This document shows positions 1 through 47,556 of a DNA stretch of 47,556 nucleotides, piece by piece. The notes beneath the pieces are model-generated. The model was not told the origin of the DNA. It was given only the letters and a program-made list of their open reading frames with translations, and did no database searches. The translations under genes and the position numbers were made by a program. The DNA is from Dethiosulfovibrio peptidovorans (lineage in GTDB: Bacteria > Synergistota > Synergistia > Synergistales > Dethiosulfovibrionaceae): NCBI GenBank assembly GCA_002748665.1, contig PDTB01000030.1:1-47556 (forward strand). The letters are read 5' to 3'. Within the stretch, counting starts at the first letter, position 1, and each line of letters starts with the position of its first letter.

Positions 1-21
1 ACACTACCACATTTTGATCTC

Positions 22-97
22 TGGAGCCGGCAACCAGACTCGAACTGGTGACCTGCTGATTACAAATCAGCTGCTCTACCAACTGAGCTACGCCGGC
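22..97 (-). tRNA. tRNA-Thr (anticodon UGU)
   Basis: Read on the minus strand this folds as a standard cloverleaf. The 7-bp acceptor stem pairs GCCGGCG with TGCCGGC, the D stem is GCTC/GAGC, and the anticodon stem GCTGA/TCAGC closes loop TTTGTAA, giving anticodon TGT. The T stem is ACCAG/CTGGT with loop TTCGAGT. The discriminator is T and the CCA end is genome-encoded. It reads leftward out of the window, away from the helicase gene. Confidence 0.96.
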
Positions 98-192
98 CCG
101 CAACAAAAAAGTATTATACAGGAAAACAGCGTCATGTCAACCATCGGAGTCCAGGATTGTGACAGGAGGAGAAGTACGAGTAAATATTGGGC

Positions 193-293
193 ACCTCTAA
201 AAACCTACATCCGAATCTCCCAGCCTCAGCTTGTTCCGCCAGAGCCCTGTCTCGTCCAAACGACCTGAGGCGAGTTTCTGAGTTTTTAGAGGT
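193..293. repeat. Hairpin-forming dispersed repeat, copy A
   Basis: The segment is bounded by a perfect 12-bp terminal inverted repeat, ACCTCTAAAAAC at 193-204 and GTTTTTAGAGGT at 282-293. An inner pair, GCCTCAG and CTGAGGC, lets the whole element fold as a long imperfect hairpin. Its left three quarters (about 189-262) match the minus strand of 39614-39689 with roughly ten mismatches, so at least two copies lie in the window in opposite orientation. It contains no convincing gene. A MITE- or REP-like element is the simplest reading. Confidence 0.75.
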
Positions 294-381
294 ACACTAT
301 ATAATAGAGCAGGAGTCTGTTTCTCTTCAAATTGTAAAAATAGTAGAAATCCTTCTCTGACGAAAAAACACATGAAAAAAC

Positions 382-410
382 TTGACAACAACATGAACAA
401 CGAGGATAAT
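382..410 (+). promoter_or_regulatory. Sigma-70-type promoter for the helicase gene
   Basis: TTGACA (382-387) and GATAAT (405-410) are separated by exactly 17 bp. The leader before the start codon at 515 is about 100 nt, long for a simple 5' UTR, so post-transcriptional control of the helicase is possible but not shown. Apart from the hairpin repeat and this promoter, nothing else was found between 98 and 514. Confidence 0.7.
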
Positions 411-514
411 TTGCTTTTATATATCGAAAATAGAGACGAGACGTTGTTGCCATCGGTGGTGAGGGCGAAGACGTTTCGCATTCGACCCTGGTCACCGAGG
501 AGGAACGAATTTTT

Positions 515-2206
515 ATGAATCACATTGCGACACGAACCGAGTTTGAAGCGTATGGCCTGAGGAAAGAGCTTCTGAACGCCTTGGCTGCTAAGGGATTTGA
601 TACCCCCATGCCTGTTCAGGAGCAGGTACTCTCCTCTCCTGATCGACAGGGGGATCTGATCGTCCAGGCCAGAACTGGGAGCGGAAAGACTCTGGGGTTC
701 CTGCTTCCGCTTTTGAACGACCTTCCCCGCGAGACGACGACCCCCCAGATCCTGGTCCTCTCCCCTACCCGGGAGTTGGCCCAGCAGATCGCCGGAGAAG
801 CTCAATGGCTTGGACGATACATGGGACTATCGACCGCATCCTTGGTCGGAGGAATGAATATGGAACGCCAAATCACCGATCTTCGTCGAGGAGCAGCTCT
901 CGTCGTAGGGACGCCTGGTAGGACCCTCGACCACATTCGGAGAAGAACTCTGAGGACCGATGCAATCCACTCTATCGTCCTGGACGAAGGAGACACCATG
1001 CTGGATATGGGGTTTCGGGACGAGATAGAAGCCATCCTGGAGGCCATCCCATCAGAGCGAAGAATCTGGCTTTTCTCGGCCACCATGCCTAGCGAGGTGG
1101 CATCTCTGACTAAGCGCTACCTCACCGATCCAAGCTGGATAACCCTCTGCCACGACGAGGACCAGCACGAGGATATCACACATCGGGTCTACCTGGTCCC
1201 ATCGGGCAAACGACTTGAGGGCCTCGTCAACGTCCTGCTCTGGGAGAATCCCGAGATGGGCCTGATCTTCTGTCACACGAAAGCCGGCACAGTGGAGACC
1301 ATGGAGCGTCTCCAGGCAGAAGGCTTTGCAGCATCCGCCCTCCACGGCGACATGAGCCAACTCGAACGCAACAGCGTGATGAACGCCTTTCGTCAGGGAC
1401 GTATCCCATTCCTGGTAGCCACAAATGTCGCAGCCAGGGGACTGGATGTCCAGGGAGTCTCCCACGTTATCCAGATCGGTCTACCGGATAACCTGGAGAC
1501 CTTCGTCCATCGGAGCGGTCGAACTGGACGGGCCGGTCAGGAGGGACAGAACATCCTGGTACTCACCCCGAGAGAACGGGGCCGATTCAAGGCCATGCTC
1601 CGGGCATCGTCCATGGACCTGAACTGGGTCAACGTACCAGATATGGCCGAGATCGCCAAGGTCCAGAGAGGGCTTCAAGAAAGCGCCTTAGTGGACGGAC
1701 CAGAACCTACGACCGATTCTTTGGCGTGGGCCAACGAGTTGTTGGATATGCTCCCCGCTCAAGACCTGGTGGCCCGCCTCTTGGGAAGTTACGTCAAGGG
1801 ACTGCCCAACGGCTACGACCTTCGTAAAACACTCCAGGACGAGATCGAAAACCGGCGATCCTTCCGAAACTCCAGAGACAGGGACCGTCGCCCCAGAAGA
1901 AGCGATAATCCAAGAGGACGGTCCTCCTTTAGAGGACGAGCCAGATCCATCAAGCTCTCTAAAGGACGTATGGACGAGGATTGGTCCGTAGGGCGGATTT
2001 TGGCAACCCTGTGCCAGGCTCTGAACGTGGATCGAAGCGAAGTGGGCAATATCCGCATGAGAGACAGCCACACCGAGGTCGAGCTCGGCCCCTTGGCGTC
2101 GGACCGAATCAACGGTGACGGTGCCGTTCGACTAACCCAATGGGGGCTTCTGGATGGTCAGGACCATCGTTCCACCTCACCTTCTCGCCGTCACCGGGAT
2201 CGATAG
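515..2206 (+). CDS. DEAD-box ATP-dependent RNA helicase (DeaD/CsdA-like)
   Basis: A 563-residue superfamily 2 RNA helicase, expected to remodel RNA structure in ribosome assembly, mRNA decay or cold adaptation. The motifs are in order: Q-motif region PMPVQEQ (31-37), motif I ARTGSGKT (52-59), PTRELAQQ (84-91), GTPGR (132-136), motif II DEGD (157-160), SAT (188-190), then ATNVAARGLDV and HRSGRTGRAG in the second RecA domain. An arginine-rich linker precedes a C-terminal stretch (about 485-550) resembling the DbpA/CsdA RNA-binding domain. Motif II is DEGD rather than DEAD; the catalytic Asp-Glu and the fourth-position Asp are kept. A GAGGAGGA ribosome site at 497-504 supports the start. The gene is monocistronic, between its own promoter and a strong terminator. 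Confidence 0.93.
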   Translation: MNHIATRTEFEAYGLRKELLNALAAKGFDTPMPVQEQVLSSPDRQGDLIVQARTGSGKTLGFLLPLLNDLPRETTTPQILVLSPTRELAQQIAGEAQWLGRYMGLSTASLVGGMNMERQITDLRRGAALVVGTPGRTLDHIRRRTLRTDAIHSIVLDEGDTMLDMGFRDEIEAILEAIPSERRIWLFSATMPSEVASLTKRYLTDPSWITLCHDEDQHEDITHRVYLVPSGKRLEGLVNVLLWENPEMGLIFCHTKAGTVETMERLQAEGFAASALHGDMSQLERNSVMNAFRQGRIPFLVATNVAARGLDVQGVSHVIQIGLPDNLETFVHRSGRTGRAGQEGQNILVLTPRERGRFKAMLRASSMDLNWVNVPDMAEIAKVQRGLQESALVDGPEPTTDSLAWANELLDMLPAQDLVARLLGSYVKGLPNGYDLRKTLQDEIENRRSFRNSRDRDRRPRRSDNPRGRSSFRGRARSIKLSKGRMDEDWSVGRILATLCQALNVDRSEVGNIRMRDSHTEVELGPLASDRINGDGAVRLTQWGLLDGQDHRSTSPSRRHRDR

Positions 2207-2279
2207 TGCCTGAAAGTTCCACCCACCCTAAAAAATGTCAAAAGAGCCCGAGGCATAGACCTCTAGCAGATCGTTGACA

Positions 2280-2330
2280 AATCCGCTCCGATGTTTATGC
2301 CCGAGATAAACATCGGAGCGGATTGTTTAT
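2280..2330 (+). terminator. Strong hairpin terminator after the helicase gene
   Basis: A perfect 18-bp stem, 2280-2297 with 2307-2324, closes a 9-nt loop and is followed by GTTTAT. The trailing T-run is weak, but the stem is exceptionally stable. Confidence 0.75.
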
Positions 2331-2420
2331 TGCTCGCTCCAGTATAACGATGAGCTAAATCACTCTACACCTGTGTAACTTACTTTCCTACAAGAAGATA
2401 TGCCAACAAAACAACTCTGT

Positions 2421-2448
2421 TTATTTTAAATAAATTTATTTAAAATAA
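2421..2448. promoter_or_regulatory. 28-bp perfect AT palindrome upstream of the ABC operon
   Basis: The half-site TTATTTTAAATAAA (2421-2434) is followed immediately by its exact reverse complement (2435-2448). It lies about 45 bp upstream of the -35 element of the ABC operon promoter. It could be a regulator or nucleoid-protein site, or a cruciform-prone element. No assignment to a particular regulator is possible. Confidence 0.5.
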
Positions 2449-2462
2449 TAAATTACATCAAA

Positions 2463-2474
2463 TTACAATTGTAA
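2463..2474. promoter_or_regulatory. TTACAATTGTAA palindrome, candidate GntR-type operator
   Basis: A perfect 12-bp dyad lies 17 bp upstream of the -35 box of the ABC operon promoter. Its size and position suit a GntR/FadR-type operator, and a FadR-type regulator gene lies at the far end of the same island (10522-11262). The link is inference. Confidence 0.4.
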
Positions 2475-2491
2475 AATATCAATAGATCTTG

Positions 2492-2519
2492 TTGACAATC
2501 GTCAAAATAACATTATACT
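2492..2519 (+). promoter_or_regulatory. Promoter of the peptide ABC transporter operon
   Basis: TTGACA (2492-2497), 16 bp, TATACT (2514-2519). It is the only good sigma-70 match between the helicase terminator and the first permease gene, and it leaves a leader of about 440 nt. Confidence 0.65.
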
Positions 2520-2964
2520 CAACAGAGTGATATCTCTAAAAAACACCTCTTTTCCGAGAAGGATCCCCCACCTACCCAGAACAGGGAAATAAAAAAGATG
2601 CTCAGACAACGAGAGATCTCAGGAAGACACCGATGTCAGGTGACAAGAAAAAACGGCAAAAGCGTCTTCGGAATACAAGAACCACATAGAGCTCAACTCT
2701 CAGGATAAGAGTATCCGTACATACAGAGTACCCGATACAGCAACCTATCCAATGGGACTTCATCTATGAAAGCAGACAATCTGATACTTCAAACCATCGA
2801 GAAAAACAGAGCCTGCATCGTCGGAAACCTCATCTATAACGTTGATCGGTTCTCGTTTCTGATGATGAACTCAGGTGTTACATAATCTCATACTAAAATG
2901 ATGAAAAGAATCATCCTGATCAGAAAAACAATATTTAAATGTTAAAACAAAAGGATGACTGAGA
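2520..2964 (+). other. Long untranslated leader of the ABC operon, no clear gene
   Basis: About 445 bases separate the promoter from the first permease start. One 39-codon reading frame starting MKADNLILQTIEKN (2766-2885) is present, but it has no convincing ribosome site and no recognised relative. It could be a leader peptide, a gene remnant or chance. No recognised riboswitch consensus was found. Confidence 0.3.
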
Positions 2965-3912
2965 ATGTCAAGATTTTTAATTAAAAGATTGCTAACCATG
3001 ATACCTGTGATTATCGGCGTAACTTTTATTGTGTTCTTTATTCTTAACCTATCTCCTGGAGACCCTGCAGCAATCATTCTGGGTGAGCAGGCAACAGAGG
3101 AAGCCCTGCAGATGAAGCGTGAGGAACTGCACCTGAACGATCCGCTTCTGAAGCGCTACGGGCGTTATATGTGGGATATGCTCCACGGCGACCTTGGCGT
3201 TTCATATAAGAACAGTATAAGCGTCTGGGATCAGGTCATCAGCAGATTCCCCAACACGGGCATCCTGGCAGTGACAGGGATTTCAGTCGCGCTGCTGATC
3301 GGCGTGCCCATCGGCATCATCTCGGCAAAAAAGCAATATTCGCTTATCGACAACGTGTCCATGGTCTTCGCTCTGATCGGCGTTGCCATGCCGAACTTCT
3401 GGTTCGGGCTCCTGGCGGTCATCGTTTTTTCTCTTACCTTAGGATGGCTTCCGTCTCAGGGAATGGGCGAGGGATTTATACCCCTTCTAAAGAGTCTTAT
3501 TCTGCCCTCATTAACCTTGGGGACAGGATGCGCAGCAACTGTGACGAGAATGACGCGTTCCTCTATGCTTGAGGTTATCAGACAGGATTATATCAACACG
3601 GCGAGAGCAAAGGGGTTAAGCGAAAAGACAGTAACCTACCGCCATATGCTCAGGAACGCATTAATTCCCATCATCACTGCGACAGGCTTGCAGTTCGGCA
3701 CCCTCTTAGGAGGCGCGATGCTGACAGAGACTATTTTCTCCTGGCCTGGTCTCGGACGGCTGATGGTCGATGCCATCAAGTCAAAGGATATTCCTCTTGT
3801 TTTGGGATCTATTATATTCATGGCAACGACATTCTCCATTGTCAACCTTATCGTTGATATTATTTATGCCTTCGTCGATCCACGTATCAAATCCCAATAC
3901 AAGGGGAAGTAG
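2965..3912 (+). CDS. Dipeptide/oligopeptide ABC transporter permease, DppB/OppB type
   Basis: A 315-residue inner-membrane permease, the first transmembrane subunit of a type I peptide importer. The N-terminus MSRFLIKRLLTMIPVIIGVT is the classic DppB opening helix, followed by the short extracytoplasmic domain (LNDPLLKRYGRY, HGDLGVSY). Further transmembrane segments and the cytoplasmic coupling (EAA) loop around IRQDYINTARAKGLSEK follow, the latter contacting the ATPases. Length and order match the family. It is the first gene of a five-gene transporter set, with the DppC-type partner starting 10 bp downstream. Substrate cannot be read from the permease. An AAAAGGATGA purine stretch precedes the start. 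Confidence 0.93.
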   Translation: MSRFLIKRLLTMIPVIIGVTFIVFFILNLSPGDPAAIILGEQATEEALQMKREELHLNDPLLKRYGRYMWDMLHGDLGVSYKNSISVWDQVISRFPNTGILAVTGISVALLIGVPIGIISAKKQYSLIDNVSMVFALIGVAMPNFWFGLLAVIVFSLTLGWLPSQGMGEGFIPLLKSLILPSLTLGTGCAATVTRMTRSSMLEVIRQDYINTARAKGLSEKTVTYRHMLRNALIPIITATGLQFGTLLGGAMLTETIFSWPGLGRLMVDAIKSKDIPLVLGSIIFMATTFSIVNLIVDIIYAFVDPRIKSQYKGK

Positions 3913-3922
3913 GTGGGGTTTT

Positions 3923-4858
3923 ATGAGAGAGAGAAAAAAAGGAAAAAAAGAACTTGAAAATGACTATTCACCTGTTGTAACGACGTCAGAGGAGCGTTCG
4001 TTGTGGCAGGAGGCTTGGAGACGCTTCAAAAAAAACAAAATGGCTATGCTCGGGCTGTACTTTATCCTCTTCCTGGTCCTGACATCGATCGTGACCATAG
4101 TTGTTGACATTGCCACAGATAAGGCATTTTATAACCATCACGTCATCAAACAATCTTTGAGACTTCGTTTACAGAAACCCAGCCTGTCGCATCCGTTCGG
4201 ACTTGACGAATTCGGTCGCGACATGCTGCTGAGGATGCTCTGGGGTACCAGGTACTCTCTTTTCATGGGAACGCTCGCCATCCTTTTCTCCAGCGTTGTT
4301 GGCGGAGCTTTGGGTGCCGTCGCCGGGTATTACGGTAAACGGCTCGACAACGTCCTTATGAGATTTATGGATATTCTGTTGGCAATCCCGTCAATGCTAT
4401 TAGCTATTGCCATAGTCGCCGCTTTGGGAACAAGTCTGACCAATGTTCTTATCGCAATAGGGGTCGCCTATGTTCCTATTTTCGCCAGAACAGTCAGAGC
4501 ATCCGTGCTGATGGTGAGGGAACAGGAGTTTATCGAGGCAGCACGCAGCATCGGTTGTAACGATTTCACTATCATCTTCCAGTACATCGTACCTAATTCT
4601 CTCGCTCCCACAATCGTTCAGATCACGTTAGGCATTGCCGGTGCGATTCTTTCCATAGCGGGACTTTCTTTCCTTGGTCTGGGAATTCAGCCTCCCACAC
4701 CGGAGTGGGGTGCGATGCTCTCCAACGCAAGGACGTATATCAGAGACGCGTGGCATATTACGATTATTCCCGGAATGGGCATCATGTTTACTATCCTCGC
4801 TCTCAACTTGATGGGCGACGGATTGCGCGATGCACTCGATCCCAGGCTGAAAAATTAA
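3923..4858 (+). CDS. Dipeptide/oligopeptide ABC transporter permease, DppC/OppC type
   Basis: The second permease, 311 residues from ATG 3923, chosen because AGGTGGGG at 3911-3918 sits just upstream; the open frame itself extends further back into the preceding gene. The long charged cytoplasmic N-terminus (RERKKGKKELENDYSP) and EEAWRRFKKNKMAMLGLY-like entry into the first helix are typical of DppC. The loop HPFGLDEFGRDMLLRMLWG is the DppC/OppC signature. The coupling loop is near REQEFIEAARSIGCND. It should form the heterodimeric pore with the preceding gene product. Confidence 0.92.
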   Translation: MRERKKGKKELENDYSPVVTTSEERSLWQEAWRRFKKNKMAMLGLYFILFLVLTSIVTIVVDIATDKAFYNHHVIKQSLRLRLQKPSLSHPFGLDEFGRDMLLRMLWGTRYSLFMGTLAILFSSVVGGALGAVAGYYGKRLDNVLMRFMDILLAIPSMLLAIAIVAALGTSLTNVLIAIGVAYVPIFARTVRASVLMVREQEFIEAARSIGCNDFTIIFQYIVPNSLAPTIVQITLGIAGAILSIAGLSFLGLGIQPPTPEWGAMLSNARTYIRDAWHITIIPGMGIMFTILALNLMGDGLRDALDPRLKN

Positions 4859-4886
4859 CGGGTATCATGAGGAAGGCGGGAAAAAC

Positions 4887-5864
4887 GTGTCAGAGAAGCT
4901 GCTGGAAGTAAAAAATTTACACATACATTACATAACAGATGACGGCCTTGTAAAAGCGTTAAACGGAGTCTCTATCGAAGTCGAAGAGGGCAGAACGCTC
5001 GGTCTCGTGGGCGAGACGGGCGCAGGAAAAACGACCCTTGCCAGAGGCATCCTGCGTCTGGTCCCTAACCCACCAGGTAAAATTATCAACGGTGAAGTGC
5101 TCTTCGAGGGGCGTGATCTTCTCAAGATCTCCAGGGAGGAGATGATGGAGGCACGAGGAAGGGATATCTCGATGATCTTCCAGGATCCTATGACCTCCCT
5201 CAATCCAGTGCTGACCGTCGGTGATCAGATTCTCGAGGTTATCGAGACTCACCATCATGAGATGACGCACGAAGAGACGGTCAAAAAGGCCAAGGACATG
5301 CTGGAGATGGTGGGAATCAGCAAACAACGATACGCAGACTATCCCCACCAGTTCTCCGGAGGCATGAAGCAGAGGGTCGTCATCGCCATTGCCCTGTCCT
5401 GCAAGCCGAAACTACTGATCGCAGACGAACCGACGACAGCTCTTGACGTGACAATTCAGGCGCAGATACTTGACATGATCAATCAACTCAAGAGAAAGGA
5501 CAACACCTCGATGTTGCTGATCACGCACGATCTGGGCGTCGTCGCCCAGAACTGCGACGACGTGGCAATCATCTACGCCGGTGAGATCGTCGAGGTGGGA
5601 CACATCAAAAACGTGTACAGGGATAAACTGCACCCTTACACTAACGGGCTGTTTGGCTCCGTTCCCTCGCTGACCTCAAACGAAAAACGGCTTCAGGCCA
5701 TTGACGGCATGATACCGGATCCTACCAGTCTGCCCAGTGGCTGCAAGTTCGGTGAAAGATGCCCATATGTTATGGAACGCTGTAAACTCAACCTTCCAGA
5801 GTTAGTTGAATATAAATCCGGACACAGAGTGCGCTGTTTCAAATATTATGACAGGGGGAAATGA
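4887..5864 (+). CDS. Peptide ABC transporter ATPase, DppD/OppD type
   Basis: A 325-residue ATP-binding subunit starting at GTG 4887, preceded by AGGAAGG. Walker A is GETGAGKTT (42-50), the Q-loop is [10 protein letters not shown], the ABC signature is FSGGMKQR, and Walker B is [12 protein letters not shown] with the switch region THDLGV. The C-terminal oligopeptide-transporter extension contains [14 protein letters not shown] and four cysteines ([14 protein letters not shown] and a later VRCF), a pattern seen in OppD/DppD proteins that can hold an iron-sulfur cluster. The signature motif is intact, unlike its partner encoded next. Confidence 0.93.
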
Positions 5865-5867
5865 ATA

Positions 5868-6848
5868 TTGGCAAAGACGAATGAGATCTTACGAGTCGAA
5901 CATCTCAAGAAATACTTTGACACCCCTGCCGGCACGCTTCATGCGGTAGACGATATCTCTTTCACCCTGAACGAGGGAAAGACTCTGGGCGTCGTGGGCG
6001 AGTCAGGTTGTGGCAAATCAACCATGGGACGAGCCATTCTGAGGCTGCATGAACCTACCTCAGGGAAGCTTTATTTCGAAGGCGAGAATATCCTCACCTA
6101 CGATAAAAAAAAACTCAAGGCCCTCAGAAAAAACATGCAGATTATCTTCCAGGACCCTTTCGCCTCGCTTAATCCCAGGATGACCGTCGCGGAGGCCATC
6201 GCTGCCCCTCTGATCGTGCAGAATCTGTACAGCCGCAGGGACAAGGTCGGACTTCACAAGAAGGTCACCGAGTTTATGGATCTCGTCGGTCTGGCTCCCC
6301 GGCTCATCAACACCTATCCGCACGAGCTCGACGGTGGCAGAAGGCAGAGAATCGGCATCGCCAGAGCTCTGGCCCTTAGTCCTAAGTTCATCATATGTGA
6401 CGAACCGGTCTCCGCACTGGACGTCTCCATTCAGGCTCAGATCCTCAATCTGATGCAGGACCTGCAGGATCAACTAGGCTTGACGTACATATTCATCACT
6501 CACGACCTTTCCGTGGTGAAGTTTTTCTCCGACGATATAATCGTCATGTATCTGGGACAGATGGTGGAAAAAGCGCCTTCCAGCCTGCTCTTTAAAAACC
6601 CGCGCCATCCTTACACCAGGGCACTTCTTTCGGCTATTCCCGTGCCCGATCCCGATTTGCCCATGCAGCGTATTACCCTCTCAGGAGAGATTACTTCGCC
6701 CATAAACCCAGTGCCGGGCTGTCGTTTTGCCAAGCGCTGTCCTTACGTCTGTGACAAGTGTACCGCCCAGGATATGAAGCTGGTTGAGATTGAAAAAGAC
6801 CACTTTATCAGCTGCGTTATGGCTCAGGGTTCTCCATATTTAAATTAA
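5868..6848 (+). CDS. Peptide ABC transporter ATPase, DppF/OppF type, variant signature
   Basis: A 326-residue second ATPase subunit, initiated at TTG 5868, eight bases after an AGGGGGAA ribosome site; no in-frame ATG is near. Walker [10 protein letters not shown] (44-52), [10 protein letters not shown] and Walker [13 protein letters not shown] are intact. The signature reads LDGGRRQR (154-161) where LSGGQRQR is usual, so the signature serine is aspartate and the glutamine is arginine. The C-terminal [14 protein letters not shown] extension is family-typical. A heterodimer with the preceding protein would have one canonical and one altered composite ATP site. The stop codon lies inside the left arm of the downstream hairpin. 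Confidence 0.92.
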
Positions 6849-6871
6849 AAGCTGAATAGCTTTTAATTTTT
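6842..6871 (+). terminator. Hairpin terminator or attenuator between ATPase and binding protein genes
   Basis: A 12-bp stem (6842-6853 with 6858-6869) closes loop GAAT and is followed by Ts. It overlaps the stop codon. It may partly terminate transcription and so set the relative level of the binding-protein message. Confidence 0.55.
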
Positions 6872-6876
6872 AACAA

Positions 6877-6895
6877 CGGACCTCTTCGAGGTCCG
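6877..6895 (+). other. Stable hairpin in the leader of the binding-protein gene
   Basis: CGGACCTC (6877-6884) and GAGGTCCG (6888-6895) form an 8-bp stem with loop TTC. It sits 31 bp before the binding-protein start and could protect the 5' end of a processed message, which would suit a high-expression binding protein. Confidence 0.5.
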
Positions 6896-6926
6896 AATTC
6901 AACGAAGTCGAAGGGAGACAGAAGAG

Positions 6927-8453
6927 ATGAAGAGTTTCAGCAAGAGTTTTTGGTGTACTGTCCTTGCATCGCTGCTCACCATATCTATCGCAGCCTGCGG
7001 CTGTGCGGTGGGGAAGGAGTACAAGGACACAATTGTCTGGGGACAGGGTGCGGATGTAACATCGCTTGATCCGCATCAGGGGAAGGAAACCCCCGCTGTA
7101 ACAGTTACCTGTCAGATTTTCGACACTTTGACGGCTGTCGATTCCGCGACCGGTAAAGTACAACCTCAAATCGCCAAAAGCTGGGAACAAGTCGACGAAG
7201 TCACCTATATTTTCCATTTGAGGGACGACGTCAAATTCCACGACGGCAGCGCCTTAAAGGCCTCGGACGTCAAATTCTCGCTCGACAGAGCGATCGCCTC
7301 CTCCTCCGTGTCGTATATTGTCGACTTCATCAAGGAGGTCAAGGTCAAAGACGACTACACGGTTGAAATCGTCCTTCACGCTCCATACGCTCCCACGTTG
7401 AGGAACCTCGCCGTGCCGTTCGCCGCGATCATTCCTCAGAAGGTTGTCGAAAAAGATGAGGAAGCCTTCAAACTTCATCCCGTAGGTTCCGGCCCCTACA
7501 AGTTTGTGGAGTGGAAACCAGGCGAGATGGTCAAGCTCACGGCCTTTGACGATTACATGGACGGTACACCTGCGACGCCCAATCTCATCATGAAGGTCGT
7601 CCCCGAAACGGCTCAGAGACTGATCGCCCTTGAGACCGGCGACCTGGATATCTCCTACGAGCTCGGCCCCAACGACGTCAAAAGAGCCCGCGAAAACGAT
7701 GAGATCGTCGTCCTCGAGGCTCCCAGTCTTTCCTGCTGGTATATCTCCATGAACATGAACAAGAAGCCTTACGACAATCCCAAGGTCAGAGAGGCGATAA
7801 ACTACGCAATTGACCGTAAACTTATCGTTGAGACCATCATGTCCGGCAACGGCCAGGCGGCTGACGCCATCATCGCTCCGGCGGTGTTCGGCTACCACCC
7901 TTCCGGCGTATACGAATACGATCCTGAAAAGGCTAAGGCTCTTCTGAAGGAAGCCGGCTATGAAAATGGTTTCAAGACCACCCTGTGGGTGAACGACAAT
8001 CAATCCAGAATCGAAATCTGCCAGGCTGTTCAGGCCATGCTTCTGGACATCGGCATCGAATGCTCCGTCGAGGTGATGGAATTCGGTTCCTTCATCCAGA
8101 AGACCACTGCCGGAAAGCACGATATGGGATTCTTCGGCTGGACCACGTCATCCAGAGACGGCGACTACACCTACTATTCGCTTGAGCACTCCAGCAAGCA
8201 AGGCGCTTCAGGAAACCGCTCCTTTATCCATGACCCTGAAGTTGACAAACTTGTGGAGGCTGGCAGAACCATCTCCGATCCTGACAAGAGAAAAGACATC
8301 TACAAGGACCTTGCCATACTGTTGAGGAAGATCAACAACAATGCCCCTCTCTACTACTCCAGTATCAACGTTGGAGCACGTACAGGCATTGAAGGGTTCG
8401 TGATCGATCCCGTCGGGTATCACAACCTCGATACCGTAAGGATCCCTAAGTAA
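6927..8453 (+). CDS. Peptide ABC transporter substrate-binding lipoprotein (SBP family 5)
   Basis: A 508-residue extracytoplasmic solute-binding protein of the DppA/OppA class. The N-terminus is a lipoprotein signal peptide with lipobox IAAC at 21-24, so the mature protein should be lipid-anchored at Cys24. DVTSLDPHQ at the start of the mature domain and the later KPYDNPKVREAINYAIDRK block are hallmarks of family 5 binding proteins. It delivers the substrate to the permeases encoded upstream and determines specificity, which the sequence alone does not reveal. An AGGGAG ribosome site precedes the start. Confidence 0.93.
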   Translation: MKSFSKSFWCTVLASLLTISIAACGCAVGKEYKDTIVWGQGADVTSLDPHQGKETPAVTVTCQIFDTLTAVDSATGKVQPQIAKSWEQVDEVTYIFHLRDDVKFHDGSALKASDVKFSLDRAIASSSVSYIVDFIKEVKVKDDYTVEIVLHAPYAPTLRNLAVPFAAIIPQKVVEKDEEAFKLHPVGSGPYKFVEWKPGEMVKLTAFDDYMDGTPATPNLIMKVVPETAQRLIALETGDLDISYELGPNDVKRARENDEIVVLEAPSLSCWYISMNMNKKPYDNPKVREAINYAIDRKLIVETIMSGNGQAADAIIAPAVFGYHPSGVYEYDPEKAKALLKEAGYENGFKTTLWVNDNQSRIEICQAVQAMLLDIGIECSVEVMEFGSFIQKTTAGKHDMGFFGWTTSSRDGDYTYYSLEHSSKQGASGNRSFIHDPEVDKLVEAGRTISDPDKRKDIYKDLAILLRKINNNAPLYYSSINVGARTGIEGFVIDPVGYHNLDTVRIPK

Positions 8454-8521
8454 TTCAACTGGTACTCCTTGAAACAAAGGGCCTGCAAGGGTAAAACGAA
8501 AAAATAAATGAGTATCCCGTA

Positions 8522-8600
8522 AAAAAAGTCCATAGCGATTGCCTCTTGTTCGGTAAACAGTAACGCGAATCCTGCAGGAGTGAATCGCTATGGATTTTTA
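8522..8600 (+). terminator. Long-stem terminator after the binding-protein gene
   Basis: TCCATAGCGATT (8529-8540) pairs perfectly with AATCGCTATGGA (8583-8594), and the flanking A-run and T-run extend the stem. The loop is 42 nt. The T-run on the right makes it terminator-like. The A-run on the left makes it potentially bidirectional. Confidence 0.6.
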
Positions 8601-8608
8601 TTCCGCAT

Positions 8609-8630
8609 TCAAAGGTCAATTGACCTTTGA
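8609..8630. promoter_or_regulatory. 22-bp perfect palindrome before the creatininase-family gene
   Basis: TCAAAGGTCAA (8609-8619) is followed directly by its reverse complement (8620-8630). It ends eight bases before the ribosome site of the next gene. It could be an operator for the FadR-type regulator encoded at 10522-11262 or an RNA hairpin in the leader. Confidence 0.5.
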
Positions 8631-8653
8631 CATAGAACAAAGGAGTGATTGGA

Positions 8654-9433
8654 ATGAGACTGGAGAACGTCACCTGGCCGCAGGCGGAGAGATATTTCAA
8701 GAAAAATGACATCGTGCTCATCACAGTCGGAAGCTGCGAGTGCCACGGCAGGCATATGCCCTTGGGCACGGACACATTGATTCCCAACAGGATTTTAGAG
8801 TTGATTGAAGAAAAAAGCGATGTGATGATCGCCCCCACAATACCCTACGGCGCGACGCAAGCGCTGGCGTGCTATCCCGGCACGATCGACATCGGCAATC
8901 AGCTGCTCTACGATCTCTTAAAGGCCGTCATGGATAACCTCTATCGCCAGGGCGTCCGGAAATTCGTAATTCTCAACGGCCATGGCGGCAACATCAAGCC
9001 TATTGAGAGTGCCGGCTTCGATTTCGAGAAAAAAGGCTGCCTTGTGGCACTGCTTAACTGGTGGCTTATGGCGTGGGACATGAACCCCGCATGGAAAGGC
9101 GGACACGGCGGTGGTGAGGAAACCGCCGCCATCATGGCAGTGAACCCCGATTTGATCGACAAAAGCGAGATCGGGGGGCCGTTGAAATTCATCGACCTCT
9201 CCGATGAGCTCGAGACCACCGGCTTCAGATCCGTCAAATACAAGGGCGTCAACATCGAGATCATGCGTTCCGTCGATCAGGTAACCTCCACGGGCGGCTG
9301 GATCGGCCCAGATCACCCCAATACTGCCACAGAGGAATGGGGGGTTGAAATGCTGCAAACCTGCGCCGACTACGTCGTCGACTTCATGGAAGAGTTCCGC
9401 AAACTCGATCTCGATCAAAAACGACCTCAATAG
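8654..9433 (+). CDS. Creatininase-family metal-dependent amidohydrolase, substrate unknown
   Basis: 259 residues from ATG 8654, eight bases after AAAGGAG; the in-frame GTG at 8645 overlaps that ribosome site and is unlikely. The creatininase fold is indicated by GSCECHGRHMPLGTDT (26-41), with likely metal ligands Glu29, His31 and Asp40, by LNGHGGN (107-113, His110) and by GHGGGEETA (150-158, Glu156). Family members hydrolyse cyclic or linear amide bonds, including creatinine and peptide tails. The sequence does not fix the substrate. Its position after a peptide importer suggests it hydrolyses an imported amide or a modified peptide. Confidence 0.85.
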   Translation: MRLENVTWPQAERYFKKNDIVLITVGSCECHGRHMPLGTDTLIPNRILELIEEKSDVMIAPTIPYGATQALACYPGTIDIGNQLLYDLLKAVMDNLYRQGVRKFVILNGHGGNIKPIESAGFDFEKKGCLVALLNWWLMAWDMNPAWKGGHGGGEETAAIMAVNPDLIDKSEIGGPLKFIDLSDELETTGFRSVKYKGVNIEIMRSVDQVTSTGGWIGPDHPNTATEEWGVEMLQTCADYVVDFMEEFRKLDLDQKRPQ

Positions 9434-9536
9434 CTCATATACACAAAGAATACTACAAGACTGAAAAAAACATCGCCACAGGCGGAATTCCTCGCGCTGC
9501 GTGACTCAACTTTAAATAACGAAATAGGTGAAATAT

Positions 9537-10553
9537 ATGAATTACTCAAGCGGCTTGTTTCCACTGGAAGCGACGGTCGAGAAAGAGAATAAACTCTTCG
9601 AAAAGCTGTGCCCCAACGCCAATTGGGATTTTTTTCTGTCAGGAAGATGCGGCATCTATCATTGCCTTCTCGATATCGTAAAAAACGACAAGAAAAAGGT
9701 CGCCTACCTGCCTTTATATACCTGCGAGACGGTGGTGGCACCCTTCGTGAAAGCAGGATACTCGCTTCGTTTTTACCCCTTCGACAGAAATATGCGACCG
9801 CTCTTTTCTGAAGATATCCTGGACGAAATAAGCCTGATCTCCATCTGCGGCTACTACGGTTTCTCCAATTACGACAGGGACTTCGTGAGAAAATGCAAAA
9901 CACGCGGCATTACTGTCATGGAGGATATAACCCATTCAGTGCTCTCCGCAGACGCTATCGATGAAAACTGCGACTACGCAGCCGGAAGCCTGCGTAAGTG
10001 GATGGGAGTCGCCTGCGGCGGCTTTGCGATGAAAAAAAACAGCAACTTCTCAAATACACCCATGAAGCCTCACGAACAACATTTACTGTTGAGATATGAA
10101 GCCATAGAACAGGACAGCGCCGATCTCTTCTGGGAAGGAGAGATGCTCTTGAGGCGTATTTTCGACGACTACGGCAGTGATGAGAAATCCGTGTATATCA
10201 TGAAATACGCCGACATTCCAACCATCTGCCGCAAAAGACGCGAGAACTACCAGTGTCTTCTGGAGCATGTCAAAGAGAGTGAAAATATCAGGATCGTCTT
10301 TCCCGTCCTCGACGAGAAGACCGTTCCCAGCCACTTTACCGTCTACGCCAAAGAAAGAAAAAATGTCCAGGCCCATCTGGAAGCTCTGGACATCAAATGC
10401 AAAATTTTTTGGCCTCAGGGGCCCTACATCGATTTGACCGATCAGCAGGACACTGCATATCTCTACAGTCACGTCATGAGCCTGCCATGCGATCAGCACC
10501 GCTCCCTGGAGGACATGAGAACTATAGCTGAGGTATTGAATAGCTGTTCATAG
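9537..10553 (+). CDS. DegT/DnrJ/EryC1-like PLP-dependent protein
   Basis: 338 residues from ATG 9537, six bases after AGGTG; an in-frame GTG at 9528 is less likely. It resembles fold-type I DegT-family aminotransferases. SGRCGIYHCLLDI (35-47) corresponds to the substrate/cofactor phosphate region. LPLYTCETVVAPF (58-70) matches the typical 'P.yt..v..a...aG' block. VMEDITHS (127-134) supplies the Asp130 expected to pair with the pyridine nitrogen. GSLRKWMGVACGG (150-162) places Lys154 where the Schiff-base lysine is expected. The usual GEGG after the lysine is replaced by ACGG. Reaction and substrate are unknown; context suggests a role in processing the compound imported upstream. Confidence 0.65.
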   Translation: MNYSSGLFPLEATVEKENKLFEKLCPNANWDFFLSGRCGIYHCLLDIVKNDKKKVAYLPLYTCETVVAPFVKAGYSLRFYPFDRNMRPLFSEDILDEISLISICGYYGFSNYDRDFVRKCKTRGITVMEDITHSVLSADAIDENCDYAAGSLRKWMGVACGGFAMKKNSNFSNTPMKPHEQHLLLRYEAIEQDSADLFWEGEMLLRRIFDDYGSDEKSVYIMKYADIPTICRKRRENYQCLLEHVKESENIRIVFPVLDEKTVPSHFTVYAKERKNVQAHLEALDIKCKIFWPQGPYIDLTDQQDTAYLYSHVMSLPCDQHRSLEDMRTIAEVLNSCS

Positions 10554-11262
10554 AATTTTTGCTGGCCTCTTCACGCAAATTGACACGGTAGATCTTTTCA
10601 CCCATGATTGCGTAGTGTGCGTCCAAACAGAGACATGAGTTCTCCAGACCGCCTTCCTTGAGGACGTTGAAAATGGCTTTATGAGCCTCGTAGTTGTTCT
10701 TGTGGCTGACAGCGTATTTATTGTCGCACGGTGCCTGAAAGACGTCGGCACCCAGTTTCTGCGCTCTCTTCACAGTCAGAAACATAGCTCCATTGAGAGG
10801 ACTGAGCATTTGCCACATTTTTGTTAAAAGAGATATTCCCCCCATGTTCACAATCTGGTAGTGAAACATCTCATCTGCGGCGATAATGGCTGTGAGAGAG
10901 TTTTCCTCACATGCTTTTTTCATCCGTTCTAGAGCAATGTCCATCTTAAAGATCGCCTCGCCGCTGAAGTGCCCGCCGCAACGCTCCAGAGCGATCTTCT
11001 CAAGGCTGCCCCGTATAAAAAAAATCTCATAGGCGTCCTTGGGCGATAGAGTCCTGACGGAGCACCCCTTGTTCGTTTTGTAGTCGACAAGCCCCTCAAA
11101 CATCAGTGTTTTCAGTGCATCACGCACCGGTCCCCGACTGACGTCCATCTCTTTGGCGACTTCAAGCTCCACTATTTTGTCATTGGGCTGCAACTCACCA
11201 TTCAGAATTTTATTTCTGAGATAAACCTCAACTTTTTTCGAAAGAGTTATTTTGGAGCCCAT
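10522..11262 (-). CDS. GntR-family transcriptional regulator, FadR/FCD type
   Basis: A 246-residue regulator. The N-terminal winged helix-turn-helix contains GELQPNDKIVELEVAKEMD and VSRGPVRDALKTLMFEGLV. The C-terminal all-helical FCD ligand domain runs from about residue 85 to 230, with the histidines and acids (DEMFHYQIV, YEAHKAIF, DAHYAIMG) that usually bind a metal and an organic acid. It is transcribed towards the PLP-protein gene and the two coding regions overlap tail to tail by 32 bp. GGGAGGGG precedes the ATG. It probably controls the ABC transporter-creatininase island and may use one of the palindromes at 2463 or 8609. Confidence 0.88.
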   Translation of the reverse strand: MGSKITLSKKVEVYLRNKILNGELQPNDKIVELEVAKEMDVSRGPVRDALKTLMFEGLVDYKTNKGCSVRTLSPKDAYEIFFIRGSLEKIALERCGGHFSGEAIFKMDIALERMKKACEENSLTAIIAADEMFHYQIVNMGGISLLTKMWQMLSPLNGAMFLTVKRAQKLGADVFQAPCDNKYAVSHKNNYEAHKAIFNVLKEGGLENSCLCLDAHYAIMGEKIYRVNLREEASKNSMNSYSIPQL

Positions 11263-11644
11263 ACCATGCCCCTCCCTGGCGTTATTTTAAATACCTGTAA
11301 ACACTGTACGTCCTCTGTCCTACCTGCGGTTTTTTCCATAAATAAGGAGAGGAAGAAGGGGCTTCTTTCCCCTGCAAATCCTTCTTCCTGCTGCTTTTAC
11401 GAATTTCCTTCCATGACGGTTTAAAGAGAGACCACACCACAGTCTTCAGAAGAAACCCATTCCTTTTCAGATATATCATTATAACCAGTATTATACCGTT
11501 CTATCCTAAAGGGAGAAGGATACAAACAATACGTTGAGTTTGAAGACCAGTCTTCAGGCTCTTTTGACGTTTTTTTGACCCTTTCATTCTAGAATATCTC
11601 ATGATCTTGAATCAACAGACTTCAAGAAGAGGGGAGCATGTAGG
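11263..11644. other. Divergent intergenic region between the GntR gene and the Mo-hydroxylase operon
   Basis: About 380 bases without a convincing gene. A minus-strand 65-codon frame at 11282-11479 has no ribosome site and is probably not real. A 10-bp inverted repeat, AGGAAGAAGG (11350-11359) and CCTTCTTCCT (11380-11389), could form a hairpin in the leader of the GntR transcript. TATAAT-like sequences at about 11485-11500 on the minus strand could be its -10 box, but no good -35 is seen. Confidence 0.4.
11541..11556. promoter_or_regulatory. TGAAGAC-CA-GTCTTCA dyad upstream of the Mo-hydroxylase operon
   Basis: Perfect 7-bp half-sites are separated by CA, about 90 bp upstream of the small-subunit start and just before a TTGACG (11564-11569) that may be a -35 element. 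It is a candidate operator for the lyase/hydroxylase operon; the regulator is unknown. Confidence 0.4.
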
Positions 11645-12112
11645 ATGAACATACAACTGACCGTGAACGACCACTTCAGATCAGTGGAAATATCTCCAGC
11701 CGACCGACTCCTGGATCTCCTTCGAAATATGGGGCTTACCAGCGTCAAGGAGGGATGCTCTGAAGGGGAGTGCGGCGCATGCACCGTGATCATGGACGGT
11801 CGAGCTGTAACCTCCTGCACGGTCATGGCTTTTCAGGCTCAGGACTCAGAGATCATAACTTTAGAGGGGCTGGCACCGTCAGGAGAGCTGGACACGATCC
11901 AGCAGGCCTTTGTGGACAACGACGCCCTCCAATGTGGCTTCTGCAGCCCCGGTATGATCATGTCCATCAAGGCTCTTCTCATGGAGAAGTCCAACCCCAC
12001 GGAAGAGCAAGCACGTCGGGCCATTGAGGGGAATATCTGCCGCTGTACAGGCTACGTCCCCATCGTCCAGGCCATCATGGACGCAGCAGAGAGGCTCCGC
12101 CATGCAGGCTGA
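11645..12112 (+). CDS. Xanthine-dehydrogenase-family hydroxylase, [2Fe-2S] small subunit
   Basis: A 155-residue iron-sulfur subunit (XdhC/CoxS type) that passes electrons from the molybdenum site to the FAD subunit. The plant-ferredoxin-like cluster ligands are Cys38, Cys43, Cys46 and Cys58 (CSEGECGAC and TSC). The second cluster uses Cys97, Cys100, Cys132 and Cys134 (CGFC and CRC). Length and spacing match the family. It opens a tightly overlapping operon; its stop overlaps the start of the FAD subunit by 11 bp. The substrate of the holoenzyme is set by the large subunit. Confidence 0.95.
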   Translation: MNIQLTVNDHFRSVEISPADRLLDLLRNMGLTSVKEGCSEGECGACTVIMDGRAVTSCTVMAFQAQDSEIITLEGLAPSGELDTIQQAFVDNDALQCGFCSPGMIMSIKALLMEKSNPTEEQARRAIEGNICRCTGYVPIVQAIMDAAERLRHAG

Positions 12113-12953
12113 GTCTCCCACGTCGATTGAGCAGCTCACAAAAATCCTATCGAATGCCGACGATGACACCAGACTCATCGCCGGTGGAACCGATCTGGTT
12201 CTGTACCTGAGGCAACACCCCGCGCTGAATTTTTATCTGGTGAATCTTATGGGGATCCCTGAGCTCTCAATAATGAAAGAGGAAGGGGATGTGCTGTCAA
12301 TCGGTGCAACGACTCTCCACGCACAGCTTGAGCTATCTGAAATTGTGTACCATCACGCCAGAGCCTTATCATTGGCCGCTGCATCAGTGGGTTCACCACA
12401 GATACGCAACAGAGGCACCATCGGAGGGAACCTGGCTCATGCTTCGGGAGCGGCCGATACTGTCCCAGCTTTGTCCTGCCTTGAGGCAAGGGTCGTGATC
12501 GAGGACGTTCGAGGAAACACATCGCTCCACCCCGTTTGCGAATGTATCGCAGGACGAAATAAGACGATCCTTCGGCCGGATCAATACATACGATCGTTTC
12601 AAGTTCCTCTTCGGCCTCACGGCTACTCGGATTTTGCAAAGGTGGGGAGTCGTCGGGCCGTGACGATATCCAAAATCAACCTGGCCCTCAGTATTGACGA
12701 TCCGAGAAATATATCCTCTCCGGTCAGATTGTACGTTGGTGCCATTGCCCCAAGCCCCACCCGCTCTCCTGAAGGAGAAAAAGAGATATCGGCCCTGCTC
12801 AGGGGATCGGGAAACAAACGAGACTTTCTGGACGCTCTCTCCGAAACGGTCGAGCGGACCATTCCTACACGATCTTCCATGAAATATAAGAGAACCGCAA
12901 TCCGAGGTCTGGGCGACGATATATGGATTCGTCTCGAGGAGGTTTTGCTATGA
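12102..12953 (+). CDS. Xanthine-dehydrogenase-family hydroxylase, FAD subunit
   Basis: 283 residues from ATG 12102, overlapping the small subunit by 11 bp; an upstream in-frame start would lie inside that gene and is rejected. The FAD pyrophosphate-binding loops are LIAGGTDL near the N-terminus and TIGGNLAHASGAADT around residues 107-121, both typical of CoxM/XdhB proteins. Family members transfer electrons from the iron-sulfur subunit to an acceptor, NAD+ or another carrier in an anaerobe. Its last bases overlap the large-subunit start in an ATGA arrangement. Confidence 0.93.
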   Translation: MQAESPTSIEQLTKILSNADDDTRLIAGGTDLVLYLRQHPALNFYLVNLMGIPELSIMKEEGDVLSIGATTLHAQLELSEIVYHHARALSLAAASVGSPQIRNRGTIGGNLAHASGAADTVPALSCLEARVVIEDVRGNTSLHPVCECIAGRNKTILRPDQYIRSFQVPLRPHGYSDFAKVGSRRAVTISKINLALSIDDPRNISSPVRLYVGAIAPSPTRSPEGEKEISALLRGSGNKRDFLDALSETVERTIPTRSSMKYKRTAIRGLGDDIWIRLEEVLL

Positions 12954-15262
12954 CCAGTACGTGCAGGAACGTCGAAACCGAACAACTCCCTACATTCCCG
13001 GTGAACTTCCCCTCCATGACCGATGAGTGCAAATACGTAGGGCACGATGTACAGAGAAACGACATCGTTGAGAAATGCACCGGACGTCTCCGATACCTGG
13101 CCGACCGGCCAGATGGGGGCGTCGTTCATGCGCGACATATCCTCAGCTCCGTTGCCAACGGCAGAGTCATATCGATAGATCCGACCGAAGCGTTGAAAGT
13201 CCCGGGCGTCATCAAGGTTTACACCCCAGCGGATGATCCCGGCGAGACATACAACAGCGCCATCTTCCTGCCCGACCAGGTTGACCTTCGAGACGAGCGC
13301 GTCTTTACAGACCGACCGATTTTTGTTGGAGATGTCATCGGCGCTGTGGTCGCTGAGACCGACCACGCTGCTCGAGTTGCAGCTTCTCTGGTGCAGATTC
13401 AGTATGAAACCTACGACCCCGTGATCGATATGGTAGCAGCTCTCGAGGCTCCGTCGTTCCGGGAAGGCTTCCCCCAGGTCCTTGAGGGCTGCATCTCTTA
13501 TGGTGACGGACCACCCAAAAACGCAATTCACTTTGAAAGCACCGTGACCACTCCCAAGATCCACCACAGCGCCATGGAAAACCACATCTGTCAGGCTTCC
13601 CTAGAGTATGGAGATGTCCTACTGGTCGAATCTCCCTGTCAGATGATCTTCACGATTCGCTACGTCCTCTCCGAGCTGTTTCACAGACCGATCAACCGGA
13701 TACGGGTAGTCAAGTCTCCTATGGGCGGGACATTTGGAGCGAAGCAGGAGGTCTTGCTTGAACCGGCCTGTGCCCTGATAGCAATGGACCTTGCCCGCCC
13801 AGTCCGCCTCTCCATGGATCGCAGAGAAACCATCATCGGTACCCGAACCAGAGCCGCCACACGAGGAACCGTCACCACGTTCGTCGACAAAGAGGGGAAC
13901 TTCCTCCACCGGGATATACGATCCATCACGGACGCCGGCGCATATACCTCGGGGGGACACAGAGTCACTATGGCGATGGGGAAAAAAGCCTCTCGCCTCT
14001 ATACTCTTCCGTCCCAAAAATTTGTCGGCAAGACAACGTTCACCAACACGACCCCCAACGGGGCCTGTCGAGGATATGGCTCTCCTCAGATCCACACGAT
14101 AACCGAAATTCACATCGACCTTCTGGCGCGACACATTGGCATGGATCCGGTAGAAATTCGCATGAAGAATCTCGTTCACCCCGGCGACCCCGACCCGGCC
14201 GGAGGTACCCCCCTGGGCAATGCCCGAATACGGGACTGCCTGCGCCTTGGGGCTGAAGCCTTTCAATGGACCGAACGCCGTGACCTCTCACTGGTAACGG
14301 ATCGATATCGACAAGGCGTCGGTCTGGCGTGCTGCACGCACGGTAACGGCTATTACGGGTCCCCCTTCCCCGATTTTCTCTCCATGGCGATGCGATTCTG
14401 TGAGGACGGGACGGTTCTTGTAAACGCAAGCCTTCACGAGCTGGGCAACGGTACGCTGACCGTCATAGGACAGATTGTCGGAGAGATACTGAGCATCGAT
14501 CCCACGATGATTCACGTCACAGAAGGAGACACTCAGACAACACCTTTCGACGTGGGATGTGTCGCCAGCCGGGTGACATATGTCTGCGGCCCCTGCGCTC
14601 TCGACCTGGCTGAAAAACTGCGGGAGCGGTTCATCGGACAAATTTCCCGGGTACTCCAGGTCGAGCAACAATCTGTACAGATGAATGCTGGTCGAGTGAT
14701 CGTTCCCGAGTTGGGTGAATGGGGATACGGAGAGATGGTCTGCAGGATCGCTAAAGAACTCAGAGAGGAGGTGGGTGAATACCATCAGTACGCTCCCAGG
14801 ATGAACCCGGCATCCTACGGCGTGAACTTCGCCGAGGTGCAGGTGGACACCTTGACGGGGCTGATTCAGGTGACCGATTTTTTAGCGGTTCACGATGTGG
14901 GTAAGGCTATCAACCCAGCTATGGTCAGAGGACAGATCTACGGAGGCATTCAGATGGGCATAGGCATGGCCCTCACAGAGGAGCTTGTTTACGATAAACA
15001 GGGCCATCCCAAAAGCGACTCTCTCAGTCGATATCACATGATTAATGCCCCAGACATGCCTCCGATTCAGGTCATGCTCGTGGAAGAATACGAGCCTGGG
15101 GGGCCCTTCGGTGCCAAAAGTATCGGAGAGATCAGCACGGTTCCCACAGCAGCAGCTGTGGTTAACGCGGTCAACAGAGCCCTGGGAACATCCATGACGG
15201 ATCTGCCTTTGACTCCAGAGCGAGTTCTTCAGGCCATCGAACATACGCGAAGAGAGGAATGA
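12950..15262 (+). CDS. Xanthine-dehydrogenase-family hydroxylase, molybdopterin large subunit
   Basis: 770 residues from ATG 12950 (ATGA overlap with the FAD gene, CGAGGAGG ribosome site). The N-terminal 'hammerhead' domain carries VEKCTGRLRYLADRP. Mo-cofactor contacts include GGTFGAKQEVLLEPA, GACRGYGSPQ, and the C-terminal VGKAINPAMVRGQIYGG and GPFGAKSIGEIS, where the GE glutamate is the expected catalytic base. Such enzymes hydroxylate N-heteroaromatic rings or aldehydes with water as oxygen donor. Here the next gene encodes a histidine-lyase homologue, so the likely substrate is an imidazole or thioimidazole product such as (thio)urocanate or a hydantoin precursor, rather than a purine. 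That assignment is inference. Confidence 0.93.
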   Translation: MTSTCRNVETEQLPTFPVNFPSMTDECKYVGHDVQRNDIVEKCTGRLRYLADRPDGGVVHARHILSSVANGRVISIDPTEALKVPGVIKVYTPADDPGETYNSAIFLPDQVDLRDERVFTDRPIFVGDVIGAVVAETDHAARVAASLVQIQYETYDPVIDMVAALEAPSFREGFPQVLEGCISYGDGPPKNAIHFESTVTTPKIHHSAMENHICQASLEYGDVLLVESPCQMIFTIRYVLSELFHRPINRIRVVKSPMGGTFGAKQEVLLEPACALIAMDLARPVRLSMDRRETIIGTRTRAATRGTVTTFVDKEGNFLHRDIRSITDAGAYTSGGHRVTMAMGKKASRLYTLPSQKFVGKTTFTNTTPNGACRGYGSPQIHTITEIHIDLLARHIGMDPVEIRMKNLVHPGDPDPAGGTPLGNARIRDCLRLGAEAFQWTERRDLSLVTDRYRQGVGLACCTHGNGYYGSPFPDFLSMAMRFCEDGTVLVNASLHELGNGTLTVIGQIVGEILSIDPTMIHVTEGDTQTTPFDVGCVASRVTYVCGPCALDLAEKLRERFIGQISRVLQVEQQSVQMNAGRVIVPELGEWGYGEMVCRIAKELREEVGEYHQYAPRMNPASYGVNFAEVQVDTLTGLIQVTDFLAVHDVGKAINPAMVRGQIYGGIQMGIGMALTEELVYDKQGHPKSDSLSRYHMINAPDMPPIQVMLVEEYEPGGPFGAKSIGEISTVPTAAAVVNAVNRALGTSMTDLPLTPERVLQAIEHTRREE

Positions 15263-15267
15263 GGCTG

Positions 15268-16824
15268 ATGATAAAGGTAGTTTTGGACGGCACAAACTTG
15301 ACCCTCGATCTTCTTCGAAAAATTGCCTGTGAAGAAGTCGAAGTGGAGATTGCCCCCGACGGTCTTGAGCGGCTCAACGCCTCTCGCCAGCTTGTGAACG
15401 ACCTTGTCGAAAGCGATGTTCCCGTCTACGGATTCAACACCGGTGTAGGCTGGAACAAGGATCGTCATATCGCCTCGGACTATTTCAAAGCATACAATGA
15501 AAATCTCGTCCATTCCCACACACTGGGCATGGACCCCGAGGCCTCCGAGGCCGAGGTCCGGGCAGCTATGACCATCCGACTGAACTGTCTGCTGAGCGGA
15601 AATACGGGCGTCCAAGCGGCAATCGCACACCGCTACGTCGACTTTCTAAACCATCGCATCCATCCGGTAGTACCCGAACGAGGATCCATAGGTGAAGCCG
15701 ATATTACCGAACTCTCTCACATCGGTCTGGCCATGATCGGCGAGGGCGAGGTCATCTATCGTGGAGAGCGAATCTCCTCTAAGGAAGCTCACCAGAAAGC
15801 GGGACTCGATACGGTCATTCTGGGCCCGAAAGACGGCCTAGCCATCGTCAGCAGCAACGCCTTTGGAGCAGCTCAGGGAGCTCTTGTCCTGGCAGATCTC
15901 CTCGATCTCGTGGATCAGGCCGACCTGATCTACGCCGTTTCACTGGAGGGTTTGAACGGCAACGTCTCTCCTCTCAACGAAAAAACCAATGCCCTTCGCA
16001 GGATGCCTGGTCAGATCGTCAGCACAGGTAACGTACGACGCTTCCTTTCTGGCAGCTATATCGAGACACCTGACCCCCAACGCCCTGTACAGGATCCTTT
16101 GAGTTTCCGGGGCGGAGCCTACATACATGGTTCTCTGAGGGACGCCATGGAGTACGTGCTTCGTTATCTTCTCGTGCAGATGAATACATCAGACGACAAC
16201 CCGTGTATCCTGCTGGATGAACGACGTATCATATCCTGCTCTAACTTCGAGGTCACCACCCTCGCCGTCGGATTTGAGATGTTGGCCATCATGCTCAGCC
16301 ATGTATCGAAGGCCTCCTGCTATCGTTCCATCCGACTGAGTAACCCCGTTCTGACAAAACTTCCCAGATTCCTCACACCCGAGGAAACTCACGTACACGC
16401 CTTTGGCGCTCTGCAAAAGAGCTTCACCCTGCTTGACACCGAAATCCGCCATCTCTCAAACCCATCCACAGCGGATTTCTTCTCCCTTGCGGGAGGCATG
16501 GAGGACCACGCATCGAACCTTCCTCACGTGGCACAACGCCTTCGCAGGATCATCGACAACCTCAAATACATCCTGGGTATGGAGATGATCCACGGTGCCC
16601 AGGCCATAACCCTGCGCCGCCAGAAGAATCCTGATCTGCCTCTGGGGTGTGGGACAGAAGCGGCTTTCGATGAATTTCGCAAAAAGGTCTCCTGGTATGA
16701 CCGGGATCGCAACCTCTCTACGGACATCCAGATGGCCTATGAGGTGGTGAGAAGTGGACAGATGTTGAAAGCGGCGCGACAGACACGACAACAGGTATCT
16801 GAAAAGGCGGGAGCATCCCAATAA
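15268..16824 (+). CDS. MIO-less histidine-ammonia-lyase homologue, candidate ergothionase
   Basis: 518 residues from ATG 15268; ATG 15259 is also possible but sits one base from the AGAGAGGA ribosome site. It has the aromatic amino acid lyase fold throughout: VYGFNTGVG with Tyr54, the NSLL/NC-like LNCLLSGNTG, EGLNGN, and MEDHAS near the C-terminus. The position that forms the MIO electrophile, Ala-Ser-Gly in GSVGASGDL, reads GSIGEADIT (139-147), so MIO cannot form. Established knowledge: ergothionase (ergothioneine trimethylammonia-lyase) is a HAL relative that lacks MIO, because trimethylamine is already a good leaving group. The next gene is a betaine-type transporter, which supports that activity on ergothioneine or hercynine. 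A canonical hutH occurs 6 kb downstream. The protein could also act on another betaine. Confidence 0.72.
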   Translation: MIKVVLDGTNLTLDLLRKIACEEVEVEIAPDGLERLNASRQLVNDLVESDVPVYGFNTGVGWNKDRHIASDYFKAYNENLVHSHTLGMDPEASEAEVRAAMTIRLNCLLSGNTGVQAAIAHRYVDFLNHRIHPVVPERGSIGEADITELSHIGLAMIGEGEVIYRGERISSKEAHQKAGLDTVILGPKDGLAIVSSNAFGAAQGALVLADLLDLVDQADLIYAVSLEGLNGNVSPLNEKTNALRRMPGQIVSTGNVRRFLSGSYIETPDPQRPVQDPLSFRGGAYIHGSLRDAMEYVLRYLLVQMNTSDDNPCILLDERRIISCSNFEVTTLAVGFEMLAIMLSHVSKASCYRSIRLSNPVLTKLPRFLTPEETHVHAFGALQKSFTLLDTEIRHLSNPSTADFFSLAGGMEDHASNLPHVAQRLRRIIDNLKYILGMEMIHGAQAITLRRQKNPDLPLGCGTEAAFDEFRKKVSWYDRDRNLSTDIQMAYEVVRSGQMLKAARQTRQQVSEKAGASQ

Positions 16825-16898
16825 TATCAAAAAACGTTCTGCTTCTGACATAAATGGACAGGAGTGCAAAATCCAAACTCAGGGAGGTTATGGTTAAC

Positions 16899-18497
16899 AT
16901 GGGAAATCAACGGAACGAACAAGACGGAAACAATAAGATACCCAACACGGAGGGAAACGTAACAAAACGGATACGCTGGTCCGTCTTCCTGCCAGCCTAC
17001 CTCGTCGTAGGCGGAGCCGCCCTGCTGGGACTCCTGAGCAAGGAGGCCCTCACCAAAGGAACCAACGCTTTCTTTTTCTGGTCACTGGACAGTTTCGGCT
17101 GGCTCTATCAGCTCTCGATCATGGCAGCAGTCGTCCTGGTCGCCATCGTATTCCTGTCAAAAATCGGGAGTATGCGCTTGGGTGGCAAAGACGCCAAACC
17201 GAAATACAGTTTCTGGACCTGGTTTGCCATGACCCTCACCGGCGGTGTAGCGACTGGCATCGTTACATGGGGGGTCAACGAACCTCTGATCTACTATGGA
17301 AACGTATGGGGTGAACTGAATCAATTGGGTATCGAGCCCAACACCCATAAGGCCGCCATCTTCGCCATGGCCCGCAGTTTTTACAACTGGACCTTCGTCC
17401 CCTACGCCATCTACGCACTGTGCGGTCTTCTCGTTGCCTATATCTACTACAACAAAAGGGACAAACTGAACGTGACGACAACCCTCAAACCGATCTTTGG
17501 AGAACGGGTCACCCGAGGCGCTTTCTCCTCCATCATCGACACCCTGTCCATGCTGGCCCTGGCTATCGGTCTGACCACCGGACTGACCATGTGCATTACA
17601 CTCGTCATGGGAGGACTCAAAAGCGGATACGGCATCGAGGGAGACCTGGCTATCTTCATGGTAATCGGTATCTTTCTTATCGTCTCTTTCACCTTTTCCT
17701 CCTACATAGGTATGGACAGAGGCCTGAAGGCCCTCGGGAACCTGAACGCCTGGTTCTATTACGGTCTCTTGGCTCTTCTTCTCCTCACGGGCCCCCTGAC
17801 GTACATCGTCAGGACCTCCACGGCCGGCTTGGCGCAGTGGCTGAATAACTTCTGGCTTTGGGGCCTGGATCCCATCGATATCGGAGGCGAAGCCCTGGTT
17901 CGATCCTGGACCCTCTTTGACTGGGCTTTCTGGGTCGGTTATGCCCCCGTTACGGGGATTTTCCTGGCCATGATCTCCTATGGCAGAACGGTCCGAGAGT
18001 ACATGGTGGTCAACTGGATTCTTCCGTCCATATTCGGGCTGATCTGGTTCAGCATCTGGGGAGGCAGCGCGCTCCACATGCAGGCCACGGGGGGCGCTGA
18101 TCTGATCGGGGCGATCAACAGCGGCGGAGCCATCATGGCCCTCTGGGAATTCCTCAAGCACCTGCCTTTCGGACTCGGAGCTATCGTGGTACCGGTCAAC
18201 ATCTTCGTGATCCTGATCTCCTTCATCACGAACGCCGACGCTACTTTGACTAACATCGGATCTATGTGTGTAAAAGACGTTCCAATCGGAACCGAGCCTC
18301 CTGCAAAATTAAAGGCATTGTGGGGTATCTCCGTGGGCATCGTGGCCATCATCATGGCGGCTTTCGGCAGAGGAACTCAAGGTGTGGACGGTGTCAAGGC
18401 CCTGGCTGCCGCCGCAGGTTTTGTGGTCCTTTTCATCTTCGCCCTGCAGATCCTCGCCTTTATCAAAACGTTCTTCATCGAGAAAATTGTGGAATAA
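16899..18497 (+). CDS. BCCT-family (betaine/carnitine/choline) transporter
   Basis: About 532 residues from ATG 16899, eleven bases after AGGGAGG; ATGs at 16854 and 16890 are in frame but badly spaced. There are about 12 membrane segments. WTWFAMTLTGGVATGIVTWGV covers the glycine-rich TM3 region that binds substrate and ion in BetP/CaiT. SWTLFDWAFWVGYAPVTGIF (TM8) and ISYGRTVREY match the BCCT signature. In that signature some tryptophans of the usual FYWAWWISWSP box are replaced (Phe and Tyr), implying an altered substrate. Known BCCT substrates are quaternary ammonium or sulfonium compounds, so ergothioneine or hercynine import fits the neighbouring lyase. It is the last gene of the operon. 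Confidence 0.88.
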   Translation: MGNQRNEQDGNNKIPNTEGNVTKRIRWSVFLPAYLVVGGAALLGLLSKEALTKGTNAFFFWSLDSFGWLYQLSIMAAVVLVAIVFLSKIGSMRLGGKDAKPKYSFWTWFAMTLTGGVATGIVTWGVNEPLIYYGNVWGELNQLGIEPNTHKAAIFAMARSFYNWTFVPYAIYALCGLLVAYIYYNKRDKLNVTTTLKPIFGERVTRGAFSSIIDTLSMLALAIGLTTGLTMCITLVMGGLKSGYGIEGDLAIFMVIGIFLIVSFTFSSYIGMDRGLKALGNLNAWFYYGLLALLLLTGPLTYIVRTSTAGLAQWLNNFWLWGLDPIDIGGEALVRSWTLFDWAFWVGYAPVTGIFLAMISYGRTVREYMVVNWILPSIFGLIWFSIWGGSALHMQATGGADLIGAINSGGAIMALWEFLKHLPFGLGAIVVPVNIFVILISFITNADATLTNIGSMCVKDVPIGTEPPAKLKALWGISVGIVAIIMAAFGRGTQGVDGVKALAAAAGFVVLFIFALQILAFIKTFFIEKIVE

Positions 18498-18500
18498 ACA

Positions 18501-18535
18501 CGAACGCCCCGACCGCTAAACGGTCGGGGCGTTCG
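18501..18535. terminator. Perfect 15-bp hairpin ending the Mo-hydroxylase/lyase/BCCT operon
   Basis: CGAACGCCCCGACCG (18501-18515) and its exact complement (18521-18535) enclose loop CTAAA. The following sequence GTCTAT is T-poor, so termination efficiency is uncertain, but the GC-rich stem directly after the transporter stop marks the operon end. Confidence 0.7.
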
Positions 18536-18685
18536 TCTATGCCATCTGCCGTCTGAAACCAATCTCTCTGACCTGGAATGAACAGCTCAGTACAACATAG
18601 TCAAAACGACGGACGCGAAAACCTCTCAAAAAGGTCATACTACAAAAGCAAGATGCAGGAGAGATATGAAAGAGAGGTACATATC

Positions 18686-19777
18686 ATGCGATTCGGAGTT
18701 TTGCTGATCGTGGCGGGAGCTCTATGTCTCGGGATGTTCCCGATCAGGGGCACTCAGGCCGGAGAAACTGGGACACTCCCGTCGAACCCCAACAATGGCA
18801 CCACCTTTGACGAGAAAAACATCAGAGAAGTTGTGCTGGCCGGTGGGTGTTTTTGGGGCGTCCAGGCCTTTATGGATCGAGTGCCAGGAGTCGTATCGAC
18901 CAAGGTGGGGTACGCCAACGGGGTGACCGAGACACCTACCTATCAGGCGGTCTGTCGAGGCGATACGGGATACGCCGAGGCGGTCATGGTACGGTACGAC
19001 ATATCGAGACTACCCCTGCAAAAGCTTCTTGAGGCTTTTTTCGCCATCATCGATCCGACGACCATCAACCGTCAGGGTGGGGATTCCGGGTATCAGTACA
19101 GAACCGGAGTCTATCTGACTGGCCCCACGGCAGATCAGGATCGGTTCGTGAGCAAAATGGTCTTTGATAAGCAGGCCCAGAAATACACCAAGCCTTTGGC
19201 GGTAGAGCTCGAACCCCTGAAGAACTTTTACACCGCCGAGGAATACCACCAGAAATATCTCGAGAAAAACCCAGGAGGCTATTGCCATGTCGACTTCGGT
19301 CATCTCGACAACATCTCCACCAGCGACGAAAAGCGAACGTACGTACGCCCTCCTGGCGAGGAGCTGAAAAAGAGGCTCACCGATCTCCAATACAGGGTCA
19401 CCCAGCAATCTGCCACCGAACCGGCTTTCTCCAGTCCCCTGAACCACAAGGATGAGCCAGGCATCTACGTGGACATCGTCACGGGAGAACCCCTATTCTC
19501 CTCCACAGCCAAGTTCGACTCCGGGTGCGGTTGGCCCGCCTTTTGGGAACCCATCGACGCCGGAGTACTCAAGAAATTGGTTGATACGAGCCTCGGCATG
19601 ACTCGTATCGAGGTTCGAAGCACCGCCGGTGACAGCCACCTGGGGCACGTCTTTCCAGATGGCCCCCGGGATAAGGGAGGCCTACGATACTGCATCAACG
19701 GGGCCTCGTTGCGTTTTATCCCCCTGGCCGACCTCGAAAAAGAGGGATACGGCCGATACCTGCATCTTTTTAAATGA
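18686..19777 (+). CDS. msrAB: Exported bifunctional methionine sulfoxide reductase MsrAB
   Basis: 363 residues from ATG 18686, where AGAGAGGT precedes and a signal peptide ([20 protein letters not shown], cleavage probably near TQA-GE) begins; the open frame extends 36 codons further upstream without reason. The MsrA domain carries catalytic Cys55 in GCFWG (54-58) and the GYANG and GDTGYAEAV blocks. The MsrB domain follows with [21 protein letters not shown] and catalytic Cys in RYCINGAS. The fusion repairs both stereoisomers of methionine sulfoxide in exported proteins. It ends convergently with the large regulator, overlapping its 3' end by 8 bp. Confidence 0.94.
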
Positions 19778-22700
19778 GCCTCCTCAACAGTTGAACCTTG
19801 TGGTCGATCTCCATATCCCTGTACAAGGCGAGAGAGTCCTCAAGGTACTCTCTCGCCGAACGGGACAGACCCATATCCCCCGCTCGCTCCACACCTGACT
19901 GGGCGGCGATAACCCCCTTGACCCACAAGTGAAGGGCCAGCCAAAATCTCTTATGAAGTGGCACACAGAGCCGATCTCCCTGCTCGAGCATCCAGCGACA
20001 CCGATCTCTGTCGCCCTCCTGCCAGGCTCGAAGGGCTGAAAGGCTGAAGAGAATTGAGTTGCCCCGACGCCTTTCCAAAAAGGAATGGGCGGCTCTAAGA
20101 TGGTGATCCATAACATCGCCCTCATTCAGATCAAGGGCAACGTGAGCTGCGTTGCTGCGAAAGAGACAGAGCCCTCGGAAAAACCCCTCAGCCTCACAGG
20201 CATCGATACACGCCTCGTATATGTTCAAGGCATCGGAAAGTCGACCGGTACGGTGAGCGATGTCTCCCAGATAGCTATTAGCTGCTATGATCTGCAGCGT
20301 GTAGGGTGCGTCCAAAGCCTCGATGGTCTCAAAACGCTCAATTGATGATCGAAGGAGCCGTTCGGCTAGATCGTATTCTCTGGCGAACATCCTGGACATG
20401 CCCAGAAATCGGAACGCCATGGCCTTGGCAGGTGCGTTACCACAGCGACCGGCTACGCCGCTCAGACGCTTGGCGTAAGCCGACAAAAATCGGCTATCCT
20501 CAATCTGAATTCCGTAGTAGCAGAGATGCTGAAGCGACTCAAGCGCCAACTCCCACTCCCCCATGGTCGTCGCCTGATCCAGAGCCGATCGGACCAATAC
20601 CTTGCCAGGGTCGTACTCACCCCACCAGAGGCGGTACCCACCGCTCAGGGCCAGAAAGAGAACCTCCATACGGCGAAGCCGGTCAATATCGGAACAGGGA
20701 CCGTTCTTCAGACTGCGTATAAGACTCTTCGCTCCGTTCAGAAGCTCAATAGTCTGTTCCATCGTCTCGAAAGAGGAGGAAGATCGCCGCAAAACGTCGT
20801 CGTTCAAAAGAGGAAAAAGCTCGTAGTTTAAGGTAATGTGACGTCTCAGCCGCATCAACGTATACTCAAGCTCATCCAGTGGCTCCCCGGCTCTGTGACA
20901 ATGATGGATCACCCTGGAACAGGCCAGGTCGTTCCAGAATCGCCCAGCCAGGTCGGCTTTCAGAATCGTGGCTAAAGATCCGTGGATCAACTGACGTCGA
21001 GCGTGAGACATCCGCCGATACACGTACTCCTTCAATGTACCGTGACTGAAATCAAGGCATGATCTCCCACCGACGTTCCGCTCCAGGACGATGGACTGGG
21101 CTACAAGTTCCTCGACAAGGTCAACCAATCGCCGCATCGGGAGCTCAGACACCTGCTGAAGGATACCCAGATCGGCAGGGACGGAAAACGCCGAAAGCCA
21201 CTCGATAAGCGACAGCCCGTCATCGGCCAGATCCATGAGATGCACCTCAAGAGCCTCGGAAAGACGCACAGGGATCTCGTCCACAGACCGTCCAGAAGCG
21301 AGAAGACGGATGGATTCCACGAGAAACAACGGAAGCCCCTCGGTCTGAGCATAGATGCGATCCAAAGCCTCAAGAGACGGGCTTCGGCCAAGCAGCGCAG
21401 CACGGCAAAATTCCCGGGTTTCTTCCCTGGAGAAACACTTCAGGTTCAAATCGAACAGGGATACGCTTCCGTTCTTTTCAACATCACGAAAAAATCTGAC
21501 CGAAAACGGAGAGCCATAGCTTCGGGTCGTGAAGAAAAAATCGACGTTCGAGGGACTATGGAGCAACACGCCCTCCATCACCTTCCACGAGCCCTCGTCA
21601 AGCCATTGAAGATCCTCAATGACGAGGGATACCCGTCTTCCCGCCCCGAAGCGGTCCAACACCAGGGCAACCAATGCCCCAATCCTGGCCAGAGGGACAT
21701 GCTGAGAGGCCATACACTGAATCTTCAGGGATGGGAAAACTTCTCCAAGAAGACACAAGACAGAGACAGGCAAATCCAGATCCTCCAGATCAACCTGCTG
21801 GGCAAGGCTTTCCATAATTCCATCCCAAGGTAGCAAAGGATGGGTTGCATCTCTCAAAGCACGACCAATGATCACCGGCCCCTCAAATCTCAGAGACTCG
21901 ACAGCCTTGGCGACAAGCCTGCTCTTTCCTACCCCTGCCTCTCCAGAAACGTAGACACATCGAGGTCCGTCACAGTTCCTCTGTAAAAATATCCTGATCT
22001 GCTCCAATTCACGACCTCGACCGAAAAACGGGACCAAGGACGAGCCCCCATTATTCTGTCTTTTCTCAGGAGATGAGCACACATTCAACGAGATCGCAGC
22101 TCGATAGGTCTCCTGAGTTTCCTGGGACGGAGCAAGTCCCAACTCGTCATCGAGCTTCCGCTCTAAATACCTGTAGGATTCGACAATCCGACTCTTGAGT
22201 CCCAGAGCTGAGAGACAGAGAAATCGTCGTTGATAGAGTTCTTCGTTCAGATCGTCGAGGTCGATGACAAAATCGAGGACAGAGAGAGCGTTTCGATGAT
22301 CTCCACACGCCATCAGAGATCGAACCCTCTGCCTCGTCCCCTCACGATAGCGTTGAGATACGTTTCGCCTCATCGATTCGAGCCACCGTTCGAATCGGGG
22401 ACACTGAGGTAAAGAGACACTCTCCATAAAAGGCCGGGAAAGCTCCTTAAGCTCAAGATCGGAGACGGATTCCAACTCGTCCAGTTTTTTCAAATCCACA
22501 TCCACATCGCCCAAGTCCAGATCGACCCAATGCCGATCAGCCAGCACAGCCCTATCTGGAAAAACACACCGAAGCTGGTACAAGGCGTTTCTCAAATTTC
22601 TAAAAGCCAGAGGCCCCGGACGATCTCCCCAGAACATATCCGCCAGAAGTTCTCTGGACGACCGTCCCTCCACAGTGAGGAAACAGGCCAAAACCATTAC

Positions 22701-22778
22701 CTTTTGAAACGAGAAAAAGACCTCTCGACCATTCACAGAAAAACACGGTTTTCCCAGAAGCCTCACCTTCCACGACAA
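19770..22778 (-). CDS. BTAD/SARP-type regulator with AAA ATPase and TPR-like domain
   Basis: About 1002 residues if translation starts at TTG 22778, which lies 7 bases after GGGAGGA; the frame is open 29 codons further upstream without a ribosome site. The N-terminal 100 residues resemble the winged-helix of SARP-type activators ([19 protein letters not shown]). A bacterial transcriptional activation domain follows (to about 250), then a STAND/AAA ATPase with Walker [10 protein letters not shown] and Walker [12 protein letters not shown], and a helical TPR-like C-terminus. Such proteins are signal-integrating activators. It is divergent from hutH and convergent with msrAB. It could control hutH or the lyase operon; the sequence does not say which. 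Confidence 0.82.
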
Positions 22779-22917
22779 TGCTCTCTCCTCCCTTATATAT
22801 ATTATATACGAGGGAAGCTCATTATCACGATATAACTTATTACAACACCGCGACGTAGAGATCACGAATCACATAAGCGCCGATGAGATGTAATTTTTGG
22901 ATAAATCTAGAATCAAC

Positions 22918-22947
22918 TTGACAATTCAGAGCGTACCTTGATAGAAT
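22918..22947 (+). promoter_or_regulatory. hutH promoter
   Basis: TTGACA (22918-22923), 18 bp, TAGAAT (22942-22947). Downstream in the leader is a 14-bp AT palindrome (GTTTTTT at 22973-22979 followed by AAAAAAC), which could be a regulator site or a weak hairpin. The leader is about 60 nt. Confidence 0.6.
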
Positions 22948-23013
22948 TCATCACAGGTCCTGCATGATTATAGTTTTTTAAAAAACAACACATCTCTAAG
23001 GGGGGCAAACGAA

Positions 23014-24546
23014 ATGAGGAATACGGTGGTTATCGACGGACATTCTCTTACCCTTCAGGACGTACTTAACGTAGCACGAGGGGGATACGCTATCGAGTTG
23101 AGCCCGTCCGCTATTGAGGTGGTACGTACCGCCTCGTCGCTCATACAGAAATGGGTGGACGAAAACCGGATCATCTATGGTGTGACCACAGGCTTCGGAG
23201 ATCTATCCACGGTGAACGTGGACAGAGACAAATGTGTTCTGCTCCAAGAAAATCTTCTCCGGAGCCACGCCGTGGGTGTCGGTACTCCCCTGCTACCGGA
23301 GACCGTCCGAGCCATCATGCTCCTCCGAATCAACGGCCTCACAGCTGGCCATTCAGGTATAACGCTGGAGACTCTTACTCAGATGGTCAACTTTCTCAAT
23401 CTGGACATCATACCTGTGGTTCCATCCCAGGGCTCCGTCGGTGCCAGTGGTGACCTCTGTCCCCTTTCTCACATCGCAGTCGCTATGCTCGGTGAAGGCG
23501 ATGTCATCCACAAGGGCGTCCGAAAGTCGGCCATGGAAGCCATGTCCGAAGAAGGGCTGGGGCCTATTCACCTTCACCCCAAAGAAGGGCTTGCCCTGAA
23601 CAACGGTACGGCAGCTTTAACTGGCCTGGGAGTCATGGCCTTCTGGGAGGCAGTTAATCTGATCAAAACCGCCGACATCGCTGGTGCCCTCTCTCTGGAG
23701 GCGCTCCACGGCGTTCCCTACGCATTCGACCAGCGAACCCACGCCCTCCGGCCCCATCAGGGGCAGCTGGACGTCGCCGCTAACATCCGCAACCTCATCG
23801 ACGGCAGTGCCATCATCGAGGCATTCAAGCACGAACGGGTTCAGGATGCCTACTCCCTTCGGTGTATGCCAATGGTCCATGGTGCCACCAGAAACGCTCT
23901 CGCCTTCGTCAGAAGCTCCATCGAGCTGGAGATGAACTCCGTCACAGATAACCCTCTCATCTTTCCCGATTCGGAGGACGTCATCAGCGGGGGAAACTTC
24001 CACGGCCAGCCTATCGCCCTTCCGATGGACTTTTTCGGCATTGCAGTAGCAGAGCTGGGAAGCATCTCAGAACGCAGGGTGGCCCGTATGGTGGATAAAA
24101 ACCTCTCTAACGGCCTTCCCCCCTTCCTCATCAGGGACAGCGGCGTTAACAGTGGATTCATGATATCTCAGTACACGGCTGCAGCCATCGTCTCTGAGAA
24201 CAAAACGCTGGCCCACCCCGCCTCGGTGGACTCCATCCCCACCTCTGCCAACCAGGAAGACCACGTATCCATGGGATACTGGGCATCTCTGAAGGGAACC
24301 AGAATCCTGAGAAACGTTCAGAAGGTGCTGGGCATCGAGGTGCTGTGTGCCTGTCAGGGAATCGACTTCTCCAAACCGCTTCAACCCGGCAAGGGAACCA
24401 AAGCGGCCTACGATCGTATCCGTCAGGATATACCTTTCCTGGAAAAGGATATTTTCCTCCACCCTCTTATGGAACAGGCCATCCAGCTTGTGCGATCCGG
24501 TGAGATCGTCCGGGCCGTAGAGGAGAATCTCGGAGTTTTACTGTAA
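23014..24546 (+). CDS. hutH: Histidine ammonia-lyase
   Basis: A 510-residue canonical HAL, converting L-histidine to trans-urocanate and ammonia, the first step of histidine degradation. The MIO-forming Ala144-Ser145-Gly146 sits in GSVGASGDLCPLSH, and Tyr55 in IIYGVTTGFGD is the catalytic base. EALHGVPYAFDQRTHALRPH and SANQEDHVSMG are further HAL-specific blocks. A strong AAGGGGGG ribosome site precedes the ATG. The gene is paired with a transporter and is separated by about 7 kb from the rest of the hut genes. It contrasts directly with the MIO-less paralogue at 15268-16824. Confidence 0.97.
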   Translation: MRNTVVIDGHSLTLQDVLNVARGGYAIELSPSAIEVVRTASSLIQKWVDENRIIYGVTTGFGDLSTVNVDRDKCVLLQENLLRSHAVGVGTPLLPETVRAIMLLRINGLTAGHSGITLETLTQMVNFLNLDIIPVVPSQGSVGASGDLCPLSHIAVAMLGEGDVIHKGVRKSAMEAMSEEGLGPIHLHPKEGLALNNGTAALTGLGVMAFWEAVNLIKTADIAGALSLEALHGVPYAFDQRTHALRPHQGQLDVAANIRNLIDGSAIIEAFKHERVQDAYSLRCMPMVHGATRNALAFVRSSIELEMNSVTDNPLIFPDSEDVISGGNFHGQPIALPMDFFGIAVAELGSISERRVARMVDKNLSNGLPPFLIRDSGVNSGFMISQYTAAAIVSENKTLAHPASVDSIPTSANQEDHVSMGYWASLKGTRILRNVQKVLGIEVLCACQGIDFSKPLQPGKGTKAAYDRIRQDIPFLEKDIFLHPLMEQAIQLVRSGEIVRAVEENLGVLL

Positions 24547-24648
24547 CAACGAGACATCACGTCAATGAGCTGATACAATACAAAAAGAACCCTGAGAGGA
24601 AGGAGACTTACTTTCACGTGTGTGGAAGCAAGAAAAGGAGGAGAATAT

Positions 24649-25959
24649 ATGCTTTTACTTAATCCGGTAGTTCTATCAGTTACAACGATGATGGTTCTGT
24701 GCCTCCTCAACCTCAACGTCATCCTCGCTCTTATCGTCTCTGCCCTGGTTGCAGGCTTGACCGCCGGTATCCCTATCGGGCAAACCATGAGCGTGCTGAT
24801 CGGCGGTATGGGGGGCAACTCGGAGACAGCTCTCAGCTACGTTCTTCTGGGGGCTTTGGCCGTGGCCATCAGCCAAACGGGCTTGGCCACACTGCTCAGC
24901 GTCAAGCTCTCCAGGGTCGTGGGGAGCAAGCGACATCTTCTGCTCCTTGTCATCGCCGGCGTGGGATGCTTTTCTCAGAACCTCATCCCGGTCCATATCG
25001 CCTACATCCCCATTCTCATCCCCCCCCTGTTGGCTCTGTTCAACAAGCTGAAACAGGACCGTCGGGCGGTGGCGTGTGCTCTGACCTTTAGTTTGAAGGC
25101 ACCGTATATCGCCATTCCAGCCGGCTTTGGACTGATCTTCCACGGCATATTGGCCGATCAGATGACCGCCAACGGCATCGCCGTCACGAAAGGCGAGATC
25201 TGGCACTCCACCTGGATTCTGGGGGCCGGCATGATCATCGGCCTCTTACTGGCTATCTTTGTAAGCTATAACAAAGAGCGAACCTACGAGGACAAGCCGG
25301 TCGTCGGGCTGGATACCGTCGGAGAGGCACCGGAACACATGACCAGCACCCACTGGCTAACCCTCCTGTCGGTCATCGTGGCTTTCGTGGTTCAGCTCAA
25401 AACCAGCTCTCTGCCTCTGGGGGCGACCGCTGCTTTAGCCATCATGGTTCTCACAGGAGCGTTAAAATGGAAGAACCTGGATACATCGATGTCGGGTGGT
25501 ATCGGCATCATGGGCATGATAGCCATCGTCATGCTCGTAGCTGCAGGGTATGGCTCGGTCATCAGAGAGACCAAGGCAGTGGATGTCCTCGTCGAAAGCG
25601 TCGTCGGCATGGTGGGCGGCAGTCAAACCTACGGCGCCCTGCTCATGCTCATGGTCGGTCTTCTGGTGACCATGGGTATCGGAACGTCCTTCGGGACCAT
25701 CCCGGTCCTGGCAGCTATCTACTGTCCTCTGGCCATAAAACTGGGGTTTTCGCCAGCTGCCACGGTCTGTATTCTGGCGGCAGCTGCGGCCCTGGGTGAC
25801 GCAGGTTCCCCGGCATCCGACTCGACACTGGGCCCCACATCGGGACTCAACGCTGACGGACAGCACAATCACATATGGGATACGTGCGTTCCCACCTTTT
25901 TGCACTATAACATCATTTTGATCGTCTTTGGTATGATCGGCGCTCTGGTGATGTTTTAA
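24649..25959 (+). CDS. Histidine permease-type transporter (YuiF/NhaC-like)
   Basis: 436 residues from ATG 24649, preceded by AAGGAGGAG. About 11-12 hydrophobic segments are visible. The protein resembles the Na+/H+ antiporter-like family that contains the Bacillus putative histidine permease YuiF: LSYVLLGALAVAISQTGLA, SQNLIPVHIAYIPILIPPLL and the C-terminal LGDAGSPASDSTLGPTSGLN are family-typical. It starts 102 bp after hutH with no terminator between, so a hutH-permease operon for histidine uptake and use is likely. Direct substrate evidence is lacking. Confidence 0.8.
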   Translation: MLLLNPVVLSVTTMMVLCLLNLNVILALIVSALVAGLTAGIPIGQTMSVLIGGMGGNSETALSYVLLGALAVAISQTGLATLLSVKLSRVVGSKRHLLLLVIAGVGCFSQNLIPVHIAYIPILIPPLLALFNKLKQDRRAVACALTFSLKAPYIAIPAGFGLIFHGILADQMTANGIAVTKGEIWHSTWILGAGMIIGLLLAIFVSYNKERTYEDKPVVGLDTVGEAPEHMTSTHWLTLLSVIVAFVVQLKTSSLPLGATAALAIMVLTGALKWKNLDTSMSGGIGIMGMIAIVMLVAAGYGSVIRETKAVDVLVESVVGMVGGSQTYGALLMLMVGLLVTMGIGTSFGTIPVLAAIYCPLAIKLGFSPAATVCILAAAAALGDAGSPASDSTLGPTSGLNADGQHNHIWDTCVPTFLHYNIILIVFGMIGALVMF

Positions 25960-25985
25960 ACACCGCCTCAACACGCCTCTTCCTG

Positions 25986-26018
25986 AACCAGGCTTTCACA
26001 AAGAAGCCTGGTTTTTTT
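25986..26018 (+). terminator. Rho-independent terminator of the hutH-permease operon
   Basis: AACCAGGCTT (25986-25995) pairs with AAGCCTGGTT (26004-26013) across loop TCACAAAG and continues into a run of Ts. A textbook terminator. Confidence 0.92.
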
Positions 26019-26106
26019 GTGTAGGGTTGAACAACGTCGTCAGCATCTTTCTCCTGTCACTCAGCGCTTCTTCTCGTCTCCATACCGTTCTTTATCGCCT
26101 TGGGGG

Positions 26107-27534
26107 CTAATTCTTCGACCCCGAACCAGAACGCAGCAATCTCCAGGCAATTCCAGAGAGCAACAGAGCCCCCAGAATCAAAAGGGACCAGACCAGCCAA
26201 CGCTGCCATTCGGCTCCATTCAAGCGACCATGCTCGACTCTTCTCCCTTCTTTGTCTGGCTTGGGAGCTAGGGAAGCACTGATCACCGTTTCCATTGTCG
26301 CACTTGAGTGCAGGTTTCGAAGAAGATGAGGAGTTTGCAACATCAAGTCCTTTCGGGTGCTCCCGAAAGCGAGTATCCATGGGGCTCGGCCCTGGGTCAA
26401 AAAATACACGGTTCCAGAATGCCATCCTATCCTCAAGCGAGGCGGTGGTGCGGAGAATTTTTTTCCGAAGTCTAAGCGCCAGTAACGATCCTCGCGCCGA
26501 CCGATGCTTATGGCGGAGTTCGCCCGAAACGTTCCGTCCGAGTTCGATTCGCGGACCCTGAAGAGCACCGCCTCACCCGCAGCACGCCATGGCATTCCCG
26601 GTTCGGAACGAGAGGAACAGCTCGCTCGATAGAGCCCAGGCTCCCTCAGGACAAAGTCGAGTCGCGTAACGGGAAACGCTCCCCCGAGATCGTACTCTAC
26701 GACGCGATGGTCGGGTGCCAGTACGCCATCGAACTCGGCGAACTCATCTTCGGAAACCCCTTGTCGCACCAAAAAGGAACAGCGCACCTCCGTGAGCGAG
26801 AAGGCCGAACCTGCGCCTCTCACTCCCAGCACAAGATAACGACCCGGAGCGCTCAGCAGTTCGATCTCGCCGCTGTCCAGGCGCGCATCTCCCCTCCGGA
26901 GCCGGATCAGGGGTATGCCTCGGCACACCGTACTCCAGTCGCGAAGGTTATCGCTTCGAAAAACGTCGACTTTTGCATTCAGCTCCACATCTCCCGAGCC
27001 CCGGAGGTCCAGCCGATACGAGTTCGGATCTCCGCCCGGGAAGATGGAGGCAAGATCCAGAAGGTAACGGCGGTCGGAAAAACTCCTGTCATGCACCCTC
27101 CCCTCCCGAAGCTCGACAACTCGGACATCCGCATCGATCCGCACGGAGATGTCCGTAGGCGTCCCCCCCACCTCGCCGTCCCGATTCTCTCTGGGAAGTT
27201 CAAAGAACGGCAGGGACACCTCGGATCGAACCGGAATCGCCTCTGAATCCGTAACATCCGAAACCACAGTAAAAGGAACGATCTCTCCATTCGAATCGAA
27301 GATGGCGAGATCGTGGTTCTGGAATTGAATCAGCCCGCCATAAACTTCGATCGGAATCGAAAACCTGTGGAATGCTCCATCTAGCCCCGTCCCTGTAATT
27401 TCGCATTCGTGAATGAAATCCATGCGTGAAACCGGTTTTTCCGAGGCCTTTCCCCAAGTCCTGCAAGGCATCAAAAGGATCAACACCAACACAAGTCCTG
27501 TCGCCCAACTCCCTGAGCGTTTTCTCCCAACCAT
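26107..27534 (-). CDS. DUF3999-family exported, membrane-anchored protein
   Basis: 475 residues with an N-terminal signal sequence (WATGLVLVLILLMPCRTWG) and a single C-terminal membrane helix (WLVWSLLILGALLLSGIAW) followed by a basic tail. The large middle part is extracytoplasmic and beta-rich, with FRFS-like and VVEYDLGGAFPVTRLDF segments typical of DUF3999 proteins. DUF3999 genes are commonly found beside DUF2339 genes, as here, where the broken DUF2339 gene ends 4 bp upstream. Molecular function is unknown. Codon usage looks more GC-rich than the neighbouring hut genes, which may hint at separate ancestry. Confidence 0.7.
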   Translation of the reverse strand: MVGRKRSGSWATGLVLVLILLMPCRTWGKASEKPVSRMDFIHECEITGTGLDGAFHRFSIPIEVYGGLIQFQNHDLAIFDSNGEIVPFTVVSDVTDSEAIPVRSEVSLPFFELPRENRDGEVGGTPTDISVRIDADVRVVELREGRVHDRSFSDRRYLLDLASIFPGGDPNSYRLDLRGSGDVELNAKVDVFRSDNLRDWSTVCRGIPLIRLRRGDARLDSGEIELLSAPGRYLVLGVRGAGSAFSLTEVRCSFLVRQGVSEDEFAEFDGVLAPDHRVVEYDLGGAFPVTRLDFVLREPGLYRASCSSRSEPGMPWRAAGEAVLFRVRESNSDGTFRANSAISIGRREDRYWRLDFGKKFSAPPPRLRIGWHSGTVYFLTQGRAPWILAFGSTRKDLMLQTPHLLRNLHSSATMETVISASLAPKPDKEGRRVEHGRLNGAEWQRWLVWSLLILGALLLSGIAWRLLRSGSGSKN

Positions 27535-27538
27535 GCCT

Positions 27539-30466
27539 TCACTCTCCTGAGCTATGTTTAGCCGTACCGTGTGCGTCTTCGGCAGCCGTCTCCTTGGGAG
27601 GCAGCGGTGCGGCCCAGCCGATGAGCAGGAAGAGCCCGCCCAACACCAGAAAGGCGAGGATACGGGTCAAAGTGGTGCTGTGGTTCAGGTCGACGAACAG
27701 CAGTTTGAGCATGTCCACTACCAGCAGTCCCGCACCCGCGTGCCAAAGCTGACGATTTCCGGTCCGCTTCCCCTGCAGGATTCCCGCGAGGCCCCAAACG
27801 CCCCACAGGATGGCTATAATCCCCTGGAAATGAGGCGCCTTCAGCACCGCCAAAATCGAGGAATACGACTCGTCCGAGTACCACCATGCCACCCGCGCTG
27901 CAATTTGGTTGCCCCAAACGAAGAGGAACGCGCAGACCACCTTCCGAAAGAGCCCGAACAGACGGGGGACATCGGCAAAGAAGTAGCGGAACAAGAGAAC
28001 GAACGACAGGATGAAACCTGCCTGCCAGAGTTCGAGGGGATTCAAAAAGGGGACAAATATTCCTTGGACGGATGTTCCTTTCCAGGCAAAACTGCCGATA
28101 AAAGCGGGGAGCTTCAATAACAGAGGAAGCAGTGCAGCCGCAGCCAAGGACTCTGGGGGCCCCGCTAAAAATGAACGCTCGCGTATCCGTGATACGTGGA
28201 GCAGCAATGTCGTCAGGGGCAGGAGGGAGAGGAGGCGTACCCAATCCGAACCAAACGGCGCACCCCATCGGCCCAGAGTCTCACCGACAAGCGTCAGCCC
28301 AACAAAAAGAGCGGCAAAATGAAAGAATTTGAATCCATGAAAGCTCGTCTCCGTTTTATACAGCAGGCGGAGCGACAGTCCGATCGTAACCGTGTAGATG
28401 AGGGCGTTTGCCGTCAAACTGCGCTCGATACCGAAAATGTCGGGGACTACGGGTGATAAGTCGAGAAACAACGTCCCCAGAGTCCAGAGGAGTCCGGCAA
28501 CCAGGGGCCCGAACAGAAGGAGACGAGCCGCCGGCCAGTCGAAACGTAGAGAGGCCCAACACCCGGCCAGAGCGGTCAGACAAGCAATCGAAAAGGCAGA
28601 GAGCCAGGGAAGGCCGATACGCGACACTTGGTCGACAAGAGTCCACCACCACCAGAGGGTTCCCACACCGGTCAGGAGCCAGGAAAAAACAGCACAAGCC
28701 GGACGTAGATTGGCATCGAGAAGTCCCGTCAGCCAGCGTTCCTATTTATTGCCGAGCAGCGGAGATCCCTCACGTGGCCTGAAGCGAGCGATCCAGAAAC
28801 CGCTACACCAGAGGGCAACGGAGAACAAGATACCGCTGGCAAGGATCGGGCTCAGCCTTGAAACGGCCTTCAAATCGACCCGGGTCAGTTCGGGGACATA
28901 GAGGATGAGGGCTCCCACCTGCAGGACGATCCCCCCCAGGAGAGTTTTGAGGCTTCCGTAACGGCAGGCAACGACGACCAAGAACGCCCCCTCGGCCGCC
29001 CATACGGCGGACGAGAGGACGCGTTCAAAGGCGTAGGGAAAAACCAGGTTCGAGAAGAGGATGCTCAGCGCGGTGAAGAGACGCCATAGCATGGGATGAC
29101 ACCGCTCCCCCTTTCGACGCAGCCCAACCCCGAGGAACAGATACCACACTCCCAGACCAAGGCAGGTCAAGGCTATGCCGTAGACGAAATGTCCCGCTAT
29201 ACGGGCCTGCAGGAAGAAGAATACGAAGGGGAGCAGGATGGCCAGGGGCATGTCGGTTTCGTAACGCAGTCCGCCATCCGCGCCATCGAAGGGGCCGTTT
29301 TTAACTGAGAGGAGAGCGAATCGGAGCACGATCAACGTGTAGGTTACGAAGAATAGAAGCAGGAAGGGCTCCACCAAGGAGAAAAGCTCCGGCCTCCAGT
29401 TGTACCGGCCCCAGAACAGGGAGACGGCGAAAGAGAGGAGGAAGCCCATACGGGTCAGGAGACGCCAACGGCGCCGGAACGTGATGACCAGAATTTCGAG
29501 GTTCAACAGGGTGCAGACAGAGAACAGCATCACGAGGTTTCGGGTTCCCACCTGAATCAGGAGCGGGGCAGCGAAGCCACCGAGGATCGCGAAAAGCGCC
29601 AAGGGCTCGTAGTCCTGTACCAACGCCAAGATAACGGTGACAACGGAGAGGAAGAGCATTGCGCCAACAGCCGGTCCTTCCGAGAGGATGGGCATATTGA
29701 CGGGAAGAGAATGGAATTTCGCAGCGGCCAGAACGACGAGGTAGAGCACGCCCATGCCACCCCCCTGGAGGACGAGAGCGTAGGTACGGCGCCTCAACCG
29801 CATGCGAAAACCGAAAGCCAGCATAAGGATTCCTGTAACGGCAGCCGCCGCCAGGCGCATCTCCAAGGTCAGCAGACCGGCCTGGATTGCGTAATTGAAA
29901 AGCAAGCCGAAGCCCACGAGGAAGAGGAGCACCCCCGTACAGACCCAGATGTTCCCCTCCGAAAGCAACCAAGCAAGGAAGCGGGAACAGGCGACGGCGA
30001 CAGGGCCAGGTTCGCGTTTGCGGAGCAATGGGACTCCGGCCGGGGGGGGTGTTGCCACGTCAGCGGGAACGAAATCCTCGACAACGGGTTTCTCCATTGC
30101 CTCTGGCTCGGAGACCTCGGGAGGAAAGTCGGCATCGGCCGCAGTTTCGGCCGATGTCCCAGCGAGAACGATCGGGCTTTCGGAGTTCTCCTGGATAGCG
30201 CTGCTCGGAGGTTCGGAGGGTTCCGGCGCAACGGACAAGACCTCCTGCTCCTTCGGAAACTGAAGGTCGAGCGGCATTGTTCGGGAGGAGGAGAGCAACT
30301 CCTCCGGGAGCTCTGGAGAAGCGGTATCCCGTCTTAGCTCGCTGATTTTCTTCTCCAGGTCATCAAGTCGGCGATTCAGATGATCTCCCAGGTCGCCTGT
30401 TTTCACCATGACCAAGATCGGCGATAGGACCAGCCACAAGACCGCAAAAAAAATAAGCAACGCCAT
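27539..30466 (-). pseudogene. DUF2339-family polytopic membrane protein interrupted by an in-frame TAG
   Basis: Two frames, 28742-30466 (574 residues) and 27539-28666, are in the same reading frame. They are separated by a single TAG at 28744-28742 (context GNK-stop-ERWLTG). The 25 codons between the stop and the next possible start (GTG at 28666, no ribosome site) are open and protein-like, and the joined product is about 975 residues, normal for DUF2339. The N-terminal start is taken at ATG 30466 (MALLIFFAVLWLVL), with a purine-rich site upstream; a TTG at 30505 lacks one. There are many membrane helices; the C-terminus (LARILAFLV-like TRILAFLVLGG, WAAPLPPKE) is family-typical. TAG is used as a normal stop elsewhere here, so a nonsense mutation is more likely than recoding; a sequencing error is possible. 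Confidence 0.8.
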
Positions 30467-30847
30467 TACTCTCAACCCCGCTTTCTTCTTGATCTGGAAC
30501 CTCAAAGACGAATTGCGTCGACAATGATTAAATAACTAAGTAATTAAATTATTACACAAAAGTCCTTCATCTTCAAACTTCGACGTTAGAAAAAGATCTG
30601 AGGCCTGAAAGCAGAACAAGGAGCACGAAAAAGAAGTGGCATGAAAACCTCTTTGATACATCGATGTATACAAAAACGCAATCCGATGGAAGTCTATACC
30701 ATACAAAGCATAACACAAAGCGCTGCCGTTGAGAGCGAAATATCCTCCATAACCGAGTCCTTCTTCAGGTCCTTCAAATTCGGTTCCCTTCTGAATTTGC
30801 ATATTCTCTCGTGACGTATCTCCGTTGACTTTCGTCCCAGAATAAAG
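30467..30847. other. Divergent intergenic region between DUF2339 and iclR genes
   Basis: About 380 AT-rich bases without a convincing gene. The notable element is a 14-bp perfect palindrome ATACATCGATGTAT at 30656-30669. An inverted repeat GTAAT-N6-ATTAC lies near 30539-30554, close to the expected promoter of the DUF2339 gene. Reading frames on both strands here lack ribosome sites. Confidence 0.4.
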
Positions 30848-30867
30848 TATGGTTTAGTCGAACCATA
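30825..30867 (+). promoter_or_regulatory. iclR promoter overlapped by an IclR-type operator
   Basis: TTGACT (30825-30830), 17 bp, TATGGT (30848-30853). The inverted repeat TATGGTT-N6-AACCATA (30848-30867) covers the -10 box and the start region, the classic layout for autorepression by the downstream regulator. Confidence 0.6.
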
Positions 30868-30903
30868 TGTGAGACAAGACATCCCATTTTGGAGGAAGAG
30901 TCT

Positions 30904-31635
30904 GTGGTTGATAGACGGACAAAACTGGATGCGGTGGACAAGGTGGTGACCATCATGGACGAGCTCTGTGCCTCGTCCGGCCCCCTGAGCATTCGAGAGA
31001 TCGAGAGGAAAACCGGGGTTCCAAGAAGCACCGCTCACCGGTTTATCGCCTCTCTGGAGCGCCGGGAGTGGATTCACCGGGACGGCGAGAGCGATCGATA
31101 TCGACCCGGCATCCGTTTTTTTCTCCTTCAGCGTAATGACTCGTTCTACGAGGAACTCGTTCGAATAGCCCATCCGATCATGGAACGCCTCACGAAATCC
31201 ACGAAGAAAACGGCAATCATGAGCGTCCTTGAGAGAGATGTCGGGCTGTGTCTTCACAGCGTGGAGCCGCCCATGTCCATGAAATTCGTAGCTCACAAGG
31301 GGATGAAGATACCTCTGGACGTAGGTGCCACCGGCAAGGTCCTTCTGGCCTTCGCTCCGGAAAGGATTCGAAACGACTTTTTGAACTCCTTGAGGGCTGA
31401 GCGTCGTAGATCTCTCAAAACCGAACTTGATGAGATCCGTGAACAGGGGTACGCCTTCAGCAGGGAAGAATGGATATCCCATGCCGGGGATATCAGCGTC
31501 CCCATCTGGAACACGAACGGCGCTTTCGTCGCACAACTGGGCATCGCCGGACTCGTGTCCAGCTTCGACGACAGAGAACAAGAGCTTACTCAACAGGTCA
31601 AGGAGGCCGCAGGAGAGATCGGGCAGGCCCTGTAA
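30904..31635 (+). CDS. IclR-family regulator of the histidine-degradation operon
   Basis: 243 residues from GTG 30904, seven bases after GGAGGA; TTG 30889 overlaps the ribosome site. The N-terminal winged HTH reads LSIREIERKTGVPRSTAHRFIASLERR. The C-terminal IclR effector domain includes GKVLLAFAPER and HAGDISVPIWNTNGAFVAQLGIAG. It is the first gene of a co-directional run ending in hutU. It probably represses this operon and itself through the overlapping inverted repeat, with urocanate or another intermediate as likely effector (inference). Confidence 0.88.
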   Translation: MVDRRTKLDAVDKVVTIMDELCASSGPLSIREIERKTGVPRSTAHRFIASLERREWIHRDGESDRYRPGIRFFLLQRNDSFYEELVRIAHPIMERLTKSTKKTAIMSVLERDVGLCLHSVEPPMSMKFVAHKGMKIPLDVGATGKVLLAFAPERIRNDFLNSLRAERRRSLKTELDEIREQGYAFSREEWISHAGDISVPIWNTNGAFVAQLGIAGLVSSFDDREQELTQQVKEAAGEIGQAL

Positions 31636-31699
31636 TTCCGGTACAGCTCTATCAAACCTGAAAAATCAGTCACAACAGAGATATCAGGAGGAGGAAACC

Positions 31700-32617
31700 A
31701 TGGCAAAACAGCTCATTGAGTGCGTGCCCAATTTCAGCGAAGGGCGAAGAAAAGACGTTATCGAGGCCATCGTTCACCCCTTCAAGAACCAAAGGGGATG
31801 CTACCTTTTTGATTATCGGGCCGACGAGGATCACAACAGGCTCGTGGTGAGTCTGGCCGGAGAACCTCAACCCATCTGCGACGCCGTCATGGCAGCCTCC
31901 AGGGTTGCCGTGGAGTCGATAGACCTGAACACACATCAGGGCGCCCATCCCCGCATGGGAGCGATCGACGTCATCCCCTTTACCCCCATCAACGGCATCT
32001 CGATGGAAGAATGCATCGACCTGGCCCGAAACTTCGGCGAGCGCTTTCATCGGGAGCTGAACGTGCCTGTATATTACTACGAGGAAGCCGCACTCCGTCC
32101 TGATCGAAGGAGGCTTGAGGTCATCCGCAAGGGTCAGTTCGAGGGCCTCAAGGAGGAGATCACGCAACCGGAGCGCCATCCCGACCTGGGAGAGCCAGCT
32201 CTTCACCCCACAGCAGGAGCCACGGTCATCGGCGCCAGGAAGTTCCTCGTCGCCTTCAACGTCAACCTGAACACCACCGACGTGGACATCGCCAAGGCCA
32301 TAGGTAAGCGAGTTCGAGCCTCGGGCGGCGGGTTCACCGCTGTCAAGGGAATCGGTCTGGCCCTTGAGGACAAGGGCATGGTCCAGGTAAGCATGAACAT
32401 CGTGGATTACGACAAAACAGCGATCTACCGGGCTCTGGAGTTCATCCGTATGGAGGTCGCCCGATGGGGCGTCACGATCAACGGAACCGAGGTATACGGG
32501 ATGATCCCCGCTGCCGCCATATTGGACAGCGCAGCCTACTACATGCAGATCGACGATTTCAACCCCAACCAGGTTCTGGAACTGAAGCTTCTGGAGCTCA
32601 TGCGAGAAGAGGACTGA
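31700..32617 (+). CDS. ftcD: Glutamate formimidoyltransferase
   Basis: 305 residues from ATG 31700 behind AGGAGGAGGAA; upstream in-frame codons overlap iclR and are not used. It transfers the formimino group of N-formimino-L-glutamate to tetrahydrofolate, releasing glutamate. CVPNFSEGR opens the N-terminal domain, and THQGAHPRMGAIDVIPF contains the conserved catalytic histidine region. This is the single-domain form: the cyclodeaminase half found fused in animals is a separate gene two loci downstream. It lies in the operon iclR-ftcD-hutI-fchA-hutU. Confidence 0.95.
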   Translation: MAKQLIECVPNFSEGRRKDVIEAIVHPFKNQRGCYLFDYRADEDHNRLVVSLAGEPQPICDAVMAASRVAVESIDLNTHQGAHPRMGAIDVIPFTPINGISMEECIDLARNFGERFHRELNVPVYYYEEAALRPDRRRLEVIRKGQFEGLKEEITQPERHPDLGEPALHPTAGATVIGARKFLVAFNVNLNTTDVDIAKAIGKRVRASGGGFTAVKGIGLALEDKGMVQVSMNIVDYDKTAIYRALEFIRMEVARWGVTINGTEVYGMIPAAAILDSAAYYMQIDDFNPNQVLELKLLELMREED

Positions 32618-32619
32618 CC

Positions 32620-33864
32620 ATGACAGCCACACTCTTTCACAACGCGTCCATTACGACGCCTATCAGTGGAAACTCACCCCTCGCCGGCCCTGAGCAGGGG
32701 CAAGTCACGACCTTCGAGGAAGGCGCCCTGCTCTGTGAGAACGGATTCATCGCCGCCGTGGGAAATCGTGACTCGGTGTTCGCCGTTGCCGACAGCGCCG
32801 ACGTGGACATGGAGGTGGACTGCGAGGGTGCATGCATGATACCGGGATTCGTCGATCCCCACACTCACATCTGCTTCGCTAAACGACGAGAGAGGGAGTT
32901 TTCCATGCGTTTGGCGGGGACTTCGTACCTTGAGATCCTCAAGGCCGGCGGCGGTATTTTATCATCGGTCCGCTCCGTCCACGAGGCCTCCGAGGACGAT
33001 CTCTTCGAGACGACCCTGGACAACGTCCTTTCAGCGCTGAACTTCGGCACCACAACCATGGAGATCAAAAGCGGCTACGGACTGACCACCGAGTCGGAGC
33101 TCAAGATGCTCTCGGTCATCGACAGGATCGCCCGGGAGACCCCTTTGGACATCGTTCCGACCTTCATGGGAGCCCATGCCGTGCCCTCCGAGTACAAGGA
33201 CAATCCCGACGATTTCGTGGATATCCTCGTGGACGAGATGCTTCCGGCAGTGGCCCAACAGGGGATCGCCCGATACTGCGATGTCTTTTGCGAGGAGGGA
33301 GTCTTCTCGGTAGCTCAGAGCCAACGGATCCTTGAGGAAGCTCGTAGGCTGGGTTTTTTACTCCGAATTCACGCCGACGAGGTTCACGACCTTGGAGGGG
33401 CAGGTCTGGCTGCCCAGATGAGAACCATCTCGGCGGAGCATCTCCTGGCCGCTAACGAGGCGAATCTCAGAGCCATGGCCGATCAGGGCGTGATAGCTAA
33501 CGTGCTTCCCGCGACCGCCTACAGCCTCAAAAAACCCTATGCCCCGGTCCGTACCATGATCGACCTGTCGGTACCTGTCGCCCTGGCCACGGACTGTAAC
33601 CCGGGATCATGCTTCACCGAGTCGATGCCTTTCATCTTCGGCCTTGGCGTTATGAACATGAACATGACCATAGAGGAAGCACTCGTCGCCGTCACGTTGA
33701 ATTCGGCCTGGTCTGTCGGCCTTCAGGACAAGGTAGGAAGCCTTGAAGCAGGCAAACAAGCCGACTTTCTTCTGCTTGACGGGGAAACCCCGGCTGTATT
33801 GGCCTACCACGCCGGCGTCTCACCGGTCACAGAAGTGTACAAGAAAGGCGTTCACGTAGCGTAA
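32620..33864 (+). CDS. hutI: Imidazolonepropionase
   Basis: 414 residues from ATG 32620, two bases after the ftcD stop, so the two are probably translationally coupled. It hydrolyses 4-imidazolone-5-propanoate to N-formimino-L-glutamate. It is an amidohydrolase-superfamily protein with metal site PGFVDPHTHICFAKRRE, substrate-arginine region GRREREF-like, MEIKSGYGL, HADEVHDLGGA and ATDCNPGSCF, each characteristic of HutI. Normal full length. Confidence 0.96.
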   Translation: MTATLFHNASITTPISGNSPLAGPEQGQVTTFEEGALLCENGFIAAVGNRDSVFAVADSADVDMEVDCEGACMIPGFVDPHTHICFAKRREREFSMRLAGTSYLEILKAGGGILSSVRSVHEASEDDLFETTLDNVLSALNFGTTTMEIKSGYGLTTESELKMLSVIDRIARETPLDIVPTFMGAHAVPSEYKDNPDDFVDILVDEMLPAVAQQGIARYCDVFCEEGVFSVAQSQRILEEARRLGFLLRIHADEVHDLGGAGLAAQMRTISAEHLLAANEANLRAMADQGVIANVLPATAYSLKKPYAPVRTMIDLSVPVALATDCNPGSCFTESMPFIFGLGVMNMNMTIEEALVAVTLNSAWSVGLQDKVGSLEAGKQADFLLLDGETPAVLAYHAGVSPVTEVYKKGVHVA

Positions 33865-33904
33865 TAAAGATCACTATCATGAGAGAAGAGAAAGGGGTAT
33901 GAAA

Positions 33905-34534
33905 ATGAAACTATCAGAACTGACCGTCAAAGGCTTCGTTCAGGAACTGGCGTCCGATTCTCCCGCTCCCGGAGGGGGGAGCGTCGCTGCACTGGGAGCG
34001 GCCCTGGGTGCGGCCCTCAACTCCATGGTGGCGAACCTCACCGTCGGCAAGGAAAAATACAAGGGAAACTGGGACGCCATGGAGAAAGTCCGTCTGGAAG
34101 CCCAAGCTTTGTGTGATCGATTCCTGGAGCTCATGGAGGCAGACACGGAAGCCTTCAACATCTTCATGGCAGCACTGAAGATGCCCAAGGAGACCGATGG
34201 ACAAAAAACCGCTCGATCCGAGGCCATCCAGGCCGCTACGAAAAAGGCCATCGAGGTTCCTTTCGAGACCATGCGTCAGTGTTCGAACGTGGTTCGTCTG
34301 GCCGAGATCGCCTGTGACAAGGGCAACCCCAACGCGATCACCGACGCAGGTTCCGCCGCAGTCCTGGCCCGGGCCGCCGCCGTAGCGGCGTCGTATAACG
34401 TGAAGATCAACCTGATGGGACTCAAAGACAAGGATTTCGCCGCAAAAACGGCGTCCGATACAAAGACCATCCTGAAAGAACTGGAAACAAGCGTCGTCTC
34501 TGTAGAAAAGCTCGTTCAAAACGCCATCAGCTGA
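33905..34534 (+). CDS. fchA: Formimidoyltetrahydrofolate cyclodeaminase
   Basis: 209 residues from ATG 33905 (seven bases after a GGGG purine block; ATG 33899 is too close). It converts 5-formimino-THF to 5,10-methenyl-THF and ammonia, completing the folate branch with FtcD. The protein is an all-helical FTCD cyclodeaminase: LASDSPAPGGGSVAALGAALGAAL, MVANLTVGK and NAITDAGSAAVLARAA are conserved blocks. Separate FtcD and FchA proteins are typical of anaerobic fermenters. Confidence 0.95.
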   Translation: MKLSELTVKGFVQELASDSPAPGGGSVAALGAALGAALNSMVANLTVGKEKYKGNWDAMEKVRLEAQALCDRFLELMEADTEAFNIFMAALKMPKETDGQKTARSEAIQAATKKAIEVPFETMRQCSNVVRLAEIACDKGNPNAITDAGSAAVLARAAAVAASYNVKINLMGLKDKDFAAKTASDTKTILKELETSVVSVEKLVQNAIS

Positions 34535-34538
34535 GAAG

Positions 34539-36593
34539 ATGAACGGTGTGACGACCATGAACGACAATATCGTCTCCGGCAACGCTATGACCATCAAACT
34601 GGGAACTGACCTTCCCGAACGGGCTGCCTTCGTCGAGGGCATCCGCCGAGCTCCCGACCGAGGATGGACACTCAACAAGTCCGAGACCGAGCTGGCACTG
34701 AAAAACGCCCTGAGATACGTCCCGGAAGAGCTCCACGAGGCCCTGGCTCCCGAGTTTATGGAGGAACTTCGAACCACCGGACGAATCTACGCTTATCGCT
34801 ACCGCCCGGCTGGGCGGATCTACGGCAAGCCCATCGACGAATACAGGGGCAAATGCACCGCAGGCAAGGCTTTTCAGGTCATGATAGACAACAACCTGGA
34901 TTTCGAGATCGCCCTCTACCCGTATGAGCTCGTCACCTACGGCGAGACCGGACAGGTGTGCCAGAACTGGCTTCAGTACCGGCTTATCAAAAAATACCTG
35001 GAGGAGCTTACCGACGAGACGACTCTCGTGGTCGAGAGCGGCCACCCTCTAGGGCTCTTCAAGTCCAAACCAGATGCGCCTCGGGTCATCATCACCAACG
35101 GGCTGCTTATCGGCATTTTTGACAACCAGAACGAGTGGCATCGAGGCATGCAGTTGGGAGTTACCAACTACGGTCAGATGACCGCTGGTGGGTGGATGTA
35201 CATCGGCCCTCAGGGCATCGTCCATGGGACCTTCAACACGGTTCTGAACGCTGCACGGCAACGCCTGGGCGTTGGTGCCAAGGATAACTTGGCAGGGATT
35301 CTTTTTGTCTCCTCTGGACTGGGGGGCATGAGCGGTGCTCAGCCCAAAGCCATTGAGATCGCCGGCGGCGTGGGGATCGTAGCCGAAGTCGACGCTTCCC
35401 GGATCGAGACCCGTTACAGTCAGGGCTGGGTATCCAAAGTCACCGACAGCTGCAAAGACGCATTCGCCATGGCTCAAGACGCGATGGACAGGAAAGAGCC
35501 CCTCTCCATCGCGTACCACGGCAACGTGGTGGACCTGCTGGAGTACGCCGAGAGCAACGACGTCGAGATTCCCCTGCTGTCGGATCAAACATCCTGTCAT
35601 GCACCGTACGACGGCGGCTACTGTCCGGTGGACATGACGTTTGAGGAGAGAACCACCATGCTCCACGACGATCCGTCTCAGTTCCGAAAAAAAGTTGACG
35701 AAACCCTCCGGCGTCATTATGCCGTCATCAAAAAACTGACGACCAGGGGGACCTACTTCTTCGATTACGGCAACTCCTTCATGAGAGCCGTCTACGATGC
35801 CGGGGTCACCGAGATCTGCAAAAACGGCGAGAACACCTACGACGGCTTCATCTGGCCATCCTACGTTGAGGACATCATGGGCCCAGTGCTCTTCGACTAT
35901 GGCTACGGTCCCTTCCGCTGGTGCTGCCTGAGCGGTGATCCCGAGGACCTCAGAAAGACGGACAAAGCCGCCATGAACTGTATCGACCCCGATCGTCGGA
36001 GCCAGGATTACGACAACTGGGTCTGGATTCGAGATGCCGAGAAAAACAAGCTGGTCGTCGGAACCCAGTGCCGTATTCTCTACCAGGACGCCGAAGGGCG
36101 AACCAAGATCGCCCTGAAATTCAACGACATGGTCCGCAAAGGCGAGATCGGCCCCGTCATGCTGGGACGAGACCATCACGACGTCTCGGGCACCGACTCA
36201 CCCTACCGGGAGACATCCAGCGTAAAGGACGGAAGCAACATCTGCGCCGACATGGCCACACAGTGCTTTGCAGGAAACGCCGCTCGAGGCATGACCCTCT
36301 GCGCACTCCACAACGGAGGTGGGGTCGGTATCGGCAAAGTCACAAACGGAGGCTTCGGCATGCTCCTGGACGGCTCAGAACAAGCCGATGAGATCGTCAA
36401 ATCAGCCATGATGTGGGACGTCCTGGGTGGAGTCGCCCGCCGGGCATGGGCACGATGCGACCATGCTGTCGAAGTCAGCCGAGATGTCAATGAGAACTAC
36501 AGAGGCGAGTATCACATCACCCTCCCCTTCGTGCCGAAAGAAGATCTCGTCACCTCCGTGGTTGATAAGGCCTGGAAGAGGAGAAAAGACTGA
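34539..36593 (+). CDS. hutU: Urocanate hydratase, long form
   Basis: 684 residues if translation starts at ATG 34539; ATG 34557 is an alternative with a slightly better upstream GGTG. Urocanase hydrates urocanate to imidazolonepropionate using tightly bound NAD+. The NAD-binding block is SSGLGGMSGAQPKAIEIAGG, the active-site region YGPFRWCCLSGDPEDL carries the conserved cysteine, and RDHHDVSGTDSPYRETS and HNGGGVGIG complete the signature. It is about 120 residues longer than the roughly 555-residue HutU of proteobacteria and Bacillus, with the extra length in the N-terminal portion and insertions; this longer type occurs in other anaerobes. Last gene of the hut operon. Confidence 0.95.
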   Translation: MNGVTTMNDNIVSGNAMTIKLGTDLPERAAFVEGIRRAPDRGWTLNKSETELALKNALRYVPEELHEALAPEFMEELRTTGRIYAYRYRPAGRIYGKPIDEYRGKCTAGKAFQVMIDNNLDFEIALYPYELVTYGETGQVCQNWLQYRLIKKYLEELTDETTLVVESGHPLGLFKSKPDAPRVIITNGLLIGIFDNQNEWHRGMQLGVTNYGQMTAGGWMYIGPQGIVHGTFNTVLNAARQRLGVGAKDNLAGILFVSSGLGGMSGAQPKAIEIAGGVGIVAEVDASRIETRYSQGWVSKVTDSCKDAFAMAQDAMDRKEPLSIAYHGNVVDLLEYAESNDVEIPLLSDQTSCHAPYDGGYCPVDMTFEERTTMLHDDPSQFRKKVDETLRRHYAVIKKLTTRGTYFFDYGNSFMRAVYDAGVTEICKNGENTYDGFIWPSYVEDIMGPVLFDYGYGPFRWCCLSGDPEDLRKTDKAAMNCIDPDRRSQDYDNWVWIRDAEKNKLVVGTQCRILYQDAEGRTKIALKFNDMVRKGEIGPVMLGRDHHDVSGTDSPYRETSSVKDGSNICADMATQCFAGNAARGMTLCALHNGGGVGIGKVTNGGFGMLLDGSEQADEIVKSAMMWDVLGGVARRAWARCDHAVEVSRDVNENYRGEYHITLPFVPKEDLVTSVVDKAWKRRKD

Positions 36594-36626
36594 TATTTTA
36601 CCCTAAAAAGCGGCATAAAATGCATA

Positions 36627-36665
36627 AGAGGTTCCGTCATTCCATCTGACGGGACCTCTCTTTTG
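36627..36665 (+). terminator. Rho-independent terminator of the hut operon
   Basis: AGAGGTTCCGTCA (36627-36639) pairs with TGACGGGACCTCT (36647-36659) with one G-U, followed by CTTTTG. It separates hutU from the next transcription unit. Confidence 0.9.
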
Positions 36666-36693
36666 TTGCCTAGGACAAAAAACATGATATAGT
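36666..36693 (+). promoter_or_regulatory. Promoter of the exported-oxidoreductase/FMN gene pair
   Basis: TTGCCT (36666-36671), 16 bp, TATAGT (36688-36693). The -35 box directly follows the hut terminator tail, leaving a leader of about 110 nt before a strong AAGAAGGAGG ribosome site. Confidence 0.5.
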
Positions 36694-36806
36694 ATTCATA
36701 TATATAAAAAGAATTAAAATAACTCAGTATGCTTTTGTACGAGGCAAAACTGCGGCGCAACTTATTTTACATGCAGCTTTAATGACCTTAAGAAGGAGGA
36801 AGAACG

Positions 36807-38054
36807 ATGAAAAAAACGACACTTCTGTTTGGAGTATTGCTGATCGTAACTCTTGTCGCAGGCGGCAGAGGAAATATGGCCATCGGAGCTGAGACCAAAA
36901 AACCTGAGGCGGAGGACCGGTACGAGGTCTCCCTCAAAGCGAGAGGCTCGATCTCGTTCAACGTACATACCGAGCACGACAAAGAATGGGTCGACAACAT
37001 AACGGGACTATACCTAAGAAAAAAGACAGGCTCTCCTGCAAACCAGAAAATGGACCTCGTGTCGGAAAAAAATCTCGTGGATAAGGGAAAATACGCAATA
37101 AACACCGTACGGATAACCATGGACAGCGATTTATTCTCTTTAAAACCTGAAGAAGTCGCTGAGTACGAAATTTGTATCACGTCCAAAGGCGCAGACCCCG
37201 TATTGATGACTCTCAAGGTCACAAACTACAGACCCCTCACCTTCACGTTAAGAATGTTCGACAAAAATGGCAAATTGAAAAAAGTAAAATCATATACCTT
37301 TGATGAGATGAAAAAACTTGCAAAGACAGAGGGATACTACAGTTCGGGCTGTGTCATGCATGGGCTTATCAGTTTCCGCGCTCAGGGTGTACTCCTGAAG
37401 GATTTATTGGCCGATGCTGGCTTTGAATTCTCCAAGGGCATGTCGCTGGCATGCAGAACGACGGATGCTCCCACCGAGATCAAAGCCACGAAGGTCAACT
37501 CGAGCACCCGTACTGGTGAGGTGATGCAAAACCCTCAAAAATATTGGATAAAGCCTAGATCCACAAATAAATACAAGCATACGTACGAGGAACTTCTGGG
37601 GAGAAAACGATACTTTGTCTCCGCTCCCTGGGATGATACAACAATCGGACAAATTCTGAAGGACGACGGTAGAAAATTCAGCTTCAGCGCCAGAGAGTCC
37701 CTGGCCTCCAATCCCAAATATCTGATCCCCGTGCACCCCATCATCGCCATAAAATATACAGAGCTTCAATATAATTCGAACTCAGCGGATATCCGTACCT
37801 TCCAGGATAAATTCTACGATCTGACGGCAGATGAAAGGGCTTTCCGTTTTCTCTACGGACTTGCACTGGACGATGACCCCGTCGTCAACGTCACAGCATA
37901 CGATAAAGAGGCAAAGGAATACCCTGTCGTGGAAACCCCTGAAAATAAAGGCAAGATCGCGCTGGAAGAGGGCCACGACCCCTGTGGAACTACCGCAAGA
38001 CAAGCGAAGAACGTCTTTGGGATCGATATCTTTGAAGATGGTTCCGAAAAATAG
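36807..38054 (+). CDS. Exported protein with a sulfite-oxidase/MsrP-like segment
   Basis: 415 residues with a signal peptide (KKTTLLFGVLLIVTLVAGG). The region 140-215 (YTFDEMKKLA, YYSSGCVMHG, RAQGVLLKDLLADAGFEF) resembles the molybdopterin-binding fold of sulfite-oxidase-type enzymes. In those, a cysteine in this position ligates molybdenum; Cys182 would be that ligand, and Cys216 follows. The N-terminal 130 residues look like a separate beta-rich domain and are unassigned. The next gene encodes an FMN-binding/heme membrane protein, reminiscent of the MsrP-MsrQ pair. Cofactor and substrate are not established, and the similarity is partial, so it could also be a non-catalytic relative. Confidence 0.5.
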   Translation: MKKTTLLFGVLLIVTLVAGGRGNMAIGAETKKPEAEDRYEVSLKARGSISFNVHTEHDKEWVDNITGLYLRKKTGSPANQKMDLVSEKNLVDKGKYAINTVRITMDSDLFSLKPEEVAEYEICITSKGADPVLMTLKVTNYRPLTFTLRMFDKNGKLKKVKSYTFDEMKKLAKTEGYYSSGCVMHGLISFRAQGVLLKDLLADAGFEFSKGMSLACRTTDAPTEIKATKVNSSTRTGEVMQNPQKYWIKPRSTNKYKHTYEELLGRKRYFVSAPWDDTTIGQILKDDGRKFSFSARESLASNPKYLIPVHPIIAIKYTELQYNSNSADIRTFQDKFYDLTADERAFRFLYGLALDDDPVVNVTAYDKEAKEYPVVETPENKGKIALEEGHDPCGTTARQAKNVFGIDIFEDGSEK

Positions 38055-38094
38055 CGAGGTATAAGCGTCCTGTTAAGACGGACCGGCTAATCAC

Positions 38095-38121
38095 GTAATC
38101 AAGCCGACTGGGGCTTATTAC
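38095..38121 (+). other. Hairpin after the exported-protein gene
   Basis: GTAAT (38095-38099), bulged C, AAGCC (38101-38105) pairs with GGCTT-ATTAC (38112-38121). No T-run follows, so it is more likely a processing or stabilising hairpin than a terminator. Confidence 0.45.
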
Positions 38122-38134
38122 AAGACCTCTTCTC

Positions 38135-38218
38135 CCGGCAAAGCCGCCCATGAGACCAATAGAAATTTAACTTCTAGTGCTTCTCCAATCGAAATAAACG
38201 TCCTGGCGGCTTTGCCGG
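38135..38218 (+). promoter_or_regulatory. 14-bp inverted repeat enclosing a structured leader of the FMN gene
   Basis: CCGGCAAAGCCGCC (38135-38148) is perfectly complementary to 38205-38218, with a 56-nt interior that contains a nested TAGAA/TTCTA pair. The right arm ends just before the ribosome site of the FMN-domain gene, so folding could affect its translation. No known riboswitch consensus, including FMN, was recognised. Confidence 0.45.
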
Positions 38219-38248
38219 CACGAGGAGGGGAAAGGGAACACCGATATC

Positions 38249-39406
38249 ATGAAGAAAAATTTTCCATCTCTTATGGCATCACGGATGTATCTGATCCTCC
38301 TCGCTCTTGTTTTGTGTCTGTGCTGTCAAAGCTCAACGGCCCTGGCGGGCCACGGCAGCACAGACACCTCATCTCCGAAGGAGAAAACTCAGGAACTGAA
38401 AGACGGGATCTACACGGGATCAGCCATTGGATATGTCGACAGAATCGTCGTAGAGGTGACCGTCTCCGAAGGAAAAATCACTCAATTAAAAATCATTGAA
38501 GACGCAGAGGATATCGAATATATGGACATGGCCCTCTCTCTGCTGGAGGACGTGATCGATAAGCAAAGCACGGATGTGGACACGGTGGGGGGGGCAACCA
38601 GCAGCAGCAAGGGAATTTTAAAGGCCGTTGCCCAAGCCCTTGAGAAGGCATCAGAGCAAGCTTCCCCCGAGATACAGAACGAGACGCTGAGCGCCGATGT
38701 CGTCGTTCACACTCTTGCTAAATTAAAAATTCTATTTTCTCTACTTGTGTGCCTCGTGATAGCTGTAATTTTAAACACCCCCATCAAAAGACACCCCTGG
38801 GTTTTTTATGCCGGAGCTCTTCTGGTGGCTCTGCTGAGTCTGTTCTATTATCCCCTGAAGTGGAGCTCGTTGTTCCCTGACTGGTGCGACAAGCTCGTGC
38901 TCGATTCAATGCTCCGTGGGACTTTTCCCACAGCGCTTTTCATCTGCGTCATGTACGCCGGTGCGTTGCCCATACAGAACCGCATCACTCAAAAACTCAT
39001 GAGAATCCGGACGGAATTCTCCATCGCAGCGTGCATTATAACCTTGAGTCATAACATCACATATGGGAAGGTCTATTTCAAAGCCATGATGACGGGGTTT
39101 AAGGGAGTCCCCATACAATATGGGATCGCGACCCTGATCACGCTTCTCCTTCTCACGATCATGATCCCTCTTTTCATCACCTCGTTTCCCTCCGTTCGGC
39201 GCACAATGACGCCTCGACGCTGGAAAAAACTCCAACGGTGGGCGTACGTTTTTTATGGAGGTATATATTGCCACGTGGCGGTTATGTACATTTTTGACCT
39301 TAAAAAAAGAGCTCTTGAACTGGCTTTATACACGATCCTCTTTGGAACATATGGATGTCTTCGAATCACGAAAGCCTTCAAAGAGCAAAAAAACCGATCA
39401 ATATAA
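38249..39406 (+). CDS. Exported FMN-binding domain fused to MsrQ-like heme membrane domain
   Basis: 385 residues: a signal sequence or membrane anchor (MYLILLALVLCLCC), then an FMN-binding domain (about 50-135; DGIYTGSAIGYVDRIVVEVTV) with VDTVGGATSSS. Thr117 there is the expected attachment point for FMN by an ApbE-type flavin transferase (family consensus S/D-G-A-T). Next comes a ferric-reductase-like membrane domain of about six helices (150-375), with His in ITLSHNITYG and in IYCHVAVMY as candidate heme ligands and RRWKKLQRWAYV recalling MsrQ. The fusion would pass electrons across the membrane to the flavin and to the exported protein encoded upstream. Confidence 0.7.
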   Translation: MKKNFPSLMASRMYLILLALVLCLCCQSSTALAGHGSTDTSSPKEKTQELKDGIYTGSAIGYVDRIVVEVTVSEGKITQLKIIEDAEDIEYMDMALSLLEDVIDKQSTDVDTVGGATSSSKGILKAVAQALEKASEQASPEIQNETLSADVVVHTLAKLKILFSLLVCLVIAVILNTPIKRHPWVFYAGALLVALLSLFYYPLKWSSLFPDWCDKLVLDSMLRGTFPTALFICVMYAGALPIQNRITQKLMRIRTEFSIAACIITLSHNITYGKVYFKAMMTGFKGVPIQYGIATLITLLLLTIMIPLFITSFPSVRRTMTPRRWKKLQRWAYVFYGGIYCHVAVMYIFDLKKRALELALYTILFGTYGCLRITKAFKEQKNRSI

Positions 39407-39480
39407 TCGGGAAGGTGCCAAAAATTCATGATAGATAGATAGGCACACATCCAGTATGAACCACCTGACCGTACCGTAGA
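39407..39480. other. Start of a 510-bp non-coding stretch
   Basis: The region 39407-39916 separates the FMN gene from the convergent AbgT gene. It holds, in order, a terminator, an unassigned GC-rich stretch, repeat copy B and the minus-strand terminator of abgT. A minus-strand open frame across it is the repeat and not a gene. Confidence 0.5.
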
Positions 39481-39528
39481 CGAAAGGAGGTGCCACTCTG
39501 GCTCAGGGGGGTACCTCCTTTCGTTATG
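39481..39528 (+). terminator. Hairpin terminator with a recurrent tail
   Basis: CGAAAGGAGGT (39481-39491) pairs with ACCTCCTTTCG (39513-39523) and is followed by TTATG. The last 15 bases, CCTCCTTTCGTTATG (39514-39528), recur exactly at the terminator after the XdhC gene (47482-47496). Confidence 0.6.
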
Positions 39529-39613
39529 TGAGCGAGGCAGACATCGTCCCAAGCCGAGAGGACACAGGAGATACCCTTCGAGGCGACGGTACGGAGTAGG
39601 CAGGTCAAAAACA

Positions 39614-39689
39614 CGTTTGGGGGCGAGAGAGGACTCTGGCAAAACGATCTGAGGCTGGGAGAGTCGGATGCAGGTTTTTAGAGGGGCCC
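39614..39689 (-). repeat. Dispersed repeat, copy B (partial)
   Basis: On the minus strand this matches 189-262 of copy A along about 75 bases, including the CCTCTAAAAACCT and TCTCCCAGCCTCAG blocks, with around ten differences. The right terminal inverted repeat of copy A is only vaguely present (GTTTTTGACC), so this copy is truncated or rearranged. Confidence 0.75.
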
Positions 39690-39809
39690 TGTAGTGATAT
39701 GCGGAAAACGCGTACAGGGAGATTTCTCCAAAGGCTTTAGGCGTCATCAACGTCGGCGATGGTGATACCAGGAATGAAAATCAAAAGACCATGAAGGCCA
39801 CAGAAGACA

Positions 39810-39851
39810 AAAATCGCCCCGACGTGTACGTGCAGTTTCAACGTCAGGGCG
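39810..39851 (-). terminator. Terminator of the abgT-M20 operon
   Basis: On the minus strand, CGCCCTGACGT pairs with ACGTCGGGGCG (one G-U) across a 15-nt loop, followed by ATTTTTG. It lies 65 bp after the AbgT stop codon. Confidence 0.8.
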
Positions 39852-39916
39852 GTCTATTCACGATCTGGGTGGGATCTATCGATCCAACCGCACAGCAACT
39901 CCTACGTCAATCATGA

Positions 39917-41467
39917 TCACCCGATAAAAATGGACGCACCCGGCCCAAGAGGCAGGTTCAGGAAATACCATACGGCTAAAAGCACGATCCAAATGGCCAT
40001 GAAGAACAGGGACAGAGGAACCCCACGAGAGACGATGGTACCGATTCCTGCCTCATCGTCGTATTTCGCCGCAAAGCCCAGAAGAATGGGGAAGTAGGGC
40101 ATCATAGGCGTGATAGAGTTGGTACACGAGTCACCGATACGATAGAGCAATTGGGCCAGCTGAGGCGAGTAGCCCAGGTAGTACAACATGGGTACGATGA
40201 CCGGGGCCATGAAAGCCCATTTGGTGGACCCGCTGGTGACAAAAAGGTTAACAAAAGTAGAAAACAGGATAATCATCACCAAGAGACTGAACCCCGTGAA
40301 CCCTGCGGACTGAAGCGCACCGGCCAACTTCACCGCCATGACGATGGCCATGTTGGATTTTGTGAAGGCTGCGATGAAATTAGCGATGGGCAGGATGATG
40401 ACGATATAGCTGGCCATACCGCCAACCCCTGAGACCATTGAAGCGACCAGCTCCTTAGCCGAGGTGATCGTCCCCGCTTTCCTCCCGTAGATGAGACCTA
40501 CCAGGATAAAGTACAGAAGCAGGATGGGGACCAACCCTTTGATCAGGGGCGAGGGGATAAGCACGTCCTTCACGGGGTCCCGAAGGATGCTTCCCGGTAC
40601 AAAAGCATAACCGATAATGCCGATCCAGTAGATAGCTGTAAAGAACATCGCCATCCGGAAGGCCTTGGCCTCCTCGGGGGAGACCTCAAATCCGGCGCCG
40701 CCGTGGCGCATCTCCCTGGCGGCCTCGCAGTGTTCGAACTTCTCATCCCACTGGCCGAAGGTGGGCATCATGAACTTGCTGACGAACACCGCAGCCAGAG
40801 CCGAGATCACCACGGTTGAAGCTATCATGAAGAAATAGTTCGCCGTGGGGTACACCTCGGCGCCGGGCTTGACGATCTGATACGCCGTTGTCGTGATCCC
40901 TGCAAGAAGGAGGTCGGTTCCGGCAATAAACAAGTTGGCGGTGAACCCGGCACAGACAGCACCGTACCCCACCACCAGCCCGAAAATGGGGTTCTTTTTC
41001 ATGGAGAAGAACAAAGACGCTGTCAGGGGCGGCACGATGACGATAGCCGCATCGGAGGCCAGGTTACCGCAGATTCCAAAGAGAAACACGGCAAAAATGA
41101 CGAATTTCTCCGGAACGTTCGAGATATTCTTCATGAGGTTCTCCAGGAACCCCGACTTGGTCGTGACCCCCAGCCCAATCATCATCACCAGAACCAACCC
41201 CAGAGGGGGGAATTTAGCGAAGTTCTTGACCATGTTACGTACTGTCCAATCGAACCCCTTATGGGACAGCAGATTCACGACCGCCACCGACGTGTCGGTT
41301 CCAGGCTTGGTCACGGACACGCCCTCGAAGAGCGCCGAGAGGATCAGAACCAGGGCCCATAGGCCTATGAACAACCAAAACGGATGAGGCAGCTTGTTCC
41401 CAGCGACCTCAATCCCCTTGATAATCTTGACGAGAACTCCTTCTTTTGCCCGTGCATTTTCAGTCAT
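39917..41467 (-). CDS. AbgT-family transporter (p-aminobenzoyl-glutamate type)
   Basis: A 516-residue membrane protein with about 11-12 helices. HPFWLFIGLWALVLILSALF opens the first helix; the AbgT blocks FPPLGLVLVMMIGLGVTTKSGF, LASDAAIVIVPPL, GFTANLFIAGTD and the C-terminal FVTSGSTKWAFMAPVIVPM are clear. Known members import p-aminobenzoyl-glutamate or export antimetabolites. It is the last gene of an operon with two M20 amidohydrolases, as in the abg systems where the imported conjugate is cleaved inside. A GGAGGG ribosome site precedes the ATG. Confidence 0.9.
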   Translation of the reverse strand: MTENARAKEGVLVKIIKGIEVAGNKLPHPFWLFIGLWALVLILSALFEGVSVTKPGTDTSVAVVNLLSHKGFDWTVRNMVKNFAKFPPLGLVLVMMIGLGVTTKSGFLENLMKNISNVPEKFVIFAVFLFGICGNLASDAAIVIVPPLTASLFFSMKKNPIFGLVVGYGAVCAGFTANLFIAGTDLLLAGITTTAYQIVKPGAEVYPTANYFFMIASTVVISALAAVFVSKFMMPTFGQWDEKFEHCEAAREMRHGGAGFEVSPEEAKAFRMAMFFTAIYWIGIIGYAFVPGSILRDPVKDVLIPSPLIKGLVPILLLYFILVGLIYGRKAGTITSAKELVASMVSGVGGMASYIVIILPIANFIAAFTKSNMAIVMAVKLAGALQSAGFTGFSLLVMIILFSTFVNLFVTSGSTKWAFMAPVIVPMLYYLGYSPQLAQLLYRIGDSCTNSITPMMPYFPILLGFAAKYDDEAGIGTIVSRGVPLSLFFMAIWIVLLAVWYFLNLPLGPGASIFIG

Positions 41468-41478
41468 ATGTACCCTCC

Positions 41479-42762
41479 TTAATCGATCTTGGCAACGTCG
41501 GAGACGACACCTGCCAGGACATCAAGACCTATCCCCATGGCTCGTTCGTCAAAATCAAAAGCCTCGTTGTGATGCCCCGCCGAACAGTCGGCCCCGACGA
41601 TGACATACGTCGCCACACCTCCTCGACGCTGCACCCGATCCATCATCCAAGTGGCGTCGTCGCTGCCGCTCATGAGAGCCTCAGCCAGTACATGCATCAC
41701 CCCCTCCGCGTCTTGAGCCGCCCGAACGACCACCTCCACCGCCTCGGGATCACTTGAGGCTGTGATGGCCTCCCCCATCTTGGTCACGTGCCACCCCACG
41801 TCGTACATTTCTGCTGCCGAGCGAACGATGGTCTCGGCCCGACCGTAGACGTACTGGGCAATGTCGTTGGTTTCGCCCCGGGTCTCCACCTTCATGGACG
41901 CCCGGGATGGTACCACGTTTCGTCCCTCCCCAGCCTGAAGCACACCTACATTGACTCGACTGAGACCATCCTTATGAGGGGCAATGCCGTGAAGGTTGAC
42001 GGCAGCCGTAGCGGCGGCCAACAGAGCGTTTTTCCCCTTGTGGGGCTCGGCTCCGGCATGGGCTCCCTGCCCCCGATAGGTCACGTCAAACTTGGTAGTA
42101 CACAGGAACCCCCTGGTACCGGCAACGATCGTTCCGGTGGGGAAGCCCAAGCCCAGATGGGCAGCCACGAAGAAATCCACGTCGTCCAGAAGCCCCCTGG
42201 CCGTCATGGCGTATCCGCCACGAACGCCCTCCTCGGCCGGCTGAAAGAGAAGCTTGATCCGACCTCGGAGCCGATTTTTCTCCTCCATGAGGAATCGTGC
42301 CAGAGCCAGCCCTATAGCGGTGTGGCCATCGTGACCACAAGCGTGCATACATCCGGGGTTTTGAGACGCAAACCCCTTCTGAAACGGCAGATGAGCCCCC
42401 CCATCAGCCTCGGTTGTCTCCACCGAGTCTATATCAAACCGCAGGGCCACAGTCGGTCCAGGACGCCCTGTCTCCACAATAGCGACGGCGCCGGTATAGC
42501 CATCCATCTCCCGTAGCCACCGGGGGTCGGCACCCTGGCTAACCGCCCGTTGGATAAAGGGCTCCAGATCCTCGGGACGCCCCATGATCGAGTTCTCATC
42601 CACCACCGACCGCCCCACAGCCACATCGTAGCCCATGGCTTCCAGGGCACCGGCTACGTAGGCGGTGGTCCAGAACTCGGTCCATCCCGCCTCGGGATGA
42701 CGGTGGAGTTCCCGACGAATTCGGATCATCTCCTCCATAGTACCTGCAACCCCCTCTCTCAT
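41479..42762 (-). CDS. M20 amidohydrolase, AbgA-like
   Basis: 427 residues, zinc-dependent M20D peptidase. CMHACGHDGHTA carries metal ligands, FQPAEEGVRGG the catalytic glutamate and AAHLGLGFPTG the bridging region; HNEAFDFDE near the C-terminus contributes the last ligand. The insertion VVDENSIMGRPEDLEPFIQR is characteristic of AbgA (aminobenzoyl-glutamate utilisation protein A) rather than ordinary aminoacylases. It would cleave the conjugate brought in by the AbgT transporter encoded 11 bp downstream. Its start overlaps the upstream gene by 4 bp. Confidence 0.87.
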   Translation of the reverse strand: MREGVAGTMEEMIRIRRELHRHPEAGWTEFWTTAYVAGALEAMGYDVAVGRSVVDENSIMGRPEDLEPFIQRAVSQGADPRWLREMDGYTGAVAIVETGRPGPTVALRFDIDSVETTEADGGAHLPFQKGFASQNPGCMHACGHDGHTAIGLALARFLMEEKNRLRGRIKLLFQPAEEGVRGGYAMTARGLLDDVDFFVAAHLGLGFPTGTIVAGTRGFLCTTKFDVTYRGQGAHAGAEPHKGKNALLAAATAAVNLHGIAPHKDGLSRVNVGVLQAGEGRNVVPSRASMKVETRGETNDIAQYVYGRAETIVRSAAEMYDVGWHVTKMGEAITASSDPEAVEVVVRAAQDAEGVMHVLAEALMSGSDDATWMMDRVQRRGGVATYVIVGADCSAGHHNEAFDFDERAMGIGLDVLAGVVSDVAKID

Positions 42763-43961
42763 GACGGGGCGGCTCCTTTCATAAACTCCAGAGCTCCAGC
42801 AGACAGGTACGCGACACCCAGGGGGAGGGCCTCGGGATCCGGCAGGAAGCGGTCGTTGTGGATGGGGGGCATGTCACTCAAAGGGACATCCCGAGGGCAA
42901 CACCCCAGCCAGGCAAAAGCCGATGGGACCTTCTCGGCAAAGAAGGCAAAATCCTCACCGCCAGGATGGACCGGCAAACCACTCAGGAGATTCTCTTCTC
43001 CCAAAAGGACAGAGACAACTTCCTGTGCGCGGGCAGTCACCTGAGGATCGTTCATAGTCGAGGGATAGCCGTACTGATAGTCAACCTCACATCGGGCACC
43101 CAGGCTCAGACACGTTCCCTCAGCGACCCGATGGATCAGCCGGTCCATATCGGCTCGAACGGCGGGGTCGAAGGTCCTGACGGTTCCGTCGTAGGTCACC
43201 TTATCGGCCACGATATTATATCGATCACCGCCGGAGACCGTCCCCAGGGTGAGCACGGCCGCCTGGGTCCCACTGATGTTTCGTGAAACGATGGTCTGCA
43301 GGGCCATCACCATAGCCGAGCCCGCCACCACGGCATCCGTACCCAGGTTGGGCATGGAGGCGTGAGAGGCCTTACCGTGGACCGTTATCCTGAGACGATC
43401 AGATGCGGCGGAGACAGCCCCGGGCTGAAGGCCGATGGTCCCGGTTTTCAGGGTAGGCCAGACGTGGAGCCCCAGTACCACGTCCACCTTAGGATCATTC
43501 AGAGCCCCATCGGCGATCATGTAGGGAGCTCCACCGGTGGGAGCCGACTCCTCCGCAGGCTGAAAAAGGAACACCACTGTTCCGTCGAACTGTTCGGCCA
43601 AGTCTGCCAGAACATGAGCTACTCCCAGGAGCATTGCCGTATGGGTATCGTGACCACAGGCGTGCATGACACCGTCGACCTCGGATCGCCAGGGAACATC
43701 GGTTTTCTCCTGAATGGACAGGGCGTCCATGTCGGCTCGAAGACCGACCACAGGTCCATCCCCCCGTCCCCGGAGAACCCCGACAACTCCGTGTCCTCCA
43801 ACTCCGGTACGGACTTCTATGGGGATATCTTTCAAGACATTGGCCACCAAAGCCGCCGTTCGCTCCTCATGATAGCTCAACTCGGGATGGCGATGGATAG
43901 TTTCCCGATAGCTCATATACAGTTTCCTGTATTTTTTTTCCAACTGCCGCACTCTTTCCAT
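42759..43961 (-). CDS. M20D amidohydrolase (N-acyl-amino-acid/aminoacylase type)
   Basis: 400 residues from ATG 43961, eight bases after AGGAGAGG (the adjacent GTG 43964 is in frame). IHRHPELSYHEERTAA, VMHACGHDTHTAMLLG, FQPAEESAPTGGAP and the C-terminal HPGGEDFAFFAEKVP are the standard M20D blocks, with both zinc sites intact. This subfamily hydrolyses N-acyl or N-aryl amino acids and some dipeptides. It is the first gene of the operon with the AbgA-like enzyme and AbgT. It is not obviously the AbgB partner of AbgA, so the two may act on different conjugates. Confidence 0.88.
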   Translation of the reverse strand: MERVRQLEKKYRKLYMSYRETIHRHPELSYHEERTAALVANVLKDIPIEVRTGVGGHGVVGVLRGRGDGPVVGLRADMDALSIQEKTDVPWRSEVDGVMHACGHDTHTAMLLGVAHVLADLAEQFDGTVVFLFQPAEESAPTGGAPYMIADGALNDPKVDVVLGLHVWPTLKTGTIGLQPGAVSAASDRLRITVHGKASHASMPNLGTDAVVAGSAMVMALQTIVSRNISGTQAAVLTLGTVSGGDRYNIVADKVTYDGTVRTFDPAVRADMDRLIHRVAEGTCLSLGARCEVDYQYGYPSTMNDPQVTARAQEVVSVLLGEENLLSGLPVHPGGEDFAFFAEKVPSAFAWLGCCPRDVPLSDMPPIHNDRFLPDPEALPLGVAYLSAGALEFMKGAAPS

Positions 43962-44107
43962 CACCGCTGCCTCTCCTCTCTCGTTCGACGATCGTCAGCA
44001 AAGATCCAACTCTCATCTGACCACTTTTAAACTATATCACAGCACTCCACAGGATAGAAGTAAGACTATTTTTACACAAGCACGAAGAAATACAGGCTCT
44101 CGCTATT

Positions 44108-44137
44108 TTTACCTTTTTACAGGATGGATGCTATACT
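44108..44137 (+). promoter_or_regulatory. Promoter of the Fur/MocA/XdhC operon
   Basis: TTTACC (44108-44113), 18 bp, TATACT (44132-44137), about 75 bp before the first small ORF. It sits in the divergent gap 43962-44209, which otherwise shows no gene. Confidence 0.5.
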
Positions 44138-44209
44138 CACAAAGAATATAATTAAGTTGTACAATATGAATCAATACCAAAGTGTCGTTTCAAGACAGGG
44201 GGCTTTGAC

Positions 44210-44341
44210 ATGAAGGTCATTTCTGTATCCATTGATGAAGCTGCGAGACACCTTCTCTCCTCAAAGATAACGCCGTCCTTCGGCGATACCCGGTGTTGGG
44301 GCATCATCAAAGTTATGAAAAGAGATCGTTATGGCCTCTGA
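44210..44341 (+). CDS. 43-residue ORF, possible remnant of a molybdopterin-binding protein
   Basis: ATG 44210 follows AGGGGG with seven-base spacing, a very good start. The peptide begins MKVISVSIDEAARHLLSSKI and ends overlapping the next ATG by 11 bp, suggesting translational coupling. Its first 25 residues faintly recall the N-terminus of MoeA/MogA-type molybdopterin-binding proteins found beside mocA/xdhC genes ('..V.EAVGH.LAHDIT..'). It may be a decayed fragment of such a gene, a small functional protein or a leader peptide. Confidence in expression is moderate; in function, low. Confidence 0.45.
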   Translation: MKVISVSIDEAARHLLSSKITPSFGDTRCWGIIKVMKRDRYGL

Positions 44342-44801
44342 CGAAAATCGAGCGCTCAAAAAGGCCGGCCTTCGAGCCACATCTTGCCGAATCGCCTTGC
44401 TTCGGGAGCTGAAACGTCGGAAGACCCCTGTGACCCATGGAGACCTGGAGAGAGCCGAGAGTCTGAAGGATTTTGATCGGGTGACCCTGTACAGGACCCT
44501 GAACGTGCTTGAAGAACGGGGACTACTACACCGGGTTCTTGGGTTGGATGGAGTTTGGCGTCATTGTCGGCACGATTCTCACCCCAAAGGCTGCCCCGGT
44601 GATCACATACATCTCGTCTGCACGAACTGCGGCAAGATGATTTGCCTTGATGACCAGCCTTTGCCAATAATCAAAGCTCCCGATGGATGGACCGTCACGG
44701 GGAAACAGTGTGTGGGATACGGCCTCTGCGGCGAGTGTATCAAAGAAGATGAGGAAAACGTGAATGCCCTTCACATCACCTCATACCAGGGAGCACGCTG
44801 A
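44331..44801 (+). CDS. Fur-family metal-responsive regulator
   Basis: 156 residues. The winged helix reads TSCRIALLRELKRRKTPVTHGDLER and DFDRVTLYRTLNVLEERGLLHRV, the Fur-family DNA-recognition core. The C-terminal part has the structural zinc cysteines in CTNCGKM and CGEC, plus histidines in HDSHPKGCPGDHIHLVC. Residues deciding iron, zinc, manganese or peroxide sensing cannot be resolved by eye. Located at the head of a molybdenum-hydroxylase maturation operon, it may tie that operon to metal supply or oxidative state. Its own ribosome site is weak, consistent with coupling to the preceding small ORF. Confidence 0.88.
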   Translation: MASDENRALKKAGLRATSCRIALLRELKRRKTPVTHGDLERAESLKDFDRVTLYRTLNVLEERGLLHRVLGLDGVWRHCRHDSHPKGCPGDHIHLVCTNCGKMICLDDQPLPIIKAPDGWTVTGKQCVGYGLCGECIKEDEENVNALHITSYQGAR

Positions 44802-44803
44802 CA

Positions 44804-45889
44804 GTGACAATCGGCGCCCTGATCCCAGCAGCCGGCCTCTCTTCCCGGATGGGCCTGTGTAAAACCTCAATGGACCTCCTGGGACGACCGACTCTGACCT
44901 GGGTCGTGGGATCCCTCCATACGGCAGGAATCCAGTGCCTGGTCGTCACCGGTCACTGGCGGGACGAGGTGGCCCCCCTGGCTCGTTCTATGGGATGCCA
45001 GATGGTCCACAATCCCAACTACCGTCAGGGGATGTTCTCGTCGGTGGTGACCGGCTTCAAAGCCATGCCGCTCCACTGGGATCGCATCTTTCTCCTCCCA
45101 GCTGACATTCCTCTCGTCCGTCCTGCGACCTTGCGACGATTGACCAGACAGGAGGGCTCCGTGATCTACCCCACCTTTAACGGACAGAGGGGACACCCTC
45201 CCCTGCTCCATCGGGACATTACCTCCGTCGTCCTGGACTGGTACGGAGAGGACGGGCTTCGGGGTGCTCTGAGAAGCTTCGAAAGCCGAGCGATCCAGGT
45301 TCCCGTGTCCGACCAGGGGACGATCCTTGACATGGACGACCAGGACGACCTGAAGAAGATTCGAGAGATGGCCAGACGGAGGGATATCCCCACCTCAGAC
45401 GAGCGTTGGGCGCTGGAGTCACTGGCGGGTACCCCCGAACGGGTGAGGCGCCACGAGGCGAAAGTGGCCGAAACAGCCGCTATCCTGGGGAATGCCGCAA
45501 AACGGGCGGGACTCCCCATAGACCAGGAGGCTCTCATCGCAGCGGGGCTCCTCCACGATCTGTGTCGTATCGAGAAAGACCACGGCGCTGCCGGGGCCTC
45601 CATGCTCCGTGAACACGGTTTCGAGCTTCTGGCAAACATCGTGGCCCACCACATGGACTACCCCTACCGAGGAGTACTGGACGAAGGGGCCATCCTCTAC
45701 CTGGCCGACAAGCTCACCTGCGACGACAGGCTTTGCTCGTTGGACGAACGCCTTCAGAGGATGCTGTCCAAGTTTCAAGACCGTCCAACGGCTCGGGAAA
45801 GCGCCAAAAGACGACTGGCAAAGGCCCGGAGCATACTGAACGACATGGCCGACCTGATTGGGAACGATCCAATGAAATTCCTTCGATGA
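44804..45889 (+). CDS. MocA-like nucleotidyltransferase fused to an HD phosphohydrolase domain
   Basis: 361 residues from GTG 44804, after AGGGAG. Residues 1-195 are a MobA/MocA-like NTP transferase: GALIPAAGLSSRMGLCKTSM, NPNYRQGMFSSVVTG and LLPADIPLVRP. MocA makes molybdopterin cytosine dinucleotide, the cofactor of xanthine-dehydrogenase-family enzymes. Residues about 210-340 are an HD domain: HEAKVAETA, AAGLLHDLCR, AHHMDYPYRG and YLADKLT supply the metal histidines and aspartates. The role of the HD half is not known; it may hydrolyse a nucleotide or pyrophosphate in cofactor handling. The gene overlaps the next by 4 bp. Confidence 0.85.
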   Translation: MTIGALIPAAGLSSRMGLCKTSMDLLGRPTLTWVVGSLHTAGIQCLVVTGHWRDEVAPLARSMGCQMVHNPNYRQGMFSSVVTGFKAMPLHWDRIFLLPADIPLVRPATLRRLTRQEGSVIYPTFNGQRGHPPLLHRDITSVVLDWYGEDGLRGALRSFESRAIQVPVSDQGTILDMDDQDDLKKIREMARRRDIPTSDERWALESLAGTPERVRRHEAKVAETAAILGNAAKRAGLPIDQEALIAAGLLHDLCRIEKDHGAAGASMLREHGFELLANIVAHHMDYPYRGVLDEGAILYLADKLTCDDRLCSLDERLQRMLSKFQDRPTARESAKRRLAKARSILNDMADLIGNDPMKFLR

Positions 45890-46476
45890 ATACCTTCGTC
45901 CTGCTCATCCGCCATGCTAAGCCCGCAGTCGCCTCCGGGATCCTCTATGGGAGCACCGACATTCCCCTGAGCCCCGAGGGCGTTCAGGAGGCCAAAAATC
46001 TGGCACCAATCCTGGGGAACCTCGACGTACATCAGGTTTTATCAAGCCCTCTACGTCGTGCCAGAAGTACCGCCGAGGCCACAGGACTGCCTCCCGAGAC
46101 GATCCCCGGTTTTCGGGAGATTCATCTGGGAACGTGGGAGATGATATCGTCTCAGGACCTGAAGCAACACGATCCCCAGGCTTTCCAGGATCGATGGAAG
46201 CATCTGGAGACCTTCCGCCCCCCCGGTGGCGAGAGTTTTCAGGACCTGGCCGATAGAACCATCCCAGCCCTGAGGCAATTGGTGAGTTCTTCGGATGGAG
46301 TTCTGGTCGTCTTCGGTCACCTGGGAGTCTTTCGAGCCGTCCTCTGGAGAGAACTGAACATTCCTCTGAAGACCACGTTCTCCATAGCACAGGACCACTG
46401 CGGTATCCACGTCCTAGAATACGGGAAGGCGGGAGTACACCTCATCCGGGTCAACTGGCGTCCCTCGGTCATCTAA
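45886..46476 (+). CDS. Histidine phosphatase superfamily protein
   Basis: 196 residues from ATG 45886, overlapping the MocA-HD gene by 4 bp; the frame runs further upstream inside that gene. LLIRHAKP holds the catalytic histidine, LSSPLRRARSTAEAT the arginine pair, FREIHLGTWE the acid and VVFGHLGVFRA the second histidine. This superfamily includes phosphoglycerate mutase-like and alpha-ribazole phosphatases (CobC). Within a molybdenum-cofactor operon it may dephosphorylate a nucleotide or pterin intermediate, but no specific reaction is supported. Confidence 0.82.
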   Translation: MNTFVLLIRHAKPAVASGILYGSTDIPLSPEGVQEAKNLAPILGNLDVHQVLSSPLRRARSTAEATGLPPETIPGFREIHLGTWEMISSQDLKQHDPQAFQDRWKHLETFRPPGGESFQDLADRTIPALRQLVSSSDGVLVVFGHLGVFRAVLWRELNIPLKTTFSIAQDHCGIHVLEYGKAGVHLIRVNWRPSVI

Positions 46477-46522
46477 CGACCCAGCCATACGCTGCAACGA
46501 AAAAGAAACGGAGGCATAGTTC

Positions 46523-47323
46523 ATGGACAAAAACATCCTTCACAATATGCGCCTCGCTCTGAACGGCGAAAATACCGGGGTCCTGTGTACCGTCGTCGGG
46601 AAAAACGGCTCAACCCCGTGCCGGGTGGGTTCAAAAATGTGGGTGGCTCCCGACGGTTCCATCACCGGCACGGTAGGAGGCGGCGACCTAGAACGCCAGA
46701 CCATCGCCCGGGCTCTGGAGCTTCTCAGAAAAGGAATCCCTCATGACCTTTTGTCATACCATATGGAGCCCGATACAGAACACCCGGAGGGCCTGATCTG
46801 CGGCGGAGCAACGTCCCTGTTTCTGGAGGTCATGGGACGTCGGCGGGAGGTGGTGATCTTTGGGGCTGGGCACGTGGGGCACTCCGTAGGGACCCTGGCG
46901 TCTTTCTGCGGATATGGGGTGACCTTCTGGGATGATCGAGAAGACATCACATCACCACCTCTGGAAGGGGCCAAATTCATCTCCATACCCCTTCCCCAGG
47001 CGATACAGGAGCTCCGTCTGGAACAGGGCGTGTCTGTTGTGATCTGCACATGGGCCCACGGTAAAGACGGCGACGTTGTCCGGCTTCTGGAGGGGACGAA
47101 CCCATCATACATCGGCATGCTCTCCTCAAAAACCAAGGGCGCCACCTTGTGGGGACGGCTTCGGCGGGAAGGGGTCTCGGAAACCCATCTGAAGAGGATC
47201 CATACCCCCATCGGTCTCAGCATCGGGGCCGGCTCACCCCAGGAAATCGCGGTATCCATCATGGCTGAGATAATATCTGTGGACTCAGGGAGAACCCCAG
47301 AGAGCTGTTGTCCATCGACCTAA
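46523..47323 (+). CDS. XdhC/CoxF-family molybdenum hydroxylase maturation factor
   Basis: 266 residues, ACGGAGG ribosome site. The N-terminal XdhC domain reads GENTGVLCTVVGKNGSTPC and GSITGTVGGGDLE; the C-terminal Rossmann domain has VIFGAGHVGHSVGTLASFCG and IGMLSSKTKG, ending in GLSIGAGSPQEIAVSIMAEI. XdhC proteins bind the molybdenum cofactor, help sulfurate it and insert it into xanthine-dehydrogenase-family enzymes. The only such enzyme in the window is the 11645-15262 set, the presumed client. It is the last gene of this operon. Confidence 0.93.
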   Translation: MDKNILHNMRLALNGENTGVLCTVVGKNGSTPCRVGSKMWVAPDGSITGTVGGGDLERQTIARALELLRKGIPHDLLSYHMEPDTEHPEGLICGGATSLFLEVMGRRREVVIFGAGHVGHSVGTLASFCGYGVTFWDDREDITSPPLEGAKFISIPLPQAIQELRLEQGVSVVICTWAHGKDGDVVRLLEGTNPSYIGMLSSKTKGATLWGRLRREGVSETHLKRIHTPIGLSIGAGSPQEIAVSIMAEIISVDSGRTPESCCPST

Positions 47324-47452
47324 TGAAAAAACCAGAAGGAGACGGCGGCCTTGCCATTTCTTAAATTTTAATGAGATCCGTTTGACTCTTCATCGGACGA
47401 GGAGAACGGTATTGATGCACACACGGAAACCCAGAACAACATGATAAAAATG

Positions 47453-47496
47453 AGGAAGAGCCGCCCCGATTGGGAGCGGCTCCTCCTTTCGTTATG
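47453..47496 (+). terminator. Terminator of the MocA/XdhC operon
   Basis: AGGA-A-GAGCCGC (47453-47464) pairs with GCGGCTC-C-TCCT (47476-47487), extended by an inner CCC/GGG, and is followed by TTCGTT. The tail repeats the 15 bases seen at 39514-39528. The remaining bases 47324-47452 and 47497-47556 show no supportable gene. Confidence 0.75.
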
Positions 47497-47556
47497 CTGT
47501 TTACCTCTATACCCTCGGCCCATACACCCTTCAGCGCCTCAGGAAAACAAGTGGCA

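Follow-up and report, generated by a model that had tools for sequence, protein, structure and literature searches.

We analyzed a 47,556-nt stretch of Dethiosulfovibrio peptidovorans DNA (the window) and found in it an operon that, judging from the sequence, probably serves anaerobic ergothioneine catabolism by import, trimethylamine elimination, reductive desulfurization, and entry into the hut pathway. A BCCT carrier would take up ergothioneine; a MIO-less lyase, whose activity is predicted from a 50.5% identical characterized enzyme, would split it into thiourocanate and trimethylamine; and a three-subunit Mo enzyme, with electrons passing via FAD and 2Fe-2S, would remove the ring sulfur reductively, giving urocanate and H2S. 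The urocanate would then proceed through HutU, HutI, and FtcD, all encoded in the same window, toward glutamate.

The five plus-strand ORFs at window positions 11645 to 18497 were all open at the coordinates given here, and their products all scored above the Pfam cut-offs. They encode the 2Fe-2S subunit of the Mo enzyme (11645..12112; Fer2 and Fer2_2), its FAD subunit (12102..12953, start read from the sequence; FAD_binding_5), its molybdopterin subunit of the xanthine-oxidase family (12950..15262; Ald_Xan_dh_C and MoCoBD_1/2), the lyase (15259..16824; Lyase_aromatic), and the BCCT carrier (16854..18497, although the start may be 16890). The first-pass annotation, which described an operon of three hydroxylase subunits, a HAL-fold lyase, and a BCCT transporter with 4- to 11-bp overlaps or short gaps, was thereby confirmed. 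The Fer2 and FAD genes overlap by 11 bp (FAD ATG at 12102, Fer2 stop at 12110-12112), the FAD and Mo genes by 4 bp (ATGA at 12950, with AGGAGG close 5' of the start), and the Mo and lyase genes by 4 bp (ATGA at 15259), while the spacing between the lyase and BCCT genes is 29 bp with the start at 16854 or 65 bp with that at 16890, the latter having the better-looking ribosome site. The strong hairpin said to end the operon does exist 3' of the BCCT gene (18500..18536, no strand assigned), with a 16-bp stem and an MFE of -39.3 versus -20.1 for shuffles (z -6.5). Its role as a plain terminator was rejected, since no T-run follows it on the plus strand, the scan finding it terminator-like on the minus strand only, and since no further copy was found across the window.

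The best PDB match of the window lyase was the crystallized ergothionase of Treponema denticola (6s7j; E 6e-160, 50.5% identity), followed by a probable HAL (7tqr, 1e-63). The protein belongs to the HAL fold family (Lyase_aromatic, E 5e-136) and lacks the MIO triad, reading GSIGEA-DIT where the window's own HutH has GSVGASGDL; ASG was present in none of the 44 ergothionase-type rows of the motif alignment, which bears out the earlier description of a MIO-less HAL homologue. The absence of MIO is by itself not diagnostic of ergothionase, since the lyase tree has 11 HutH-type rows and 5 of these lack it too. As a histidine ammonia-lyase, the window lyase failed, with 355.7 bits against the hutH cut-off of 539.15 and no ASG. 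In the tree, whose outcome had been named in advance as able to refute the ergothionase reading, it grouped with the characterized enzyme in a 43-row clade (support, 100/100), separate from the 11 HutH-type rows. The T. denticola motifs GVGWN, SIGE-DIT, QKxFT, and EDHASN all recur in it with small changes, such as SIGEA for SIGEG. YGFN, QKSF, and EDHASN of the window lyase align with YGLN, QKTF, and EDHASN of 6s7j, the motifs that hold the catalytic Tyr, Lys, and Glu. The T. denticola ergothionase (PDB 6s7j and 6s7q) is thus likewise a MIO-less HAL-fold protein with the same motifs, but the two lie in different clades of the ergothionase family tree. Identity, motifs, and tree together support the earlier claim that the window lyase would be an ergothionase-type trimethylamine lyase.

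For the Mo enzyme, the first-pass annotation had proposed ring oxidation as the next step, and this was not supported. In the accessible text of PMC12771579, a gut xanthine-oxidase homologue is reported to cleave reductively an aromatic C-S bond in ergothioneine catabolism, and excerpts of PMC13405746 describe a "thiourocanate desulfhydrase" that sets free H2S; both sources cite a 2025 JACS paper by Feng et al. (10.1021/jacs.4c09350). By that description, the gut pathway resembles the one proposed here: a homologue of xanthine oxidase acts on the thiourocanate that ergothionase produces, and H2S is released. The same portion of PMC12771579 names 4-hydroxybenzoyl-CoA reductase and urolithin C dehydroxylase (Ucdh) as reductive members of this Mo family, like the proposed window enzyme, although with other substrates. 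In a quick tree that carries a long-branch warning, the window Mo subunit falls in the clade linked to ergothionase (SH-aLRT 100*), and the linked Mo proteins form one clade separate from 30 other rows. Its best PDB match was 4-HBCR alpha (E 2e-66); the window FAD subunit scored 72.7 bits as 4-HBCR beta, far under the cut-off of 404.55. All three subunits were below the NCBIfam cut-offs for xanthine dehydrogenase XdhABC (XdhA, 558 of 780 bits; XdhB, 138.6 of 310; XdhC, 176.5 of 217). Most likely, the window enzyme is a candidate thiourocanate desulfhydrase, the reaction being that reported for the gut homologue and its assignment to the window protein being made by analogy. A literature search pairing ergothioneine with molybdenum and urocanate had a rice-bran study as its match, going by title and abstract.

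The BCCT domain (E 2e-106) supports the earlier assignment of the fifth gene to the betaine-class carriers, and we predict that its product imports ergothioneine. In the available part of PMC12689799, deletion of betP in Corynebacterium glutamicum marginally raised ergothioneine output, and the authors suggest that BetP may import ergothioneine; intracellular ergothioneine was also slightly higher in that strain. The other paper found to mention both BCCT and ergothioneine (PMC10971958) names the latter in a reference only.

We then determined how often these genes occur together. In a set of 101 genomes comprising the organism's own and its relatives, the lyase (E <= 1e-90 to the window lyase) was present in 17. 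A linked Mo subunit was found in 17/17 of these versus 7/84 of the others (Fisher p 4e-14), and hutU (E <= 0.001) in 17/17 versus 60/84 (Fisher p 0.01), both p values overstating independence because the genomes are related; the Mo gene without an above-threshold lyase was thus seen in 7 genomes of the 101. Beyond the relatives, the lyase occurred at the same threshold in 7/391 genomes of one sampled class, 2 of the 7 fitting HutH better, and in 5/241 genomes of one sampled order. The linked Mo gene accompanied it in 17/17 cases for the own genome and relatives, in 5/5 for the class sample, and in 3/5 for the fetched stretches of the order sample. A separate search yielded 25 lyase loci, of which the closest named one was from a Synergistales MAG (76%); L006-L011 alone entered the neighborhood table, L012-L030 fitting HutH better.

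Among 38 lyase loci, counted after removal of the duplicates L062 and L110, the Mo gene was present in 28, BCCT in 25, and both in 21, so that relatives of the operon do not consistently lack either the carrier or the hydroxylase. Some loci lie on short contigs or at contig ends (L065, L069, L108, L109, L131, and L138). The Mo gene was missing from the fetched stretch in 10 of the 38 (L008, L010, L011, L051, L054, L074-L076, L137, and L138); L138 is a 6.3-kb contig, and for L008 and L051/L054 the Mo gene is present elsewhere in the genome. A 754-aa ORF beside the L051 lyase was considered as a partner enzyme and rejected, as it had no Pfam match and, to judge from its translation, resembles a shadow ORF. 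In locus L136, the lyase is identical to 6s7j at 491 of 493 residues (99.6%), and the gene order is lyase-BCCT-XdhC-MocA-like-Fer2-FAD-Mo. This locus with a T. denticola-type lyase therefore has the same BCCT and Mo partners as the window; it carries XdhC and the MocA-like gene inside the locus, whereas in the window they stand outside the operon, at 44804-47323. There, on the plus strand, lie a MocA-like NTP transferase, a candidate for Mo-cofactor maturation (44804..45889; PF12804, NF045665 above and TIGR03310 [mocA] below cut-off), and an XdhC-family maturation factor (46523..47323; PF13478 and PF02625), the sole match in the genome.

The products had been suggested to join the hut pathway, and the hut genes of the window, all on the plus strand, together with the hutU counts above, support this. 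An ordinary HutH histidine ammonia-lyase with an intact MIO triad, GSVGASGDL (23014..24546; hutH 663.6 bits, cut-off 539.15), is followed by the glutamate formimidoyltransferase FtcD (31427..32617; TIGR02024 396.3 bits, cut-off 221.25), the imidazolonepropionase HutI (32464..33864; TIGR01224 454.5 bits, cut-off 298.15), an FTCD_C/FchA-like cyclodeaminase or cyclohydrolase (33899..34534; PF04961, NF045657 below cut-off), and the urocanate hydratase HutU (34539..36593; TIGR01228 433.5 bits, cut-off 375). The FtcD and HutI coordinates are those of the longest ORFs, whose starts are probably later. HutU was rejected as a thiourocanate hydratase, since it scored 295.5 bits with NF058530 (cut-off 930) while passing as hutU. 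No thiourocanate hydratase exceeded that cut-off in the 27 genomes with both lyase and Mo gene, the own genome included, which supports the earlier claim of a route distinct from the hydratase type; 2 of the 7 remaining genomes or records had one, both proteobacterial. The hydratase route of Burkholderia-type loci also begins with a MIO-less lyase, that of L074 being 41.5% identical to the window lyase. L074 differs in that a thiourocanate hydratase gene (NF058530 1049.7 bits) lies some 1.4 kb away from its lyase, and its stretch, unlike the window, contains no Mo gene of the linked type. Urocanate as the product would explain the association of the operon with hut.

Two regulator genes on the minus strand are candidates for control of these functions. 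A divergent GntR/FCD gene (10522..11262; GntR and FCD domains) may, from its position, encode a local regulator, and a neighboring SARP-type gene (19770..22865; BTAD and AAA_16, weak TPR) is a candidate regulator of both operon and hut. Of the best matches of the latter in 14 genomes, most of them picked because the regulator had already been seen near the operon, 22 of 23 lay within 10 kb of a lyase, Mo gene, or hutU. One SARP-type regulator family thus adjoins either the lyase/Mo operon or the hut genes, a new detail.

Other readings of the operon were considered. That the genes are independent and neighbors only by chance, coding for an osmolyte carrier, a Mo enzyme of the purine type, and a lyase, is hardly credible, even though the BCCT and xanthine-dehydrogenase families are common. 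The layout goes beyond chance because the Mo gene recurs in 28 of the 38 fetched stretches with such a lyase; moreover, the linkage is seen in three phyla (L006, Synergistota; L007, Spirochaetota; L009, Bacillota) and at the locus with a near-identical ergothionase copy, and the single clade of linked Mo proteins stands apart from the 30 other rows. Conserved linkage already contradicts this reading. It is also improbable that the lyase acts mainly on hercynine or another aromatic betaine and that the Mo enzyme modifies that product. The substrate is not readable from the sequence, and class-B lyases with the same Mo lineage have changed active-site motifs (GVGWN to GVGVN, GVGAN, or GVGIN; EDHASN to EDRGNN or EDRGCN), but the window lyase retains the T. 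denticola motifs. Hercynine would, in addition, give urocanate directly, making the Mo enzyme useless, and is less likely as the main substrate since the Mo enzyme has nevertheless been kept in all 17 lyase genomes.

Ring oxidation (hydroxylation) of thiourocanate or urocanate by the Mo enzyme seems to us equally unlikely. An active-site glutamate, taken as bovine E1261, favors oxidation, being conserved in 35/35 linked Mo proteins as in 30/30 others. At the site taken as bovine Q1040, Q was found in 0/35 linked proteins versus 19/30 others, which speaks against oxidation but is suggestive only; the xanthine-binding residues were rejected as proof of function, since numerous other paralogues deviate at them just as the linked proteins do. 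Reactions of the xanthine-oxidase family are mostly oxidative, according to the accessible text of PMC12771579, but the reductive homologue reported there belongs to the ergothioneine pathway itself. A urocanate product, moreover, accounts for both the hut link and the common regulator family.

A further new detail is that the lyase and carrier of this genome come from a different lineage than its Mo enzyme, the front-end pair having been exchanged at the site and the Mo enzyme retained. Two lineages of lyase-BCCT pairs accompany one Mo lineage, and a third lyase lineage, near proteobacterial ones, is also paired with it; the groups for two AU tests were defined after the trees had been inspected. 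One could speculate, tentatively and with considerable doubt, that interchangeable front ends feed a fixed core of Mo C-S reductase and hut, the diverged class-B or class-C ones bringing other 2-thio- or 2-seleno-histidine betaines (e.g., selenoneine) to the same Mo enzyme under a SARP-type regulator family shared with hut, and that the BCCTs are dedicated to importing these betaines.

The antioxidant ergothioneine comes from the diet, and whether gut microbes convert it to trimethylamine is debated. The chemistry proposed here is of a known kind, the available accounts reporting it from gut bacteria in 2025. The trio of lyase, Mo enzyme, and BCCT carrier may serve as markers for a better census, and the operon names testable candidates for the importer and regulators.

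Positions 11645-18497 of the window form a single plus-strand operon of five genes, encoding the 2Fe-2S (11645-12112), FAD (12102-12953), and molybdopterin (12950-15262) subunits of a molybdenum (Mo) enzyme, a lyase without the MIO triad (15259-16824), and a BCCT carrier (16854-18497). The overlaps of 11, 4, and 4 bp match those reported in the first-pass annotation, whose description of the operon was confirmed. The hairpin it had placed 3' of the operon (18500-18536) is indeed strong (z = -6.5) but has no T-run on the plus strand. A divergent GntR/FCD regulator gene lies upstream (10522-11262), and a SARP-type regulator of 1031 aa (BTAD, AAA_16, weak TPR) is encoded downstream on the minus strand (19770-22865). 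Between the operon and the latter is an ORF (18578-19777) that, from reading of the sequence, was named a fused MsrA-MsrB-like gene. The genes at 2965-9433, for oligopeptide/nickel-type ABC permeases and a binding protein and then a creatininase-family hydrolase, look like a separate catabolic cluster.

The best match of the window lyase among solved structures was the crystallised Treponema denticola ergothionase 6s7j (E = 6e-160; 249 of 493 residues identical, 50.5%), followed by a probable HAL (E = 1e-63). It fell below the NCBIfam hutH cut-off by a wide margin (355.7 versus 539.15 bits), while the HutH encoded at position 23014 exceeded it (663.6 bits). The MIO triad was missing from all 44 ergothionase-type rows and intact in the window HutH; its absence alone proves little, since 5 of the 11 HutH-type rows of the lyase tree also lack it. 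In that 54-row tree, all 43 ergothionase-type rows, 6s7j included, formed one clade (100/100) apart from the 11 HutH-type rows, and the window lyase belonged to a 13-row clade (100/99) adjacent to but distinct from that of T. denticola. At locus L136, the lyase shares 491 of 493 residues with 6s7j and is adjoined by BCCT, XdhC, MocA-like transferase, Fer2, FAD, and Mo genes; a near-copy of 6s7j therefore shares the partners of the window lyase. The ergothioneine reading of the operon offered earlier is supported. Gene content, sequence-based family assignments, the missing MIO triad, recurrent linkage, co-occurrence, and conflict between trees were established from sequence, whereas all substrates, the reductive direction of the Mo step, import through the BCCT carrier, and regulation are predictions. 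The motifs of class-B and class-C lyases (lineages paired with one and the same Mo lineage) differ, and for both ergothioneine is a candidate substrate.

The triad is likewise missing from another HAL-like group, which has GSVGY---L where HutH has GSVGASGDL. The group's copy in the window's genome lies outside the window (G000:C21:15890-17392; L004, L172), with a 4Fe-4S protein and a sodium:solute symporter encoded nearby, a combination that recurs in L053 (399-1898); others are at L007 2517-4007, L009 11400-12902, L132 3253-4731, and L135 4814-6307. The best NCBIfam models for this group were those for histidine ammonia-lyase, three of the four scanned copies being below both HutH-model cut-offs, and five copies share stretches with an ergothionase operon. 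At a lyase locus of the sampled class, a methyl-accepting chemotaxis protein whose binding domain is of the glycine-betaine (OpuAC) type (L128 13605-15578) is a candidate ergothioneine chemoreceptor; domains were scanned in L128 only, and, judged by its size and position alone, L129 12645-14618 is the counterpart.

Of 46 non-redundant loci, 38 encode an ergothionase-type lyase (≥36% identity over 70%). Because most loci had been fetched for holding the lyase, the test here is of its partners: a linked Mo gene, of the type encoded beside ergothionase-type lyases, was present in 28 of the 38, a BCCT gene in 25, both in 21, and neither in 6 (L008, L010, L011, L074, L075, and L076). Across 101 genomes (the window's own and 100 relatives), the lyase (E ≤ 1e-90) occurred in 17 and the Mo subunit (E ≤ 1e-150) in 24, including all 17 with the lyase (Fisher p = 4e-14, relatedness ignored). 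In three of the seven Mo-only genomes (G018, G021, and G049), a lyase of a third type (33-39%) is encoded within 2 kb; two (G070 and G088) have the locus on 7-kb contigs, and the stretch for G027 and G041 held no ergothionase-type lyase.

Linked Mo proteins, taken from lyase loci and Mo-only loci, formed one 36-row clade (100 by quick SH-aLRT); outside it were 30 other rows, namely, 25 paralogues from relatives, E. coli XdhA and XdhD, and three L057-L059 Mo genes. The last are second Mo genes that, with a Fer2 gene, directly adjoin the lyase in three genomes (about 6000-9100); they are of a different lineage, 31% identical to the window Mo. One XdhC gene was found in the window's genome, and it is located in the window.

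Ring oxidation at molybdenum, proposed in the first-pass annotation, was not supported: in papers citing the 2025 work on gut bacteria, a xanthine-oxidase homologue is reported to cleave the aromatic C-S bond reductively during ergothioneine catabolism (PMC12771579), and a thiourocanate desulfhydrase is described as releasing H2S (PMC13405746). By analogy with that enzyme, urocanate would be the product of the Mo step, and the window Mo protein would work in the reductive direction. Three results are compatible with urocanate as product: hutU was present in 17 of 17 lyase genomes versus 60 of 84 others (p = 0.01); the window encodes FtcD, HutI, an FchA-like protein, and HutU; and thiourocanate hydratase was above the cut-off in none of the 27 genomes that carry both the lyase and the Mo gene. 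The hydratase exceeded it in 2 of 7 other genomes or records (a Burkholderia arboris plasmid and a Cardiobacteriaceae), and the stretches fetched from these two showed no linked-type Mo gene.

The SARP-type protein had 40 matches in 14 genomes, most of them chosen for a regulator already observed by the operon; 22 of the 23 best matches, and 3 of the remaining 17, lay within 10 kb of the lyase, Mo gene, or hutU. The unselected subset, the 9 of the 23 best matches away from the operon, comprised 8 by hutU and 1 by neither. This suggests that a single SARP-type family may regulate both the ergothioneine and hut routes. A second hut set elsewhere in the window's genome (G000:C6:16923-26777; HutH, HutU at 631 bits, HutI) has a SARP-type regulator of its own.

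The gene order Fer2-FAD-Mo-lyase-BCCT, SARP, HutH, NhaC is common to the window and the same-genus stretches L063 and L066. Identities between the window and L063 were 76% for Fer2, 58% for FAD, 72% for Mo, 82% for HutH, and 83% for NhaC, and 46, 34, and 48% for the lyase, BCCT, and SARP, respectively. The window lyase and BCCT were instead most similar to those of L051 (82 and 88%), a locus from a different family within the order, while the window Mo protein grouped with its genus in the Mo tree. Placement of the window Mo among class-A Mo rows was rejected (AU p = 6e-56), as was that of the window lyase with class-B lyases (AU p = 1e-7), the groups for both tests having been defined after inspection of the trees. 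The lyase and BCCT were thus replaced in place and the Mo enzyme kept. The MsrAB-like gene, not found in L063, was perhaps replaced together with them. Most simply, the old and the new front end would deliver the same product to the Mo enzyme. The chemistry of the operon is of the kind reported in 2025; the swapped front end is unusual.
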